DNA of 64,000 nt, taken from contig CAJAQB010000012.1 of the NCBI GenBank assembly GCA_903943975.1, positions 1-64,000 of the forward strand. Reading direction: 5' to 3'. The DNA comes from Synechococcus lacustris. Lineage in GTDB: Bacteria > Cyanobacteriota > Cyanobacteriia > PCC-6307 > Cyanobiaceae. Position numbers and translations under genes: made by a program. The notes below the pieces were generated by a model. That model saw only the letters and a list, made by a program, of their open reading frames with translations, did no database searches and was not told the origin of the DNA. Positions 1-64,000 of the stretch are shown in pieces; position 1 is the first letter of the stretch; every line of letters begins with the position of its first letter.

Positions 1-1
1 C

Positions 2-1393
2 ATGGCCAACTTGGTGGCCCTGGGTAATGCTTCCCGGATCATCAAGGGCGGCGGTTTCATCAAGTATTCCAATGATGTGACCACCAATCCCTACACCGTG
101 GCGGCTAACGCAGCGGTGGGTGGTTTCACTAATGCCACCGGCAGCTTCACCAACCCGTTCGATCTCTCGATTGCGGAATACGGCACCTTGAGCCCGCTGC
201 AACAAAACAGCCCCACCGTCAAGGCGGCTGCCCGCAAGTTCCTCAAGGGACTGGTGGAGGGCAAGGTGCCCCTGGGAGAAGCCGTGAGCTTCAACTACGA
301 CGTGCGCCTGAACCTGGACACCAGCTTCACCGGCAAGGATTTGTTGCGCACCCGCCTGCGGGCCGGCAACTTCTCCGACAGCGTTTGGTCTGGCGCCCCT
401 TACCCCTCCCTCGGTGCTGAGGTGGCCTTTGACCAGTCCAACTCCGGCAGCATCTGGAGTGTGGATCGGATCTTCTACCAGTTCCCGATCGGTTCCAACT
501 TCACTGTCACCGTTGGTCCCCGCGTCCGCCAGGACGACATGCTGGCCGTCTGGCCCAGCCAGTACCCAGCTGACACCATCCTCGACTTCTTCACCTACGC
601 CGGTGCACCGGGTGCTTACACCCTCAACCTCGGCGCCGGTGGTGGTATCTGGTGGGCCCAGGACGGCTTCAGTGTTAGTGCCAACTATGTGGCCGCCAAC
701 GGTCGTTCCAGCTACTCCAGCTCGAACAGCACCCTCGGCGTGATCGCTGGCAATGGTGCCAATGGCACCGATACCGGTGGTATTGCCAACGACAACTCTG
801 GCGGCACCGGCACCGTGCAGATCGGCTACACAGCTTCCAACTGGAACCTGACAGCCGCCTATGCCTACTCCCAGAGTGGCGGCGCCTACGACGGCACCTC
901 CGGCCTCGGCTACATCCCCGTGGGTACCCCCAAGGCCACCAACCCCTTTGCTGGCCTCAGCCAGTTCGATGTGAACTCGGTGGCCGTCAGCGGCTGGTGG
1001 AAGCCCAGCGACACCAACTGGATTCCTTCGATCAGCGCCGGTTGGGGCACCAACGGCTATAGCGCCAAAAAGGCTGCCCAGATCTGGGGCGTGGAAGCCA
1101 ACGACAAGGGGGCTGCTGCCACCAGCCAATCCTGGTATGTGGGCCTGATGTGGGCCGATGCTCTGATCAAGGGCAACACCTTCGGTACCGCCGTTGGTCA
1201 ACCCACCTTCGTGACCAGCAACGACGGCTTCCTCGGCACCGACGAAAGCACCTTTGCCTGGGAAATCTGGTACAAATTCCAGGTCACCGACAACATCAGC
1301 GTCACTCCGGCGTTCTTTACGATCACCAACCCGGCTGGTTTGGGCAGCAACAACGCCTATGGCGGTGTGCTGAAAACCACCCTGCTCTTCTGA
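2..1393 (+). CDS. OprB/SomA-type cyanobacterial porin, 5' end truncated by window edge
   Basis: Beta-barrel-like repeats (NLDTSFTGKDLLRTRLRAGNF, YKFQVTDNISVTPAFF, terminal aromatic F). Similar to the two downstream ORFs. Open at the left edge. Confidence 0.85.
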   Translation: MANLVALGNASRIIKGGGFIKYSNDVTTNPYTVAANAAVGGFTNATGSFTNPFDLSIAEYGTLSPLQQNSPTVKAAARKFLKGLVEGKVPLGEAVSFNYDVRLNLDTSFTGKDLLRTRLRAGNFSDSVWSGAPYPSLGAEVAFDQSNSGSIWSVDRIFYQFPIGSNFTVTVGPRVRQDDMLAVWPSQYPADTILDFFTYAGAPGAYTLNLGAGGGIWWAQDGFSVSANYVAANGRSSYSSSNSTLGVIAGNGANGTDTGGIANDNSGGTGTVQIGYTASNWNLTAAYAYSQSGGAYDGTSGLGYIPVGTPKATNPFAGLSQFDVNSVAVSGWWKPSDTNWIPSISAGWGTNGYSAKKAAQIWGVEANDKGAAATSQSWYVGLMWADALIKGNTFGTAVGQPTFVTSNDGFLGTDESTFAWEIWYKFQVTDNISVTPAFFTITNPAGLGSNNAYGGVLKTTLLF

Positions 1394-1401
1394 GCAAACC
1401 T

Positions 1402-1425
1402 GGGGCCCTGCGGGGCCCCTTTTTT
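1402..1425 (+). terminator. Rho-independent terminator after porin 1
   Basis: GGGGCCC-TGCG-GGGCCCC followed by TTTTTT, just after the stop codon at 1393. Confidence 0.85.
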
Positions 1426-1611
1426 AGGTATGCAAGTTGAGACGCGTGTGACTTAATGGCGCAGACGGCTGCTGAGCTGACCCTGGGAAAGGGTAAAAGG
1501 CTTGGTGCTGCAGAAAAGAGAGGGTAACTTCTGGATGTTGGCTAGTTGTGAGCGGGCTCTGTCTGTCCACAGCGAACCGATACCCATCCTCTTTTTTGGT
1601 GTGAGGACCCC

Positions 1612-4296
1612 ATGAAACTGTTCCAGCAACTGCTGCTGGCACCTGCCGCTCTCGGCTTGGTTGCCCCCCTCGGCGCCATGGCCGCAGACCTCAACATGGA
1701 CGGCGTCAACAAGTACGCCTCCTCCAGTGAGCAGGTCACCAGCATCACCCAGTTCTCTGATGTACAGCCCACCGACTGGGCTTATCAGGCACTGTCTAAC
1801 CTGATCGAGCGTTACGGCTGCGTTGCCGGCTACCCCAACGGCACCTTCAAAGGTCAGCACTCCCTGAGCCGCTGGGAAGCCGCTGCGCTGCTCAACGCCT
1901 GCCTCGACCGCGTGACTGAGATCACCGACGAGCTGCGCCGCCTGATCAAGGAGTTCGAAAAAGAACTCGCTATCACCAAGGCCCGTGTAGACGGCCTTGA
2001 AGCCAAGGTGGGCGAACTCGAAGCCACCCAGTTCTCCACCACCACCAAGCTCACCGGTGTTGTGCGCTTTGTGGCCGGTGACGCTTACCGCGGCACGGGC
2101 TACGCCACCTTCGGCCAGGCCAAGGCTCTGACCGATGCTGCCAAGCTCTACGGCCAACGGGCCTATGACGGTTCCACCGGTGGTTTCCAGAACCGTTCCA
2201 CCAACGCCATCGCTGATCCCCTCAGCCAAGGCGAGGCTTACTACTACTACCGCGCTGGCGGTAACGGTGCCACCGCCACCGGCACCACCTATCAGCCCAC
2301 CAAGACGTTCGCCGCTCAAGCCCGTCAGCTGGCCTTCAGCTCCAGCTGGAACGGCTTCACCCCCACCAGCGGTGCTGCTGGCACTGTCACCAACGCCTTC
2401 GGTGGTGCCGCTTCTAGCGCCAACGTGATTTCTGGTGCCGCAACCGGCCAACGGCTTCTGGTTTCCACCACGATTCCTGGTACCACGATCGCCAACCCGC
2501 TCAACGGCAATGCCGTGGGCAGCACTGGCATCGCCGTGCCCTACGTGGCCAACCGCGAGCGCCTCTCCATCTACAACAAGGATGGCTTCTCCAGCGCCGT
2601 GAAGCTGCCCACCAGCGCCACCGTTCTGGCTCCCGCCACCGCCAACGCCACCCTGCAGAACCTGCTGCCCAACAGCAGCACCGTGTTGCCCCTCACCGGC
2701 AACGAAATCCTGCTGAACGACCGTTACGGCAACACCAGCAGCCTGCGGGTGCAAACCAGCGGCTCCGGTAGCAGCAACTACGCTGACTCCAAGATCCTGC
2801 TGGACCGCAAGGACACCCAGGCCCTGGTGCAACTGGCCAACGAAGCCCGTCGCGCTAAGACCTACACCTACACCAACAGCGCTGGTGTGGCCGTTACCAA
2901 GCTGGCCGGTCTCTATGACCCCATCGCCATCGATTCCACCGCTAGCCGCAACTACACCGGTGTGATCAACAGCGCCGGTGCTGCTTCCGCCACCTTCGGT
3001 GCCGTCGGTACGGGTCTTGTGGTCACCCCCGGTGGCTACGTAACCAACCCCACCGTTTACAACAACGTCATCAACTACCTGGTGGCGGAATACGGCTCCC
3101 TGAGCGAAACTCAGCGTGAGTATGGCTTCGTTAAGAAGTCGGCTAACAAGTTCATCCGTAACTTGGCCGCCTACACCACCAACAAGAACTACGTTGCGGA
3201 CAAGAACGCCTTCACGTTCTCCCACGACGCCTATCTGAACTTCGACACGAGCTTCACCGGTAAGGATCAACTCCAATTCCGGATTCGTGCCAACAACACC
3301 TACAGCTTCGCTGCCCGCGCCGCTGATCCCGCTGCCGCCCTGGCCTACGACGGCGCCACCACCGAATGGCCCAACGCAGCCAAGACCGGCCTGTACATCG
3401 ACAAGCTGTTCTACCGCTTCCCGATCAGCAACTACGCCGTTGCTTCCGTAGGTACCCGTCTACCCCAGGACGCCGTGCTGCCCTCCCGCGGCACCTACTA
3501 CACCAAGGACGCCCTGCTTGAGTTCTTCAACAGCTCCGCTGGTGTGTTCCCCTCCTTCACCGGTACCGGTGTTGGTTTGAGCCTCGGCAACCTGGGTGAG
3601 AAGGGCTTTGGCATGAAGGGCCTGAGCTTCGGTATCGCCTACCTGGCTAACGAAAGTGATGCTGTCGCCCCTGACGCCAGCAACACCATGACCCAGGGCT
3701 GGTTCGGCGAAGACACCCGCTTCCGTCTGCCTGTCCAACTTGCTTGGCAGTCCAACGACAAGAAGTGGTTGTTCACCGCCAACTACGCCTATGAGCGTGG
3801 CAACAACTCCATGGGCCAAGTGGGTACTCAGCTTGCGCTGACCCCCTTCATGTACGCCAGCCTCAATGATTCCAACCAGTTTGGTTTCACCCTGGCTTGG
3901 CAAGCTGCCAAGGACTTCAGCATCACCGGTGCCTACGGCCACGCCTCCGTTCAAGCTCGCTACGACAGCAGCGTGCTTGGCGTGAAGCAAGCTGATGCCG
4001 GCGATTCCGCTGTGATGAACAGCTGGATGGTTGCTTTGAACTTCAAGAACGTGTTCCTGAAGGGCAACAGCGCTGGTGTGGCCATCGGTGGCGTACCTTC
4101 CGTGATCTCCAACCAATCCGGTTGGAACAAGGATGGTGGCGCCCCCACCGCCGTGGAAACCTGGTACCAGTTCCAGGTCACCGACAACATCAGCATCACC
4201 CCTGGTGTGTTCTACATCTCCGGCAGCTCCAACTCCGATGGCATCGGTGGTGGCGATGTTTGGGGTGGCGTGGTCAAGACCCAGTTCAACTTCTGA
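1612..4296 (+). CDS. SLH-domain OprB-type porin (SomA/SomB-like)
   Basis: N-terminal signal peptide (MKLFQQLLLAPAALGLVAPLGAMAA), SLH motif (FSDVQPTDWAYQALSNLIERYGCVAGYPNGTF), coiled region, C-terminal barrel ending WGGVVKTQFNF. Confidence 0.92.
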   Translation: MKLFQQLLLAPAALGLVAPLGAMAADLNMDGVNKYASSSEQVTSITQFSDVQPTDWAYQALSNLIERYGCVAGYPNGTFKGQHSLSRWEAAALLNACLDRVTEITDELRRLIKEFEKELAITKARVDGLEAKVGELEATQFSTTTKLTGVVRFVAGDAYRGTGYATFGQAKALTDAAKLYGQRAYDGSTGGFQNRSTNAIADPLSQGEAYYYYRAGGNGATATGTTYQPTKTFAAQARQLAFSSSWNGFTPTSGAAGTVTNAFGGAASSANVISGAATGQRLLVSTTIPGTTIANPLNGNAVGSTGIAVPYVANRERLSIYNKDGFSSAVKLPTSATVLAPATANATLQNLLPNSSTVLPLTGNEILLNDRYGNTSSLRVQTSGSGSSNYADSKILLDRKDTQALVQLANEARRAKTYTYTNSAGVAVTKLAGLYDPIAIDSTASRNYTGVINSAGAASATFGAVGTGLVVTPGGYVTNPTVYNNVINYLVAEYGSLSETQREYGFVKKSANKFIRNLAAYTTNKNYVADKNAFTFSHDAYLNFDTSFTGKDQLQFRIRANNTYSFAARAADPAAALAYDGATTEWPNAAKTGLYIDKLFYRFPISNYAVASVGTRLPQDAVLPSRGTYYTKDALLEFFNSSAGVFPSFTGTGVGLSLGNLGEKGFGMKGLSFGIAYLANESDAVAPDASNTMTQGWFGEDTRFRLPVQLAWQSNDKKWLFTANYAYERGNNSMGQVGTQLALTPFMYASLNDSNQFGFTLAWQAAKDFSITGAYGHASVQARYDSSVLGVKQADAGDSAVMNSWMVALNFKNVFLKGNSAGVAIGGVPSVISNQSGWNKDGGAPTAVETWYQFQVTDNISITPGVFYISGSSNSDGIGGGDVWGGVVKTQFNF

Positions 4297-4357
4297 TCTG
4301 GTTCCGATCACCCGTTTCTTTCACTCCTTCACACAACTCTCACTCACACACTCAACC

Positions 4358-4388
4358 AAGCCCCTCCTTTTGGAGGGGCTTTTTTTTT
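4358..4388 (+). terminator. Strong rho-independent terminator after porin 2
   Basis: AAGCCCCTCC-TTTT-GGAGGGGCTT followed by a T-run. Confidence 0.9.
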
Positions 4389-4441
4389 GCCCTTTCCCCT
4401 GGTTTTGGTCTGCTGTTCCCCATCAACCCTGCTGCGCAACC

Positions 4442-7114
4442 ATGGCAGCCCCAAAAATGCGCGAATCTGCAGCAATGCTGGGCAAATACCTTTTGGGATC
4501 GCATCGCAAAAAGCAAATTCTGCGTGGTTTTGTCTTTGTTGCGGTATGCGGTTTGCCCATGGCCTTGCTGCCCCCAGTCGGGGCGACGGAACTACCGGCT
4601 TCGATCAAGCAGCTCTCTGATTTGCAGCCCAGCGACTGGGCCTATCAGGCCCTCTGGCAACTGGTGGAGCGCCATGGCTGTGTTGCGGGCCAACCCCTAG
4701 GGAGCTTCCTTGGCCAGCGGGCGCTCAGCCGCTACGAAGCGGCGGCCTTGCTGAATCGTTGTTTGGAGCGGGTAACGGAAATCAGCCCCGCCAGCCGCCA
4801 GTTGATCGCTGAATTTGCCCCAGAGCGGGCCTTGCTGCAGGGCCAATTGCTGGGCCTTGATGCCCGCCTGGGGGAACTGGAGGCCAGCCAGTTTTCCACT
4901 AGCTCCAAGTTGAGTGGCAGCGTGCGCTACGTCATGGGGGATGCCTACCGGGGGCCGGGTTTGGCCAATTTTGGCCAGGGTTCTGCGCTGTTGGCGGCGG
5001 CACGGCTCTATGGTCAGCGGGCCTACGACGGCTCAAGCGCTGCTGTTCAGCAGCGTGCCATCAATAGGATCCCTGATCCGCTCAGCCAGGGGGAGGCCTT
5101 TGCCTATTACCGCCCCACGGCTGGCCCAGCCCTGGCGAGGCAACTGGCCTTCAGCAGCAGTTGGGCCGCCTTTTCCCCCGATAGCACTGGCAGTGAGCCG
5201 CCCCCGGCGACCAGCTTGCCCCCCAGTGATTCCAATGGTTTCTATGGCGGTAACAGCGCTCAGATAGTTGGAGCCGCTAATAATGGCGCCCTATTGCTGC
5301 CCGGGCTGGGCTCCGTTGTTGGCCCGGCTCTGGTGCCGTTGCTGCGGGTATCTGTATTTGCTCCCAGTGGATTTTACGCTGCTTTTAGTGCTGTTACCCC
5401 AGGTATACCCACTGGCACCCTTGGCTTCCTAAAGCCAGGCGCTAATACTTTTGTGCCTCTGCAAGGGGATGATCTAGCCCTTAAAGATCGATATTTTCGT
5501 ACCAGCAGCCTGCGGCTGCGTTCCTCGGGATCATTCAGCGATGATTTCAGTGATTTTAAGATATTGCTAGATGGCAAAGACATGCAGGCCCTGGTGCAAC
5601 TGGCAAATAATGCCCGGCGTGTTAAGGGCTATAGCTATGTGAAGGGCGGCTCGGGTTTTGATCCCATTGGCGGCATTGCGGTGCTTAAGCCGGTGGGAGT
5701 GGCTGATCCGATCAGTATTTCCGAAAGTTCTAGCCGTATTTACACTAGCGCTTGCAATCAGGTTGGCGCCTGTGGCAGCAGCACCGCCCTGGCGGCGGGC
5801 AACCTTAGTGGCAATGGCACGGCCCTGGTGGTGGCCCCCGGCGGCCTGGTAACCAATGGCAACAGCTACGACAGCCTGATTAATTATCTGTTGGCTGAAT
5901 ATGGTTCGCTCTCTGAATCGCAACGGCGGGTGGGTTATGTGCAGCAGGCAGCAGCAAAGTTCATTCGCAATCTGGCTGCCTACACCAATAATCTGAATGG
6001 CATCGCTGATCGCAATGCCTTTACCTTCTCCCATGATGCCTCCTTGAATTTTGGCACTAGTTTTTCAGGGAAGGATGAATTGGGTCTGCGTCTGCGCACT
6101 AATAGCACCTATGCTTTCTCTGGTCGGGTGGCCACCCCTGCTGCCGGTTTGAGCTATGACGGGGCAGTGGTGGACTGGCCTAATAACGCCACCCAGCATA
6201 GTTTTGTGGATAAACTTTACTACCGATTGCCGTTTGTGGCGGGGGGCACTGATTTTGTGGTGGCCGCTGGCACTCGTCTCGGTCAGGATGCAGTGCTGCC
6301 TTCCCGGGGCACCTATTACACAAAAGATGCGTTGTTGAATTTCTTCAACAGCTCCGCTGGTGTATTCCCCTCCTATACCGGCACTGGTTTTGGGCTGAGT
6401 GTGGGGGAACTGGGGGGCAAGGGTTTTGGCCTCAAGGGTTTGAGTTTCGGAATTGCCTATCTGGCCAGCGAAGCCGATGCCGTTGCCCCGGATGCCAGCA
6501 ACAGCAACAGCCAAGGTTGGTTTGGTAGCAATACCCGTTTCCGCCTACCTGTGCAGCTTGCTTGGCAATCTGTGGATCGGCGCTGGTTATTTAGTGCCAA
6601 CTATGCCCATGAACGGGGTGATAACTCGATGGCCCAGGCGGGCACCCAGTTGGCTCTCACGCCATTTTTATATGCCAGTTTGAATGAGTCTGATCAGCTT
6701 GGTTTCAGCCTCGCCTATCAATGGAGCGACGATTTCAGCTTAACCGCTGCCTATGGCCATGCCAGCGTGCAGGCCCGCTATGACAACAGTGTCTTGGGCG
6801 TGTCCATGGCCAAGGCTGGGGATGCCGCTGTGATGAACAGCTGGATGCTGGCTTTGAACTTCAAGAATCTCTTTTTGAAGGGCAATAGCGCTGGTCTTGC
6901 CATCGGTGGGGTGCCCTCCCTGGTGCTTAACCAATCGGGCTGGAACCGCGATGGGGGCATGCCCACCGCCCTGGAAAGCTGGTATCAGTTTCAGCTCAGC
7001 GATAACGTGAGCCTTAACCCAGGGGTGTTTTATATCTCAGGGGTAAGTAACTCCGATGGCATCGGTGGGGGCGATATTTGGGGTGGGGTGCTTAAAACCC
7101 AGTTCAATTTCTGA
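4442..7114 (+). CDS. SLH-domain OprB-type porin, paralog of 1612..4296
   Basis: The track ORF opens at 4133, but in-frame ATG at 4442 (MAAPKMRESAAMLGKYLL...) lies after the terminator. SLH motif LSDLQPSDWAYQALWQLVERHGCVAG and C-terminus WGGVLKTQFNF match the previous ORF. Confidence 0.85.
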   Translation: MAAPKMRESAAMLGKYLLGSHRKKQILRGFVFVAVCGLPMALLPPVGATELPASIKQLSDLQPSDWAYQALWQLVERHGCVAGQPLGSFLGQRALSRYEAAALLNRCLERVTEISPASRQLIAEFAPERALLQGQLLGLDARLGELEASQFSTSSKLSGSVRYVMGDAYRGPGLANFGQGSALLAAARLYGQRAYDGSSAAVQQRAINRIPDPLSQGEAFAYYRPTAGPALARQLAFSSSWAAFSPDSTGSEPPPATSLPPSDSNGFYGGNSAQIVGAANNGALLLPGLGSVVGPALVPLLRVSVFAPSGFYAAFSAVTPGIPTGTLGFLKPGANTFVPLQGDDLALKDRYFRTSSLRLRSSGSFSDDFSDFKILLDGKDMQALVQLANNARRVKGYSYVKGGSGFDPIGGIAVLKPVGVADPISISESSSRIYTSACNQVGACGSSTALAAGNLSGNGTALVVAPGGLVTNGNSYDSLINYLLAEYGSLSESQRRVGYVQQAAAKFIRNLAAYTNNLNGIADRNAFTFSHDASLNFGTSFSGKDELGLRLRTNSTYAFSGRVATPAAGLSYDGAVVDWPNNATQHSFVDKLYYRLPFVAGGTDFVVAAGTRLGQDAVLPSRGTYYTKDALLNFFNSSAGVFPSYTGTGFGLSVGELGGKGFGLKGLSFGIAYLASEADAVAPDASNSNSQGWFGSNTRFRLPVQLAWQSVDRRWLFSANYAHERGDNSMAQAGTQLALTPFLYASLNESDQLGFSLAYQWSDDFSLTAAYGHASVQARYDNSVLGVSMAKAGDAAVMNSWMLALNFKNLFLKGNSAGLAIGGVPSLVLNQSGWNRDGGMPTALESWYQFQLSDNVSLNPGVFYISGVSNSDGIGGGDIWGGVLKTQFNF

Positions 7115-7120
7115 GGGCCT

Positions 7121-8908
7121 GTGGATCCGCTCAGCTTTGCCCAGCAACAGTGTCGCCTCGGCCGGGCCGCCGCGGCGGAGGCGACACTGTTGGCTCAGTT
7201 TTCCCAGCAGCCCCAGCCCCCCTCGGCCTCCTTTGGCCTAGCCCTGGCCCTCTGCAACCTGGAGCAAGACCAGTTGGAGCGGGCCGAGGCTTGCCTGGGG
7301 CGGGTGGCCGCAGACCATGGCGATAGCCCCGCCCTGCTGAGCTTGGCGATTGCCTGTGGCCGCCGCCGCGGCGAGGGGTCCTGCCTGGCGCAGTTCCAGG
7401 GGCGGCTGCAGCCGTTTCTGCACCAGGAGGGGCCGGCCCTTGAATACCTGCAGCTGCTCCAGGAGGCCCTGGCGCTGGGGCCCGTGCTGGCCTGGGCCGA
7501 AACCTTGTTGCAACGGTTCCCCCATTCCGCCGCCGTGGTTGAGGCGCTGCGGAGCTTGGCTTGGCAGTTGGCGGATCGAGCCCTGCTGGAGGCCGTTGCT
7601 GCCACTGCTAGCCCTCATGCCAGCGTCACCGCTAGCACCACCGCTAGCACCACTGCTAGCGCCGCAGAAGATCCTGCCGCCTTGCTCTGGGCTGCCCGGC
7701 TGCAACTGCTTGGGGGTGCTGCTGGCCAGGCCCTGGCCCAATTACGGGCCTGCCTGGCGGATGCCAGCGCCGCACCAGCCCTGCGCTTTCAAGCCCTGCA
7801 GACCCTGGCCCAATCCCTGCCGGCCCCAGAGCTGTTGCCCCTGCTAAATAGCCATCGATCGCTATACAGCAACTCCCCGGATTGGGCCTGGAGCATTGGC
7901 CGCCAATACCTGGCCGCCGGCGCCTGGGCCCAGGGTTGGCCCCTCTACGAACAGCGCTACGCCAGCAGCGACCGGGCCCAGATCCTGCCGCCGGGTTTTC
8001 CCCTGCGCGGTTTGGAGCAGTTGCAGCAGCCAAGGGCCCTAGAAAATCGCCATGTGCTGCTCTATGGCGAGCAAGGCATCGGCGACATGTTGATGTTTGG
8101 CTCGCTGCTGCCGGAGCTGTTGGCCGAGGCCGCCTCGGTGCGGCTGTTGCTGCCGCCGCGGCTGGTGGAGTTGTTTCAGTCCTCCTTCCCCACCGCCCTG
8201 GTGGCCAGCAGCTTTGACGGCCCCGAGCTGGAACAGGTGCAGCTGGCCTTCAGCCTTGGCAGCCTCGGGGGGGTGTATCGCCCCCGGGCCAGCGCCTTCC
8301 AGGGGCGGGGGCCCCACCTGCGGCTGGAGCCGAGCGCCCTGCTGACCTGGCGCCAGCGGCTCGCGGGCCTGGGGCCGGGGGCGAGGATCGGCATCGCCTG
8401 GCGGGGGGGCGGCAGCCTCGGCAGCCGGGTGCAGCGCTCCCTGGAGCTGGAACAGCTGCTGCCGATCTTGCAACTGCCTGGGGTGCAGTGGCTGAACCTG
8501 CAATACGGCCTTGATCCCGCCGAGCTGGAGCAGTTCGAACGCCGCCATGGCATTCGCCTCCATCATTTCGAAGGGGTCGGCGAAAACCTCACGGCCACGG
8601 CGGCGCTCACGGCGGCCCTGGATTTGGTGATCACGGTGCAACAAACGGCCTTGCACATCGCCGCTGGCCTGGGGGTGCCCGCCTGGGTGCTGGTGCCGGC
8701 GCTGGCGGAGTGGCGCTATGGCCTGGAGGGGCCGTCGATGCCCTGGTATCAATCCGTGGAATTGTTCCGCCAGCAGGAGCGGGGGGTGTGGCAGTCGGTG
8801 ATTGAGGCCATGGCCGAACGGCTTGGGGTCTGGCTGGTTGGTCACAATGGGGCGATTAATTTCTCCGGCCCTTGGCCTGAACCCGATTCCGATGGCGATC
8901 GCCCCTGA
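7121..8908 (+). CDS. TPR-containing glycosyltransferase (GT9-like C-terminal region)
   Basis: GTG start 6 nt after the porin stop. Motifs [58 protein letters not shown] are typical of TPR/GT9-like proteins. Confidence 0.75.
7145..7192. repeat. Perfect 15-bp inverted repeat, 18-nt spacer
   Basis: CAACAGTGTCGCCTC (7145-7159) and its exact reverse complement GAGGCGACACTGTTG (7178-7192). Confidence 0.95.
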
Positions 8909-9833
8909 TATCACTGCCCTGGTGGGCCACACACCGCTGGTGCGGCTCAATCGTTTGCCCCAGTCGGAGGGCTGTGGCGCTGAAATCGTGGCGAAACTGG
9001 AAAGTTTCAATCCCACCGCTTCTGTAAAAGACCGGATCGGCGTTTCGATGATTTCGGCTGCGGAGGCGGCGGGCCAGATCAGCCCAGGCCGCACGGTGCT
9101 GGTGGAACCCACCAGCGGCAACACCGGCATTGCCCTGGCGATGGTGGCCGCCGCCCGCGGCTATCAGCTGATCCTCACCATGCCGGAAACGATGAGCCAG
9201 GAGCGCCGCGCCATGTTGCGGGCCTATGGCGCCCAGTTGGAACTCACCCCCGGCAGCGAAGGCATGAAGGGGGCGATCAGCCGCGCCCACCAGCTGGTGG
9301 AGGAACTCCCCAACGCTTACCTGCTGCAGCAGTTTGCCAACCCCTCCAACCCGGCGATCCACGCCCAAACCACCGCCGAGGAGCTCTGGGCCGACACCGA
9401 CGGCCGCATTGATGCCCTGGTGGCTGGCGTGGGCACCGGCGGCACGATCACCGGTTGTGCCCAGGTGCTTAAGCAACGCAAGCCCAGTTTCCAGGCCTTT
9501 GCCGTGGAACCCAGCGGCAGTCCGGTGCTCAGCGGTGGCTGCGCTGGCCCCCACCGCATCCAGGGCATCGGCGCCGGGTTTGTGCCAGATAACTACCAGG
9601 CTTCTTTGATTGATGAGGTGCTGCAGGTCACTGACGCGGAGGCGATGGCCATGGGCCGCCGCCTCGCCCGGGAGGAGGGCCTGCTCAGTGGCGTTAGCAG
9701 TGGCGCCACCATGGTGGCCGCCCTGCGCCTGGGCCAGCGGCCGGCCCTGGCCGGCAAGTTGATTGTGGTGGTGCTGGCCAGCTTTGGCGAGCGCTACCTC
9801 AGCACACCAATGTTTACCGACGCCCTGCCGTGA
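8892..9833 (+). CDS. cysK: Cysteine synthase (O-acetylserine sulfhydrylase)
   Basis: PLP-lysine motif [13 protein letters not shown], substrate loop [25 protein letters not shown] at 8892 preferred over the track start at 8802. Confidence 0.95.
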
Positions 9834-10480
9834 CCAGGGCAGATCCCTATCGGGTGCTCGGGGTGAGCCGGGGGGCAACGACGGCGGAAATCAAGGCGGC
9901 CCACCGAGCCCTGGTGAAACAGCACCACCCCGATGCGGGCGCTGGGGATGGCACCTGGATCATTGCCCTCAATGCCGCCTGGGAGCTGCTGCGCGACCAG
10001 GAGGCCCGCCAGCGCTACGACAACTGCACCCAGGGGGGCAATGGCCCAGCGGCAGCCCCTGGCCGCCGCCGTCGCCGGGCCGTGGATGCCGATGCCGCCC
10101 TGGATCTTTGGCTGCAGCAGGTTTATGCCCCGGTGGACCGGCTCCTGGGCCAGGTGCTGGATCCCTTTGCCCTACAGCTGCAGGAGCTGTCGGCGGATCC
10201 CTATGACGACGAGTTGATGGCGGTGTTCTGCGCCTATCTGGAGCGCAGCGGCGCCCAGCTGGACCGGGCGGAAACCCTGTTCCGTTCCCTCCCCTGTCCG
10301 GCCAGTGCCCGCGGTTTTGGCCTCAGCCTCTACCACTGCCTCAGTGGCGTGCAGGATGCCTTTGCTGAACTGGAGCGGTACACCGCCGGCTATGTGGATA
10401 GCTACCTGCACGACGGCGGCGAAATGATCCGGGAGGCGCGGCAACGGCGCCAGCGCCTCCAGGCTCAGTTGCCTACGTAG
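9830..10480 (+). CDS. J-domain (DnaJ-like) protein
   Basis: [33 protein letters not shown] with the HPD motif. Confidence 0.9.
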
Positions 10481-10701
10481 GCCTCCAGTTGGTCGAGCCG
10501 CAGCCACACATCGGGCACCGGCTGGCGGAAGCGCAGTTGGGCGTAGTCCCCTTGGATCACCAGAATTTCGCCGGGGCCCTTCAGCAGATAGGCCGGTGGT
10601 TCTGGGGCGCTGGCCTTGGCTTCAAGGCTGTTTAGGTAGGCCTGGCGATTCACACGCACCAGGGCGCCTTTTTTGGGGATGTCGTTTTGGGTGTCGGCCA
10701 T
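10465..10701 (-). CDS. ndhS: NAD(P)H-quinone oxidoreductase subunit S
   Basis: Small SH3-like protein: KKGALVRVNRQAYLNSLEAKASAPEPPAYLLKGPGEILVIQGDYAQLRF...DVWLRLDQLE. Confidence 0.8.
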   Translation of the reverse strand: MADTQNDIPKKGALVRVNRQAYLNSLEAKASAPEPPAYLLKGPGEILVIQGDYAQLRFRQPVPDVWLRLDQLEAYVGN

Positions 10702-10754
10702 GGCGCTGGCGGTGGCTGCTGTCAGGCAGGCTAGGGGCAGCCTTGACCCTGTTT

Positions 10755-11990
10755 ATGTCTCCAGGACTGGCGATCTTTCTGGCGGTGTTTGGGGGTCTGT
10801 TGATCACCTCCGCCTATCTAGATCGCATGGCCGCCCGCACCCGGGTGCCCGGGGTGTTGCTGGTGTTGCTGCTCGGTTTGCTCACCGATAACAACCTCAG
10901 TGCCCTGCCGGGGGAGGCGCCACCGCTGCTTGACCTAGAGCGGGCCGATCAGTTGGCCCAGGTGGCGGTGGCCGTGGTGCTGTTCCACGGGGGGCTCACC
11001 ACCAATTGGCAGGCCATGCGTTCCGTGGTTCGCCCGGGTTTGCGGCTGGCCACCGTGGGTTCCTTGCTCACGGCTTTGATGTTGATGCTGACGATCCTGG
11101 TGCTGGAGCGGATTTTCCCCGCTTGGTCCATCCAGGGACTGCCAGTGGCCCTGTTTGTGGGCGCCATGGTGTGCAGCACCGATGCCTCCGCGGTGATGGC
11201 GGTGCTGCGGCCCCTCTCCGGTCATCTGCCCCAGCGCTTGCTGGATCTGATCGAATGTGAATCTGCCTTTAATGACCCGATGGCGGTGGTGCTGGCGGGG
11301 GTGGCCCTGGCCATGGTCACGGGCACCGATGCCGACGGTGTCACGGTGATGAGTGTGGTGGTGCGCCAGTTTCTGCTGGGCGCCTTGATGGGCTTCATGG
11401 GGGGCACCTTTGGGGCGCAACTGCTGGAGCGGCACTCGCTCAAGGAGTTGCAGTCAGGCCAGGCGGTGATCTGTTTGGCGGTGCTGCTGGTGTTACTGGG
11501 GGGCACCACCCTGCTGGGGGGCAGTGGCCTGCTGGCGGCCTACATCGGTGGCCTGGTGATTGGCAACCACGACCAGGTGGAGCGCCAGGAATTGGAGGAT
11601 GGCCATGAGGTGTTCATGAAGCTGGCGGAGCTGTTGCTCTTTCTCTGTATGGGTTTGGTGGTGGATCCGGAGGCGGTGCTGCGGATGCTGCCCTGGATCC
11701 TGCTGTTGTTTGTGGCCATGCAGATCGTCCGTTTGCTAACGGTGCCGCCGCTGCTGGCGGGTAGTTGCAGTCGGGCGGAGAAGTTCTTTGTCAGTTTCTG
11801 TGGCCTGCGGGGGGCTGTGCCGATTGCCCTGGCGATTCAGGCTGCTGCCCAGGTAAAGGTTGCCGGCAGCTGGGGTGAATACATGCCGCCCCTGGCCCTG
11901 GGGGTGGTACTTATGGGCTTACTTGTGCAGGGTTTTGGCCTGGTGTCGCTGGCCCAGCGGCTGGGTTTAGCGTCCGCGGATGCCGCCTGA
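10755..11990 (+). CDS. Sodium:proton antiporter (CPA1/NhaP family)
   Basis: Polytopic; VPGVLLVLLLGLL, GAMVCSTDASAVMAVL, ECESAFNDPMAVVL, CGLRGAVPIALAI. Start chosen at ATG 10755 (MSPGLAIFLAVFGG). Confidence 0.88.
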   Translation: MSPGLAIFLAVFGGLLITSAYLDRMAARTRVPGVLLVLLLGLLTDNNLSALPGEAPPLLDLERADQLAQVAVAVVLFHGGLTTNWQAMRSVVRPGLRLATVGSLLTALMLMLTILVLERIFPAWSIQGLPVALFVGAMVCSTDASAVMAVLRPLSGHLPQRLLDLIECESAFNDPMAVVLAGVALAMVTGTDADGVTVMSVVVRQFLLGALMGFMGGTFGAQLLERHSLKELQSGQAVICLAVLLVLLGGTTLLGGSGLLAAYIGGLVIGNHDQVERQELEDGHEVFMKLAELLLFLCMGLVVDPEAVLRMLPWILLLFVAMQIVRLLTVPPLLAGSCSRAEKFFVSFCGLRGAVPIALAIQAAAQVKVAGSWGEYMPPLALGVVLMGLLVQGFGLVSLAQRLGLASADAA

Positions 11991-12945
11991 GGAGCCCATG
12001 CGCCTGTTGCTGATCGGTTGCACTGGATTGGTGGGGCGGGAACTGGTGCCCAGCCTGCAGGCGGCGGGCCATCAGTTGACGCTCGTGAGTCGCGGTGCTG
12101 CCCCAGCGGCGGGATTTGCCGGGGTGGCGGCCTCAGCCTTGGGCTGGATCCGTTGCAATCCGGCGGCAGCCGAGAGCTGGCAGCCAGGTTCGCCCCTGGC
12201 TACGGCCCTGGCTGCCGCCACTGGCGTGGTCAACCTGGCCGGGGAGCCCATTGCAGAGCAGCGCTGGACGGCCGCCCACCGCCAGCTCCTGCGCACCAGC
12301 CGCATCGACACCACCCGCCATTTGGTGGCCGCAATCGGCGCCGCCGCTACCCCGCCCCAGGTGTTGGTGAATGGTTCAGCGGTGGGCTTTTACGGCAACT
12401 GCAGCGAGGCCCGCTTCACGGAGGCCAGCCCCGGGGCCAATGATTTTCTCGGCCAGCTCTGTCAAGACTGGGAAGCGGCGGCGGCGGCGCTGCCAGCCAG
12501 TTGTCGGTTGGTGCTGGTGCGCACCGGCATCGTGCTCGCCCCTGGGGGCGGGGCCCTCGGCAAGATGTTGCCGATTTTCCGGGCCGGCTTTGGTGGGCCG
12601 GTGGGTTCTGGCCGCCAGTGGATGAGCTGGATTCACCGCACGGACCTCTGTGCCCTGATTGCGGCGGCGCTTCAAGATCCGGCCTATGGCGGCATCTACA
12701 ACGCCACTGCCCCCCAGCCCGTAACGATGGCCGCCTTCAGCCAGGCCCTTGGCCGTGTGTTGGGGCGCCCCAGCCTGCTGCCGGTGCCGGGCCCGCTGCT
12801 GCAATTGCTGTTGGGGGATGGCGCCTCGGTGGTGCTCGAGGGCCAGCGGGTGCTGCCCGAGCACCTGCAGCAGCAGGGCTTCAGCTTTCGTTATCCCGAG
12901 CTGGCCGCGGCCCTCGCCGCTGCCACCAGCCGAGTAGCCCGCTAA
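11980..12945 (+). CDS. TIGR01777-family NAD-dependent epimerase/dehydratase (YfcH/SulA-like)
   Basis: MRLLLIGCTGLVGRELVPSL, NLAGEPIAEQRWTAAHRQ, VNGSAVGFYGN, SWIHRTDLCALI. Start could be the ATG at 11998. Confidence 0.88.
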   Translation: MPPEEPMRLLLIGCTGLVGRELVPSLQAAGHQLTLVSRGAAPAAGFAGVAASALGWIRCNPAAAESWQPGSPLATALAAATGVVNLAGEPIAEQRWTAAHRQLLRTSRIDTTRHLVAAIGAAATPPQVLVNGSAVGFYGNCSEARFTEASPGANDFLGQLCQDWEAAAAALPASCRLVLVRTGIVLAPGGGALGKMLPIFRAGFGGPVGSGRQWMSWIHRTDLCALIAAALQDPAYGGIYNATAPQPVTMAAFSQALGRVLGRPSLLPVPGPLLQLLLGDGASVVLEGQRVLPEHLQQQGFSFRYPELAAALAAATSRVAR

Positions 12946-13171
12946 CCAGGGCGGCGGCCATCAGCAGGCCGATCGCCGGGGTGAACAGCGGTTCCCAGAG
13001 CCGTTGGAACAGGGCTAAGGGGGCATGCAGCTGGCGGGCCTCCAGCCCAACCGCCGCCACAAACCAGAGGGCCCCCAGGATCACCAGAAACACATTGGCC
13101 ACCAGCAAGCGGTCTAGCCAGGTTTTGATTTGGCTGCTGAGGCTGGGGGGAGAGGCTGCGTTCATGGCCAC
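12881..13171 (-). CDS. Small conserved membrane protein
   Basis: Two predicted transmembrane segments; MAMNAASPPSLSSQIKTWLDRLLVANVFLVILGALWFVAAVGLE. Confidence 0.65.
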   Translation of the reverse strand: MAMNAASPPSLSSQIKTWLDRLLVANVFLVILGALWFVAAVGLEARQLHAPLALFQRLWEPLFTPAIGLLMAAALVSGLLGWWQRRGPRPARDNES

Positions 13172-14676
13172 TGCTTTTTAGAGGGCTGCTTGCTAGGGGT
13201 CTGCTTGCCAGGGTGCTGCTTACTAGGGGTCTGCTTGCCAGGGTTCTGCTGGTTTGGGCCCAGTGCCCCCATGATCGCCTCAGCCAGGCGGGCGGTGCCC
13301 CCGGCGGTGCCCAGGCGCCGTTCGCCCTCCTGACGCCAGAGCTGCCGTTGCCGCTGCCACTGCTGGGGCTCGCTGGGCGCCATTAACGACAGCAATAGGT
13401 CGGCGGAGGCCCGCAGGGTTTCTGGGGCGCCGGCGGGCCCCGGGGCGCAAAACAGCGCAGGCCCTAACAGCCGCCGTTGGGCTTCGGCAAACCCTTCGGT
13501 GAATTGGGGGCCATGGCCCGCCAGCTGCAGCACCGGTTTGCCCAGCCCCACCGCCTGTTCCGTGGCGGTGCCCGCCATCGAAACCAGCACCTGGCTGCTG
13601 GCCAAGAGTTGGCTGAATTGGCCCCAGCAGAGTTCTAGTTGCAGGCCAGCTTTTTCAATCCGTACGCTCCGTACGGTTTTGAAAAAGGCCGGGCGCGAAT
13701 ACTTTTGTTCGCCATCTCCATCTCTATCTCCATCGCCATCTTCACCTTCATCTCCATCGCCATCTCCATTTCGATTTCGATCTCCACCTCCACCTCCCCC
13801 ATCCGCAGATCCAGAACCTGACCCCGACCCGGATCCAGATCCACCATTCGTATTCGCATCCGCAGATCCATCACCAACCGCCTGCCAGCCCTGTTCTTGA
13901 GCCAGTGCCCACAGGGCTTCGGCGCTGAGATCCCGCACCAGGGCTGCCCGCATTTGCCATTGGTTCGCCTGGGGCGGCAACTGTTCGAGCAGCTGCAGCA
14001 TCAGTTTGAGATTTTCCAGGGCTTCCGGCAGGCGACTGCCCGGCAGCAGGGCGAGGCTGGCGCACCCCATCGCTGGCTCGGCGACTGACTCCGCTGCTAA
14101 TTCCACGGCTGTTTGCTCAGCTGGGCCGCCCCTGAGCAGCTGTTCCATGAAGGGGTTGCCGAGAAACTGCACCGGTCGCCCCAGCTGTTCAGTGAGGTCG
14201 CTGGCGCTGAGGGCATCGCGGCTGAACACCGCCCGAAAGCGGTGGCTGGCCAGGCAGGCCCCACAGGGCCAGGGCAGCCGCAGTCGACCTTCGTAATGGC
14301 TGGAGTAGGCCACCAGGTAGGTGACCACCGGTTTGCCACTGAGCCAGGCCAGCAGCACCGGGATCACGTCGCCCACCACCACCAGGCCATCGGCCCGTCG
14401 GGCCTCCCGCCAGAAGCGCAGGCTGCGGCGCAGCAGATAGAGCACCTGGCCCTGCAGCAGTTCGGCCATGCGACCGGCAAAGCTCGTGTAGCCAAGGCCG
14501 CCGGTGCTGTAGTTGCGGGTGCGACCGAGCACGGGGATCGCCGCCCCCCGATAGGCCTCGCCTTCCCCCACCAGCGGTACGGCGGCCACTGCGACCCCGC
14601 GCTTTTGCAATTCCTGGGCCAACAGTGCCCCGCTGAGGTCTTCCCCGTGGCCGTTGCTCACCAGCAGCAGCCGCAT
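13162..14676 (-). CDS. Lipid-A-disaccharide synthase-related protein (LpxB-like) with low-complexity insertion
   Basis: MRLLLVSNGHGEDLSGALLAQELQKRGVAVAAVPLVGEGEAY; VSMAGTATEQAVGLGKPVLQLAGHGPQFTEGFAEAQRRLLG. Confidence 0.82.
   Translation of the reverse strand: MRLLLVSNGHGEDLSGALLAQELQKRGVAVAAVPLVGEGEAYRGAAIPVLGRTRNYSTGGLGYTSFAGRMAELLQGQVLYLLRRSLRFWREARRADGLVVVGDVIPVLLAWLSGKPVVTYLVAYSSHYEGRLRLPWPCGACLASHRFRAVFSRDALSASDLTEQLGRPVQFLGNPFMEQLLRGGPAEQTAVELAAESVAEPAMGCASLALLPGSRLPEALENLKLMLQLLEQLPPQANQWQMRAALVRDLSAEALWALAQEQGWQAVGDGSADANTNGGSGSGSGSGSGSADGGGGGGDRNRNGDGDGDEGEDGDGDRDGDGEQKYSRPAFFKTVRSVRIEKAGLQLELCWGQFSQLLASSQVLVSMAGTATEQAVGLGKPVLQLAGHGPQFTEGFAEAQRRLLGPALFCAPGPAGAPETLRASADLLLSLMAPSEPQQWQRQRQLWRQEGERRLGTAGGTARLAEAIMGALGPNQQNPGKQTPSKQHPGKQTPSKQPSKKQWP
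13185..13244. repeat. Two tandem 30-bp repeats in the 3' end of the LpxB-like gene
   Basis: gctgcttgctaggggtctgcttgccagggt (13185-13214) and gctgcttactaggggtctgcttgccagggt (13215-13244), one mismatch. Confidence 0.9.
13651..13686. repeat. Near-perfect palindrome with 3-nt loop inside coding sequence
   Basis: TTTTTCAATCCGTACG-CTC-CGTACGGTTTTGAAAAA; 15 pairs with one small internal bulge. Confidence 0.9.
13700..13870. repeat. Low-complexity tract (imperfect hexanucleotide repeats) plus 14-bp direct repeat
   Basis: Iterated CATCTC/CATCGC/CACCTC units; catccgcagatcca at 13800-13813 and again at 13857-13870. Encodes Gly/Asp/Ser-rich residues on the minus strand. Confidence 0.85.
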
Positions 14677-14677
14677 C

Positions 14678-15112
14678 TCAATCGGCCAGCCAGGCTTTTA
14701 CTTTTTCAAGGGCGGGCCAGCCGGGACGCCGTTGCAGGCCATCGGCGATTGAAGTGTTCAGCTCCTTGGCCATTTCAGGCGAGAGGGCCATCACCCGCCG
14801 CACCAGGTCGATGTGTTCCCGCACCCCCTTGGCGCCGGTTTCCAGCAGGGCCAGCGACAGGTTGATTCGTGCTTGGGGGTCCTGGGGGTTGAGTTTCACG
14901 GCATAACGGGCGGAGCGCAGCGCCTCCTCCGGTTTGTCGCAGAGCAACTGCAGCCAGGAGAGGCAGGTCCAGCCCGCCGACTGTTTAGGGGCCTGCTGGG
15001 TGAAGGCCTCAAAATCGGCCAGCAGCTCCTGGGGGGCTTCACCGGCCTGGTAACGCTGGAGGGCCTGGCTGAATAGGCCTTCGGCGCTGCTGGGATCCTG
15101 CTGGGTGGTCAT
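14678..15112 (-). CDS. TPR-like protein
   Basis: MTTQQDPSSAEGLFSQALQRYQAGEAPQELLADFEAFTQQAPKQSAGWTCLSWLQLL. Start chosen at 15112 rather than the track start at 15262, which overlaps the HesB-like gene. Confidence 0.75.
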   Translation of the reverse strand: MTTQQDPSSAEGLFSQALQRYQAGEAPQELLADFEAFTQQAPKQSAGWTCLSWLQLLCDKPEEALRSARYAVKLNPQDPQARINLSLALLETGAKGVREHIDLVRRVMALSPEMAKELNTSIADGLQRRPGWPALEKVKAWLAD

Positions 15113-15191
15113 TGCTGAAGATTTCAGACCTTCAGGTTCCCATGCAGGCGGTGGTCCCGGTGCTCCAGGGGCGCGGCCCAGTTGCCCAGGC

Positions 15192-15584
15192 TCAAACCGA
15201 AAAGGAGCTGCCGCAACCACAGGTCTGGGTGGCGTTGGGGTTGCTGAAATTGAAACCACCACCGATCAGGGCACTGCTGAAGTCCAGCTGCATGCCATAG
15301 ATGTAGAGCAGGCTTTTCGGATCGCTCACCACCTGGAAGCTGGAGCCATCGGCCAGTTGATAGGTGTAGGTCTCGTCATCGGCGGCGATCTCGGCCCGAT
15401 CGATGAAGTCCATCGTGTAACTCATGCCGCTGCAGCCGCCGGAACGCACCCCCACCCGCAGCAGAAAGTTTTCGCCCTGTTGCTGCCGCAGCTTTGCCAG
15501 CTGGGCCATGGCCGGTTCGGTGATCTGGATGCCCTTGCCATCCACGGCCACGGTTGGTGCTGCGACTGGGGTGCTACTGGTCAT
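15192..15584 (-). CDS. Iron-sulfur cluster assembly accessory protein (HesB/IscA/SufA family)
   Basis: LRVGVRSGGCSGMSYTMDFID...NPNATQTCGCGSSFSV gives the three conserved cysteines. Start at ATG 15584. Confidence 0.93.
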   Translation of the reverse strand: MTSSTPVAAPTVAVDGKGIQITEPAMAQLAKLRQQQGENFLLRVGVRSGGCSGMSYTMDFIDRAEIAADDETYTYQLADGSSFQVVSDPKSLLYIYGMQLDFSSALIGGGFNFSNPNATQTCGCGSSFSV

Positions 15585-15615
15585 GGTTAAGGGTGGTAGG
15601 AGCTTTGCTGCATTC

Positions 15616-15666
15616 ACTCTATGGAGACTGCCAATCCCGCCGCTGTAGCAGCAGCATCCATAGAGT
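15616..15666. promoter_or_regulatory. 10-bp perfect dyad between the divergent HesB-like gene and zeta-carotene desaturase
   Basis: ACTCTATGGA (15616-15625) and TCCATAGAGT (15657-15666), 31-nt spacer. Regulatory role is inferred. Confidence 0.4.
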
Positions 15667-15681
15667 CTGGGCTGCTGCTGG

Positions 15682-17142
15682 GTGCCGGTGCGGGTTGCGA
15701 TCGTGGGGGCAGGATTGGCGGGGCTTTCCGCCGCGGTGGATCTCTGCGACGCCGGCCACCAGGTGGACATCTACGACGGCCGTCCCTTTGTGGGCGGCAA
15801 GGTGGGCAGCTGGGAAGACGCTGACGGCAACCACATCGAGATGGGCCTGCACGTTTTTTTCTTCAATTACACCAACCTGTTTGCGCTGATGCGCAAGGTG
15901 GGGGCCTTTGAGAACCTGCTGCCCAAAGACCACACCCATCTGTTTGTGAATAAGGGGGGCGACCTGCGGGCCCTCGATTTCCGCTTTGGCCTCGGCGCCC
16001 CCTTCAATGGCCTCAAGGCCTTTTTCACCACCCCCCAGCTCGACTGGATCGACAAGCTGCGCAACGCCCTGGCCCTGGGCACCAGCCCGATCGTGCGGGG
16101 CCTGGTGGACTACGAGGGGGCGATGGCGGTGATCCGGGCGCTGGATCGGATCAGCTTCCAGCAGTGGTTCCTGGGCCATGGCGGCAGCGCTAAGAGCATT
16201 GAACGGCTCTGGAATCCGATTGCCTATGCCCTCGGTTTCATCGATTGCGAGGCGATGTCTGCCCGCTGCATGCTCACGATCTTTTTGATGTTTGCCACCC
16301 GCACGGAGGCCTCAAAGCTCAACCTGCTCAAGGGTTCCCCCCAGCGCTGGTTACATCAGCCGATTCTCGATTACATCGAAAGCCGCGGCGCCCGACTACA
16401 CCTGCGCCAGCGGGTCACTGAAGTGCACTACGAAAACCAGCCCGGCGGCGAGGGCCGCGTAACCGGGCTGAGCCTGGCCACCCCGGAGGGGGAGCAGCGG
16501 CTTGAGGCTGATGTTTACCTGGCCGCTTGCGATGTGCCGGGCATCCAGCGGCTGTTGCCCCCGGCCTGGCGCCAGCACCGTCAGTTTGACGACATCTACA
16601 AACTTGAGGCGGTGCCCGTGGCCACGGTGCAGCTGCGCTACGACGGCTGGGTGACCGAACTGGGCGACAGCTCTGCAGCTGCTGCGGCCCGCGCTGATCT
16701 GGCCCGACCCGCCGGTCTCAACAATTTGCTCTACACCGCCGACGCAGATTTCAGCTGCTTTGCTGATCTGGCCCTGGCCAGCCCCGCCGACTACCGCCGC
16801 GAGGGCCTCGGTTCCCTGCTCCAGTGCGTGCTCACCCCCGGCGACCCCTGGATTCCCCGCAAGCTGGAGGAGATCGTTGCCCACACCGATGCCCAGGTGC
16901 GCCAGTTGTTCCCTTCGGCGGCTGGACTCCAGTTGGTTTGGAGCAATGTGGTGAAGCTGGCCCAATCGCTTTACCGCGAGGCGCCGGGGATGGAGCCCTT
17001 CCGGCCGGAGCAGCGCACACCGATCACCAACTTCTTCCTGGCCGGCAGCTACACCCGCCAGGACTACATCGATTCGATGGAGGGGGCCACCATGAGCGGA
17101 AGGCTGGCGGCCAGTGCGATCCTGGAAGCAGTAGGGGGCTGA
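15682..17142 (+). CDS. crtQ: 9,9'-di-cis-zeta-carotene desaturase
   Basis: FAD motif [85 protein letters not shown]. Confidence 0.93.
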
Positions 17143-17143
17143 G

Positions 17144-17590
17144 ATGGGGCGGTGGTTAGAACACAGCGTGGTCGCCGAGATCGCTGCCCCCCTGGAGCTG
17201 GTGTGGGCGGTGTGGATAGATCTGGAGGCAATGCCCCTCTGGATGCGTTGGATTGAATCGGTGGTGACCCTTGATGATCCCGACCTCACCGAATGGACCC
17301 TGGCGGCCCAGGGCTTCCGCTTCCAGTGGAAGGCCCGCATCAGCCAGAGAGTGGAAGGCCAGCAATTGCATTGGGAGTCGGTGGGGGGCTTGCCCACCAA
17401 GGGGGCGGTGCGTTTTTACCCCGAAGGCCCCAACCGCACGGCGGTGAAATTGACCGTGAGCTATGAGCTGCCCGGGATATTGGCGCCGTTGATGGATTCG
17501 GCAATGCTCGGCGGCTTGGTGAGCAAAGAACTGCAGGCCAATCTCGATCGCTTTAAAGACCTGGTGGAAGAGCGGGCTGCGGCTCGATAG
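17144..17590 (+). CDS. SRPBCC (polyketide cyclase/dehydrase-like) family protein
   Basis: VVAEIAAPLELVWAVWIDLEAMPLWMRWIESV...WKARISQRVEGQQLHWESVGG; follows crtQ directly. Confidence 0.85.
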   Translation: MGRWLEHSVVAEIAAPLELVWAVWIDLEAMPLWMRWIESVVTLDDPDLTEWTLAAQGFRFQWKARISQRVEGQQLHWESVGGLPTKGAVRFYPEGPNRTAVKLTVSYELPGILAPLMDSAMLGGLVSKELQANLDRFKDLVEERAAAR

Positions 17591-17619
17591 GGTGCGGCCA
17601 GAGCTGGTCTGCCCCGTTC

Positions 17620-18147
17620 GTGAATCTGGTGTGTGGCCCTGGGGTCCGTGGCTCAGTTTTCTGCCTGAGCTTGGCCCTGCCGCTGGCGGGCCTGCTAACG
17701 GCCTGCGGCTCTAACACTTCCCAACTGCCCCCGCCCTTGCCCCGCCCGCGCCTGGTAAAGCCAGCGCCGCTGGCCCCAGCCCCCCTGGTGGCCGGTTTCA
17801 CGCCCCTGCCAAGCCCTGAGGCGGTGTTGGCGGCCCTGCCCAAGGGCCGAGTGGATCCCTTCGCCGCCCCCCCGGCGCCGGCCACCGCCACCGCCACCGC
17901 TGCGGCTGCGGCTGCTAAGCCCAGTGCTCCGCCGGCCCTGCGGCTCACCGGTGTGGTGCTCAGCAATGGCATGGCCCAGGCTTTTGTGGACTACGGCAAC
18001 CAGTCGGGGCCGGTGGTGGTGGGGGAAAAGGGGGGAGGGTCGATTGCCTGGTTACCGGAGGGTTGGCGGGTGGCCGCCATTGATGTGCAGCAGGGGCAGT
18101 TGCTCTTGCAGGCTGACGACGGTCGGCGGGTGCCCTATCAGCTCTGA
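17620..18147 (+). CDS. Putative lipoprotein, possibly PilP-like
   Basis: GTG start; lipobox-like LLTAC after a hydrophobic N-terminus, Pro/Ala-rich linker, DPFAAP then LTGVVLSNGMAQAFVDYGNQSGPVVVGE. Confidence 0.55.
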   Translation: MNLVCGPGVRGSVFCLSLALPLAGLLTACGSNTSQLPPPLPRPRLVKPAPLAPAPLVAGFTPLPSPEAVLAALPKGRVDPFAAPPAPATATATAAAAAAKPSAPPALRLTGVVLSNGMAQAFVDYGNQSGPVVVGEKGGGSIAWLPEGWRVAAIDVQQGQLLLQADDGRRVPYQL

Positions 18148-18929
18148 ACCTGGCTTTGGCTCTGGAGCCAGGCGGCCACCAGGCCCCCCAGGTCGTGCGG
18201 TTGGGCCTCCGCCTGCACCCGCCCCAGCAGCTCCTGGCAAACCGCACTGGTTTGGGGGCCGATCGAAATCACCGCCACCGGCGCCAGCAGCTGCCGCCAG
18301 CGGGCGCCGAAATGGGCCTGCAGCAGTTGAACGCTGTGGCGCACGGTTTTGCCGCTGCTGAAACAGATCGCCCCCACCTCGCCGGCGGCTAGGGCCGCGG
18401 CGGTGGCCGCCGGCAAGGCCTCCGGACAACGGGATTCATAGGCGGCCACCTCCACCACCCGGGCGCCGGCTTCGCCGAAGGCCTCCGCCAGCAGCGTGCG
18501 GCCGCCGCTTTGCACCCGGGGCAAGAGGATCCGCTGGCCCCAAACCCCCACCGGAAAGTGTTCCAGCAGGCTGTCGGCCACAAAATCTGGTGGCACGAAA
18601 TCGGCCGGGGCCCCCAGCCCCTCCAGGCAGCGGGCGGTTTTACGGCCCACGGCGGCGATGCGCAGGCCCCTGGGCCGGGCGGCCAGGCTGCTGCCCCGCC
18701 GCTGCAGCCGTTGCTCTAAGGCCTGGGCGCCGTTGGCGCTGGAGATCACCAGCCAGTGGAAGCTGTCCAGTTCGGCCAGGGCATCGTCGAGGGGGCCCCA
18801 TTCGTCTGGGGGGCCGATCACCAGGGCGGGCAGGTCGAGCACGGTGGCGCCTGCCGCCTCAAATAAGCGGCGTGCCTCCCCTAGCTGGGTTTCAGCCCGG
18901 GTGAGCACCAGTGTTTGCCCAGGGGCCAT
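18138..18929 (-). CDS. hemD: Uroporphyrinogen-III synthase
   Basis: LVLTRAETQLGEARRLFEAAGATVLDLPALVIGPP...AVGRKTARCLEGLG...FSSGKTVRH...VAVISIGPQTSAVCQEL. Confidence 0.9.
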   Translation of the reverse strand: MAPGQTLVLTRAETQLGEARRLFEAAGATVLDLPALVIGPPDEWGPLDDALAELDSFHWLVISSANGAQALEQRLQRRGSSLAARPRGLRIAAVGRKTARCLEGLGAPADFVPPDFVADSLLEHFPVGVWGQRILLPRVQSGGRTLLAEAFGEAGARVVEVAAYESRCPEALPAATAAALAAGEVGAICFSSGKTVRHSVQLLQAHFGARWRQLLAPVAVISIGPQTSAVCQELLGRVQAEAQPHDLGGLVAAWLQSQSQVQS

Positions 18930-18931
18930 GG

Positions 18932-20143
18932 TCAGGCGGCGTCCAGTTTCACCAGTTCACCGGCCTTTTGGGCCAGGAGCTCGGCATCCTGGCGGCGCCC
19001 CTGTTCCAGCAGCAGGCCGATGGCAGTGAGGAAGCTGCCGCGGGCGGCGTCGATGTTGCCCCCCAGAAACTGGGCGGCGGCGAGATTTTGGTAGATCTCG
19101 GGATTGCGGGGGGCCAGCTGCAGCGCAGTTTCATAGGCCTCCAGGGCGCCAGCGATGTCGCCGCCCTTGCGCCGGATTAGGCCGAGGTTGTACCAGCCCA
19201 GCATCACTTCCGGCACCTGGCGGGTGGCGGCTTCCGTGAGGGCGGCGGCCTCCTCCAGCTTGTTTTGACGCAGTAGCAGGGCGCCAAGGTTGAGCCGGGC
19301 GGAGATGTTGAGCCGCGGGGCTAGGGGCACCGCCAGGGCGGCCCGGTAGTGCTGTTCCGCCAGGGGTAGGTCGATCTGGCCATGGGCAATGGCCAGGTGC
19401 AGCAGCAGCTCGTAGCGCTCGGCATGGTCGTTGGCGCCGCACTGGGCCAGGCCCAGCTCCAGCAGCTCCACGGCCCGATCCAGCTGGCCGGCTTCGATTT
19501 CCAGGCCGGCCAGCTTGGCGCAGGCATAGGGATCGCCGGGGCGTTCCAGCAGCTCCGCCTCCATGGCCTGGCGCAGCCGCGCCGCCTTGTGACCTGCGAT
19601 CAGCTGATCCGGTTGGTAACCGGTGTGCACCAGGGCCGGTACGGGGCAGTCCACCACCCGCCAATGGGCTTCCTGTTGCTGCAGGGCGATGACGCTGTCG
19701 TCGATCATTGAGTGATAGGCCCGGTTCCAGCGCAGGGCCGGGTGGCGTCGAAACAGGCGGCTCACCAAGGAATAGGGGGCCTGGGCGGCGCCCTCCTCGT
19801 AGCGCAGCAGGTTGATCACCAGCACATCGGGCTGGGCCATCAGCGCTAGGAGCGGCGCCTTGGCATCGGCCAGCAGAAACTCATCGGCATCCAGCACCAA
19901 CACCCAGTCCCCACTCACCAGCTCCAGGGCGCGGTTACGGGCCGGGGCAAAATCGCCGGGCCATTCCATCGTTTCTACCCGCGCCCCGGCCTCGCGGGCC
20001 AGGTCGATGGTGTTGTCGCTGGAGCCGGTGTCGAGCACCAGCAACTCATCGCAGAACCCCTCCACCGACTTCAGGCAGCGGCTGATCTGCGCCTCTTCGT
20101 TGCGCACGATCATCGAGAGGCTGAGCATGCCGACCAGGGTCAA
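18932..20143 (-). CDS. GT2 family glycosyltransferase with TPR repeats
   Basis: LSLSMIVRNEEAQISRCLKSVEGFCDELLVLDTGSSDNTIDLAREAGA...DWVLVLDADEFL, followed by a TPR tail. Confidence 0.92.
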   Translation of the reverse strand: MTLVGMLSLSMIVRNEEAQISRCLKSVEGFCDELLVLDTGSSDNTIDLAREAGARVETMEWPGDFAPARNRALELVSGDWVLVLDADEFLLADAKAPLLALMAQPDVLVINLLRYEEGAAQAPYSLVSRLFRRHPALRWNRAYHSMIDDSVIALQQQEAHWRVVDCPVPALVHTGYQPDQLIAGHKAARLRQAMEAELLERPGDPYACAKLAGLEIEAGQLDRAVELLELGLAQCGANDHAERYELLLHLAIAHGQIDLPLAEQHYRAALAVPLAPRLNISARLNLGALLLRQNKLEEAAALTEAATRQVPEVMLGWYNLGLIRRKGGDIAGALEAYETALQLAPRNPEIYQNLAAAQFLGGNIDAARGSFLTAIGLLLEQGRRQDAELLAQKAGELVKLDAA

Positions 20144-20178
20144 TAGGGCTTGAGGTTAGAAGCCTGGCCCGAAAGGGC

Positions 20179-21777
20179 TCAGTCTGTGAAGCCCCCCTCG
20201 TGGGGGTCGCTCCCGAGGCCGAGGCTTTGCAGCGCCAGGGCCTGGGCCGCCGGCATCTGGCCGGGGCTGTAGGCCGCCGGCAGGGTCTGGGGCAGCAGTG
20301 GCTGCAGTTCGGCCCAGAGGTAGGGGCTGCCGTACACCACCAGCCCCGCCAGGCGCCCGGCCTCCAGAAGGCTTTGCACCACGCTGGCCCAAGCCCCCCC
20401 GGCGCCGGCACTGCCGCGGAAGGGGTTGCCCCGCACAAACAGCTGCAGCAGCACCGGGCCCGGCGGCAGTGTTTCCAGGTTTAGGGGCTGGCTGCGGTCG
20501 TCGAGCACCAGGGCTTGGAAACCGGCGGCCTGGGGCCGCAACAGGGCCGGGGCCGCCAGGGGGAGGAAGCCGCAGCCGAGGCTGCTGTCGATGCGGATCA
20601 AGTTCACCCCTGATTCCTGCAAAACAGACCTGCCCTGTAAAACAGACCTGCCCTGCCGCTGCAAGCTGAGCTCCAGCAGTTCTTGGGCCAGGGCCCGGTG
20701 GGGGGCCTCCGCCTGGGCCAGTTGCTCCAGGGCCCCAGCGGCCTCGGCCGGGGGCGGCGTGCAGCGCCGTAGGGCCCGCTGGCGCCGTTCCAGGCTCTGC
20801 TCCAGCCGCTCCTGGGGCCAGCGGCCCTGCTGGAAGCCCTGCTCCAGGGCATCAAGGGCAGCAGCTACATCGGCGGGCATCAGGATCAGGTCGGCCCCTG
20901 CTTCAAAGGCCAGGGCGGCGGCTTCCCCGGCGCCGTAGTGGCCGGCAATCGCTTCCATCACCAGGGCATCGGTTACCACCAACCCCTGGAAGCCCAGGTC
21001 CTGGCGCAACAGCTGGCTCAGCACCGCCGCCGAGAGGGTGGCGGGTCGCTGGGGATCGAGGGCCGGCAGTTGTAGGTGGGCGGTCATCACTGAGGCCACC
21101 CCCGCGGCGATCGCCGCCCGGAAGGGCACAAACTCCACCGCCTCAAGTCGTTCGCGGCTGTGGGGCAGCAGCGGTAATTCCAGGTGGGAATCGCCGCTGC
21201 TGTCCCCATGGCCAGGGAAGTGTTTGGCGCAGCCCAGCACCCCCTGCTGCTGCAGCCCCTCCAGGAAGGCCGTGGCCAGGGCGGCGGCGGCGGCGGCCGT
21301 TTCCCCCCAGGCCCGCACGTTGATCACCGGGTTGGCCGGGTTGTTGTTTACGTCGCACACGGGCGCCAGCACCCAGTTGAGCCCCAACAGCTGGGCCTCC
21401 CGGCCGGTGCAGGCCCCATAGGCCCGGGCCAGGGCCTCGGCCCGTTCTGGATCGCGGCGCCAGAGGGGATCGAGGGCGAGGGGGGGCACCAGCCAGCTGG
21501 CCCCTTCAAAGCGTTGGCCTACGCCCTCCTCCACATCGGCGCAGAGCAGCAAGCGTTGCTCGGCGCTGGGCCCGGCCCAGTGCTGCAGTTGGCGGCAACG
21601 CAGGGCCAGATCAGCGGCGCTGCCCCCCAGCAGGATTACGCCCCCCAGCCCCTCGGCCAACCAGCGCCGCAGCTCAGCGTTGCTGGCCTCCCAGCGGGGG
21701 TAACGCCGTTGGCTGTCGCTGGCGAAGCCACTGGCCCGCAGCACCAGCAGCTGGGCCAGTTGGCGCCGCAGGCTCAT
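20179..21777 (-). CDS. Glycoside hydrolase family 3 (beta-N-acetylhexosaminidase-like)
   Basis: [56 protein letters not shown]. Confidence 0.88.
20621..20656. repeat. 18-bp tandem duplication inside the GH3 gene
   Basis: aaaacagacctgccctgt / aaaacagacctgccctgc; encodes duplicated QGRSVL. Confidence 0.9.
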
Positions 21778-22169
21778 GGCAGGTCGTTGCCTTCCGGCAC
21801 CGGGCCCCGCTCCTGGCGTTCCTGTTCGAGGTTGTTGAGCAATCCCAAGATCTCCACCCCCTTGGCGAGCCCCTTGTCGTGCTGAAAGATCAGTTCAGGG
21901 GTGCGCCGCATTTTCATGCGCCGGCTCAGTTCGCCGCGCAGGAAGGGGGCCGCCGAGCGCAGACCTTCCATGGCTAGGGCCTGGTCGGGTTCACTGCCGT
22001 AGATGCTTACAAACACCTTGCAGTGCTGCAGGTCACCAGCCACCACCACGTTGGTGATGCTCACCATGCCAAGGCTTACCCGCTCATCGCGCACGCCATT
22101 CACCAATAGGTCGCTCATCTCCCTGCGGATCAGAGAGGCCACCCGTTCCACCCGCCGTCCTTGGGCCAT
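21774..22169 (-). CDS. rbfA: 30S ribosome-binding factor A
   Basis: [55 protein letters not shown]. Confidence 0.93.
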
Positions 22170-22172
22170 TAC

Positions 22173-22379
22173 CTATGCCGCCGGCACTGGTGTCACCATC
22201 GCATGCAGCACCAGCGCCAGGCTGAGCACGCCACTCACCGCCGCCCCCACCAGGGCCACGGCGGTCACCGGGTTACGGGTCCGGGCCAGCAATGGTTCGA
22301 GCACCGATAGGGCCACCCCTAGCCCGAAAGCAACCAGGTAACGGGGGTAGCGGATCACATTGACGAAGAAGTCCCTCAT
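22173..22379 (-). CDS. DUF751 (Ycf33-like) small membrane protein
   Basis: MRDFFVNVIRYPRYLVAFGLGVALSVLEPLLARTRNPVTAVALVGA; start chosen at 22379. Confidence 0.75.
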   Translation of the reverse strand: MRDFFVNVIRYPRYLVAFGLGVALSVLEPLLARTRNPVTAVALVGAAVSGVLSLALVLHAMVTPVPAA

Positions 22380-22433
22380 CGTGTCTTCATCTGTGCTCGC
22401 TACTCTGCCGCCATATGGTCCCGTCTTGATCTG

Positions 22434-23162
22434 ATGGAGCTTTTTCAGTTCCGCCATTCCGCCTTCTGCGAAAAGGTGCGGCTGGTGTTGGCCGCCAAGG
22501 CCGTTAGTTACGACGTAAACGAAGTGGTGCCGGGCCTTGGCCAGTGGGAGCTGTTCCGGCTCTCGGGCCAGCGCCAGGTGCCGCTGTTGCGGGATGGCAA
22601 CGAGTTGATCGCTGATTCCAGCGCCATTGCCCTGTACCTGGAGGCCCGCTTCCCCGAACCGGCCCTGCTGCCCCCAGACCCCGCCCAACGGGCCCAGGTG
22701 CTGCTGCTGGAGGACTGGGCCGACACCGCCCTGGCCAGTGGTGCCCGCATGGCCCTGCTCCAGGGGGTTGCCGAAGATCCGCTCCTGCGGGCGGCCCTGT
22801 TGCCAGACGCCACCCCGGCGGTCCTGAGGAACCTGGTGGGGGCCGTACCCGCTGATCTACTCGGGGGAGTTAGTCAGTTTTTGCGGCCGGAACGGCAGCA
22901 CTTGCTTGCTGCCCTTGAACAACTCACCAGCCTGTTGAGCGTTCAGCCGTACCTGGTGGGGGATCGCCCCAGCCTGGCGGACCTGGCGGTGGCGGCCCAG
23001 CTCTATCTGTTGAAGTTTCCGGCCGCGGCTGGCCTGGAGTTGGCGGCCAGGGGGGTGGCGGGCATCGCCGATCAAGCCCAATTTGAGCCGTTGTTTGCCT
23101 GGCGGGATGGGCTTTATCGCACGCTGCAGCGCCCGCTTCAGAGCTCTACGGGGCTCGGCTGA
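22434..23162 (+). CDS. Glutathione S-transferase family protein
   Basis: MELFQFRHSAFCEKVRLVLAAKAVSYDVNEVVPG...QVPLLRDGNELIADSSAIALYLEARFP. Confidence 0.9.
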   Translation: MELFQFRHSAFCEKVRLVLAAKAVSYDVNEVVPGLGQWELFRLSGQRQVPLLRDGNELIADSSAIALYLEARFPEPALLPPDPAQRAQVLLLEDWADTALASGARMALLQGVAEDPLLRAALLPDATPAVLRNLVGAVPADLLGGVSQFLRPERQHLLAALEQLTSLLSVQPYLVGDRPSLADLAVAAQLYLLKFPAAAGLELAARGVAGIADQAQFEPLFAWRDGLYRTLQRPLQSSTGLG

Positions 23163-23416
23163 TGTCTGATCCGCTGATCAGGGCCCTGGACCACTACGTG
23201 GTGCTGGATCCGGCCGGGGCGGAGCAGATCCTCACGGCGGCCGCCACCGAGGCCTGGTTGCTAACCCAGCTGCAACGGCTGCCGGCCCCGCCGGAGGATT
23301 TAGCCGCCCTGGCCAGCGACCAGGAGCGGGTGCAGCGACTGCTCAACACCGCCTGCGCCCTGGAGCTGGAGCCGGGGCTCACGGTGCAGTGGTTTGCGGT
23401 GCGGATCGAGCCTTGA
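23162..23416 (+). CDS. Conserved small hypothetical protein
   Basis: 84-aa ORF with its start overlapping the GST stop codon. Confidence 0.6.
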   Translation: MSDPLIRALDHYVVLDPAGAEQILTAAATEAWLLTQLQRLPAPPEDLAALASDQERVQRLLNTACALELEPGLTVQWFAVRIEP

Positions 23417-23948
23417 GCAGCGGCGGCAGCCCCTCGAGAATCTGTGCCACCACTGTTTCGGGGCCGCCGCAGCCAGCGTTCACCTGGAGATCTGCCTGGC
23501 CATAGAGGGGGCGCCGTTCCTCTAGTAGTTGCGGCAACCGGTTCAGCAGCGGCCGCGGGGTGGGGTCCGCCTGCAGCCGGGCCAGCAGCAGCTCCTCCGC
23601 CACATCCAGCCAAATCACCACCCCCTGCTGCAGTTCGCCCCAGTTGGCGGTGGTGGTAACTACGCCGCCGCCGGTGGCCACCACGAGCGAATGCCACTGG
23701 GAGATCTGTTGCAGCACCTGGCGTTCTAGGGCGCGGAAGCCCGCCTCGCCATCGCGGCTAAAGATCTCTGGGATCGGGCAGCCGGCCGCCTGGCTGATCA
23801 CCGCATCGGCATCGATAAAGCGATAGCCCAGGGCCGTGGCCAGGGCTGGTCCCACTGTGCTTTTGCCGCTGCCCATCATCCCCACCAGGTAGAGGTTGAG
23901 GCCCTGCAGCCGCTCAGCCAGGGACGGGACAGAATCCTTAGGATGCAT
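23379..23948 (-). CDS. aroK: Shikimate kinase
   Basis: Walker A LVGMMGSGKSTVG; FIDADAVISQAAGCPIPEIFSRDGEAGFRALE; VVATGGGVV. Confidence 0.93.
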   Translation of the reverse strand: MHPKDSVPSLAERLQGLNLYLVGMMGSGKSTVGPALATALGYRFIDADAVISQAAGCPIPEIFSRDGEAGFRALERQVLQQISQWHSLVVATGGGVVTTTANWGELQQGVVIWLDVAEELLLARLQADPTPRPLLNRLPQLLEERRPLYGQADLQVNAGCGGPETVVAQILEGLPPLLKARSAPQTTAP

Positions 23949-23968
23949 GCGCTTTATCAGCCTTAACA

Positions 23969-24871
23969 GTGGCAGCACAGGTGATCGGGCATGCTGCCAC
24001 GGCCCAACTTTCCCCCCACGGCAAAGGTCGCCCCTGTGTGATCACCCGCCGGGCCTGTTTCAGTGCCAGCCACCACTACTGGTTGCCGGAACTGTCTGCG
24101 GTGGAGAACCAGCGGCTTTTTGGTGACTGCAGCATTGCCCCAGGCCACGGCCATAACTACGAACTAATTGTTTCGATGGGGGGGGGGCTCGATGGCGATG
24201 GCATGGTGCTCAACCTTTCCCAGGTGAAACATGCCATCCGCGAGCAGGTAACTGCCCAGCTGGATTTCCGCTGCCTCAATGGGGTGTGGCCGGAATTCGA
24301 TCTGAATCGGCCGGAGGCCTGGTTGCCCACCACCGAGGCGCTGCTCCATGGGATCTGGCAGCGGCTGGCCCCCCAGCTGCCGCTCACCGCCCTGCGGCTC
24401 TACGAACAACCCACCCTCTGGGCCGATTACCTCGGCAATGCCATGGAAGCTTTCCTCACCGTTCGCAGTCATTTCTCCGCCGCCCATCGCCTGGCCCGGC
24501 CGGAATTGAGCCAGGCCGAAAACGAAGCGATCTACGGCAAATGTGCCCGCCCCCATGGCCATGGCCACAACTATTTCCTCGATGTGACCGTGCGCGGGGA
24601 GATCGATCGCCGCACCGGCATGGTCTGTGACTTGGCCGCCCTGCAGCAGGCGGTGTCAGACGAAGTGCTGGAACCCTTCGACCACAGCTTCCTGAACAAA
24701 GACGTGCCCTTTTTTGAAACCTGTGTGCCCACGGCGGAAAATATCGCCCTGCACATTGCCGACCGCCTCAAGGCTCCGGTGGCAGCCCTCGGGGCCGCCC
24801 TGCACAAGGTGCACCTGCAGGAAAGCCCGAATAATGCCGCTGAGGTTTATCTCGAACCGGCCCAGGTGTGA
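23969..24871 (+). CDS. Tandem-domain 6-pyruvoyl/6-carboxy-tetrahydropterin synthase-like (QueD family) protein
   Basis: Two PTPS-like units: CFSASHHYW...DCSIAPGHGHNYEL and SHFSAAHRLARPELS...GKCARPHGHGHNYFLDVTVRGE. Confidence 0.85.
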   Translation: MAAQVIGHAATAQLSPHGKGRPCVITRRACFSASHHYWLPELSAVENQRLFGDCSIAPGHGHNYELIVSMGGGLDGDGMVLNLSQVKHAIREQVTAQLDFRCLNGVWPEFDLNRPEAWLPTTEALLHGIWQRLAPQLPLTALRLYEQPTLWADYLGNAMEAFLTVRSHFSAAHRLARPELSQAENEAIYGKCARPHGHGHNYFLDVTVRGEIDRRTGMVCDLAALQQAVSDEVLEPFDHSFLNKDVPFFETCVPTAENIALHIADRLKAPVAALGAALHKVHLQESPNNAAEVYLEPAQV

Positions 24872-25539
24872 GCTGGCTGCGGCTGGTGTTGGCGGTGAGC
24901 CTTGACGGTCGGCTTGCCCCCCCCGCCGGTGGTGCCGCCCAGCTGGGGGGGCCGGCTGATCGGCGGGTGCTGGAGGAGGCCCTGGCCTGGGCCGATGCCT
25001 GCCTGCTGGGGGCCGGCACGCTGCGGGCCCATGGCAGCAGTTGTTTGATTCACGAACCCGACCTGCTGGCCCAGCGGTTGGCCCGCGGGGCTGCGGCCCA
25101 ACCGCCGCTGCTGTTGGTGAGCCGCAGCGCTGAGCCCGCTGGCTTGGATCCCAGCTGGCCCTTCTGGCGTCAACCCTTTGAGCGCTGGTTGCTGGCCCCT
25201 GAAGCCGCCGCCGGTGGGCCGGCGCCTGGCTTCCAGCGCCAGTTGCTGCTGGACAGCTGGCCGGGCCTGCTGGGGCGCTTGGCCGAGGAGGGCCTGGGGC
25301 GGCTGCTGCTGCTCGGCGGCGCCCAATTGGCTGGATCGCTGCTGGCCGCAGGGCTGGTGCAGGAGTTGCAGCTCACGCTTTGCCCGCTGGTGCTGGGGGG
25401 CCCCCATACCTGGCTGCCGCTGGAGCTGGAGCTGCAGCCGAACCACTGGACCCTGGTGGAACAGCGGCTGCTGGGGGCCGGGGCCGGCCCCGGCTCAGGG
25501 GAATTGCTGCTGCGTTATCAACGCACGGGAAATTGTTGA
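24868..25539 (+). CDS. RibD C-terminal-domain reductase (dihydrofolate reductase-like fold)
   Basis: LRLVLAVSLDGRLAPPAGGAAQLGGPADRRVLEEALAWADACLLGAGTLRAHG. Confidence 0.85.
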   Translation: MSWLRLVLAVSLDGRLAPPAGGAAQLGGPADRRVLEEALAWADACLLGAGTLRAHGSSCLIHEPDLLAQRLARGAAAQPPLLLVSRSAEPAGLDPSWPFWRQPFERWLLAPEAAAGGPAPGFQRQLLLDSWPGLLGRLAEEGLGRLLLLGGAQLAGSLLAAGLVQELQLTLCPLVLGGPHTWLPLELELQPNHWTLVEQRLLGAGAGPGSGELLLRYQRTGNC

Positions 25540-25904
25540 TCCCAGCTGGGTTTTGCCGTTTCCATTAGGCGACTCAGGCACACGGAGGCCACCCCCATGC
25601 TGGCGGGGCCCACCCGGCCGGCCATCGCCTCTGCCACCACCTGGGCGAGGTTGCCGCTGCGTTCAATTTCTTGCACCACGCAAACGCTGGCCGGTCGGGC
25701 TAGCTCGGCGCACATGCCCTGCAGGGCGGCAAAGCTGCCTTCCGCCTTGCCCACGGCCTTCTGGCATTCCCGGGTCATCTGGGCCTCCACCTGGGGCCGC
25801 ACCATGCCCAGCAAGGCGCTACTCACCAGGGGAACCTGGGCGAATAGCAGGGGCAGGGAAAGCAGGCCGGCGACCATGGTTAGTAGTAATAGTGCCTTAA
25901 GCAT
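25518..25904 (-). CDS. Conserved hypothetical secreted/membrane-anchored protein
   Basis: N-terminal hydrophobic segment MLKALLLLTMVAGLLSLPLLFAQVPL; several conserved-looking cysteines. Confidence 0.6.
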   Translation of the reverse strand: MLKALLLLTMVAGLLSLPLLFAQVPLVSSALLGMVRPQVEAQMTRECQKAVGKAEGSFAALQGMCAELARPASVCVVQEIERSGNLAQVVAEAMAGRVGPASMGVASVCLSRLMETAKPSWDQQFPVR

Positions 25905-25975
25905 GGCGCAGCCCCAGCAGTCCTGCAGCACTGCTTAGCTTCTGCAGCAACTTCCCCAGCCCAGGACCCCTGTCG

Positions 25976-27202
25976 GTGGAAAACGTTGAGGTGGAAAACG
26001 GCCAACTGGAAAACGGGCTCAGGGCCCGCTGGCATCGCGGCCTGGCGGAAATCCCTGAGGCCGACTGGGATCGACTCACCGCCGCCGCCGGTTTGCCCTT
26101 TTACCGCTGGCGCTGGCTGGAGGCACTCGAACGCTCCGGCAGCATCACGCCCCGCCAGGGCTGGCAGCCCTGCCATCTCAGCCTCTGGCGCCAGGGGGAG
26201 CTGCTGGCAGTGGCGCCCCTCTATCTCAAGGGCCATAGCTATGGGGAATTTGTTTTTGACCAGTCCTTTGCCCAGCTGGCGGGTCAGCTGGGCCTGCGCT
26301 ATTACCCGAAACTGCTGGGCATGAGTCCACTGAGTCCAGTACTGGGCTATCGCTTTTTCATTGCCCCCGGCGAGGGGCAAGCCGAGATCACGGCGTTATT
26401 AATGCAGCTTATTGATCAGTTTTGTGGTCAGAACCAACTGCTGAGCTGCAATTTTCTCTATGTGGATCCCCAGTGGCGAACCCTGGCGGAGGCGGCCGGC
26501 TGTGCCCCTTGGCTGAATCAGCAGAGCCTCTGGACCAACCCCGGCTACGGCAACTTCAACGACTACCTGGCCAGCTTCAATGCCAACCAGCGCCGCAATA
26601 TCAAACGGGAACGGTTGGCGGTGGCCGCGGCTGGTTTAACGGTTACGGCGATCGCCGGGGAGGCGATCAGTGCGGCATTGCTCCTGCGCATGCACGATTT
26701 CTATCTGGACCACTGTCGTCGTTGGGGGCAATGGGGCAGCAAGTACCTCACGGAGGAGTTTTTCGTGCTGGCGGCCCAGCAGTTGCGGCAGCATCTGGTG
26801 TTATTTAGTGCCCACCAAGCTGGGGCTGACCCCCACAACCCCCTGGCGATGGCCCTCTGTGTGCACCAAGAGGACAAGCTCTGGGGTCGCTATTGGGGTT
26901 CGAATCTGGAGCTGGAAAACCTGCATTTCGAGGTTTGTTACTACGCACCGATCGATTGGGCCATCAGCCAGGGGGTGCGCAGCTTTGACCCCGGTGCAGG
27001 GGGCAGCCACAAGCGCCGCCGCGGTTTTGTGGCGCGGCCCCACGCCAGCCTGCACCGTTGGTATCAGCCGGAATTTGCCAGCTTGATCCAGCGTTGGTTA
27101 CCCCTGGCCAATGGTCAGCTGCTGGAGGAGGTGGAGGCGATCAATGCCGAGCTGCCCTTCAGCGCGGCGGGGATTCCCTGGGGCGTTGAGCCTTCAGAAT
27201 GA
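25976..27202 (+). CDS. GNAT/FemAB-like (DUF482, peptidogalycan biosynthesis-type) protein
   Basis: PFYRWRWLEALERSGSITPRQGWQPCHLSLW; NANQRRNIKRERLAVAAAGL; FDPGAGGSHKRRRGFVARPHASLHRW. Confidence 0.85.
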   Translation: MENVEVENGQLENGLRARWHRGLAEIPEADWDRLTAAAGLPFYRWRWLEALERSGSITPRQGWQPCHLSLWRQGELLAVAPLYLKGHSYGEFVFDQSFAQLAGQLGLRYYPKLLGMSPLSPVLGYRFFIAPGEGQAEITALLMQLIDQFCGQNQLLSCNFLYVDPQWRTLAEAAGCAPWLNQQSLWTNPGYGNFNDYLASFNANQRRNIKRERLAVAAAGLTVTAIAGEAISAALLLRMHDFYLDHCRRWGQWGSKYLTEEFFVLAAQQLRQHLVLFSAHQAGADPHNPLAMALCVHQEDKLWGRYWGSNLELENLHFEVCYYAPIDWAISQGVRSFDPGAGGSHKRRRGFVARPHASLHRWYQPEFASLIQRWLPLANGQLLEEVEAINAELPFSAAGIPWGVEPSE

Positions 27203-27624
27203 GCTTTATGCAGTTGACACAGATCCCGCCGATGGCGCTGGGCCCCTTAACTTCCGACCAGCGCCATGCTTTGGATGAGGAGCTTTCCCGGCGCCAGATT
27301 GAGCTGGACCCCGCCGGTTATTTCTTGATCAAGCTGGATGAGGCGGCTGGGGAGCTGCTGGTGGAGCACTTCAGCAATGTGATCAACGACCGGGGCCTGG
27401 CCACTGATCCAGACACCGGCGAAGTGTTGGCCTGCCGTGGGGCTGGCCCCAGAACCCCCCTGGCGGTGTTTCGCGGCCGCACTGCCAAGGAGCTGGGCAT
27501 GGCCCTCACGGAAGGCCCCGGCCCCCTCTGCCTCAGTCGCCTAGACCATGCCCTCTACCTGGGCAGGGAACTGCAGCGGGCCGAGCTTTGCCTGGAAAGC
27601 GGCCGCGCCTATGTCCAAGACTGA
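27199..27624 (+). CDS. DUF4346 domain protein
   Basis: ELDPAGYFLIKLDEAAGELLVEHFSNVINDRGLATDPDTGEVLACRG...RTAKELGMAL. Confidence 0.75.
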   Translation: MSFMQLTQIPPMALGPLTSDQRHALDEELSRRQIELDPAGYFLIKLDEAAGELLVEHFSNVINDRGLATDPDTGEVLACRGAGPRTPLAVFRGRTAKELGMALTEGPGPLCLSRLDHALYLGRELQRAELCLESGRAYVQD

Positions 27625-29226
27625 TCAAGCAGTTTGCAATTGCGCTGCCACATTGCTGGGTTCTTCCGGCGGTAGGCAGGCCAGCTGATCGGCGATTTCC
27701 TTCTGGACGATGCCGCGGTATTCCTGGAAGTGTTCGTTGTGGGCAAGGGTCACAAGGAACTGTTCCAAGTTGTCGGGATTGCGCCGGGCGATGGTGGCCA
27801 AGGATTTCCAGAAGCGGAAGCGGGTGTCTCTTACTAGGCCTTGGCGCCAAACCACGATGGCGAGGGCGCGCACGTCGGTGAATGAGGGCAGGCTGGGCTT
27901 GCCAAGGGCAGCGGTTTTCACATAGCTCTGCCAGCGGGGTTTACCCACCTTTAGGTAATAGTGAGTAACTCTATCGATGTAGGCGTTGGGTTCATAGAGA
28001 CGGCTGAAGGCATCTACGTATTCATTGGCAATGTCGCGGATGGGGCGACTGGGCACGAAATTAAGCAGATTGGTTTGATTCACACCTTTGGCATCGGCTT
28101 TCTCCTGAATCAAACGACCTTCTTTCTCAAGGCGATGCCAGAGCCCTGTGTTGGGCAGGGCCTGGAGCATGCCCATCATCGCGGCGGGAATCCCCGTGCG
28201 GCTTACAAATTCAACGATGCGGTTGCCGGCGCCGGCCTTTTCACCATCGAAACCGATGATGAAGCCAGCCATCACGCGAATGCCATAGGAGGTGATGCGA
28301 TCCACCGACTCCTCTAGGGAACTGCGGGTGTTCTGGTGTTTGCCAGCACTGGAGAGGCTGGCTTCGTCTGGGGTTTCGATGCCGAGGAAGACGCTGTCGA
28401 AGCGGGCTTCCGCCATCATTTCCAGCAGTTCATCATCGGCGGCCAGATCCACGGAGGCTTCGGTGGCGAAGCTAAAGGGATAGCCCCGTTCGATCTGCCA
28501 TTGCTTAAGGGCCGGCAGTAGCAACTTGGCGTTGCGTTTATTGCCGATGAAATTGTCATCCACCAGGAAGATTGAACGGCGCCAGCCCAGGTCGTAAAGG
28601 GCTTGGAGTTCGGCGATCAGTTGCTCGGGGTTCTTGGTGCGGGGCTTACGGCCATAGAGCACGATGATGTCGCAGAATTCGCACTGGAAGGGGCAGCCCC
28701 GGGAGAACTGCACCGACATTGAGTCGTAGGCACTCAGGTCCAGCAGGTCGAAGCGCGGAATCGGGGTGCCGGTTACATCGGGTTTCTCGCCATTGGAGCT
28801 GAAGCGACCGCTCTTTTCCCCCTTTTGAATCGCTTCGATGAACAGCGGCAGCGTTATTTCCCCCTCATCAAGCACCTTGAAATCCACCAGGGCCAGCTCG
28901 GGGGCATCGGGGGTGGAGCTGGCGAAGGGCCCCCCCACGGCCACCGGCAGGCCGCGGCGCTTGGCCTCGGTAATTTGCCGTTGCATATCTTCCTTCTGAA
29001 CGATCATTCCCGAGATCACCACCAACTCGGCCCAGGCCCAATCGGCTTCAGTTACCTCATTCACATTGCGGTCCACCAGGCGCATCGGCCATTCCTGGGG
29101 TAACAACGCCGCCACGGTGACAATGCCGAGCGGCGGCAACAGCACCTTGCGATTTACGAGCTCGAGGATTTTCTCGTAGCTCCAGAAGGTTTTGGGGAAT
29201 TCCGGGTAAACGAACAGCGTGCGCAT
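27625..29226 (-). CDS. B12-binding-domain radical SAM protein (DUF4070-type C-terminus)
   Basis: N-terminal cobalamin-binding-like region; SRGCPFQCEFCDI (CxxxCxxC); VMAGFIIGFDGEKAG. Confidence 0.9.
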   Translation of the reverse strand: MRTLFVYPEFPKTFWSYEKILELVNRKVLLPPLGIVTVAALLPQEWPMRLVDRNVNEVTEADWAWAELVVISGMIVQKEDMQRQITEAKRRGLPVAVGGPFASSTPDAPELALVDFKVLDEGEITLPLFIEAIQKGEKSGRFSSNGEKPDVTGTPIPRFDLLDLSAYDSMSVQFSRGCPFQCEFCDIIVLYGRKPRTKNPEQLIAELQALYDLGWRRSIFLVDDNFIGNKRNAKLLLPALKQWQIERGYPFSFATEASVDLAADDELLEMMAEARFDSVFLGIETPDEASLSSAGKHQNTRSSLEESVDRITSYGIRVMAGFIIGFDGEKAGAGNRIVEFVSRTGIPAAMMGMLQALPNTGLWHRLEKEGRLIQEKADAKGVNQTNLLNFVPSRPIRDIANEYVDAFSRLYEPNAYIDRVTHYYLKVGKPRWQSYVKTAALGKPSLPSFTDVRALAIVVWRQGLVRDTRFRFWKSLATIARRNPDNLEQFLVTLAHNEHFQEYRGIVQKEIADQLACLPPEEPSNVAAQLQTA

Positions 29227-29335
29227 GCCGGAGTAGGGGGGGGTCGCGGTGGCCTTATAGCCAGGTGGCTAAAGCTTAATCGGTCTGGCCCAGGGCTGGG
29301 TTCTGCTGTAATGGCAGCACCTCTGCAAACGATCC

Positions 29336-29428
29336 ATGGGAATCGCCCTCTATCTCGTTCTCGTGGCTTCTGGCCTGGCGGCGGCGGCGGTGATCAGCAA
29401 GGTGCTGAAGGGCATCAAGCTGATCTGA
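29336..29428 (+). CDS. petL: Probable cytochrome b6-f complex subunit PetL-like peptide (30 aa)
   Basis: ATG...TGA encoding MGIALYLVLVASGLAAAAVISKVLKGIKLI: single TM helix with C-terminal KxxKxIKLI resembling cyanobacterial PetL. Below the size cut-off of the ORF track. Confidence 0.55.
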   Translation: MGIALYLVLVASGLAAAAVISKVLKGIKLI

Positions 29429-29451
29429 GCACCTGCTTCAGCTCGCCAAGG

Positions 29452-30678
29452 TCAGCTCACCAGGGTCAGCTGGCGGCGGCCCCGGCGCAGCAATTCCAGT
29501 AAGGCCAGGGCTGTGCCCAGGGCCCCCAGCAGTCCAAAGGTGGGGCCGAGGCCCCAGTGCATCGTTAGCCCGGCGGCGATCAGGCCGCTGAGGCCGCCAC
29601 CGCCAAGAAAAGCGATCTGGCTGAGGCCAGCCATGCGTCCCCGCAACACCTGGGGGGCAGCCACCTGGGCGATCAGGTTGCAGCCGGAGAGCAGGGCGGC
29701 GGTGCCGGCCCCGATCAGGAAGGCCATGGCCAGGCTCCAGCCCGCCAGGCCCTCCCCCTGGGCCATGCCCATCTGGGCCAGGGCGGTGACCAGGCCACTG
29801 CCCCCCAGCAGCAGTCCAGGCCGTTGGCTGAGCCATTCACTGTTGCGTTGCAGCACCAGGCCGCCGCAGATGCTGCCGGCCGCCAGGATGCTGGTGAATA
29901 GGCCCAGGTCTTGGGGGCTGGGGCCCACCAGGTGGGCGGCGATTAGTGGCGCCAGGCCAGGGTGGAAGAAGCCCACCAGGCAAAACAAGCCGGTGAAGCG
30001 CAGCACATGGCGCAGGTCGGGGCCGCAGTTGCGCCAGGCGGCCCCCAGGCTGGCGCTGGCGCCCCCCTGGCTGCGTTGTTCCTGCTCCCGGTGGGGCCGC
30101 AACAGCCAGACCACCGAAGCGATCGGTAATAGGTAGGTGGCGGCATCGAGCAACAGGGCCATGGCCGGGCCGGTGAAGGCCACCAGCGCGCCGCCAATCG
30201 GCGGCCCCACCAACTTGCCCACGTTGAACACCACGGAAAAACTGGTGAGGTAAGGCCCCAGTTCCTCGGGGCGGTTTACCAGTAGGGCGCAGTACTTATT
30301 GCGGGCGGTGAGTTCGTAGGCGCTGGCGAGCCCCACCACCAGGGTGCTGAACAACAGCAGGGCCGCTTGGCTGCGTCCCTGGGTGAGGGGAATGGCGAGG
30401 GCGCCGAGGGCGGCCCCCAGCAACAGGCCCCACTGGGCCCACACCAGCACCCGTTCGCAGCCATGGCGATCGGTAACTACCCCGGCGGGGCCACTCACCA
30501 CCAGGGTGGGTAAAGACAACAGGGCGAAATGCAGGGCCAGCAGCATGGGCTGGTGGGTGCCATCCATCAGCACCCAGCCCTTGGCGGTGAGGCCCGCAAA
30601 CGAGCCCATGGTGCTCAGCCCCGAGGCCACCAGAAAGATCTGCCGCTGGCGCTCTAGGGGAGGGGAGCCTGGGATCAC
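29452..30678 (-). CDS. MFS transporter
   Basis: About 12 predicted TM segments; [64 protein letters not shown]. Confidence 0.88.
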
Positions 30679-32057
30679 AGGGGGCGACTGGCGCCGACCA
30701 TCGCTTCTATACCCACCACTTCCCCCTCCAGGTCGTAGGCCGAGGCGCCGGTGAGGCGCACGGGCACCATCGTGCCGGGGGCGGCGGTGCGACCGTCGGG
30801 CCCGGGCCGCACCAGCACTTCACCATCCACATCGGGGGCAAAGCGCAGGCAGCGGCCGATCAGGGCGCCGCTGCTGGGGTTCTCCTGTTCGATCAACACA
30901 TCCACGATCCGGCCCACCCAGGCGGCATTGCCTTCGGCGCTGATCGCCTGTTGGGCTGCCATCAGCCGGTCCCGCCGTTGCTCCGCCACGGCGGCGGCCA
31001 CTGGATTAGGCAGGCTGGCGGCGGCGGTGCCGTCCTCCGGCGAGAAACAAAACACGCCCACATGGTCAAAGCGCTGCTCCTCCACAAACTGCAGCAGGTG
31101 TTCGAACTGCTCTTCGGTTTCGCCCGGAAAGCCAACGATGAAAGTGGTGCGCAGCACCGCATCGGGCAGCTGCTGGCGGATGCGCTGCAGCAATTCGCCG
31201 TTCACCCCCGCCTGCCAGGGCCGGTTCATCGCCTTCAGCACCTCGGGATGGCTGTGCTGCAGGGGTAAGTCGAGGTAGGGGAGCACGTTTGGCACCTCCC
31301 GGTAGGCGGCCAAAACTTCGGGGCTGAGGCCGGTGGGGTAGGCGTAATGGACGCGGATCCAGGGGATTTCCACCTCCCCTAGGGCCCGCAACAACTCCGC
31401 CAGTTGCGGTTTGCCGTAGAGGTCTAGGCCGTAGTTGGTGGTGATCTGGCTGATCAGGATCAGTTCTTGCACCCCCTGGGCCGCCAGCTGTTGGGCCTCG
31501 GTCACGATTGATTCGATCGGCCGTGAACGCTGGTCACCGCGCAGCTTCGGAATGATGCAGAAGGCGCAGCGGTAGTCGCAGCCCTCGGCCACCTTCAGGT
31601 AGGCCACCGCTTCGGAGGTGGTGCGATAGCGGGGCAGGTGCTCGTCTGCCACAAAGGTGGGCACGGCACTCACCCGGTTCACCCGTTCGCCGGCCTCCAC
31701 CCGTTCCAACACCTCCACGATGTGCTGGTAATCACCGGTGCCAACGATGGCGCGGGCCTCCGGCAGGGCTTCCAGCAGCTCCTCCTGGAAATGCTGGGCG
31801 AGGCAGCCGGCGATCACGATTTGTTTGCCCTGTTCGGCCAGGTCCACCAGGGTGCGCACCGATTCCTGGCGGGCCTCCTGGATAAAGGAGCAGGTATTTA
31901 CCACCACCACATTGGCTTCCGCTTCATCGGCGCTCACCCCATAGCCGGCCTCGGCCAGCAAACCAAGCATGTGTTCGGTGTCCACGCGGTTCTTTTCGCA
32001 GCCCAGGTGCGAGAAGGCCACGGTGGCTTTTGGCTTAGGGGACGGCTCGGAGGCCAT
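30675..32057 (-). CDS. rimO: Ribosomal protein S12 methylthiotransferase
   Basis: [56 protein letters not shown]-like C-terminus. Start chosen at ATG 32057. Confidence 0.93.
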
Positions 32058-32089
32058 GGCAGCATCGGCCCAACTTCTCAACCTAACCC

Positions 32090-32929
32090 GTGGCTGCTGC
32101 GGTCCCCTGGCAACGCCTGTTTGAGCCTGGCCCCAGGGGCGCGGCTGAGGCAAAAAACCCAGCCTTGATTGGTGTGCTGCACCTGCCGCCCCTGCCCGGT
32201 AGCCCCGGCTGGGGGGGCTCGATGGCGGCGGTGCGCCGTTGGGCCCTTGATGATGCGGCCGCCTATCTGGAGGGCGGGGCGGCCGGACTAGTGGTGGAGA
32301 ACTTCGGTGATCTGCCCTTCTTTGCCGGGGCGGTGCCCCCCGAAACCGTGGCGGCCATGGCTGTGATCGCCGCCGAGGTGGTGGCGCTCGCCGCTGGTCG
32401 CCCGGTGGGGATCAATGTGTTGCGCAATGACGGCGCCGCTGCCCTGGCGGTGGCGGCGGCCAGTGGCGCCAGCTTTGTGCGCTTAAACGTGCTCAGTGGG
32501 GCGATGGTCACAGACCAGGGCTTGATTCAGGGGCGGGCGGCGGAGCTGTTGCGGCTAAAACGGCTCCTTGACCTCGCCGATGTGGGCATCTTTGCCGATG
32601 TATTGGTGAAGCACGCCTACCCCCTGGCGCCCCAACCGATCGCTGAGGCGGTGGAAGACAGCCTGCACCGGGCTGGGGCCGATGCGGTGATCGTGAGCGG
32701 AGTGGCCACCGGGGCGCCGCCCCTGCTGGCGGATCTGCAGGCCGCCCAGCTGGCGGCCGCCGGTGCGCCGGTGTTGATCGGCAGTGGCTGTAGTGGGGCC
32801 AATGCCGACCAGTTAGCCCCCCTCTGCCAGGGGGTGATTGTGGCCAGTTCGCTCAAGCGCGATGGGTTGCTGGCCAATCCAGTGGATCCCGAGCGGGTGC
32901 GGGCCCTACGCCAGGCGCTGGGGGTCTGA
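32090..32929 (+). CDS. btpA: BtpA/SgcQ family protein (photosystem I biogenesis protein BtpA)
   Basis: [20 protein letters not shown]...[15 protein letters not shown]...[40 protein letters not shown]. Confidence 0.9.
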
Positions 32930-32944
32930 CCTTCGGCGGGTTGA

Positions 32945-34165
32945 TCAGAAGCGCAGCTGCAAGCCGCCGCCCAGGTTCCAGAGGGGGCTGTTGCTGTACA
33001 GCTCGGCTCCGCCCCGGGCGTAGATCACCGTGTTGTTGGCAAAGCCGTAGCTGAGCTGGCCCTGGAGGCCGAGGCCGCTGGCTTCAACGGCCGGGCTGCG
33101 CAGGTTGAGGGCTTGGCCGTTAACAACACCAATGCTGGTGCTGGGGGTATCCCCCAGGAATCCCCGCTGCAGCCACGACACCCGCACCGAGGGGGTAAAG
33201 AGGTTTTTGCCATCGCGTATCGGCGCTCTCCAGGTAACGCCGAGATCGAGGCCGCCGAAGCTGCTGTTTATGGATCCGATGCGGTAGCGGTTATTCGTTA
33301 CGGCGTCGAAACGGCTGCCGCCATTGAGATTGAGGCTGCTGCTGCTGAGCAACAGGCTCGGTTCCAGCAGCTGACTTTCCGAGAGCTTCCAGCGCAGGCC
33401 CGCCTGGAGGGCGGCATTAAAGGCGCTGCCGCTTTGGCTCAGGTTGTAGCTGCGCACCCCGAAGGCATTGCTGCTGATCAGTGCCAGGGGGCTGGTGCCG
33501 TTCACCCCATCGAGGCCCAGGGCCCCATTCACAAACCAATCTGGGGTTTGGTACTGGGCAAACAAACCAGCGCCCGCCTCCTGCAGCGTTGAGGAGCTGC
33601 TGCTGAATCCCAGGATTCCAGCGCCATTGATGTTCTGTTCCGCCAGGCGCCCAAACACCCCGGCTCGGAACTGTTCGCTGAAGGCGTAGTCGAGCTTCAA
33701 GCCCGCGGCATAGCCGCCATTCAAAGTGCTGGCGCCGTAGCCATGGCGGGCGGGCAACAGGGTGCCGCCGCCGGTGCCCCCCCAGGCCCGCAGCCGCCAG
33801 CCATCCCGTTCGCTGTAGTAAGCCCCCGGGGTGGTGGCGAAGCGATAGGCGGGGTCGGCGCTGGTTTCAGGTCCAGGGGCCACCAGCTCCTTGGCGGCGG
33901 CAGGCACCTTCTGGGGTAGGGGTTCCAGCAGGTCCTGACTGAACAGCTGCCAATTGCTGAAGGCGGCGAGGGGGGCCAGGGTTGCTGCCGAGCGATTCAG
34001 CTGCACGGTCACCGGCACGCCCGGGCTGGGGCTGCTGGTAATTGGGGTGCTGGTAACGGGCGGGCAGCCGATCTCACTGCTGAAGGGATCACAGATCGCC
34101 TGGGCTGGGCTGGCCCCCAGGCTCAGAGCTGCCAGAGCAACGGCGACAAAATGGTGACGGCCCAT
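32945..34165 (-). CDS. Autotransporter-like outer-membrane beta-barrel protein
   Basis: Signal peptide MGRHHFVAVALAALSLGASPAQA from ATG 34165; YAAGLKLDYAFSEQFRAGVFGRLAEQNI...YARGGAELYSNSPLWNLGGGLQLRF with terminal aromatic. Confidence 0.75.
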   Translation of the reverse strand: MGRHHFVAVALAALSLGASPAQAICDPFSSEIGCPPVTSTPITSSPSPGVPVTVQLNRSAATLAPLAAFSNWQLFSQDLLEPLPQKVPAAAKELVAPGPETSADPAYRFATTPGAYYSERDGWRLRAWGGTGGGTLLPARHGYGASTLNGGYAAGLKLDYAFSEQFRAGVFGRLAEQNINGAGILGFSSSSSTLQEAGAGLFAQYQTPDWFVNGALGLDGVNGTSPLALISSNAFGVRSYNLSQSGSAFNAALQAGLRWKLSESQLLEPSLLLSSSSLNLNGGSRFDAVTNNRYRIGSINSSFGGLDLGVTWRAPIRDGKNLFTPSVRVSWLQRGFLGDTPSTSIGVVNGQALNLRSPAVEASGLGLQGQLSYGFANNTVIYARGGAELYSNSPLWNLGGGLQLRF

Positions 34166-34370
34166 GGGGGAGGCAGAGCTTTTGAAGGAGCTTAAGGATC
34201 CCCCAGGCCGCGGCAATGTATTAAGCGGGCCTGGGGGCTCTGGGAGAGGGGAAATCATGCAATTTTTGCAATTAAGCCCAGGCTTCGCTGGGGCCGGGCC
34301 ATTTTTCGCCCTTTTGGGAGCTGCGATTCCTGCTCTAACTTTTTAGGGTGAATAAATCTGTCTGAAGGCA

Positions 34371-37300
34371 TTGGCACCCTCCCCTGCTCCCTCCCCTGTC
34401 GTATCCATTCGTTCCACCCCACTCAATATCCTTTACGGCGAGTCAGGAAACCTGGATCTCAGCTTCGATGAGCAGACGACCACGGGCTATGGCCCCTGGT
34501 TGCAGTTACTCGTGCCTGCCCCCAGCGATCATTTGCAATTCGGGGCGGCTAGCTGGGCCGGGGGCAGCCTCAGCGCCCAGGCCCTCAGCTTCTCGGGGCC
34601 AAACGCCTCAGGGCTCTACACCCTCACCCATCCCTACACCGGCCAAACGCTTACCGGTAACAAGGGCGATCAGCTGCTGATCTGGAAATTTCCCATAGGT
34701 AGTTACGCCGCCGATGCCCCGCCCCTGGAGTTGCGGGTGCCGGTGGCTGTGGCTGCCACCACCCCCACCCTGGGCCCAGTGGCGATCATGGTGGGCGGCG
34801 GCTATGCCCTTGGGGCTGATCCCCTCCAAAACCCCAGCACTGACCCGGCGCTGCAGGCCCCAGCCCTGCCGGGGGCAATTGTGCCTGCGGTGGTACAGCT
34901 GGATAAGGATCCGATCAGCCCTGAATACGAAACCGCCACCGGTCCAAATTTTCCGCGCCAGTGGCGGCTCTCGGTGAATGGGGCCGCCGGCCAAACCCTC
35001 AAGGACCTCACCCTTAGCGACAGCCTGCCCAACGACCCCATTTATCTGGGTACCGATCCGGATGTGGTGAACTTGCCGGTGGTCCTAGCAAAGATCAGCA
35101 GCGAGCCCAAGCTCAATGCCGCCACTGCGCCTGGCAATAACCAGTTGCAGATCAACTACGGCACGGTTACTGGTTTGGCCGCCCAGGAGGACCTGCGGGC
35201 GGAGACCCGCTTCTACATCCCCCCGACCCTCAACCAGGCCAGTGGCGCTCCGATCACTTACACCAACACCGCCAAGTTGGCAGGCACTTGGCTTAATCCT
35301 CCGCTGGGGACCCCTGGGGCCGTGGAGGTGCAAGATCAAGACCCGGAACCTGAAACGATCACGGCCAAGGCTCTAGCAATCCAGAAGTATGACGACAGGC
35401 CGGAAACTTTAGACAAATATGGTCGCGAACTTGCGGGCACTATCTTGCCAGGGGAGATCGTAAATTTTACCCTTGATTTTCAGGTTTCTGATTATTTCGC
35501 CTTTGGCGAACTGAAGATCGAAGATATCCTCGGAGATGGGCTGAGTTTCCTGCCTGGTACGGCCAAAATCCGATTACAGGAACAAGGTAACAGTCTCACT
35601 AATGGGGGGTTTGTTAATTATCTAGATAGTTACCTTGCCTACACTAAAGATTTTAGCTTGGGCAAGGATCGCCTGCAGTTTGATCTATCCAGCTGGCTAA
35701 AAGGCGCTGCCCTGCCAGCTGTGGACGATGGCATCCTGCAGGGGGGCTATGTGGGGGCCAAGGCGGGAGCCAGCCTTGGTAGCATCACTTTCCAGGCCAA
35801 AGTTGATGATTTATTTGTGGCCCCTAAGGTTGCAGGGCAAAACATCAAGGCCGCAGATAATTTGCGCAATGATGTCACATTTGAAGGGCAGATCTATAAT
35901 TACAATGCTGCCAATGCCAGTTTCAGCGATACCAATGTAGTTGTAAGTGACACCAGTGCCGAGGCCCTGCGCATTCCAGAGCCCAGCCTGGTTAAATCAA
36001 TCGTGGCCCGCAATGGCCAGCCCCTCACGGGGCCTGTGGTATTTGCCCCCGGCGACACGGTCACCTATCGATTGCGGGCGGTGTTGCCCACGGGCGATCT
36101 GCAGGCCATGGAGCTGTTGGATTGGTTGCCCACCCCGGGCTTCAGTATTGCTACGGATGCTGCCAATGGGGTTTCCAAGGCTGCCTTTGAAGCATCGGGC
36201 AGTGGCGCCACGGCCGCAAAGCCGCCGGCTGCTGGCAGCTTTGCCTACGGCAGTGAGCACACGGCGCCTCAACTCCAAGAAAATCTGATTCAGGTGGGCC
36301 CTGGCACCAATCAACTGTTGGCCAGTTTTCTAAATACTTCTGACCAGGCAAATAAGGGTCAGGTTGTTGATCTCTACTATACCGTTACGGCCAGCTCGGC
36401 GGTGATGGCAGACCGGCTGGAGCAAACAAATATTTCCCAGCTCAATTACAGTTCCTCCGATGGGGTAAAGCACTCCACAGATCTGGCGGTGGCGATTGGC
36501 GAGCGGCTATCGCCCGATCTGAAAATCCGTAAGGGGGTGGTGAAAACCAGCCGTGACAGTGACGTTACCCCTGACGTCACCCCTGGCGCCAGTTACAGCC
36601 CTGGTAGGAACTTTGGGGGGGTGGAATTTGCGCCAGCTGGCAGTATTGATCTTCCTTTTGTTGGGGGCAGTGGCAAAGGTATCCTCAGCAGCTCGGCCAT
36701 CAGTATTGCCGGTGGCAATGGTTCCACCGGAGCGGTAAAGAGCAGTAGCCTTGATTCAAATGTCTCGAATCTAGACGCCGGCGATTTGATTAGATTTGCA
36801 ATTGTAGTTGAGAACATCGGCACCAGCTATAGGGGTGCTTTTAATGTGCAGCTGCGCGATGATTTGCCAAAGGGTCTGAGCTATGCCGGCAACCTTTCCA
36901 TTGTTGATGGCACCGGAACGGCGCTGGCTTATACCAAGCCCGATGGTTCAGCCGCCACTGCCACCGACTTCTTTTCGCCTGCGGGGGTGATGCTCACCGA
37001 CCCTGGCGCCACCCCTGCCAGCGGTGTGGACGGGCTCAACGGCGGTGCCATCGATGCCTACAACGCCAGCAGCGGCCGGAACATCGCTGTGGTGGTATTT
37101 GATGCGGTTGTTGATACCAGTGCCTATGGGCAGCTGCCAGTCAACGGTGGATCGCTTAAAAATCAAGGCATTCTCGAAGACTACGCCAATGTGGATGAAC
37201 CGGGGGCAAACACGTTTCTGCCAGAGGCAGCTAATCTCAACGATCAGGCCACAGTAAGCTTGCGCAAGGGTGAAATAACCAAGTCGCTGGTGAGTACATC

Positions 37301-40300
37301 TGAGGCCTTTACCAGCGGTAGTAATGTGGCCATCGGCGAGGTTGTGCGCTATCGGCTGCAGGTGAATCTGCCTGAGGGGGAATTGGCAAAGTTTGTGATC
37401 AGCGATGTGCTGCCGGTTGGGATTTCTTTCCTGAATGATGGCAGCGCCCGCGGCCAGCTGCTGGGGGATCTCCAGGCCAGCAGTTCGCCAATTGGGGCCG
37501 ACGGTGTGCTTGCTGCGCCTTCAGTTAGCATCAATAACAATATTAAAACTCTCAATTGGAATTTCGGCAATCTAATAAACAGCAACCGCGACAATGCCTT
37601 TGTGGAGTCTGTGGCGCTGGAGTTCAATGCCCAGGTTGAAAACGTGGTTTCGAACCAGAACGGCACTACTTTGAGTAATATAGGTAGCTTCAACTTCAAC
37701 GGTATTAAAGAGGAGAAGTCTGCGCCCGTTGCTCTAACTGTGGTGGAGCCAGATTTCAGCATCACTAAATCGGCGAGCCCCAGCAGTGGCGATGCCGGTG
37801 ACCTGATCACCTATACGGTGACGATCAAGAACCAGGGCAAAGCTGATGCCTTTGATCTGCTGGTGGATGATCCTCTCGGCAATCTCGGCATTAATTTTGA
37901 TCTGCAATCGCTAACGATCCTCTCGGCTCCCGCCGGTAGCAACCCCAGCACCGTTGGCTCAGTAACTGACAAGGCCAGTGTGGCCGCAGGGGATCTTATC
38001 CATCTCAGTGTCGATCAGCTCAAGGTAGGCGAATCGCTGCAGTTCAGCTATAGCGGTGAGCTGTTGGCGGCCCTGCAGCCCGGCACTTCCCTAGCTAATA
38101 CCGCAAAGCTTAGCTACACCAGCTTGCCCGGTACCAATGCTGCCAGTGGCACTGCCAATGGTGAGAGAAATGGCAGCGATGGCATTGCTGGGGCCCTAAA
38201 CGATTACGCTGCCAGCGCCACGGCCAAGTTGATCAGTAAAGGTTTCACCCCCAGTAAAACCGTTAGGTCGACTTCCGAGCTAGCCACCAGCGGCAATGAT
38301 CTAGCCATTGGTGAGGTGGTGCGCTTCCGCCTCCAGGCCCTTTTCCCTGAGGGCACAATCACCGACCTCAAATTTAACGATGTCCTACCTGCGGGCTTCG
38401 AATATTTAGCAGATGGTGAGGCCAAGCTCGCCTTTGCCGCCACCAAGCCCGGAGATATCAGCTGGAGCCTTTCCGAGCCAATTGCAGACTATTACAAAGT
38501 TGCAAATGGTTCAAATAGTGAGGTGACCCCCACCAAGGCCTTTGCCCCCAGTCAAATCAATCAGGAACTGAGCTGGGCCCTTGGTGATCTGGTAAACCAA
38601 GATCGGCTTAATACCACAGCCGAATCGGTAATTATTGAATTCAATGCCCGAGTTCGCAATGTCACTGCCAACCAAGGGGTCACGGCCAATCAAGCGGCCA
38701 GTATCTTGATTAATAGTGCCACCATATCCCGTGCTGGCACTTCATCTGATAACCGATACAGCGAAACTCTTACAGGACCAAAGCAAACGATTATTGAGCC
38801 CAACCTTGTGCTCACCAAGAAGGCCTCGCCCGCCCCTACAGGCGGCTTCCAAGCCGGCGCCAAGCTCACATACACGATCAACATCACGAACGACGGAGGC
38901 ATGGCAGCCTTTGATGTGCAGGTAGAGGATTTACTCAGTGATCTTGGTGCAGCCTTTGATCTGCAAACGGTGGATCTCTCTAGCATTCCTGGCGCCAGCG
39001 ATCAGTCCAGCACCGCTGGGGTTGGGGCCCCCAACGATAAGGTAATCGTAACGATCCCACGGATTGATAAGGGTCAGAGTCTGAGTTTTAGCTTTACTGG
39101 GCTGCTCACCAATGCGGTTCAGATCAACAACAGCTATACGAATACCGCTACTGCCACCTGGAGCAGCCTGCCAGGAACTGCCATAGGCGAACGCGATGGG
39201 AGAGATGGTTTGCCTGGTGATTCTCCATCAAACACCCAGCCCCTCAATAACTATGCGGCCCACGGCATGGCTAATCTGGCCACGCGCTCCATTGTGTTTA
39301 AGAAATCAATTGCGCTCAGCTCTGAACCAGACAGTATTGGCAACAATCTCTATGTTGGTGAGAAGGTGCGCTTTCGCCTCCAGGCAGATTTGCCAGCCGG
39401 CACCTCCAGTGATGTTCGGATTAGTGATCTTTTGCCAGAGGGCCTCAGTTATGTGGCTGGCAGCACTAAACTGGCCCTAGTGGCCCAGAATAGTTCTGAG
39501 CTTACGCTAAGTGCCATCAGCAATGGGGCAGATTATTTTGTTAAGGCAAATGCGGATAATACGCTGGTCATTCCTGATCGTGCTTTTGAAAATCCCAGCA
39601 GTAGCGGTAGTTGGTCTTTTGGTAACATCGTAAATGCCAACAGTGTTGACGGTTCCACTGAATCATTGATCCTGGAGTTTGATGCCCAAATCGGCAATCA
39701 ATTGGCGAACCAAAATGGACGTGATTTTATAAATACTGCCACCCTTGCAGCCGGTAATTTTACCGGCAATAAGGCTCTAAGTTCCACGGCCCCAACCCTC
39801 ACCCTGAAGGAACCAAAGCTCACGCTCACTAAAACGGCTGACAGCGAGTGCTTAAACAGTCTTCAGGATCCCCAGGCCAACAGCGTTGGCTACAAGTTGG
39901 TGATTAGCAATAGCGGCACAGCTACAGCTTTTGACTTGGATCTACGCGATCTTTTACCGGCGGCGCCCAATGGCACCTTGCTCAACTTGCAGGTTGACTC
40001 GATCACTGCGCTGGGCAGTGCTGGAGCCTCCAACTTTGTGCTGGCCGCAGACAATGGCCCTCGCCTGTTGCACGGCACTATCGCCAAGTTGCCGGTGGGG
40101 GCAAGCTTCGAGATCCGCTACAGGGCCCAGCTCAGCGACCTGGCTGCGCTGCCAGGCAGTCCCGATGTGCCGGATGGCTTGCTCACCAATCTGGCTACGG
40201 TCACCTACACCTCTCTGCCTGGAATTGCCCCCCAGGAACGCACCGGCGCCGATGGATCGGGGGCTGGTCTAAATAATTACGCTGCCAGCCAGGCGCTGGC

Positions 40301-43300
40301 CGTTGCCGTCCAGTCCCATGCTTCCGCTGGCCCTGGGCTGGTGGTTGACGAAGACAACCTCCCAGGCGCCGGCGCCGAAGGCCCCAACAGCAGCATTGGC
40401 CAGAGCAGCAGCACTAAAATCAGCCTTAGTGCCGGCAGTTTTGGCATTAATACTGCCTCTTTGAAGTTGGGCAATAGCACTGTGGCCCTTGCCGGCAGCG
40501 CCGCCAGCGTTAGTGGTTTGGCCCTAGTGGATGCTGATGGCCAAAGCATCGATAAAGATGCCAACGGTCGCCAGATTCTTTGGGACTACGGCATCGTTGC
40601 CGCCCGCACCCTGCGCGGTTATGTGCAAACAACACCAGGCAGCAAAGTGACCCTAGTGGAGCTGCTATTCCCAGCCGCCCCCAGCATTGCCGCTGCATCT
40701 ACGGGCTCGCTAGAGATCAGTGCAAAATTGCTTGGTTCGCTTCAGAGCCACAGCGCGGCCCTTGCCGATAACAACTACAGCACACAACTCCTGGGTAGCT
40801 GGAAAGGTGCTGTGAAGTTGCAGGGCATCGAGCTGCTGCTCGCTGATAGCACTGCCGCCGCCACGGAAGCCTGCGACGACCTCGCCATTCCCATACCGGT
40901 CACGATCCTCGACGACATGCCAACGAGCCCGGCGATAACAGGCGACACGGCGGCCTGTTTTGGTGGCTGGAGTAAGAGCGGCAGCTTTGTAATTCAGCCG
41001 GGCGCTGATAACGGAGTTGTGGGCTTAGTGGTGGATGCCAATGGCAATGGCTCCTTTGATGCCGATGTGGTTTTAAAGGCCGCCAATGGCAGCATCACTG
41101 ATTTGCTGCAGCGCAGTTTTGTGGTTGCGGGTAAAGGGGAGCTGCTGGTTAGTACCAATCTGGCGGCGGGCAGCGGCAGCTGGACATTTAATCCGGCAAC
41201 CAATGGTGCAGCCCAGAGCAGCGAGACATTTTCGATTGGGGTGCGGGATGCCGATGGCGATATCAAATTGAGCAGCCACAGCTTGGTCTTGAACACCAAG
41301 GCGTCATTTGGCAGTGGCAATGATCGGGATTTATTGGTGAATGAGGATGCTTTGCCTAATGCTGGTGGCGAGAATGCGGCGGCGGCGGCCTATGGCAGCA
41401 CTGATACAGCCCAGTTGGTGATCCAGTCAGGGAGTTTGGCCACATCAGCGATTGGCTTTGACCCCTCGGCGGCGGCACTGGGCTCGATCCAATTACTGCG
41501 CAGTGGTCAGGATGTTACGGCGAATTTGGTGGCAGCAGCTTCCAATTCCCTATACAGCTTTGCTGTAACTAGTGGCGTGGGTTTAAACGACACACTCACG
41601 CTTTTCTGGGCCGGTAAGGCGGTGGCCCGCCTGAAGTTGGCATCCACAAGCCTGGCGATTGCTGCGGGCCAGAGCGGCTTCGTTTCCCTGGGGGCCGAGT
41701 TGCTTGGCCCATTGCCCACCCATCTGCTCAAGAACCAAGACGGTGGCTACCAGCCATTGTTATTTGAGGGTCTGCCGTTGATTCTGCAGTCGGCCGAGGG
41801 CTGCGCAGCCCCTGCAACGGTGTCGTTGAGTGTTTACGACGACCGCCCGGCCCTGCGGGTGGTGAATGGTGCCGGATTAACTAGCAGCACCGTGGCGGCC
41901 AATGCTTCCATTACTGGCAGTTGGGGGCGATCCCTTGATGCAACCGGTGGCTATGGGGCGGCGGTGGGAGCCGATAGCAGTGTTTATGCCAACGCTGATT
42001 TCGCTGCCGGGGCCGGCTGGGAAGTTTTGCTCAATGGCATTACCTACAGCAGTGCCCAGGCTGCCGCTGGCATTGCCGTAACGGCCACCGATGGCACCGC
42101 CCTGGGCAGCTTGCTGCTGCAGGCGGCGGGGGGCTGGAGTTTCAACTCCCTAGCCACTGTATTCAACCAGGAGCAGTTCAGTTTTTCTGTGCGGGTGCTG
42201 GATGCAGATGGTGATGCCAGGAGTGTGAACCATCGGATCACCGTGGTGGCAGCCAATGCCCCTGAAATGCAGGCTCCCCAGCTCAACCTTGATGAAGATA
42301 ATCTGCTGGCCGGTGCTGGCGAAGGGCCAAATTCAACTATTGGTGTAAGTGATCTTCAGTTTGTGGAACTCACGGCCAAAACTGCAGCGATTAATTCCTT
42401 GGTTTTCGCCCAGGCTGTTATTCCACCGGTGCTGCTGGATGCCAATGGTCTGCCACTCACTGGCTTGGTTTGGAGCCGGGGCCTGGATGGCTTGAGTCTC
42501 ACAGCCAGCTATGGCGGTGTAGATGTGTTGCGTTTGGAGCTGCCGGCCAATATTTTAGTGGCGGCGGGGAGCACCGGAAAACAGGCGCTCAGCGCCACCT
42601 TGCTGGCAGCGTTACCAAGCCACCTAAAGAGCAATGCTGATAACGACTACAGCCGCGGGCTGTTAACTCCAACAACTCCGCCCTTTAGCGGTTCCATAGA
42701 GATCACTGGCGTGGAGTTGCTGGCCACCGCCAGCAATGGTCAAACGGCCCACGCGATTGCCGGGCTCAGCATCCTCGACGATATGCCCTCTCCCTTGGAT
42801 CTTCAGGGCGGTGGCCAGATCTCTTTCGGTTCGGCTAATCCCCTCACCGGCAGTTTCCTGGTGAATCCAGGGGCAGATAACGGCAGCTTGGCAGTCAGTG
42901 TCACGGTAGCGGGGCAAGTGCTTCAGCTTGCCCCTAGCAGCCCTGGCGGTTTCCTTGTAATTCCGGATTGCGGACGGCTTGATATTCAGGTCGATTTTGC
43001 CGCTGGGATTGGCAGTTGGAGTTTTGCGGTTGATTCCACTGGCGCTGGCGCCACCCAGACAAGTTTCTCCATAAGTGTTCAGGATGGCGATGGCGATCGC
43101 CGCCTTGAAGCCCACACCATTCAGATTGATCTGCCCGCAGCGATTGATCTGGGGGCTGGGGGCGGTTTGCTGGTGCTGAATGAAGACGCCCTGGCGATCC
43201 CCCTGGTGGGTCCCGATTCCCCCTACACCAACAGCTACGACAACAGCGCCGCCAAGGGTGCCCAAACCAGTATCAGTATTCAGTTCAATGGCGATCAGGT

Positions 43301-45263
43301 GCAGGGAATCAGCTTCGACCCGGCCCGCTTGGCGGCCATTCAAAGCAGCGCCCCCGGACTTTCCTATCAATTAACCGATCAGAATCGCAGCCTTCAGCTA
43401 TTTCAGGCTGTCGATGGGGCCGCAGGTTTGCCCCAGGAGGTGGCGAGGGTCAGCTTGGGCAGTCTTGATTACTCTCTCGATGCTCTGCGTCCCAGGGTTA
43501 CTGCCACAGCAACCCTGTTTAGCAATCTGATTTCCCACAGCATTGCCGATAATCTATATGGGGCACTGGATATCAATCAGCTGCCGATCCTGCTGGAGCA
43601 GCAGGGCAGCAGTTCCCCTCCAGTTACAGACGTGCTTAATTTGCGCATCTATGACGATGTGGGTCGGGTGGGTATTGCCGATCCCTATGCAGATACTGGG
43701 GAGGCTAAATCAGTAAAAGCCCTGTCTGGGTTGGATTACGTTGATGAAGACACGCAAACAATTACCGGGGCTGGCGGTCAGATTCTGGGTACCTGGGGGG
43801 CATTGTCTGGGAACAATGGCGGCATCACTCCCCAGGCATCGCTTGGTTCTGCCGCCGCCCTTGGGGCCGATGGCCTTGGGGCAGGGCCAGCATTGGCCGC
43901 TGGCCAGCAATGGGAATTATGGGTGGATGTGAACCGCGATGGTCTAGAGGCTGCCAATGAGCAGTTCACGGCCTTGAATGCCGCCGCCCTCGATGGCACA
44001 GGTACGCAAAGTGGCCTTGAGATTCCAGGTATGGGTTGGTTCAAATTTTGGGATACCCAGGCCACAAAGGCGGCCGGCTGGGCGTTTAAGGCCCGCACTG
44101 ATGCGGCCCCAGGGGCGCTGGATTTTCGGGTATCGGTTGTGGATGCCGATGGTGATCGCGATAGCCAAACCCATACCCTGAGGGTCGGCACTGATGTGGG
44201 CCAGAAGCCCACGGTGAATGTTTATCTATTGATGGATGATTCGGTTTCGATGCAGGGATCAGACCCTTCCACGGTGGCGGCATCTGTGAAGAATCGACTG
44301 GAAGCTCAAAACAGATTGGCATTTATTGCCCTTCAGAATGCCGCCCAGTTGGCTGGTTATGGCTATTACACTGATGCTAATTCGCCTTTTTATAATTTCG
44401 ATGATACCTCGATAAATAATGTGCTAACCAATGGCACTGGCCAGATCGCTTCTTCATTGGATAGCTATCAATTGGCGGATGATCCGGCGGATGGCGCCTT
44501 GGCGGGTCGGGTGAATGTACATGTTATTAAATTTGGCTATCTGGTTGAATATACCCACGCTGAATTTGATGCCACTTCGGTGGATCAAGGGGTAAAAATT
44601 GCCCAGGATGTCCTTACTGTTGATACCCACGATAAGATCTATGGCAATAGCATTATTGGCAATTTGGATTGGCAGAGTCGTGGTTTGCCCACCCCGGGCG
44701 CCATCGACTATTACCAGGATCCTGCTCTGCCAGCTTCAAACCTCTATGCCGGCACAGAGATGCTCGGCGCTTTGCAAGGTTTCCAGCATCTTTTGGCGGC
44801 CCAGGAACTTGCCACAACTCCAAATTCCGATGAATACACCTTGGTGGTGATGACCACCGATGGGCGTCCTGAGCGCCGCTACTGGTGGGACAACCGTCCG
44901 GAGTTGGGCTTTGCGGGAACGGCGATCAATCTGCCCACCGAACTGGGTGGCGACCCAATCCTTTCCTCTGGCTTGCTCTACGACAGCAATGGCAACGGGC
45001 GCTACACCCCCACGGCCACTGGGGTTGACCAATGGAGCCTCAGCCAGCAGGCGATGAATACCAGCCTCAATGCCCTAGCGGCAAAGCTGGATAAGCCAGC
45101 AACCCAGTTGGTTGTCAATGCAATAGGCATGGGTGATGGCAGCAACGCCAGGTTCCCCCAGATCTATAACGATCTCTTCACCCAGCGCAGCTTCGATAAC
45201 AGTGCCAGTAACTGGACCTACCAGTGGACTGGTTCTGGAAGTTTGCCTTCGTTCCTCGGCTAA
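34371..45263 (+). CDS. Giant (3630 aa) multi-repeat surface/adhesin-like protein: DUF11/D2-like modules, T1SS-143-like modules, C-terminal VWA domain
   Basis: Single uninterrupted ORF, TTG start. Recurrent EPxxxxTKxASP...YTVTIxNxGxAxAFDxxVxDxL, IGExVRFRLQAxxPxGxxxDxxxxDxLPxGxxY, DEDNLPGAGxEGPNSxIG and DADGDxxxxxHxL. VWA MIDAS-like YLLMDDSVSMQGS and MTTDGRPE. Confidence 0.85.
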   Translation: MAPSPAPSPVVSIRSTPLNILYGESGNLDLSFDEQTTTGYGPWLQLLVPAPSDHLQFGAASWAGGSLSAQALSFSGPNASGLYTLTHPYTGQTLTGNKGDQLLIWKFPIGSYAADAPPLELRVPVAVAATTPTLGPVAIMVGGGYALGADPLQNPSTDPALQAPALPGAIVPAVVQLDKDPISPEYETATGPNFPRQWRLSVNGAAGQTLKDLTLSDSLPNDPIYLGTDPDVVNLPVVLAKISSEPKLNAATAPGNNQLQINYGTVTGLAAQEDLRAETRFYIPPTLNQASGAPITYTNTAKLAGTWLNPPLGTPGAVEVQDQDPEPETITAKALAIQKYDDRPETLDKYGRELAGTILPGEIVNFTLDFQVSDYFAFGELKIEDILGDGLSFLPGTAKIRLQEQGNSLTNGGFVNYLDSYLAYTKDFSLGKDRLQFDLSSWLKGAALPAVDDGILQGGYVGAKAGASLGSITFQAKVDDLFVAPKVAGQNIKAADNLRNDVTFEGQIYNYNAANASFSDTNVVVSDTSAEALRIPEPSLVKSIVARNGQPLTGPVVFAPGDTVTYRLRAVLPTGDLQAMELLDWLPTPGFSIATDAANGVSKAAFEASGSGATAAKPPAAGSFAYGSEHTAPQLQENLIQVGPGTNQLLASFLNTSDQANKGQVVDLYYTVTASSAVMADRLEQTNISQLNYSSSDGVKHSTDLAVAIGERLSPDLKIRKGVVKTSRDSDVTPDVTPGASYSPGRNFGGVEFAPAGSIDLPFVGGSGKGILSSSAISIAGGNGSTGAVKSSSLDSNVSNLDAGDLIRFAIVVENIGTSYRGAFNVQLRDDLPKGLSYAGNLSIVDGTGTALAYTKPDGSAATATDFFSPAGVMLTDPGATPASGVDGLNGGAIDAYNASSGRNIAVVVFDAVVDTSAYGQLPVNGGSLKNQGILEDYANVDEPGANTFLPEAANLNDQATVSLRKGEITKSLVSTSEAFTSGSNVAIGEVVRYRLQVNLPEGELAKFVISDVLPVGISFLNDGSARGQLLGDLQASSSPIGADGVLAAPSVSINNNIKTLNWNFGNLINSNRDNAFVESVALEFNAQVENVVSNQNGTTLSNIGSFNFNGIKEEKSAPVALTVVEPDFSITKSASPSSGDAGDLITYTVTIKNQGKADAFDLLVDDPLGNLGINFDLQSLTILSAPAGSNPSTVGSVTDKASVAAGDLIHLSVDQLKVGESLQFSYSGELLAALQPGTSLANTAKLSYTSLPGTNAASGTANGERNGSDGIAGALNDYAASATAKLISKGFTPSKTVRSTSELATSGNDLAIGEVVRFRLQALFPEGTITDLKFNDVLPAGFEYLADGEAKLAFAATKPGDISWSLSEPIADYYKVANGSNSEVTPTKAFAPSQINQELSWALGDLVNQDRLNTTAESVIIEFNARVRNVTANQGVTANQAASILINSATISRAGTSSDNRYSETLTGPKQTIIEPNLVLTKKASPAPTGGFQAGAKLTYTINITNDGGMAAFDVQVEDLLSDLGAAFDLQTVDLSSIPGASDQSSTAGVGAPNDKVIVTIPRIDKGQSLSFSFTGLLTNAVQINNSYTNTATATWSSLPGTAIGERDGRDGLPGDSPSNTQPLNNYAAHGMANLATRSIVFKKSIALSSEPDSIGNNLYVGEKVRFRLQADLPAGTSSDVRISDLLPEGLSYVAGSTKLALVAQNSSELTLSAISNGADYFVKANADNTLVIPDRAFENPSSSGSWSFGNIVNANSVDGSTESLILEFDAQIGNQLANQNGRDFINTATLAAGNFTGNKALSSTAPTLTLKEPKLTLTKTADSECLNSLQDPQANSVGYKLVISNSGTATAFDLDLRDLLPAAPNGTLLNLQVDSITALGSAGASNFVLAADNGPRLLHGTIAKLPVGASFEIRYRAQLSDLAALPGSPDVPDGLLTNLATVTYTSLPGIAPQERTGADGSGAGLNNYAASQALAVAVQSHASAGPGLVVDEDNLPGAGAEGPNSSIGQSSSTKISLSAGSFGINTASLKLGNSTVALAGSAASVSGLALVDADGQSIDKDANGRQILWDYGIVAARTLRGYVQTTPGSKVTLVELLFPAAPSIAAASTGSLEISAKLLGSLQSHSAALADNNYSTQLLGSWKGAVKLQGIELLLADSTAAATEACDDLAIPIPVTILDDMPTSPAITGDTAACFGGWSKSGSFVIQPGADNGVVGLVVDANGNGSFDADVVLKAANGSITDLLQRSFVVAGKGELLVSTNLAAGSGSWTFNPATNGAAQSSETFSIGVRDADGDIKLSSHSLVLNTKASFGSGNDRDLLVNEDALPNAGGENAAAAAYGSTDTAQLVIQSGSLATSAIGFDPSAAALGSIQLLRSGQDVTANLVAAASNSLYSFAVTSGVGLNDTLTLFWAGKAVARLKLASTSLAIAAGQSGFVSLGAELLGPLPTHLLKNQDGGYQPLLFEGLPLILQSAEGCAAPATVSLSVYDDRPALRVVNGAGLTSSTVAANASITGSWGRSLDATGGYGAAVGADSSVYANADFAAGAGWEVLLNGITYSSAQAAAGIAVTATDGTALGSLLLQAAGGWSFNSLATVFNQEQFSFSVRVLDADGDARSVNHRITVVAANAPEMQAPQLNLDEDNLLAGAGEGPNSTIGVSDLQFVELTAKTAAINSLVFAQAVIPPVLLDANGLPLTGLVWSRGLDGLSLTASYGGVDVLRLELPANILVAAGSTGKQALSATLLAALPSHLKSNADNDYSRGLLTPTTPPFSGSIEITGVELLATASNGQTAHAIAGLSILDDMPSPLDLQGGGQISFGSANPLTGSFLVNPGADNGSLAVSVTVAGQVLQLAPSSPGGFLVIPDCGRLDIQVDFAAGIGSWSFAVDSTGAGATQTSFSISVQDGDGDRRLEAHTIQIDLPAAIDLGAGGGLLVLNEDALAIPLVGPDSPYTNSYDNSAAKGAQTSISIQFNGDQVQGISFDPARLAAIQSSAPGLSYQLTDQNRSLQLFQAVDGAAGLPQEVARVSLGSLDYSLDALRPRVTATATLFSNLISHSIADNLYGALDINQLPILLEQQGSSSPPVTDVLNLRIYDDVGRVGIADPYADTGEAKSVKALSGLDYVDEDTQTITGAGGQILGTWGALSGNNGGITPQASLGSAAALGADGLGAGPALAAGQQWELWVDVNRDGLEAANEQFTALNAAALDGTGTQSGLEIPGMGWFKFWDTQATKAAGWAFKARTDAAPGALDFRVSVVDADGDRDSQTHTLRVGTDVGQKPTVNVYLLMDDSVSMQGSDPSTVAASVKNRLEAQNRLAFIALQNAAQLAGYGYYTDANSPFYNFDDTSINNVLTNGTGQIASSLDSYQLADDPADGALAGRVNVHVIKFGYLVEYTHAEFDATSVDQGVKIAQDVLTVDTHDKIYGNSIIGNLDWQSRGLPTPGAIDYYQDPALPASNLYAGTEMLGALQGFQHLLAAQELATTPNSDEYTLVVMTTDGRPERRYWWDNRPELGFAGTAINLPTELGGDPILSSGLLYDSNGNGRYTPTATGVDQWSLSQQAMNTSLNALAAKLDKPATQLVVNAIGMGDGSNARFPQIYNDLFTQRSFDNSASNWTYQWTGSGSLPSFLG

Positions 45264-45308
45264 GGGCATTCACGCTGCCAAACTCAGCCCAGTAGCCGTG
45301 ATGCCGCC

Positions 45309-46265
45309 GTGACCAGCAGTCGCCAGCGCCCCGAATCGCCCTTGCACCGCTGGGTGCGGCCGCTGATGGGTGCCCTGGCCACCATCGGCGCCATTGATAC
45401 CGGCTCGATCACGCTCGAGCGCTGGGGGCTGATTGGCAAGCTCTCCTGTCCGGGGGGCAGCGGCGGTTGCGACAAGGTGCTCACCAGCCCCTGGGGCAGC
45501 CTCTTCGGCCAGCCCCTGGCCCTCTTCGGTTTTCTGGCCTATGGGGCGATCCTGCTGCTATCGCTGTTGCCGCTGATCCCTGCGGTGCAGCAATGGTTGG
45601 CTGATCGGGTGGCCGCCAGCGTTAGCGGCCTCGGCGCCCGCCGCAGTGGCCGCACCCCAGATTTGTTTTGGCACCTGGGTTTTCTGCTCAGCCTCGCCAT
45701 GGCTGTATTCAGCCTGGTGCTGGTGGGCTTGATGTTGTTCAAGATCCAGGCGATCTGTGCCTTCTGTTTGCTCTCCGCCTGCCTCAGCCTCAGTCTGTTG
45801 CTGCTCCATGGGTTCGGCCGGGAATGGGAGGACCGCGGTCAGCTGATCTTCCGCACGGTGCTGGTGGCGTTGTTTGTGGCGTTGTTGGGCCTGGGCTGGG
45901 CCGCCGCCGTCGATAGGCCAGCGGTGCTCACCGAGAAGGGCGCCCCCCCGGCGATCCTCAGCATTAGCACTCCCGCCAAGGAGGCCCTCGCCAGCCACCT
46001 GACCAACACTGGTGTGGTGTTGTACGCCGCCTATTGGTGTCCCCACTGCCATGAACAGAAGGAACTGTTTGGCAAGAAAGCCGTCGCAAAGCTCACCCAG
46101 GTGGAGTGCGCCGCCGATGGCAAGAATTCCCAGGTGGCCCTTTGCGAAAGCAAGAAAATCGAGGGTTTCCCCAGTTGGGAGATCAATGGCAAGATCGAGT
46201 CAGGGGTGAAAACCCTCAATCAGCTGGCTGATCTCAGTGGCTACAAAGGTCCGCGCAACTTCTAG
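45309..46265 (+). CDS. Vitamin K epoxide reductase (VKOR)-thioredoxin-like fusion protein
   Basis: VKOR TM domain (CPGGSGGCDKVLTSPWGSLFGQPLALFGFLAYG; CAFC) and Trx-like tail VVLYAAYWCPHCHEQKELFGKKA. Confidence 0.93.
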   Translation: MTSSRQRPESPLHRWVRPLMGALATIGAIDTGSITLERWGLIGKLSCPGGSGGCDKVLTSPWGSLFGQPLALFGFLAYGAILLLSLLPLIPAVQQWLADRVAASVSGLGARRSGRTPDLFWHLGFLLSLAMAVFSLVLVGLMLFKIQAICAFCLLSACLSLSLLLLHGFGREWEDRGQLIFRTVLVALFVALLGLGWAAAVDRPAVLTEKGAPPAILSISTPAKEALASHLTNTGVVLYAAYWCPHCHEQKELFGKKAVAKLTQVECAADGKNSQVALCESKKIEGFPSWEINGKIESGVKTLNQLADLSGYKGPRNF

Positions 46266-47920
46266 GCGCTGATTTTCTGGCCGCCATTGTCTTTGGCATT
46301 ACTGCCTTCTGCAGTTTTTGCTTCGGCACTGCTGCGGATCACTGAACCCCGCGCTTGCAGCGTGTGGTGCTGCCAGAACGGTTGCGGGGCCGGCGCATCG
46401 CTGCGGTAGTGGCCCCCCCGGCTTTCGCGGCGAAAGGCCGCTGCCTCCAGCAGCAGTCCGGTCACTAGGCCCCGCTGGCGCCGGTCCCAAAGGGGGGCCA
46501 GCAGCTGTTCCTGTTCGGCACTGAGCCAGCGCCGTTCCCCAGGCAGCAGCTCCAGCAGCGCTGCCAGCTGCTGGTCCAAGCCCAGCGCTTGATTGCTAGC
46601 CGCCAGTTGCCGTTGGGCGGCCTGGAGTTGCTGCCCATTCCGCTCCACCCCAGCCGCCTGCCAACAGAGTTGCCGCAAGCTGCTGGCGCCAGCAGCGGCA
46701 TTTTCGGCCATGGCGCTGGTCGGCTGCCAAGCCAGGGGTTGGGCGCTGCGCTGGGGAAGGCTCGGGTTGGCAAGGCTTGGGGGCTGCAGCCGCCGCAGCT
46801 GGTGGGCCATCACTAAACATTCACTGAGCGAGTTGCTGGCCAGGCGGTTTGCCCCATGCACGCCGCTGCTGGCCACTTCCCCCACCGCGTATAGGCCCGG
46901 CAGCGAAGTGGCGGCCTCGAGGTTGGTGGCGATCCCCCCCATCCAGTAATGGGCCGCTGGCGCCACCGGCAGCGGGCGCAGCAGCGGGTCAAGGCCGAGG
47001 CCCTGGCAGCGGGCCAGGATCGTTGGGAACTGGCTATGTAGCCGTTCCGTACCCACCGGCCGCAGGTCTAGCCAGAGCTGCCCCAGGCCCCGCCGACCCA
47101 TCTGCCGCACCATCGCCCGGCTGAGTTGATCCCGGGGGGTGAGTTCATCGCCCCGGGGTAGCACCGGGGCGCCCTCGCCATCCACCAGGCGGGCCCCTTC
47201 CCCCCTCAGGGCTTCGGAAAGCAGGAAATGGGGGGCGCCTGGGTGCATCAAGGCGGTGGGGTGGAACTGCACGAATTCCATGTCGCGCAGCAGCGCCCCG
47301 GCCTCCCAGGCCATGGCCAACCCATCGCCGCGGGCACCGGCGGGGTTGGTGGTGTTGGCAAACAGATGGCCGCTGCCGCCGGTGGCCAGCACCACGGCCC
47401 CGGCCCGGATCCAGCCCAGATTCCCCTGGTGCAGTAGCTGCAGGCCGCAGCAATGGCCGCCCTCCACCCAGAGCTGTAGGGCCAGGCCCCCTTGCAGGGC
47501 GAGGAGATCTGGCCGTTCCGAAACCCGTTGCTCCAGCAGTTCCACCAGGGCCAGCCCTGTTTGGTCACGGGCATGGAGCACCCGGCGGCGGCTGTGGGCG
47601 GCCTCGAGGGTGGTGCTGAGTTGATCCCCCTGGTGATCCAGCTGTAGCCCCAGCGCCAGCAAGCGTTCAACGCAGTGGGGTGCCTCCCTCACCAGCAGCT
47701 CTACCGCCGCTGGATCGCAGAGGCCGGCGCCCACCTGGAGGGTGTCCTGCAGATGCAATTCAGGACAATCATCGGGGCCCACCGCAGCGGCCAGGCCCCC
47801 CTGGGCCCAACGGCTGGCGGAGCGCAGCTCGCCCCCACGGCTTAATAAAAGAATCCTGGAGCCGCGGGGCAGCTCCAGGCAGGTCATTAGTCCTGCGGCG
47901 CCACTGCCCACCACCACCAC
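46262..47920 (-). CDS. nadB: L-aspartate oxidase
   Basis: VVVGSGAAGLMTCLELP; SRWAQGGLAAAV; FVQFHPTAL; AAHYWMGGIATNLEAATSLPGLYAVGEVASSGVHGANRLASNSL. Confidence 0.93.
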   Translation of the reverse strand: MVVVGSGAAGLMTCLELPRGSRILLLSRGGELRSASRWAQGGLAAAVGPDDCPELHLQDTLQVGAGLCDPAAVELLVREAPHCVERLLALGLQLDHQGDQLSTTLEAAHSRRRVLHARDQTGLALVELLEQRVSERPDLLALQGGLALQLWVEGGHCCGLQLLHQGNLGWIRAGAVVLATGGSGHLFANTTNPAGARGDGLAMAWEAGALLRDMEFVQFHPTALMHPGAPHFLLSEALRGEGARLVDGEGAPVLPRGDELTPRDQLSRAMVRQMGRRGLGQLWLDLRPVGTERLHSQFPTILARCQGLGLDPLLRPLPVAPAAHYWMGGIATNLEAATSLPGLYAVGEVASSGVHGANRLASNSLSECLVMAHQLRRLQPPSLANPSLPQRSAQPLAWQPTSAMAENAAAGASSLRQLCWQAAGVERNGQQLQAAQRQLAASNQALGLDQQLAALLELLPGERRWLSAEQEQLLAPLWDRRQRGLVTGLLLEAAAFRRESRGGHYRSDAPAPQPFWQHHTLQARGSVIRSSAEAKTAEGSNAKDNGGQKISA

Positions 47921-47970
47921 ATCCCAGCTGGTGCTGAACGGATCAACGCAGGCAGATTGGTTGGCGGTGC

Positions 47971-48354
47971 TCAGCGGTATTGGCCGTCGTTGATCCGATC
48001 AAAGCCTTCGTTCAGGGCGATTTCGGGATCGGTCACCGTGAAGTTGTCGCGATACTTGGCGAACAGCTCCTTCTGACGGCCGGTGAGGTCGAGCTTCAGC
48101 ACATCATCAACGCTGCCGTAGGGACCACCAACGACGATCTTGCCGGCCAAGGTGGGATACATGCCGGGGAATTGCTGGAAGCGGCGCACGGAGGCGTTGT
48201 TCAGGTCCACCTTGCCCTGGGTCTCGCCGATTTTCTCGTCAGCCAGGTTGTGGAGGGCGTCGGCCTGGGCCATTTGCGGCTGGGCAACCCATAGGCCGAT
48301 CAGCAGCAGAAAGCTGCAAAGCAGGGAGGCAAGCCGACGGGTGAGCCTGGTCAT
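47971..48354 (-). CDS. psbU: Photosystem II 12 kDa extrinsic protein
   Basis: Signal peptide, then NLADEKIGETQGKVDLNNASVRRFQQFPGMYPTLAGKIVVGGPYGSVDDVLKL. Confidence 0.93.
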   Translation of the reverse strand: MTRLTRRLASLLCSFLLLIGLWVAQPQMAQADALHNLADEKIGETQGKVDLNNASVRRFQQFPGMYPTLAGKIVVGGPYGSVDDVLKLDLTGRQKELFAKYRDNFTVTDPEIALNEGFDRINDGQYR

Positions 48355-48440
48355 GCGGGGGGGCCGAAGGGGGCTGGTAGGCAACGTTACATAGAAGCCT
48401 GCGTTCGTTTGCCCCTAGGACGAAGAGGATTCGCAGTTCT

Positions 48441-49136
48441 TTAAACCAGGCCGCTCAGCTTGGGGCTCAGCAGGGCGAGGCCTAGAAACAAGCCATCCAC
48501 CAAAAGGGTGCTGGCCAGGCAGGCCGCCACCAGGCGAGCACCTGGCCCCCGGGGCCAGAGCCAGGCGGCCAGGGCCAGCATCGCTGTGGCGAAACAGCCA
48601 ATCACCCACAGGTGTTCCGCCGCCAGCACCCTGCTGGCCGCCGCCGCCAGCAGCGGGGCCGCCTGGTCGGGGTTGGCCTGCAGTACGGCGGGCCAGAGGG
48701 GCATCAGGCCGCAGAGGGCCATGGCCGCATCGGTGCAGGCGGTGCCCAGCAGTGCCCCCAGGTAAAACTGCCCGGCCCGGCGCCAGGGCCCCCAAAGACC
48801 TGCCACTGCCAGCGGTAGGGCGAAGGCCTCCACCGGCAGATGCCAGAGCGGATGCAAGCGCAGCCAACCCCAAAACAAACAACCGGCCAGCCAGCTGCCG
48901 CTGAAACCCACCAGCAGGGCCCCGGTTTGGCCCCGTTGCCATAAACCCCAGCCCAGCAGCACAAAGCTGAACAGCAGCGCGGTCTGGGGGGAAAGCCGCA
49001 CCCAGGGGGCCTGCACAAACACCGGCAGACTTACGAGCAGGGCGCCCAGCAAAGGAAGGCTGAGGCCTTTAACCCAGGCCAGCCTGGGCCAGTGGCGGGC
49101 GGGCCCAGGAACCGGGGTGGCGCTAATGCTGAGCAA
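48441..49136 (-). CDS. DUF3120 membrane protein
   Basis: Polytopic; GLWGPWRRAGQFYLGALLGTACTDAAMALCGLMPLWPAVL. Confidence 0.75.
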   Translation of the reverse strand: MLSISATPVPGPARHWPRLAWVKGLSLPLLGALLVSLPVFVQAPWVRLSPQTALLFSFVLLGWGLWQRGQTGALLVGFSGSWLAGCLFWGWLRLHPLWHLPVEAFALPLAVAGLWGPWRRAGQFYLGALLGTACTDAAMALCGLMPLWPAVLQANPDQAAPLLAAAASRVLAAEHLWVIGCFATAMLALAAWLWPRGPGARLVAACLASTLLVDGLFLGLALLSPKLSGLV

Positions 49137-49232
49137 CGCTTAATTGTGAACAAAGGTGCACAACCTTAAAGGCTGCGCCCCTTGGCCCGGGGGGAATCGG
49201 CCGCTTAGGGTCTGGCCCTTGGCCGAATTCCC

Positions 49233-50105
49233 GTGGATTCCTCCCCTGTGTTGTCTCTGCTGGAGGCCTGCTGGCGCACCCTCGTGCTTGGGGTGGTGCA
49301 AGGCCTCACCGAATTTCTGCCGATCAGCAGCACCGCCCACCTGAAGGTGGTGCCGGTGTTGCTCGGTTGGGGCGATCCAGGGGTGGCGGTTACCGCCGTG
49401 ATCCAGCTGGGCAGCATCGTGGCGGTGATCGCTTATTTCCGGCACGACCTGGCGCGGGTGCTGCGGGGGGTGGGCGGCGCCCTGCGCCAGGGGGATTGGC
49501 AGCATCCCGATGCCCGCCTGGGGGTGGCGATTGCGATCGGCACCTTGCCGATCGTGTTTGCAGGGCTGGCGATCAAAGTGCTTTGGCCTGGTTACGAAAG
49601 CTCGCCCCTGCGCAGCCTTACTTCCATTGGCATCGTTTCGATCGTGATGGCCCTGGTGCTGGCCCTGGCCGAACAGCTGGGCCGGCGCCGCAAGCTGCTG
49701 CCGGCGGTGCAGGGGCTCGATGGCCTGATCGTGGGCCTGGCCCAGGCCCTGGCAATTATTCCTGGGGTGTCCCGTTCCGGCAGCACCCTCACGGCGGCCC
49801 TGTTTGTGGGCTGGCAGCGCTCCGATGCCGCCCGCTTCTCGTTCCTGCTGGGGATTCCAGCCATCACCCTTGCGGGCCTGGTGGAACTAAAAGACGCCCT
49901 GAAGGCAGGCTCCGTTTATGGCCCCTTGCCGCTGTTGGTGGGCATTATTTCGGCGGCCGTGGTGTCTTGGCTGGCGATTGCCTGGTTGCTCAAGTTTCTG
50001 CAAACAAACAGCACCTGGCCATTTGTGATCTATCGCTTGCTGTTCGGCGCCCTGCTGCTCGGTTTGGTGCTGGGAAACCCCACACTGGAGCAGCTCCCCG
50101 GTTAG
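49233..50105 (+). CDS. uppP: Undecaprenyl-diphosphatase
   Basis: VVQGLTEFLPISSTAHLKVVP; AIIPGVSRSGSTLTAALFVG. Confidence 0.94.
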   Translation: MDSSPVLSLLEACWRTLVLGVVQGLTEFLPISSTAHLKVVPVLLGWGDPGVAVTAVIQLGSIVAVIAYFRHDLARVLRGVGGALRQGDWQHPDARLGVAIAIGTLPIVFAGLAIKVLWPGYESSPLRSLTSIGIVSIVMALVLALAEQLGRRRKLLPAVQGLDGLIVGLAQALAIIPGVSRSGSTLTAALFVGWQRSDAARFSFLLGIPAITLAGLVELKDALKAGSVYGPLPLLVGIISAAVVSWLAIAWLLKFLQTNSTWPFVIYRLLFGALLLGLVLGNPTLEQLPG

Positions 50106-50127
50106 CCGGTCTTAAGGATGAATAGGC

Positions 50128-51516
50128 GTGTGGAACGAGCCGAGTAACGGCATCCCCCTCGGGAACCAGGCTGGAGCCAGCACCCCCCAGCCGGCGGTGG
50201 TGGCTTCGGTGGAACCTGGCTCGATTGGCGAGGAGCTGGGTTTTCAACCCGGCGACCGCCTGCTGGCGATCAATGGCGTCCGGCCTCGGGATTTGATTGA
50301 TCTGCGCTTGCTCTGCGGCGAAGAGGAGCTGCTGCTGGAGGTGGAAGACCCCAGCGGTGAACTGCACCGGGTGGCATTGGAAAAAGATGCCGACGATGGC
50401 CTCGGCCTTGAATTCACAGAAGCCCTGTTTGATGGCCTGCGCCAGTGCAACAACCGCTGTGGCTTCTGTTTCATTGACCAGCAGCCCCCGGGTAAGCGCC
50501 AAAGCCTTTATCTAAAAGACGACGATTACCGGCTCAGTTTTCTCTACGGCTCTTATCTCACCCTCACCAACCTGACGGCGGCGGATTGGCAGCGGATTGA
50601 GCAGCAGCGGCTCTCGCCTTTGTATGTGTCAGTGCATGCCACAGACCCCGAGCTGCGCAGTCGCCTGCTGCAGAACGAACGGGCGGGCCTGCTGCTGGAC
50701 CAGCTCGCCTGGTTCCAGGAAAGGCGTTTGCAAATCCATGCCCAGGTGGTGGTTTGTCCTGGCATCAACGATGGCGAGGCGCTGCTGGCCACCCTCCAAG
50801 ACCTGGCCCGCTTTGGCGGCGGCGATTGGCCAACGCTGCTGTCGGTGGCGGTGGTGCCGGTGGGGCTCACCCGCTTCCGGCCGGCCAACGATGGGCTGCT
50901 GCCCGTGGATCCGGCCATGGCCCGCCGCACGATTGCCGCAGTGGAACCGCTGCAGCAGCAGTTCAGCCACCGCTTTGGTAGCCGCTGGGCCTGGTTATCG
51001 GATGAGTGGTATCTGATGGCGGGTCTGCCCCTGCCGGCTCGGGACAGCTACGAGGACCTGCCCCAGCAGGAAAACGGTGTAGGCAGCATCCGTTCCTTTT
51101 TGGAGGAGCTCGAGCGGGCCACCACAAACCTGCCGCCACGGCTGGCCCGGCCCCAGCGGCTGAGCTGGGTGGTGGGCAGTCTGGTGGGCCAGGCGTTGGC
51201 GCCGGCGCTGGAGCGCTTGCGGGCGGTGGCGGGCCTTGAGCTAAACCTGCATGCCTTGCCGAGTCCCTACTGGGGCCAACCCCAGGTGGTAACAGGGCTG
51301 CTCACGGGGGCGGATCTGCTGGCGGGCTTGGCGGGACAGGATCTGGGCGAGCGGCTGCTGCTGCCCTCGGTGATGTTGCGCCAGGGGGAACCTGTGTTTC
51401 TGGATGACCTGCGCCTAGAGGAACTGCAGTTGCAGCTTCCTGTGCCCGTTGAAGTGGTGGGGGGGGCAGCTGAGATCGTGGCCGCCTGCCTGCGCCAAAC
51501 CGGAGCCGGGGACTAA
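50128..51516 (+). CDS. TIGR03279-family (DUF512) PDZ/radical-SAM-like protein
   Basis: GTG start; SVEPGSIGEELGFQPGDRLLAINGVRPRDLIDLRLL; QCNNRCGFCFIDQQPPGKRQSLYLKDDDYRLSFLYGSYLTLTNL. Confidence 0.9.
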   Translation: MWNEPSNGIPLGNQAGASTPQPAVVASVEPGSIGEELGFQPGDRLLAINGVRPRDLIDLRLLCGEEELLLEVEDPSGELHRVALEKDADDGLGLEFTEALFDGLRQCNNRCGFCFIDQQPPGKRQSLYLKDDDYRLSFLYGSYLTLTNLTAADWQRIEQQRLSPLYVSVHATDPELRSRLLQNERAGLLLDQLAWFQERRLQIHAQVVVCPGINDGEALLATLQDLARFGGGDWPTLLSVAVVPVGLTRFRPANDGLLPVDPAMARRTIAAVEPLQQQFSHRFGSRWAWLSDEWYLMAGLPLPARDSYEDLPQQENGVGSIRSFLEELERATTNLPPRLARPQRLSWVVGSLVGQALAPALERLRAVAGLELNLHALPSPYWGQPQVVTGLLTGADLLAGLAGQDLGERLLLPSVMLRQGEPVFLDDLRLEELQLQLPVPVEVVGGAAEIVAACLRQTGAGD

Positions 51517-51539
51517 ATTCCTGTCACCAGAGTAAAAGG

Positions 51540-53255
51540 GTGGTTTCGGTGGCAGGACAAAAGCGCAGCTTGCTGCTGGCCCTTGTCCTGGGTGCTTCCG
51601 GCATTGCCCAGGCCCAGGAACAATTGAGCCAGCCAGCGCCCGCTGCCCAGCCCCCCTTGGATTCAGTGCAGGCACCGTTGCCCAATGCCTTGGAGGTTAA
51701 AGGAACTCGGCCGAAATCGAACCCCGGGGTGATCCCGCCGGCGGCCACCACCCTGCCCCCTGAGTTAGACCGCCTCAACGCGCCCCCCTCCCTGGCCCTG
51801 CCCACCAAGCCGGCCCAGGTACGCATCGATGACCTGCGGCCCCTGGGCTTGGCGGAGGTGGAACGGCTCGCCGAAGTGAATAACCCCTTCCTCAAATCAA
51901 TTGCGATGCAGGTGGAGGAGGCGAAGTCAAACCTGCGGGCCCAGATCTCCGCCTGGTATCCCACCCTGAGCCTGAGTACTGGTTCATTCCCCACGCGCAC
52001 CTTTGCCTCCCGCACCCAGAACTATGGCGGCGACTCCCTAACTCCGAATAACCCCTACGATTCCCCTTCCCCTAAAACCCAAACCCAAACCTACGGGGCG
52101 GTGGCTGGGCTCAACTTCAACTGGGATCTGATCAACCCCCAGCGGGTGCCCCAGATTGCCGCCGCCCGCGATAGCTATGAAAAGGCTAAAAATCAATATC
52201 TGATTGCCCTGCGGGACCTGCGTTTGCAAACGGCCCAAACCTATTTCGGCCTCCAAAATGCCGATGACCAGGTGCGGATTGGTAAGTCTTCGGTACAATC
52301 CTCCCTGGTGAGCCTGCGCGATGCCCGGGCCCGTTTCCAGGCGGGGGTGGCCACAAAGCTGGATGTGATGGAAGCGGAAACCCAGCTGGCCCGCGACCAG
52401 CAGGTGCTCACCAATGGCCTCTCGGAGCAGGCCAAGGCCCGCCGCCAGCTGGCCCGGATCCTGGCCCTGCCCCAAACGGTTACCCCCACGGCCAAGGACC
52501 CTTCCGTGGTGCTGGGGGTGTGGCAGCCCAGCCTGCAGGAAAGTATCGTGGCCGCCTATGCCTTTAGGGAAGAACTAGATAACATCATCCTTGATATCTC
52601 AGTGGCCAATTCAAATGCGAATGCGGCCTTGGGCAATGTGCAGCCTTTCCTAAGCATCGTTAGCACTTCGGGCTGGGATAAAACCTTCGGCGAGGCCAAT
52701 GTTTATGGCCCCGCTGACATGGGCCTGGTGGTGGAAAACCTGCGGGAAACCATCGGTATGAACCTGCGTTGGAATATTTTTGATGGCGGTCGTTCGGCTG
52801 CCCAGGCCCGCCAGCAACGCCAATTGGCCAAGGAAAATACCTTTAAGTTTGCCGATCAGCGTGACAAATTGCGCTACGAAGTAGAGGAGTCTTACTTCAA
52901 CCTCCAGGCCCAGGTTCGAAACCTGATCACCCTCTCCCGCCAGGTGTTGAGTACCCGGGAATCACTGCGGCTGGCTCGCCTGCGCTTCCAGGCCGGGGTA
53001 GGCACCCAGCGCAACGTGGTTGATACCCAGCGAGATCTCACCCAGGCGGAGGTGAGTTACAGCAATGCGGTGTCGCAATACAACACCTTCATGGCCCAGC
53101 TGCAGCGCCGCACCGGCCTCGACCAGGTGTTGCGCTGTGTGCCGCCCCGCCTGCCCGCCGAACCGCCGGCCAAGGATTCCCTCACCGACATCCCCGTGTT
53201 GCCGGTGCCCACCGATTCCCCCTGTGTAATCAGGCCGGTCTCGAAAGCGTTGTAG
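51540..53255 (+). CDS. TolC-family outer-membrane efflux protein
   Basis: Signal peptide; repeated OEP motifs ARARFQAGVATKLDVMEAETQLARDQ and ARLRFQAGVGTQRNVVDTQRDLTQAEVSYSNAVSQYN. Confidence 0.92.
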   Translation: MVSVAGQKRSLLLALVLGASGIAQAQEQLSQPAPAAQPPLDSVQAPLPNALEVKGTRPKSNPGVIPPAATTLPPELDRLNAPPSLALPTKPAQVRIDDLRPLGLAEVERLAEVNNPFLKSIAMQVEEAKSNLRAQISAWYPTLSLSTGSFPTRTFASRTQNYGGDSLTPNNPYDSPSPKTQTQTYGAVAGLNFNWDLINPQRVPQIAAARDSYEKAKNQYLIALRDLRLQTAQTYFGLQNADDQVRIGKSSVQSSLVSLRDARARFQAGVATKLDVMEAETQLARDQQVLTNGLSEQAKARRQLARILALPQTVTPTAKDPSVVLGVWQPSLQESIVAAYAFREELDNIILDISVANSNANAALGNVQPFLSIVSTSGWDKTFGEANVYGPADMGLVVENLRETIGMNLRWNIFDGGRSAAQARQQRQLAKENTFKFADQRDKLRYEVEESYFNLQAQVRNLITLSRQVLSTRESLRLARLRFQAGVGTQRNVVDTQRDLTQAEVSYSNAVSQYNTFMAQLQRRTGLDQVLRCVPPRLPAEPPAKDSLTDIPVLPVPTDSPCVIRPVSKAL

Positions 53256-53287
53256 GAACCTCCTGCTAACGACTTAAATCCCAGCCC

Positions 53288-54670
53288 TTGTTTTCCGCCC
53301 GCTTTCTGCTGCTGGCCCTGCGTTTGGGGCTGTTTCAGGCCTGTTTGGGGGCCTTGGCGGTGCTCACCCTGGGCATCTTCAACCGTTTGTTGATTGATGA
53401 ATTTGAGGTGCCAGCGGCGCTCACCGCCCTGGCCCTGGGGGCCCAACAGTTGGTGGCCTTCACCCGGGTTTGGTTTGGCCAGCGCTCCGACCGTTGCCGC
53501 TGGCGGGGGCTGCGCCGCACCCCCTTCATCATTGGCGGCGCTGCCGCCTTCTGTCTGCTGTTCTGGGTGGCCGGCCGCACGGTGCTTTGGGTGGCGCAGG
53601 CCTCCCAGGCAGGGGATGGCGCTGCGGTGCTCTCCAGGGGCCTGGTGCTGGCCCTGGTGTTCCTGCTTTATGGGCTGGCGATCTCGGCCAGTTCCACCCC
53701 CTTTGCGGCCCTGCTGGTGGATGTAACCAGCGAGCGGCAGCGGTCCCCCCTGGTGTCGGTGGTTTGGTCGATGCTCACGGTGGGCATTGTTGCTGGGGCG
53801 ATCCTGGCCAGTCGCTTCCTGGGCACCGCCTGCGCCAGTGCTGATCTAACCCTGGTGATAGCTGGGGTGGAGCGCTTGATCGTGGTGGCGCCCCTGCTGA
53901 TTTTTGCCCTGGTGCTGCTGGCGGTGGTGGGGGTGGAGAAGCCCCTGGCCAGGGCCAGCGCCAGCGCCGGCGATTCCGACACCAAGGCGCCGGGCTTTGG
54001 CCAGGCCTGGCGTTTGCTGCGGGCTGATCCCCAAGTGGGTTATTTCTTCGGGGTGCTTTGTTTGTTCACCTTCAGCCTCTTCCTGCAGGAGGCGGTGCTG
54101 GAGCCCTACGGCGGCGCCATCTTCCAGATGAGTGTTTGTGACACCACCAAGCTCAATGCGATCTGGGGGGTGGGAACTTTGGTGGGGATCGCCAGCACCG
54201 GGTTCCTGTTGGTGCCGCGGCTGGGGCCCCAGCGCACGGCCCTGCTGGGGGGGGTGTTGTCGGCCCTGTTCCTGTTGTTGATTGCCTACGCCGGCTCCTT
54301 GCCCTCCGAGGGGCTGTTCAAGCTGGCCCTGGGGCTGTTTGGTTACGGGGCCGGGGTTTGCACCAATGCCTGCCTCACCCTGATGCTGGGGCTTACCTCG
54401 CCGCTGCTGGCCGGCACTTTCATCGGCATCTGGGGCCTGGCCCAGGCCTATGCCCGCGGCTTTGCCACCGTGGCCGGCGGGGGCCTGCTCAGCCTCTTTG
54501 GCGGCGTCTTTGGCGGCCAGAACAGCTTTGGCGCCTATGCCAGTGTGTTCGTTCTACAGGCCATTGGTTTGCTGCTGGCCGGCTTCCTGCTGTTACGGGT
54601 GGATACCGCTCTGTTCCAGGAGCGGATGCAGCGGGCCCTTGGTTCAGTGGCGGCCTTTGAGATCGATTGA
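53288..54670 (+). CDS. PucC/BCD-family (chlorophyll transporter-like) MFS protein
   Basis: LRLGLFQACLGALAVLTLGIFNRLLIDEFEVPAALTALALGAQQLVAFTRVWFGQRSD; QEAVLEPYGGAIFQMSV. Confidence 0.88.
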   Translation: MFSARFLLLALRLGLFQACLGALAVLTLGIFNRLLIDEFEVPAALTALALGAQQLVAFTRVWFGQRSDRCRWRGLRRTPFIIGGAAAFCLLFWVAGRTVLWVAQASQAGDGAAVLSRGLVLALVFLLYGLAISASSTPFAALLVDVTSERQRSPLVSVVWSMLTVGIVAGAILASRFLGTACASADLTLVIAGVERLIVVAPLLIFALVLLAVVGVEKPLARASASAGDSDTKAPGFGQAWRLLRADPQVGYFFGVLCLFTFSLFLQEAVLEPYGGAIFQMSVCDTTKLNAIWGVGTLVGIASTGFLLVPRLGPQRTALLGGVLSALFLLLIAYAGSLPSEGLFKLALGLFGYGAGVCTNACLTLMLGLTSPLLAGTFIGIWGLAQAYARGFATVAGGGLLSLFGGVFGGQNSFGAYASVFVLQAIGLLLAGFLLLRVDTALFQERMQRALGSVAAFEID

Positions 54671-54674
54671 ACCG

Positions 54675-55469
54675 ATGAATTCTTTCCCCTCCGACCCCCA
54701 GTGGCAGGCCCTGGGGGTGCTGCTGGATCGGGTGGCGGAGCGGCAGCGCCAAGACTTTGGCCAGATCAGCAGCAGCCTCAAGCCCGATGGCAGCTTGATC
54801 ACCGCCTGTGACCAGTGGAGTGACGCCACCCTGGCGGAGGGTTTGGCTGCCATCTATCCCGGAGATGGCCTGCTCAGTGAGGAGGGCAACACCAATGTGC
54901 CCCTGGAGGCCCGCTACTGGGTGGTGGATCCCCTCGATGGCACCACCAATTTTTCCGTGGGCCTGCCGATATGGGCCATTTCCCTGGCAAGGATTGAGGC
55001 CGGCCGGCCGATTGCGGCGGTGCTTGATCTGCCCCCCCAGCGCCAGCGGTTTGTGGCGGTGCGGGGCCAGGGGGTTTGGCGTGATGGCGTGAAGCTCCAC
55101 CCCCCCGCCGCCCCCCGCCACGGTTGCAGCTGTGCCAGCCTCTGCAGCCGTTCCATCCAGGTGCTGCGCACGGTGGCGGCGCCGTTCCCGGCCAAGCCGC
55201 GCATGTTGGGGGTGGCCAGCCTCAATCTGCTGGGGGTGGGTTTAGGCACCCTGGTGGCGGCTTTAGAGGCCACCCCAAAGATTTGGGATCTGGCGGCGGT
55301 CTGGTTGATGTTGGAGGAGCTGGGCTGCCCGATCGAGGCGCTGGCTAAGGCGCCCTTTCCACTGGCACCGGGCTCGGCCCAGGCTGAAATCGGCTATCCA
55401 CTGCTCAGCGCCTACAACCAGGAGCAGTTGCAGCGCTTTCTGCCCTGGGGCCAGGCCCTGCTGCGGTGA
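54675..55469 (+). CDS. Inositol monophosphatase family protein
   Basis: SLITACDQWSDATLAEGLAAIYPGDGLLSEEG; YWVVDPLDGTTNFSVGLPIWAISLA. ATG at 54675 preferred to the track start. Confidence 0.92.
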   Translation: MNSFPSDPQWQALGVLLDRVAERQRQDFGQISSSLKPDGSLITACDQWSDATLAEGLAAIYPGDGLLSEEGNTNVPLEARYWVVDPLDGTTNFSVGLPIWAISLARIEAGRPIAAVLDLPPQRQRFVAVRGQGVWRDGVKLHPPAAPRHGCSCASLCSRSIQVLRTVAAPFPAKPRMLGVASLNLLGVGLGTLVAALEATPKIWDLAAVWLMLEELGCPIEALAKAPFPLAPGSAQAEIGYPLLSAYNQEQLQRFLPWGQALLR

Positions 55470-55492
55470 CCTGCTGCATTAAGGGGCGGCGC

Positions 55493-56488
55493 TTAGGTTT
55501 CGATGCCCAGCACCAGCCATACGGCCTGGAGCAGTTTGTCGAGGCCCTTGCCGGTGGCGGCGGAGATCACCAGCACCGGTTGTTCCATTTCCTCCTCCAG
55601 GGCCGTCTTCAGCGGGGCAATGCTTTCTTCATTCAGCAGTTCCCCCTTACTGAGCACCAGAATCCTGGGCCGTTCCGGCAGCCCGTGGCCGTAGGCCTGT
55701 AGTTCCCCCAGCAGGGTTTTGGCATCTTTGATCGGATCCTCCTGGGAGCAATCCACGAGATGAATAAGTAGCCGGGTGCGTTCGATGTGGCGCAGGAAGT
55801 CGTGGCCGAGGCCAGCGCCGGCGGCGGCTCCGGCAATCAAACCGGGGATATCGGCAAATACCGTGCCATCGCCGGTGGGGCGGCGCACCACCCCCAGGTT
55901 GGGCACCAGGGTGGTGAAGGGGTAGTCGGCGATCTTGGGCCTGGCCGAGGAAAGCACACTGATCAGCGTGCTTTTGCCGGCATTGGGCATGCCCACCAGC
56001 CCCACCTCGGCCAGCAGCTTCAGCTCCAGCTGCAGTTCCCGGCCTTCCCCTTCTTTGCCTTCGGTGAATTTCTCTGGGGCGCGGTTGCGGTTGCTCAGGT
56101 AATGGGCGTTGCCGAGGCCCCCCTTGCCCCCCTTGGCAATCACGATGCGTTCGCCGGCCTCCACCAGGTCGCCGAGCAGCAGGCCTGAGCCCAGATCACG
56201 CACCTCGGTGCCACAGGGCACCCGGATCACCAGGTCGTCGGCGCTGGCGCCGGTGCTGCGGTTAGGGCCGCCGCGGCGGCCATCGTTGGCCTCAAACATC
56301 CGTTTGTATTTGAAGTCGAGCAGCGTTTGGAGATTGCTGTCGGATTCGAGCACCACATCGCCCCCCCAGCCGCCATCACCGCCGGAGGGACCCCCCGCTG
56401 GCACGTACTTTTCCCGCCGGAAGGCCGCGATACCGTCGCCGCCCCGGCCGGCCTTCACGGCGATCCTGGCCTGGTCGATGAACTGCAC
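55493..56488 (-). CDS. obgE: GTPase Obg
   Basis: [46 protein letters not shown]1 [19 protein letters not shown] start at 56488. Confidence 0.94.
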
Positions 56489-56560
56489 GGTCTTCCTACC
56501 AATCCTCCATTCTTCCCACCCCAGCATCATCCCTAAAGTCGAGGCCCCTGCCGCCCCCCC

Positions 56561-57772
56561 TTGGCTGAGGTCGAATTTCGCGACCTGCGCAAGCAATACC
56601 CCCCCCGGCGTAGGGGGGCAGCTGTGCAGGTGCTCAAGGGCATCGACCTCCTGGTGAAGGATGGGGAATTCCTTGTGCTGGTGGGCCCTTCCGGCTGCGG
56701 CAAGAGCACTTTGCTGAGGCTGTTGGCGGGGCTGGAATCCCCCACGGCGGGCCAGGTGCTGGTGGGGGGCCGTGACGTGACGGAACTGCCCCCCTCCCGC
56801 CGCGATGTGGCGATGGTTTTCCAGAGCTATGCGCTCTATCCGCATCTCACGGTGGCAAACAACATCGGTTTCGGTTTGCGGCGTTCTTCCCACCGCAGCG
56901 GCCCCGAGCAACTACAGGATTGGCTGGCCCGCAGTACTGGTTGGCTGCACTCCCCGCGGGAGCAGCGCCTGCGGGAACGGGTGGAGCAGGTGGCACGGAT
57001 GTTGGATCTCCAGGCGTTGCTGGACCGCCTGCCCAAGGAACTCTCCGGGGGCCAGAAGCAGCGGGTGGCCCTGGGGCGGGCGATTGCCCGGCAACCGGCC
57101 GTGTTCCTGATGGATGAACCGCTCAGCAACCTCGACGCCAAATTGCGGGGGGACACCAGGCGCCAGATCGTGGAGCTGCAGCGCTCTTTGGGGGTCACGA
57201 CCCTTTATGTGACCCACGATCAGGTGGAAGCGATGACCATGGGCCATCGCATTGCGGTGCTCAATGGCGGTCGCCTGCAGCAGCTCGGCACGCCGATGGA
57301 GCTTTATCAGAATCCTTCCAATTTGTTTGTGGCCCAGTTCATTGGTTCGCCGCCGATGAACCTGATGCCGGTGGAGGTGCTCAGTGGCGAGCTGGTGAGC
57401 CTGGCCGGCCGGCGGATCAGCCCAGATGCCCGCTACAGCCCCCTGCTGGGCCCCCGCATCGGTGAACGGCTCACCGCCGGCCTGCGGCCCGAACGGCTGC
57501 GGCTCGGCCCCGCCACCAACCGCAACCTGCCGGCGGCGGTGCTGCAGGTGGAGGCCCTGGGCAATGAGTTGCTGGTGGCCTGTCAGTTGCAGGAGGGGGG
57601 CCAGGCCGTGCAGTTACGGGCTGATCCTGGGGCCGCCCTGGTACCCGGCCAAACGGTGCATCTGGAGGTGGATAGCCAGGGCTGGAGCTTCTTTGACGCC
57701 GCTGGAGAAGCGCTGGGCCAAGCCCGACCAACGCTGGCCCCGAAGCTTGAATTACCCAGCTTCGGGGCTTGA
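56561..57772 (+). CDS. ABC transporter ATP-binding protein (MalK/UgpC-like)
   Basis: Walker [57 protein letters not shown]-like C-terminus. Likely TTG start. Confidence 0.93.
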
Positions 57773-58708
57773 GCTGGGGTCCACCGGCTCCAGTTGCAGG
57801 GTGGAGTGGTCGATGCCCAGCTGGGCCAGGGCGTTCTTGGCCTGGTGAATCAGGGCCATGTCGTCCCCTTGGCCGGGGGGCCGTTGCAGGTGGGCGGTGA
57901 GCGCCGTTTGGGAGGTGCTCATGCCCCAGATGTGCAGGTGATGGACTGAATGCACCCCCTCCAGGGCCGCCAGGGTGCGTTCCACCTCTTCCACATCGAT
58001 GCCGGGGGGCACCCCATCAAGGGCCACCACTAGGGCCTGCTGCAGCAGCTGCCAGCCGGTCCAGGCCACGGCAAGGCCCACGCCAATGCCGGTTAGGGGA
58101 TCGAGCCATTGAATCCCTGTGGCCCCCACCAGCAAGGCACTCACCAGCACGGCGGCACTCACGGCCGCATCGGTGAGCAGGTGCACCACCGCCGCCCGGC
58201 GGTTCAGGTCGTGGCCATGGTTGTGGCCAAACAGCCGAGCGGAGAACAGGTTCACCACAATGCCGGCCAGGGCGGCCCAGGCCACGGGGCCGGGGTGCAC
58301 CTCCACCGGTTTGCCGAACCGCTGGAGGCCCTCCACGATCACCACCCCGGAGGCCATCAGGATCAGGGCGGCATTCACCATCGAGGCCAGCTGGGTGCTG
58401 CGGCCAAAGCCATAGGTGAAGCGTCTGTTGGCGGGCCGGGCACTGAGCCGTTCCGCCCCCCAGCCCAGCAACAGGCCAGCCACATCCCCCAGGTTGTGCA
58501 GGGCATCGCCGATCAGGGCCAGGGAGCCAAACCCAATGCCGATGGCTAGTTGTAGGCCCGAAAGGGCGCTGTTCAGCAGCACACTCCAGCGGAAAGCGGC
58601 GGGGTTGCCTTCCCGGTGTTCATGCTGAATTTCCTTGGGCAGCCGCTGGCGCTGCACCGCCGGATGGTGGTCATGGTCATGGCCGTGGTCGTGATTGGTT
58701 TCTGTCAT
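57752..58708 (-). CDS. Cation diffusion facilitator transporter
   Basis: His-rich N-terminus MTETNHDHGHDHDHHPAVQ; SLALIGDALHNLGDVAGLLLGWGAERLS. Confidence 0.93.
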   Translation of the reverse strand: MTETNHDHGHDHDHHPAVQRQRLPKEIQHEHREGNPAAFRWSVLLNSALSGLQLAIGIGFGSLALIGDALHNLGDVAGLLLGWGAERLSARPANRRFTYGFGRSTQLASMVNAALILMASGVVIVEGLQRFGKPVEVHPGPVAWAALAGIVVNLFSARLFGHNHGHDLNRRAAVVHLLTDAAVSAAVLVSALLVGATGIQWLDPLTGIGVGLAVAWTGWQLLQQALVVALDGVPPGIDVEEVERTLAALEGVHSVHHLHIWGMSTSQTALTAHLQRPPGQGDDMALIHQAKNALAQLGIDHSTLQLEPVDPSSSPEAG

Positions 58709-58733
58709 TGCACTTTTTTAGGTCAGCTATAGG

Positions 58734-61148
58734 TCAGCGGGGCCAAATCACACTGCATCCCGCCCCACCATCCCCCTGCTCCGCATCGCAGACCTTTTCC
58801 ACATAGGCGAGGCCCTCAAGCCAGCTGCGCAGCCCCCGCTTGAGCCGACCGCTACCCACCCCATGGATCACCCAAAGGGGCCCGCGGCAGTGGCGTAACT
58901 GCTCCTCCACCGCCGCCTCCGCCTCATGCACCCGCATGCCGCGCACATCGACGCTGTTGCGGCTGGTGCGCACGCTGGGGCTGTTGCCACTCCCACTCCC
59001 ATTGGCATTGGCGCTGGCCCCTTGCCGCTGTTGAACCGGCGCTGGAGGCGGGCTGGGCTTCTCCCCCTGCAGGCCTTCGATGCCCCCCAGGGGCACCGTG
59101 AGCCGCAGCACGCCACAACGCACGGTCAGTTCCTTGCCGTCGTCGGCTAGGGCCAGCACCTCGGCGGCCTTGCCCAGGCTGAGCAGTCGCACCCGCTCCC
59201 CCGGTTGGGGAGTCCAACCGCCCTGGTCCCGGTTGGGCAGCCGCGGTCGATGTTCGGCCTCCAGCAGCTTGAGCCGTTGGCCGGCCTGGCGGGCCTGTTC
59301 GCCATCGGCATCGCCCTGGCGCAGGCGGCGGATCAGCTGCCGCACCTCCTTTTGACCCTCCTTGATCGAGCCCTCCAGCCGCTGGCGGGCCAGGCTCTGT
59401 TGTTCCTTTTGCAGGTTTTGCTGCTGTTGCCAGCTCTGCAGCAGTTCCTCATGCAGCAATTCAGCCCGCATCAACAGGGCGGCGGTTTCTTCGGCGGCCT
59501 CCTGCTGGCGCTGGCGCTGGTCCTCCAGGCCGCTGATCACGCTGTTAACGCTGCTGGTGCCCTGGGCCTCCAGCAGCGCCTCCGCCTGGCTGAGCACCGC
59601 TTCGCTGAGCCCCAGGCGCCGGGCCACCGCCAGGGCATTGCTGCGGCCGGGGATCCCCCAGAGCAGCCGATAGGTGGGCCGCAGGCTGGCCTCGTCAAAT
59701 TCCACCGAGGCGTTTTCAAAACGTTGGTCGTTGTATTTGAGGGCCTTGAGTTCACCGAAGTGGGTGGTGGCCACGGTGAGGGCCACCCGGTCGGCCAGCA
59801 ACCGCAGCAGGGCGGTGGCGAGGGCGCTGCCCTCGCTGGGGTCTGTGCCGGCCCCCACCTCATCGAGTAGCACCAGGGCCGGGGCGGCGCCGGGGCAGGC
59901 CAGGGCCTCAACCGCCGCCAGGATCCGGGCGATGCGGCGCACATGGCCGCTGAAGGTGGAGAGGTTTTGCTGGAGTGATTGTTCGTCGCCGATGTCGGCC
60001 AGCACCGCCTCACACCAGGGCAGCTGCGGCGTGCCGCTGCAGGGCAAGAACAGGCCGGCCCGGGCCATCAGGGCGGCCAGCCCCAGGCTTTTCAGGGTCA
60101 CGGTTTTACCGCCGGTGTTGGGGCCGGTGATTGCCACCACCCGCAGGGGCGGATCGATCCGCAGGCTCACCGGCACCACCGCGGCCCCCCCCTGCCGCCG
60201 CTCCTGCCACACCAGCAGCGGATGGCGCAGGTCGCGCAGTTGCCAGTGGTCGCTGCCCAGCTCCGGTTTCACCGCCCCGAGCCAGGCGCCGTAACGGGCC
60301 CGGGCCAGGGCGAAGTCCAGTTGGGCCAAGCAATGTTGCAGTGCTTCAAGGGCCTCCACTTCGGCGCCCACGGCGCCACTGAGCTGCAACAGCAGCCGCC
60401 GTTCCTCCTCCCGTTCCTGGCCCTCCAGCTCAGCGATGCGATTGCCCAGGCCCACCACCGCCTGGGGTTCCAGGAAAAAGGTGCTACCTGAGGCGGAACT
60501 GTCGTGCACCAGCCCCTGCAGCTGGCTGGCCGCCCCGGCCTTCACGGCCAGCACCGGGCGGCCATGGCGCTGGCTGATCACCGTGTCTTGCAGCTGCGCC
60601 CCCCAGCGACGGATCAAATCCTGCAGCCGGGCCTGGCGTTCCTGGCGCTGGCCGTGCAGTTGGCGGCGGAGGCCCTCCAGGATCGGACTGGCCCGGTCTG
60701 CCACCCGGCCCCCCTCCTCGAGGGCAAAGCGCAGTTGTTGTTCCAGTTCCGGCAGGGTGCGCAGCCCCTCCAGCAGGGCCGTGGTTACAGGCCGCAGCTG
60801 GGGGTCATCGATCTGGCGCCGCAGCCGCCGGGCCGCCGCCAGGGTGTCGGCCAGCTGCAGCAGGGCTTCGCCGCCGGCGCAGCCGCCCTTGGCGCAGAGC
60901 TGCAGGGTGGCATGCAGGTCCACCACCCCGGCGAAGCTCAGGCCGCCATCGCTGAGGCCATCGAGGGCCAGCAGTTCCACGGTTTCCTGCAACCGCCGCC
61001 GCGCCTCCCCCAGCTGGGGGGCCAGGGGCAGGGCGAGGCAGAGCCGTTGCCCCAGCCCACTGGCGGCAAAGCCCGCCAGCTGTTGGCCGAGGCGGTCCCA
61101 CTCCAGCAGCTGCAGGGCCTCCGCCTGAATGTCCAGCGTGCTTGCCAT
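58734..61148 (-). CDS. mutS2: Endonuclease MutS2
   Basis: VVAITGPNTGGKTVTLKSLGLAALMARAGLFLPC; LVLLDEVGAGTDPSEGSALATALL; C-terminal Smr domain SVDVRGMRVHEAEAAVEEQL...LWVIHGVGSGRLKRGLRSWL. Confidence 0.95.
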   Translation of the reverse strand: MASTLDIQAEALQLLEWDRLGQQLAGFAASGLGQRLCLALPLAPQLGEARRRLQETVELLALDGLSDGGLSFAGVVDLHATLQLCAKGGCAGGEALLQLADTLAAARRLRRQIDDPQLRPVTTALLEGLRTLPELEQQLRFALEEGGRVADRASPILEGLRRQLHGQRQERQARLQDLIRRWGAQLQDTVISQRHGRPVLAVKAGAASQLQGLVHDSSASGSTFFLEPQAVVGLGNRIAELEGQEREEERRLLLQLSGAVGAEVEALEALQHCLAQLDFALARARYGAWLGAVKPELGSDHWQLRDLRHPLLVWQERRQGGAAVVPVSLRIDPPLRVVAITGPNTGGKTVTLKSLGLAALMARAGLFLPCSGTPQLPWCEAVLADIGDEQSLQQNLSTFSGHVRRIARILAAVEALACPGAAPALVLLDEVGAGTDPSEGSALATALLRLLADRVALTVATTHFGELKALKYNDQRFENASVEFDEASLRPTYRLLWGIPGRSNALAVARRLGLSEAVLSQAEALLEAQGTSSVNSVISGLEDQRQRQQEAAEETAALLMRAELLHEELLQSWQQQQNLQKEQQSLARQRLEGSIKEGQKEVRQLIRRLRQGDADGEQARQAGQRLKLLEAEHRPRLPNRDQGGWTPQPGERVRLLSLGKAAEVLALADDGKELTVRCGVLRLTVPLGGIEGLQGEKPSPPPAPVQQRQGASANANGSGSGNSPSVRTSRNSVDVRGMRVHEAEAAVEEQLRHCRGPLWVIHGVGSGRLKRGLRSWLEGLAYVEKVCDAEQGDGGAGCSVIWPR

Positions 61149-62481
61149 CGCCCCATTGTCGAGGGCCGTGGTGGCCAGGGGCGATCGGCGGCAGACTGCG
61201 AATCCGTTGGCTTCCCCCTTGGTGCTGGATGCCCCTGGCTATCGCCCTGTGGCGCTTGCCCTCAGCGGGATGGCGGCGCTCACCGCCGCCTGGGCCCTGT
61301 TTTGGCCGGTGCCCACGGAGGTGGTGGGCCGCGGTGTGTTGATCGTGCCGGGGGACGCCACCCTGCTGGATGCCCGCTCAGCGGGGCAAATCCTTGAGCT
61401 GGCCATGGTCCAGGGGCAGCGGGTACGGCGGGGCCAGCCCCTGCTGAAGCTCTATCTGCCCGCCCTGGAGCAGGAGTTGCAGCGCCAGCGCCGGGACCTG
61501 GGCGAGCAGATCGCCATCAACGCCAGCCTCAACCACCGGGATGCGGTGCGGCTGGGCACTGCTGGGCGCCTGCGTGCCACCGCCCTGGCGAAGTTGCAGG
61601 CCGATGCCGGCCAGTTTCGCCAGCTCAAAACCACCTACGACCAGAAGCTGGCCGACTACCGCTACCTGGCCGCCAGGGAGGTAGTGGCGCCATTGGCGGC
61701 GCCGGTGGTGAGCACCGAAGACAGAACCACCCAGCTGGCGGTGACCCTCGCCGACCTGCGCATCCAGGAGCAGGCCGCCGTTGATGCCTACCAGAAGGTG
61801 AAGTTGGAAATAAGTACCGAGCGGCTGCAACGCGACTACCGGATCAACGACCTGCGGCGGACGATCCGGGTAACGGAGCAGCGCCTCGGCTTTGAGGGCA
61901 GCCTGCGGGCCGACCGGGATGGCCGGGTGCTGGATGTGCAGGTGGTGCGCGGCCAAACGGTGAAGGCGGGCCAGCGGCTGGGCACCCTCCAGGGCCTGCG
62001 GCCCCAGCCCCTGCGGGCCGTGGCCTACTTCTCCCCCGCCGATGCCCGGCGCCTGCGGCGGGGGCTGCCGGTGGAGCTGGTGCCCGACTGGCGCCAGCGG
62101 GGTCGCTTTGGCGGGGTGGAGGCGACGGTGCAGCGGCTGAACCTGTTGCCGGCCACCGAAGAAGACGTGAACACCACCCTCGGCAATCCGCAACTGGCCC
62201 AGGAATTGGTGAAAAATGGGCCGGTGATGCGGGCTGAGCTGCTGTTGCGCCGGGACCAGGCCCATGGAGTAGCTCCCGGCTACCGCTGGACCCTGTCCGC
62301 CGGCAGTCGGGTGTTCCCCCTGCGGGAGGGGCTCACGCTCACGGCCCACAGCTATGTGGAGTGGCGACCGGCGATTAGTTATCTGGTGCCGGTGCTGCGC
62401 GACCTCACCGGCAGTTACCGCACCCTGCGGCAGCTGCGCTGGGATCGCCCCAGCCTGCGCCAGAACCCGGAGGAACTCTGA
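61129..62481 (+). CDS. HlyD-family secretion adaptor (NHLM bacteriocin secretion protein-like)
   Basis: One TM segment, then PTEVVGRGVLIVPGDATLLDARSAGQILELAMVQGQRVRRGQPLLKLYLPALEQELQ; coiled-coil; LGFEGSLRADRDGRVLDVQVVRGQTVKAGQRLGTL. Confidence 0.82.
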   Translation: MSSVLAIAPLSRAVVARGDRRQTANPLASPLVLDAPGYRPVALALSGMAALTAAWALFWPVPTEVVGRGVLIVPGDATLLDARSAGQILELAMVQGQRVRRGQPLLKLYLPALEQELQRQRRDLGEQIAINASLNHRDAVRLGTAGRLRATALAKLQADAGQFRQLKTTYDQKLADYRYLAAREVVAPLAAPVVSTEDRTTQLAVTLADLRIQEQAAVDAYQKVKLEISTERLQRDYRINDLRRTIRVTEQRLGFEGSLRADRDGRVLDVQVVRGQTVKAGQRLGTLQGLRPQPLRAVAYFSPADARRLRRGLPVELVPDWRQRGRFGGVEATVQRLNLLPATEEDVNTTLGNPQLAQELVKNGPVMRAELLLRRDQAHGVAPGYRWTLSAGSRVFPLREGLTLTAHSYVEWRPAISYLVPVLRDLTGSYRTLRQLRWDRPSLRQNPEEL

Positions 62482-62705
62482 TGACCCGGTTGACAACCCT
62501 GCAGCACTGGTTCTCCACCCCCCTGCGGCGGGAATTGCCCTGGCTGGGCCTGGAGGCGCTGCTGCTGGTGGTGCTGCTCCATGCCAATGCCCCGGAGCTG
62601 TGGTTTTGGTTCTTTCTGTTGCTACTGCTGCTGCTTTGGCGGGGGATCAACTGTTGGTGGCAGGCGGCTCAAGGGTCAGCTCCCGCAGCAGACGGGCATA
62701 GCTGA
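62481..62705 (+). CDS. Small hydrophobic membrane protein
   Basis: 74 aa; start overlaps the HlyD stop; ELPWLGLEALLLVVLLHANAPELWFWFFLLLLLLLWRGINCWW. Confidence 0.55.
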   Translation: MTRLTTLQHWFSTPLRRELPWLGLEALLLVVLLHANAPELWFWFFLLLLLLLWRGINCWWQAAQGSAPAADGHS

Positions 62706-64000
62706 GGTTTGCCAGGGTGATCGCTTCGGCCTTGGCCTCCATGGCCACGGTGAGTTCCCGCAGGCTGTCGCTTACGTCGGTGTAGTCGGCGAGGCCGATC
62801 CCGTAGCGGGCCCGGGCATCGCGCAGGGCTTCGCGGGAGGCCCGGTAGGCGGCCCGGGCCGCCAGCACCTGGGCTAGGGCCGCCTCGTGGTCAAAGAAGG
62901 CGGTTTCCAACTCCTGGCGGATGCGGTTGCGTTCGCGGGCGCTGGCCAGGCTGAGCCGTTCGGCGCCGGCGCGGCTGGCGGCCACCTGGCCGGCGCTGAT
63001 CCCCCCGTCAAACAGGCGCCAGTTCAGCCGCAGCCCGGCGGCCCAGTCGGCCTGCTGGTTTTGCACCACCGGGATGTGGGTGGCGCCGCAACAGCCCCGC
63101 AGGGTTACGCCGAAGTTGCTGAGGTTGTTTTGGCCATAGCCCCCCTCGGCAAACAGCCCCAGGTTGGGCAGCAACTGGGCCGCCTGGGCATCGGCCTGGC
63201 GCAGCAGTGCCTCCCGGGCGGCCCGCAGGGCGATGAGCTGGGGGTTCTGGTGGAAGCCCTGCACCAGGGTGCGTTCCAGGTCGAGGGGCCAGGGGGGTTG
63301 CAGCGTTAGGGGCCCTCCGGCGGTAAGGGTGGTGCTGAAGGCCACGTTCAGCAGGTTGGAGAGTTCCCGTTGCCGGCTGCGGCGGTCCGCCAGGGCCTGC
63401 AGCAGGCGCCGCTGGTCCTCCTGGCGGCGGGCTTCGATGCGGTAAGCGTCTAGCCGGGGCACCAGGCCCGAGCGTTTCAGGGCCTGCACCTGCCCCTGGA
63501 TCACCAGGTCATTGGCCAGCACCGCCTCGCGGATGTGCACCTGTTGCTGGGCCAGCTGCAGCCGGTAGAAGCTGCTGCTCACCGCCAATTGGGTGGCCCT
63601 GAGTTGGTCGCCGTAGCGGGCATCGGCCTCCTGGCGCTGGGCCTGGCGACCGGCCAGGGTGGGGCCGCGGCTGAAATCCAGCAGGCTGTAGTCGAGCCGC
63701 AGGCCGGCGGAAATGTCGGCAAAGCCTGAGGTGAGGGCATTCCAGCCGTTGGTCGATACCCGGAAGCCGGCGCCGGGGGCATAGGTCTTGACGCTGCTGC
63801 CGTTGGCCTGGGTAACGGAGCTGTATTCCGGGTAGAGCGAATAGTTGTTCTGGGGGGCGAAGTTGTATTGGCTTTGCTGGCTATAGCCCCCCTGGGCCCG
63901 GAAGCCGATCACCGGGGCGTAGAGGCCCCTGGCGCTCTGCACCAGCCCCTGGCTTTCCCGCACCTGGGCCTGGCGTTCCTGCAGGGCCAGGTCGTTGCTG
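62647..64000 (-). CDS. TolC-family outer-membrane protein, 5' end beyond right edge of window
   Basis: Reading frame stays open to position 64000; GLRLNWRLFDGGISAGQVAASRAGAERLSLASARERNRIRQELETAFFDHEAALAQVLAAR. Confidence 0.88.
   Translation of the reverse strand, partial: SNDLALQERQAQVRESQGLVQSARGLYAPVIGFRAQGGYSQQSQYNFAPQNNYSLYPEYSSVTQANGSSVKTYAPGAGFRVSTNGWNALTSGFADISAGLRLDYSLLDFSRGPTLAGRQAQRQEADARYGDQLRATQLAVSSSFYRLQLAQQQVHIREAVLANDLVIQGQVQALKRSGLVPRLDAYRIEARRQEDQRRLLQALADRRSRQRELSNLLNVAFSTTLTAGGPLTLQPPWPLDLERTLVQGFHQNPQLIALRAAREALLRQADAQAAQLLPNLGLFAEGGYGQNNLSNFGVTLRGCCGATHIPVVQNQQADWAAGLRLNWRLFDGGISAGQVAASRAGAERLSLASARERNRIRQELETAFFDHEAALAQVLAARAAYRASREALRDARARYGIGLADYTDVSDSLRELTVAMEAKAEAITLANLSYARLLRELTLEPPATNS

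Follow-up and report, generated by a model that had tools for sequence, protein, structure and literature searches.

Giant genes are conspicuous in picocyanobacteria, and in marine Synechococcus the giant protein SwmB takes part in swimming and in grazing defence (PMC4949707, PMC9387257, PMC7522525). Several Synechococcus giants have been recovered in exoproteomes and called interaction proteins, and they rarely match between strains (PMC4949707, PMC9387257, PMC7522525), which makes it difficult to work out what they do. Elsewhere, the LapA-type RTX adhesins – Pseudomonas LapA, Aeromonas AhLap and MpIBP – are giant single chains with an Ig-like stalk and a VWA domain near the C-terminus, with no Sec signal and with a type I secretion system (T1SS) in the genome. 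T1SS adhesins leave the cell with the C-terminus in front; this end bears the ligand-binding domains, and the opposite end is retained at the outer membrane (PMC9180339, PMC12077191). The LapA VWA domain has a part in surface attachment (PMC9180339), and that of AhLap is the distal ligand-binding domain (PMC12077191).

Here, we describe a giant gene and its divergent neighbour in a 64,000-nucleotide stretch of a Synechococcus lacustris contig (the window). The giant shares the listed features of the LapA-type adhesins, and differs from them in having no RTX repeats (no GGxGxD motif and no PF00353 match), no T1SS C-terminal signal that the NCBIfam target-domain models recognise, a VWA domain that stands very last, and no adjoining T1SS, LapD or LapG genes (T1SS genes were absent among the flanking genes scanned), with a divergent barrel partner instead. 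It resembles the Gram-positive pilus proteins of the RrgA/GBS104/PitA type, with their D2/Cna-B stalks, in combining D2-type isopeptide modules with a VWA tip, but it is one polypeptide of a Gram-negative organism without a sortase motif or pilin subunits, and a profile search of the PDB with its VWA sequence came back empty. The partner has the 12-strand translocator fold and N-terminal helix of classical autotransporters (BrkA, EspP, EstA, NalP), whereas its passenger region is a stub and the giant is a separate, divergent gene. Nor is it the Omp85-type TpsB of two-partner secretion (TpsA/TpsB), as a domain scan found the autotransporter beta-domain alone and no Omp85-type TpsB with POTRA domains. 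SwmB and other picocyanobacterial giants, from the same group of organisms, are likewise very large, repetitive and strain-variable surface proteins; SwmB differs in its length of 10,791 aa and in its ties to swimming and grazing defence, and the published descriptions consulted mention neither a VWA cap nor a barrel partner. Judging from profile similarity, the D2-type module is also used in another ultra-large surface fibre, the Aureispira grappling-hook protein GhpA (E 1.1e-9, PDB 9flp), with the D2-type modules at 35430-39770 of the window behind the match; the shared part is small, a single stalk module, and the window giant gives no sign of a heteromeric or homomeric hook.

The constant VWA tip and the neighbouring barrel, found together across genera, point to an undescribed two-gene cell-surface system. 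Searches of the main texts of open-access papers found no account of the VWA family or of the barrel partner, although an earlier one may exist.

Organisation of the giant gene

The giant is encoded by a single frame with the following features:

34371..45263 (+): gene for the predicted giant surface protein, 3630 aa, TTG start, no signal peptide at the predicted N-terminus as judged by eye
34371..35360 (+): N-terminal domain, aa 1-330, common to genome G001 (62% identity) and genera g10 and g45 (44-49%)
35445..40235 (+): stalk part 1, D2 and DUF11-type modules, from profile matches
aa about 359-481, 968-1109, 1293-1442 and 1652-1792: four RrgB-D2 isopeptide-type modules
aa about 797-930, 1128-1257, 1476-1599 and 1819-1946: DUF11-type modules, interspersed among the D2 modules
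40347..44165 (+): stalk part 2, four divergent T1SS-143-like modules, from motif and alignment
44187..45260 (+): C-terminal VWA domain, aa 3273-3630 (358 aa), from AlphaFold, Foldseek and homologues
44235..44249 (+): MIDAS motif DDSVS, aa 3289-3293, from conservation
44754-44756 and 44859-44861 (+): further MIDAS residues T3462 and D3497, from conservation

The preliminary description reported an uninterrupted 10.9 kb ORF in a core-genome context, and both the frame of 3630 codons and its core neighbours (RimO/MiaB-like, VKOR, NadB-like and BacA) are confirmed. Because an open frame of this length is far beyond chance, and because homologues of both its ends occur in other genomes, the ORF is real. 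A stop lies only five codons upstream of the TTG start. Relatives are conserved from about the tenth residue or earlier, which means that no long leader has been overlooked. The protein is acidic (pI 4.4) and has five cysteines only. The ORF is poorer in GC than the remainder of the window (0.56 versus 0.65), and its GC3 of 0.60 compares with 0.77-0.80 for neighbouring genes, the barrel gene included. A tandem-repeat finder detected no DNA-level repeats in the ORF, which indicates that the modules are old and not recent duplications. Short DNA tandem repeats are present at 13171-13250 (15/30-bp units) and 13709-13797 (6/24-bp units), inside an ORF at 13162-14676 (-).

A phmmer search of the whole giant against the PDB returned no match, and aa 1-330 matched no family in domain-model searches. 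The DUF11/D2-like modules named in the preliminary description score well above the curated cut-offs: PF01345 at 84.4 bits (cut-off 24.6) and TIGR01451 at 111.1 (cut-off 24) for DUF11, and TIGR04226 (RrgB_K2N_iso_D2) at 105.1 bits (cut-off 30) for the isopeptide D2 module, in four stretches. Candidate Lys-Asn isopeptide residues look compatible, by eye, in three of the D2 modules. The second part of the stalk, which had been called T1SS-143-like, does consist of four modules of about 300-330 aa (starting at aa 1993, 2324, 2641 and 2937), each with (D/N)EDxL at its start and DxDGD at its end and with 24-39% identity to the first; its score against TIGR03660 (T1SS_rpt_143), 26.7 bits, falls below the cut-off of 66.05, and the likeness is one of resemblance only.

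The VWA domain is unseen by Pfam and NCBIfam models. An AlphaFold model built from 20 homologues is confident (pLDDT 85.0, pTM 0.89), and its top Foldseek matches are VWA-containing proteins: the streptococcal pilus-tip adhesin proteins PitA and PilB, complement C2/factor B, inter-alpha-inhibitor heavy chain and Plasmodium TRAP. Across the 20 homologues, each of the residues D3289, S3291, S3293, T3462 and D3497 is either invariant or conserved to at least 90%. As modelled, the C-terminal domain has a VWA fold with an intact MIDAS, in agreement with what had been read from the letters in the preliminary description. That the giant might be a truncated protein was considered, a VWA not usually being the last domain, and rejected, because the homologues end at nearly the same place.

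A VWA-capped family with exchanged bodies

The VWA cap, of about 350 aa, was found in 28 of the 400 genomes sampled within the family, representing six of 59 genera, and, in a sample of 386 genomes drawn from the whole phylum, in no other family. A scan of 84,980 species returned only records of Synechococcus, Cyanobium, Synechococcaceae and Aphanothece cf. minutissima, and is a narrow one in that it required near-exact peptide patterns. The giant's C-terminal domain appears to be an undescribed VWA subfamily.

In full-length relatives the VWA domain is always the last, and the bodies and N-termini in front of it differ. Giants of g5 and g35 carry the cap behind DUF4347 with rhodanese or RTX, and those of g6 behind cadherin, CshA and tandem-95 repeats. 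Giants of g45 and g10 (G125, G199 and G250) have the window-type N-terminus, a D2/DUF11 stalk and the VWA domain, with VCBS/cadherin replacing the T1SS-143-like part. The module combination of the window giant is therefore one assembly of a modular family, and the earlier suggestion that it is lineage-specific is only partly borne out: two further genera share its N-terminus, D2/DUF11 stalk and VWA, and the cap occurs in six. The giants are thus recognisable as one family across six genera despite unrelated bodies, and a constant C-terminal module together with a constant partner gene offers a handle on them.

A second VWA-capped subgroup (L044, L045, L046 and L152) lies mostly between dnaB and mnmG; it has a DUF4347 N-terminus, with Big_12 in L044, ahead of the VWA cap, and has a different C-terminal end. 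No barrel stands beside these giants, which are an exception to the divergent pairing described below. Two VWA-capped copies are in tandem in L045. Tandem VWA-capped giants are also present at L031 (genome G063; 2146-8262 and 8315-19216, both on the minus strand, 2039 and 3634 aa), where there is one barrel gene, and at L036 a VWA remnant persists between giant and barrel (9051-9188).

The divergent barrel gene and its association with the giant

Immediately upstream of the giant is a gene on the opposite strand:

34259..34370: intergenic region between the divergent giant and barrel genes
32945..34258 (-): partner gene for an outer-membrane protein with signal peptide, stub region and 12-strand autotransporter-type barrel
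34067..34093 (-): conserved CDPFSSEIGC-type motif (CxDP...C, two cysteines), just after the signal peptide

The partner has 437 codons from its first ATG, although translation more probably begins at a later ATG that still precedes the signal peptide. The signal peptide is followed by a short region with the cysteine motif, a helix, and a 12-strand barrel from residue ~153. PF03797, the autotransporter beta-domain, scores 48.2 bits (cut-off 26), and the best structural matches of the barrel model are the autotransporter translocators BrkA, EstA, EspP and NalP. There is no large passenger on the same chain, the stub being roughly 100 residues of 437 aa in total. A promoter scan of the intergenic region found no sigma-70-type consensus promoter.

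A full-length or nearly full-length barrel is present in 26 of the 400 family genomes, and the VWA module in 23 of these 26 as opposed to five of the 374 without a barrel (Fisher 1.7e-29, a value that ignores relatedness). In the three barrel genomes in which no VWA was found, the start of a giant adjoins the barrel and the contig then ends (G318), the contig ends at the barrel (G002), or the barrel is frameshifted and no giant is detected (G291). From one genus to another the pair turns up in unrelated genomic neighbourhoods, and general synteny therefore cannot account for the linkage. Cultured strains with the pair include Synechococcus sp. BO 8801, CS-1332 and Cyanobium sp. N.Huapi 1H5.

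The two genes also appear to share their fate. At 20 readable loci, several of them with giants cut by contig ends, a giant accompanies an intact barrel, either adjacent or on a contig ending in the giant, and at none does a giant accompany a broken barrel. Of six loci that have lost their giant or keep it only in decayed form, four have a broken barrel (Fisher 0.001); like the linkage counts, these numbers were assembled after the pattern had been seen and take no account of relatedness. The broken barrels have one stop each (G090 and G196), frameshifts (G291) or are reduced to an 84-aa remnant (G077), and draft-genome sequencing errors may account for some of these. An intact barrel stands beside a decayed giant in G313 and G241. 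At the G196 locus (L148), where the barrel at 6570-7922 (-) has its stop, the divergent neighbour at 8175-11576 (+) is a 1134-aa autotransporter with a barrel of its own, possibly a natural replacement of the VWA giant.

Within g6, the VWA domains are 88-97% identical in all pairs. The barrels form two groups with 79-90% identity within and 61-64% between, and the N-terminal 300 aa of the giants fall into matching groups, with 75-86% identity within and 64-70% between; the comparison leaves out G273, with suspect barrel identities of 21-24%, and the N-terminus of G226. Read from these identities, the pattern favours a barrel partnered with the giant's N-terminus and not with the near-constant VWA, although such co-variation could arise from linkage alone, the two lying a few hundred bases apart. 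Co-evolution of barrel and VWA was also considered and set aside: their distances correlate overall (r 0.86), which tells nothing as long as no species tree is set beside it, and the g6 barrels follow the N-terminus, not the VWA.

Export, display and competing readings

The modules, the VWA fold and the conserved MIDAS support the surface adhesin reading of the preliminary description, whose domain calls also stand; it treated the protein as lineage-specific, which is only partly so, and overlooked the conserved barrel gene next door. We consider it very likely that the giant is a surface protein, and its function as an adhesin with a VWA tip is probable. A functional coupling of the barrel to the giant is slightly more probable still. 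For the combined proposal, in which one giant polypeptide acts as a cell-surface adhesin together with a partner in the outer membrane, we see the chances as evenly balanced. Against it count the lack of RTX repeats and of a recognised T1SS C-terminal signal, the absence of T1SS genes from the flanks scanned, the barrel-less subgroup, and the intact barrels beside decayed giants in G313 and G241.

Export by a T1SS is moderately likely: the giant lacks a Sec signal, and elsewhere the genome encodes a set of ABC and HlyD proteins for type I secretion. That set lies on another contig, with two ABC subunits and HlyD above cut-off (L098, 8491-13859 of G000:C3; ABC subunits of 592 and 710 aa), and no large substrate gene was seen beside it in 17 kb. 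The giant would leave the cell C-terminus first, and the barrel protein would keep the giant's N-terminus at the outer membrane, as its holder or as an assembly partner. As in T1SS adhesins, the VWA domain would then form the far end of the fibre, with the chain anchored by its N-terminus; the stalk would project the tip outward, and the tip could bind a ligand through a MIDAS-bound divalent metal, attaching the cell to another cell or to a particle. The barrel is the best candidate for receiving the giant's N-terminus. That it acts as an N-terminal anchor or assembly factor is a possibility to which we give somewhat less than even weight, and the full arrangement – a picocyanobacterial system of two genes, in which a giant without signal peptide, with an interchangeable stalk and a constant VWA tip, has its N-terminus displayed or anchored by a dedicated stand-alone autotransporter-type barrel – is put forward tentatively. 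If the barrel does hold the giant, this would be a new way of displaying giant adhesins, with outer-membrane holding unlike LapA retention, two-partner secretion or autotransport. The constant tip and constant partner make this class of giants testable.

The fold of the barrel invites another reading, in which it is a dedicated outer-membrane export pore and passenger and translocator have become separate genes of a split autotransporter. The translocator fold, N-terminal helix and mere stub of a passenger fit this, as do relatives of the barrel that are fused in cis to passengers of 1.1-3.7k aa and the G196 locus, which has a broken stand-alone barrel and, instead of the giant, an autotransporter equipped with its own barrel. 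Judged by eye, however, the cis-autotransporters have a signal peptide and the giant has none to take it into the periplasm, and the cis-autotransporter passengers and the giants have no sequence similarity; a version in which the two share passengers was rejected on that ground, and we regard the split arrangement as improbable. It is about equally improbable that the barrel is only a neighbour, kept in place by a shared promoter or by linkage and unconnected with the giant either physically or functionally. The subgroup without a barrel and the intact barrels beside decayed giants in G313 and G241 would be expected if so, but the pair is kept in unrelated contexts in several genera, the giant or its remains lie beside the barrel in nearly every barrel-bearing genome, and barrels decay once the giant is gone; a chance neighbour is disfavoured by this linkage and shared fate.

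A different role for the giant itself would be that of a shield or spacer coating the cell against grazers or phages, with the VWA domain serving secretion, folding or assembly and the barrel being a co-expressed surface protein. Picocyanobacterial giants are strain-variable and have been proposed as cell shields, with SwmB tied to grazing defence (PMC4949707, PMC9387257), and the bodies of the VWA-capped giants are freely exchanged. Against this, the VWA and its MIDAS are the most conserved part and outlast replacement of the whole body, and a shield has no need of a MIDAS. We consider the shield unlikely, if a little less so than the two readings above, and prefer the adhesin with an outer-membrane partner.

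Two further observations concern the barrel and the surroundings of the giant. The large cis-autotransporters of g5 and g35 (L154-L162; 1.1-3.7k aa), have barrels related to the partner and unrelated passengers, and several of these different passengers are joined to near-identical barrel ends (FWASDRGTTWRASGGVTFQF). Directly 3′ of the giant is a VKOR-thioredoxin fusion (45309-46265, +), conserved in G001 and not in other genera, beside which we note the two conserved cysteines of the barrel partner.
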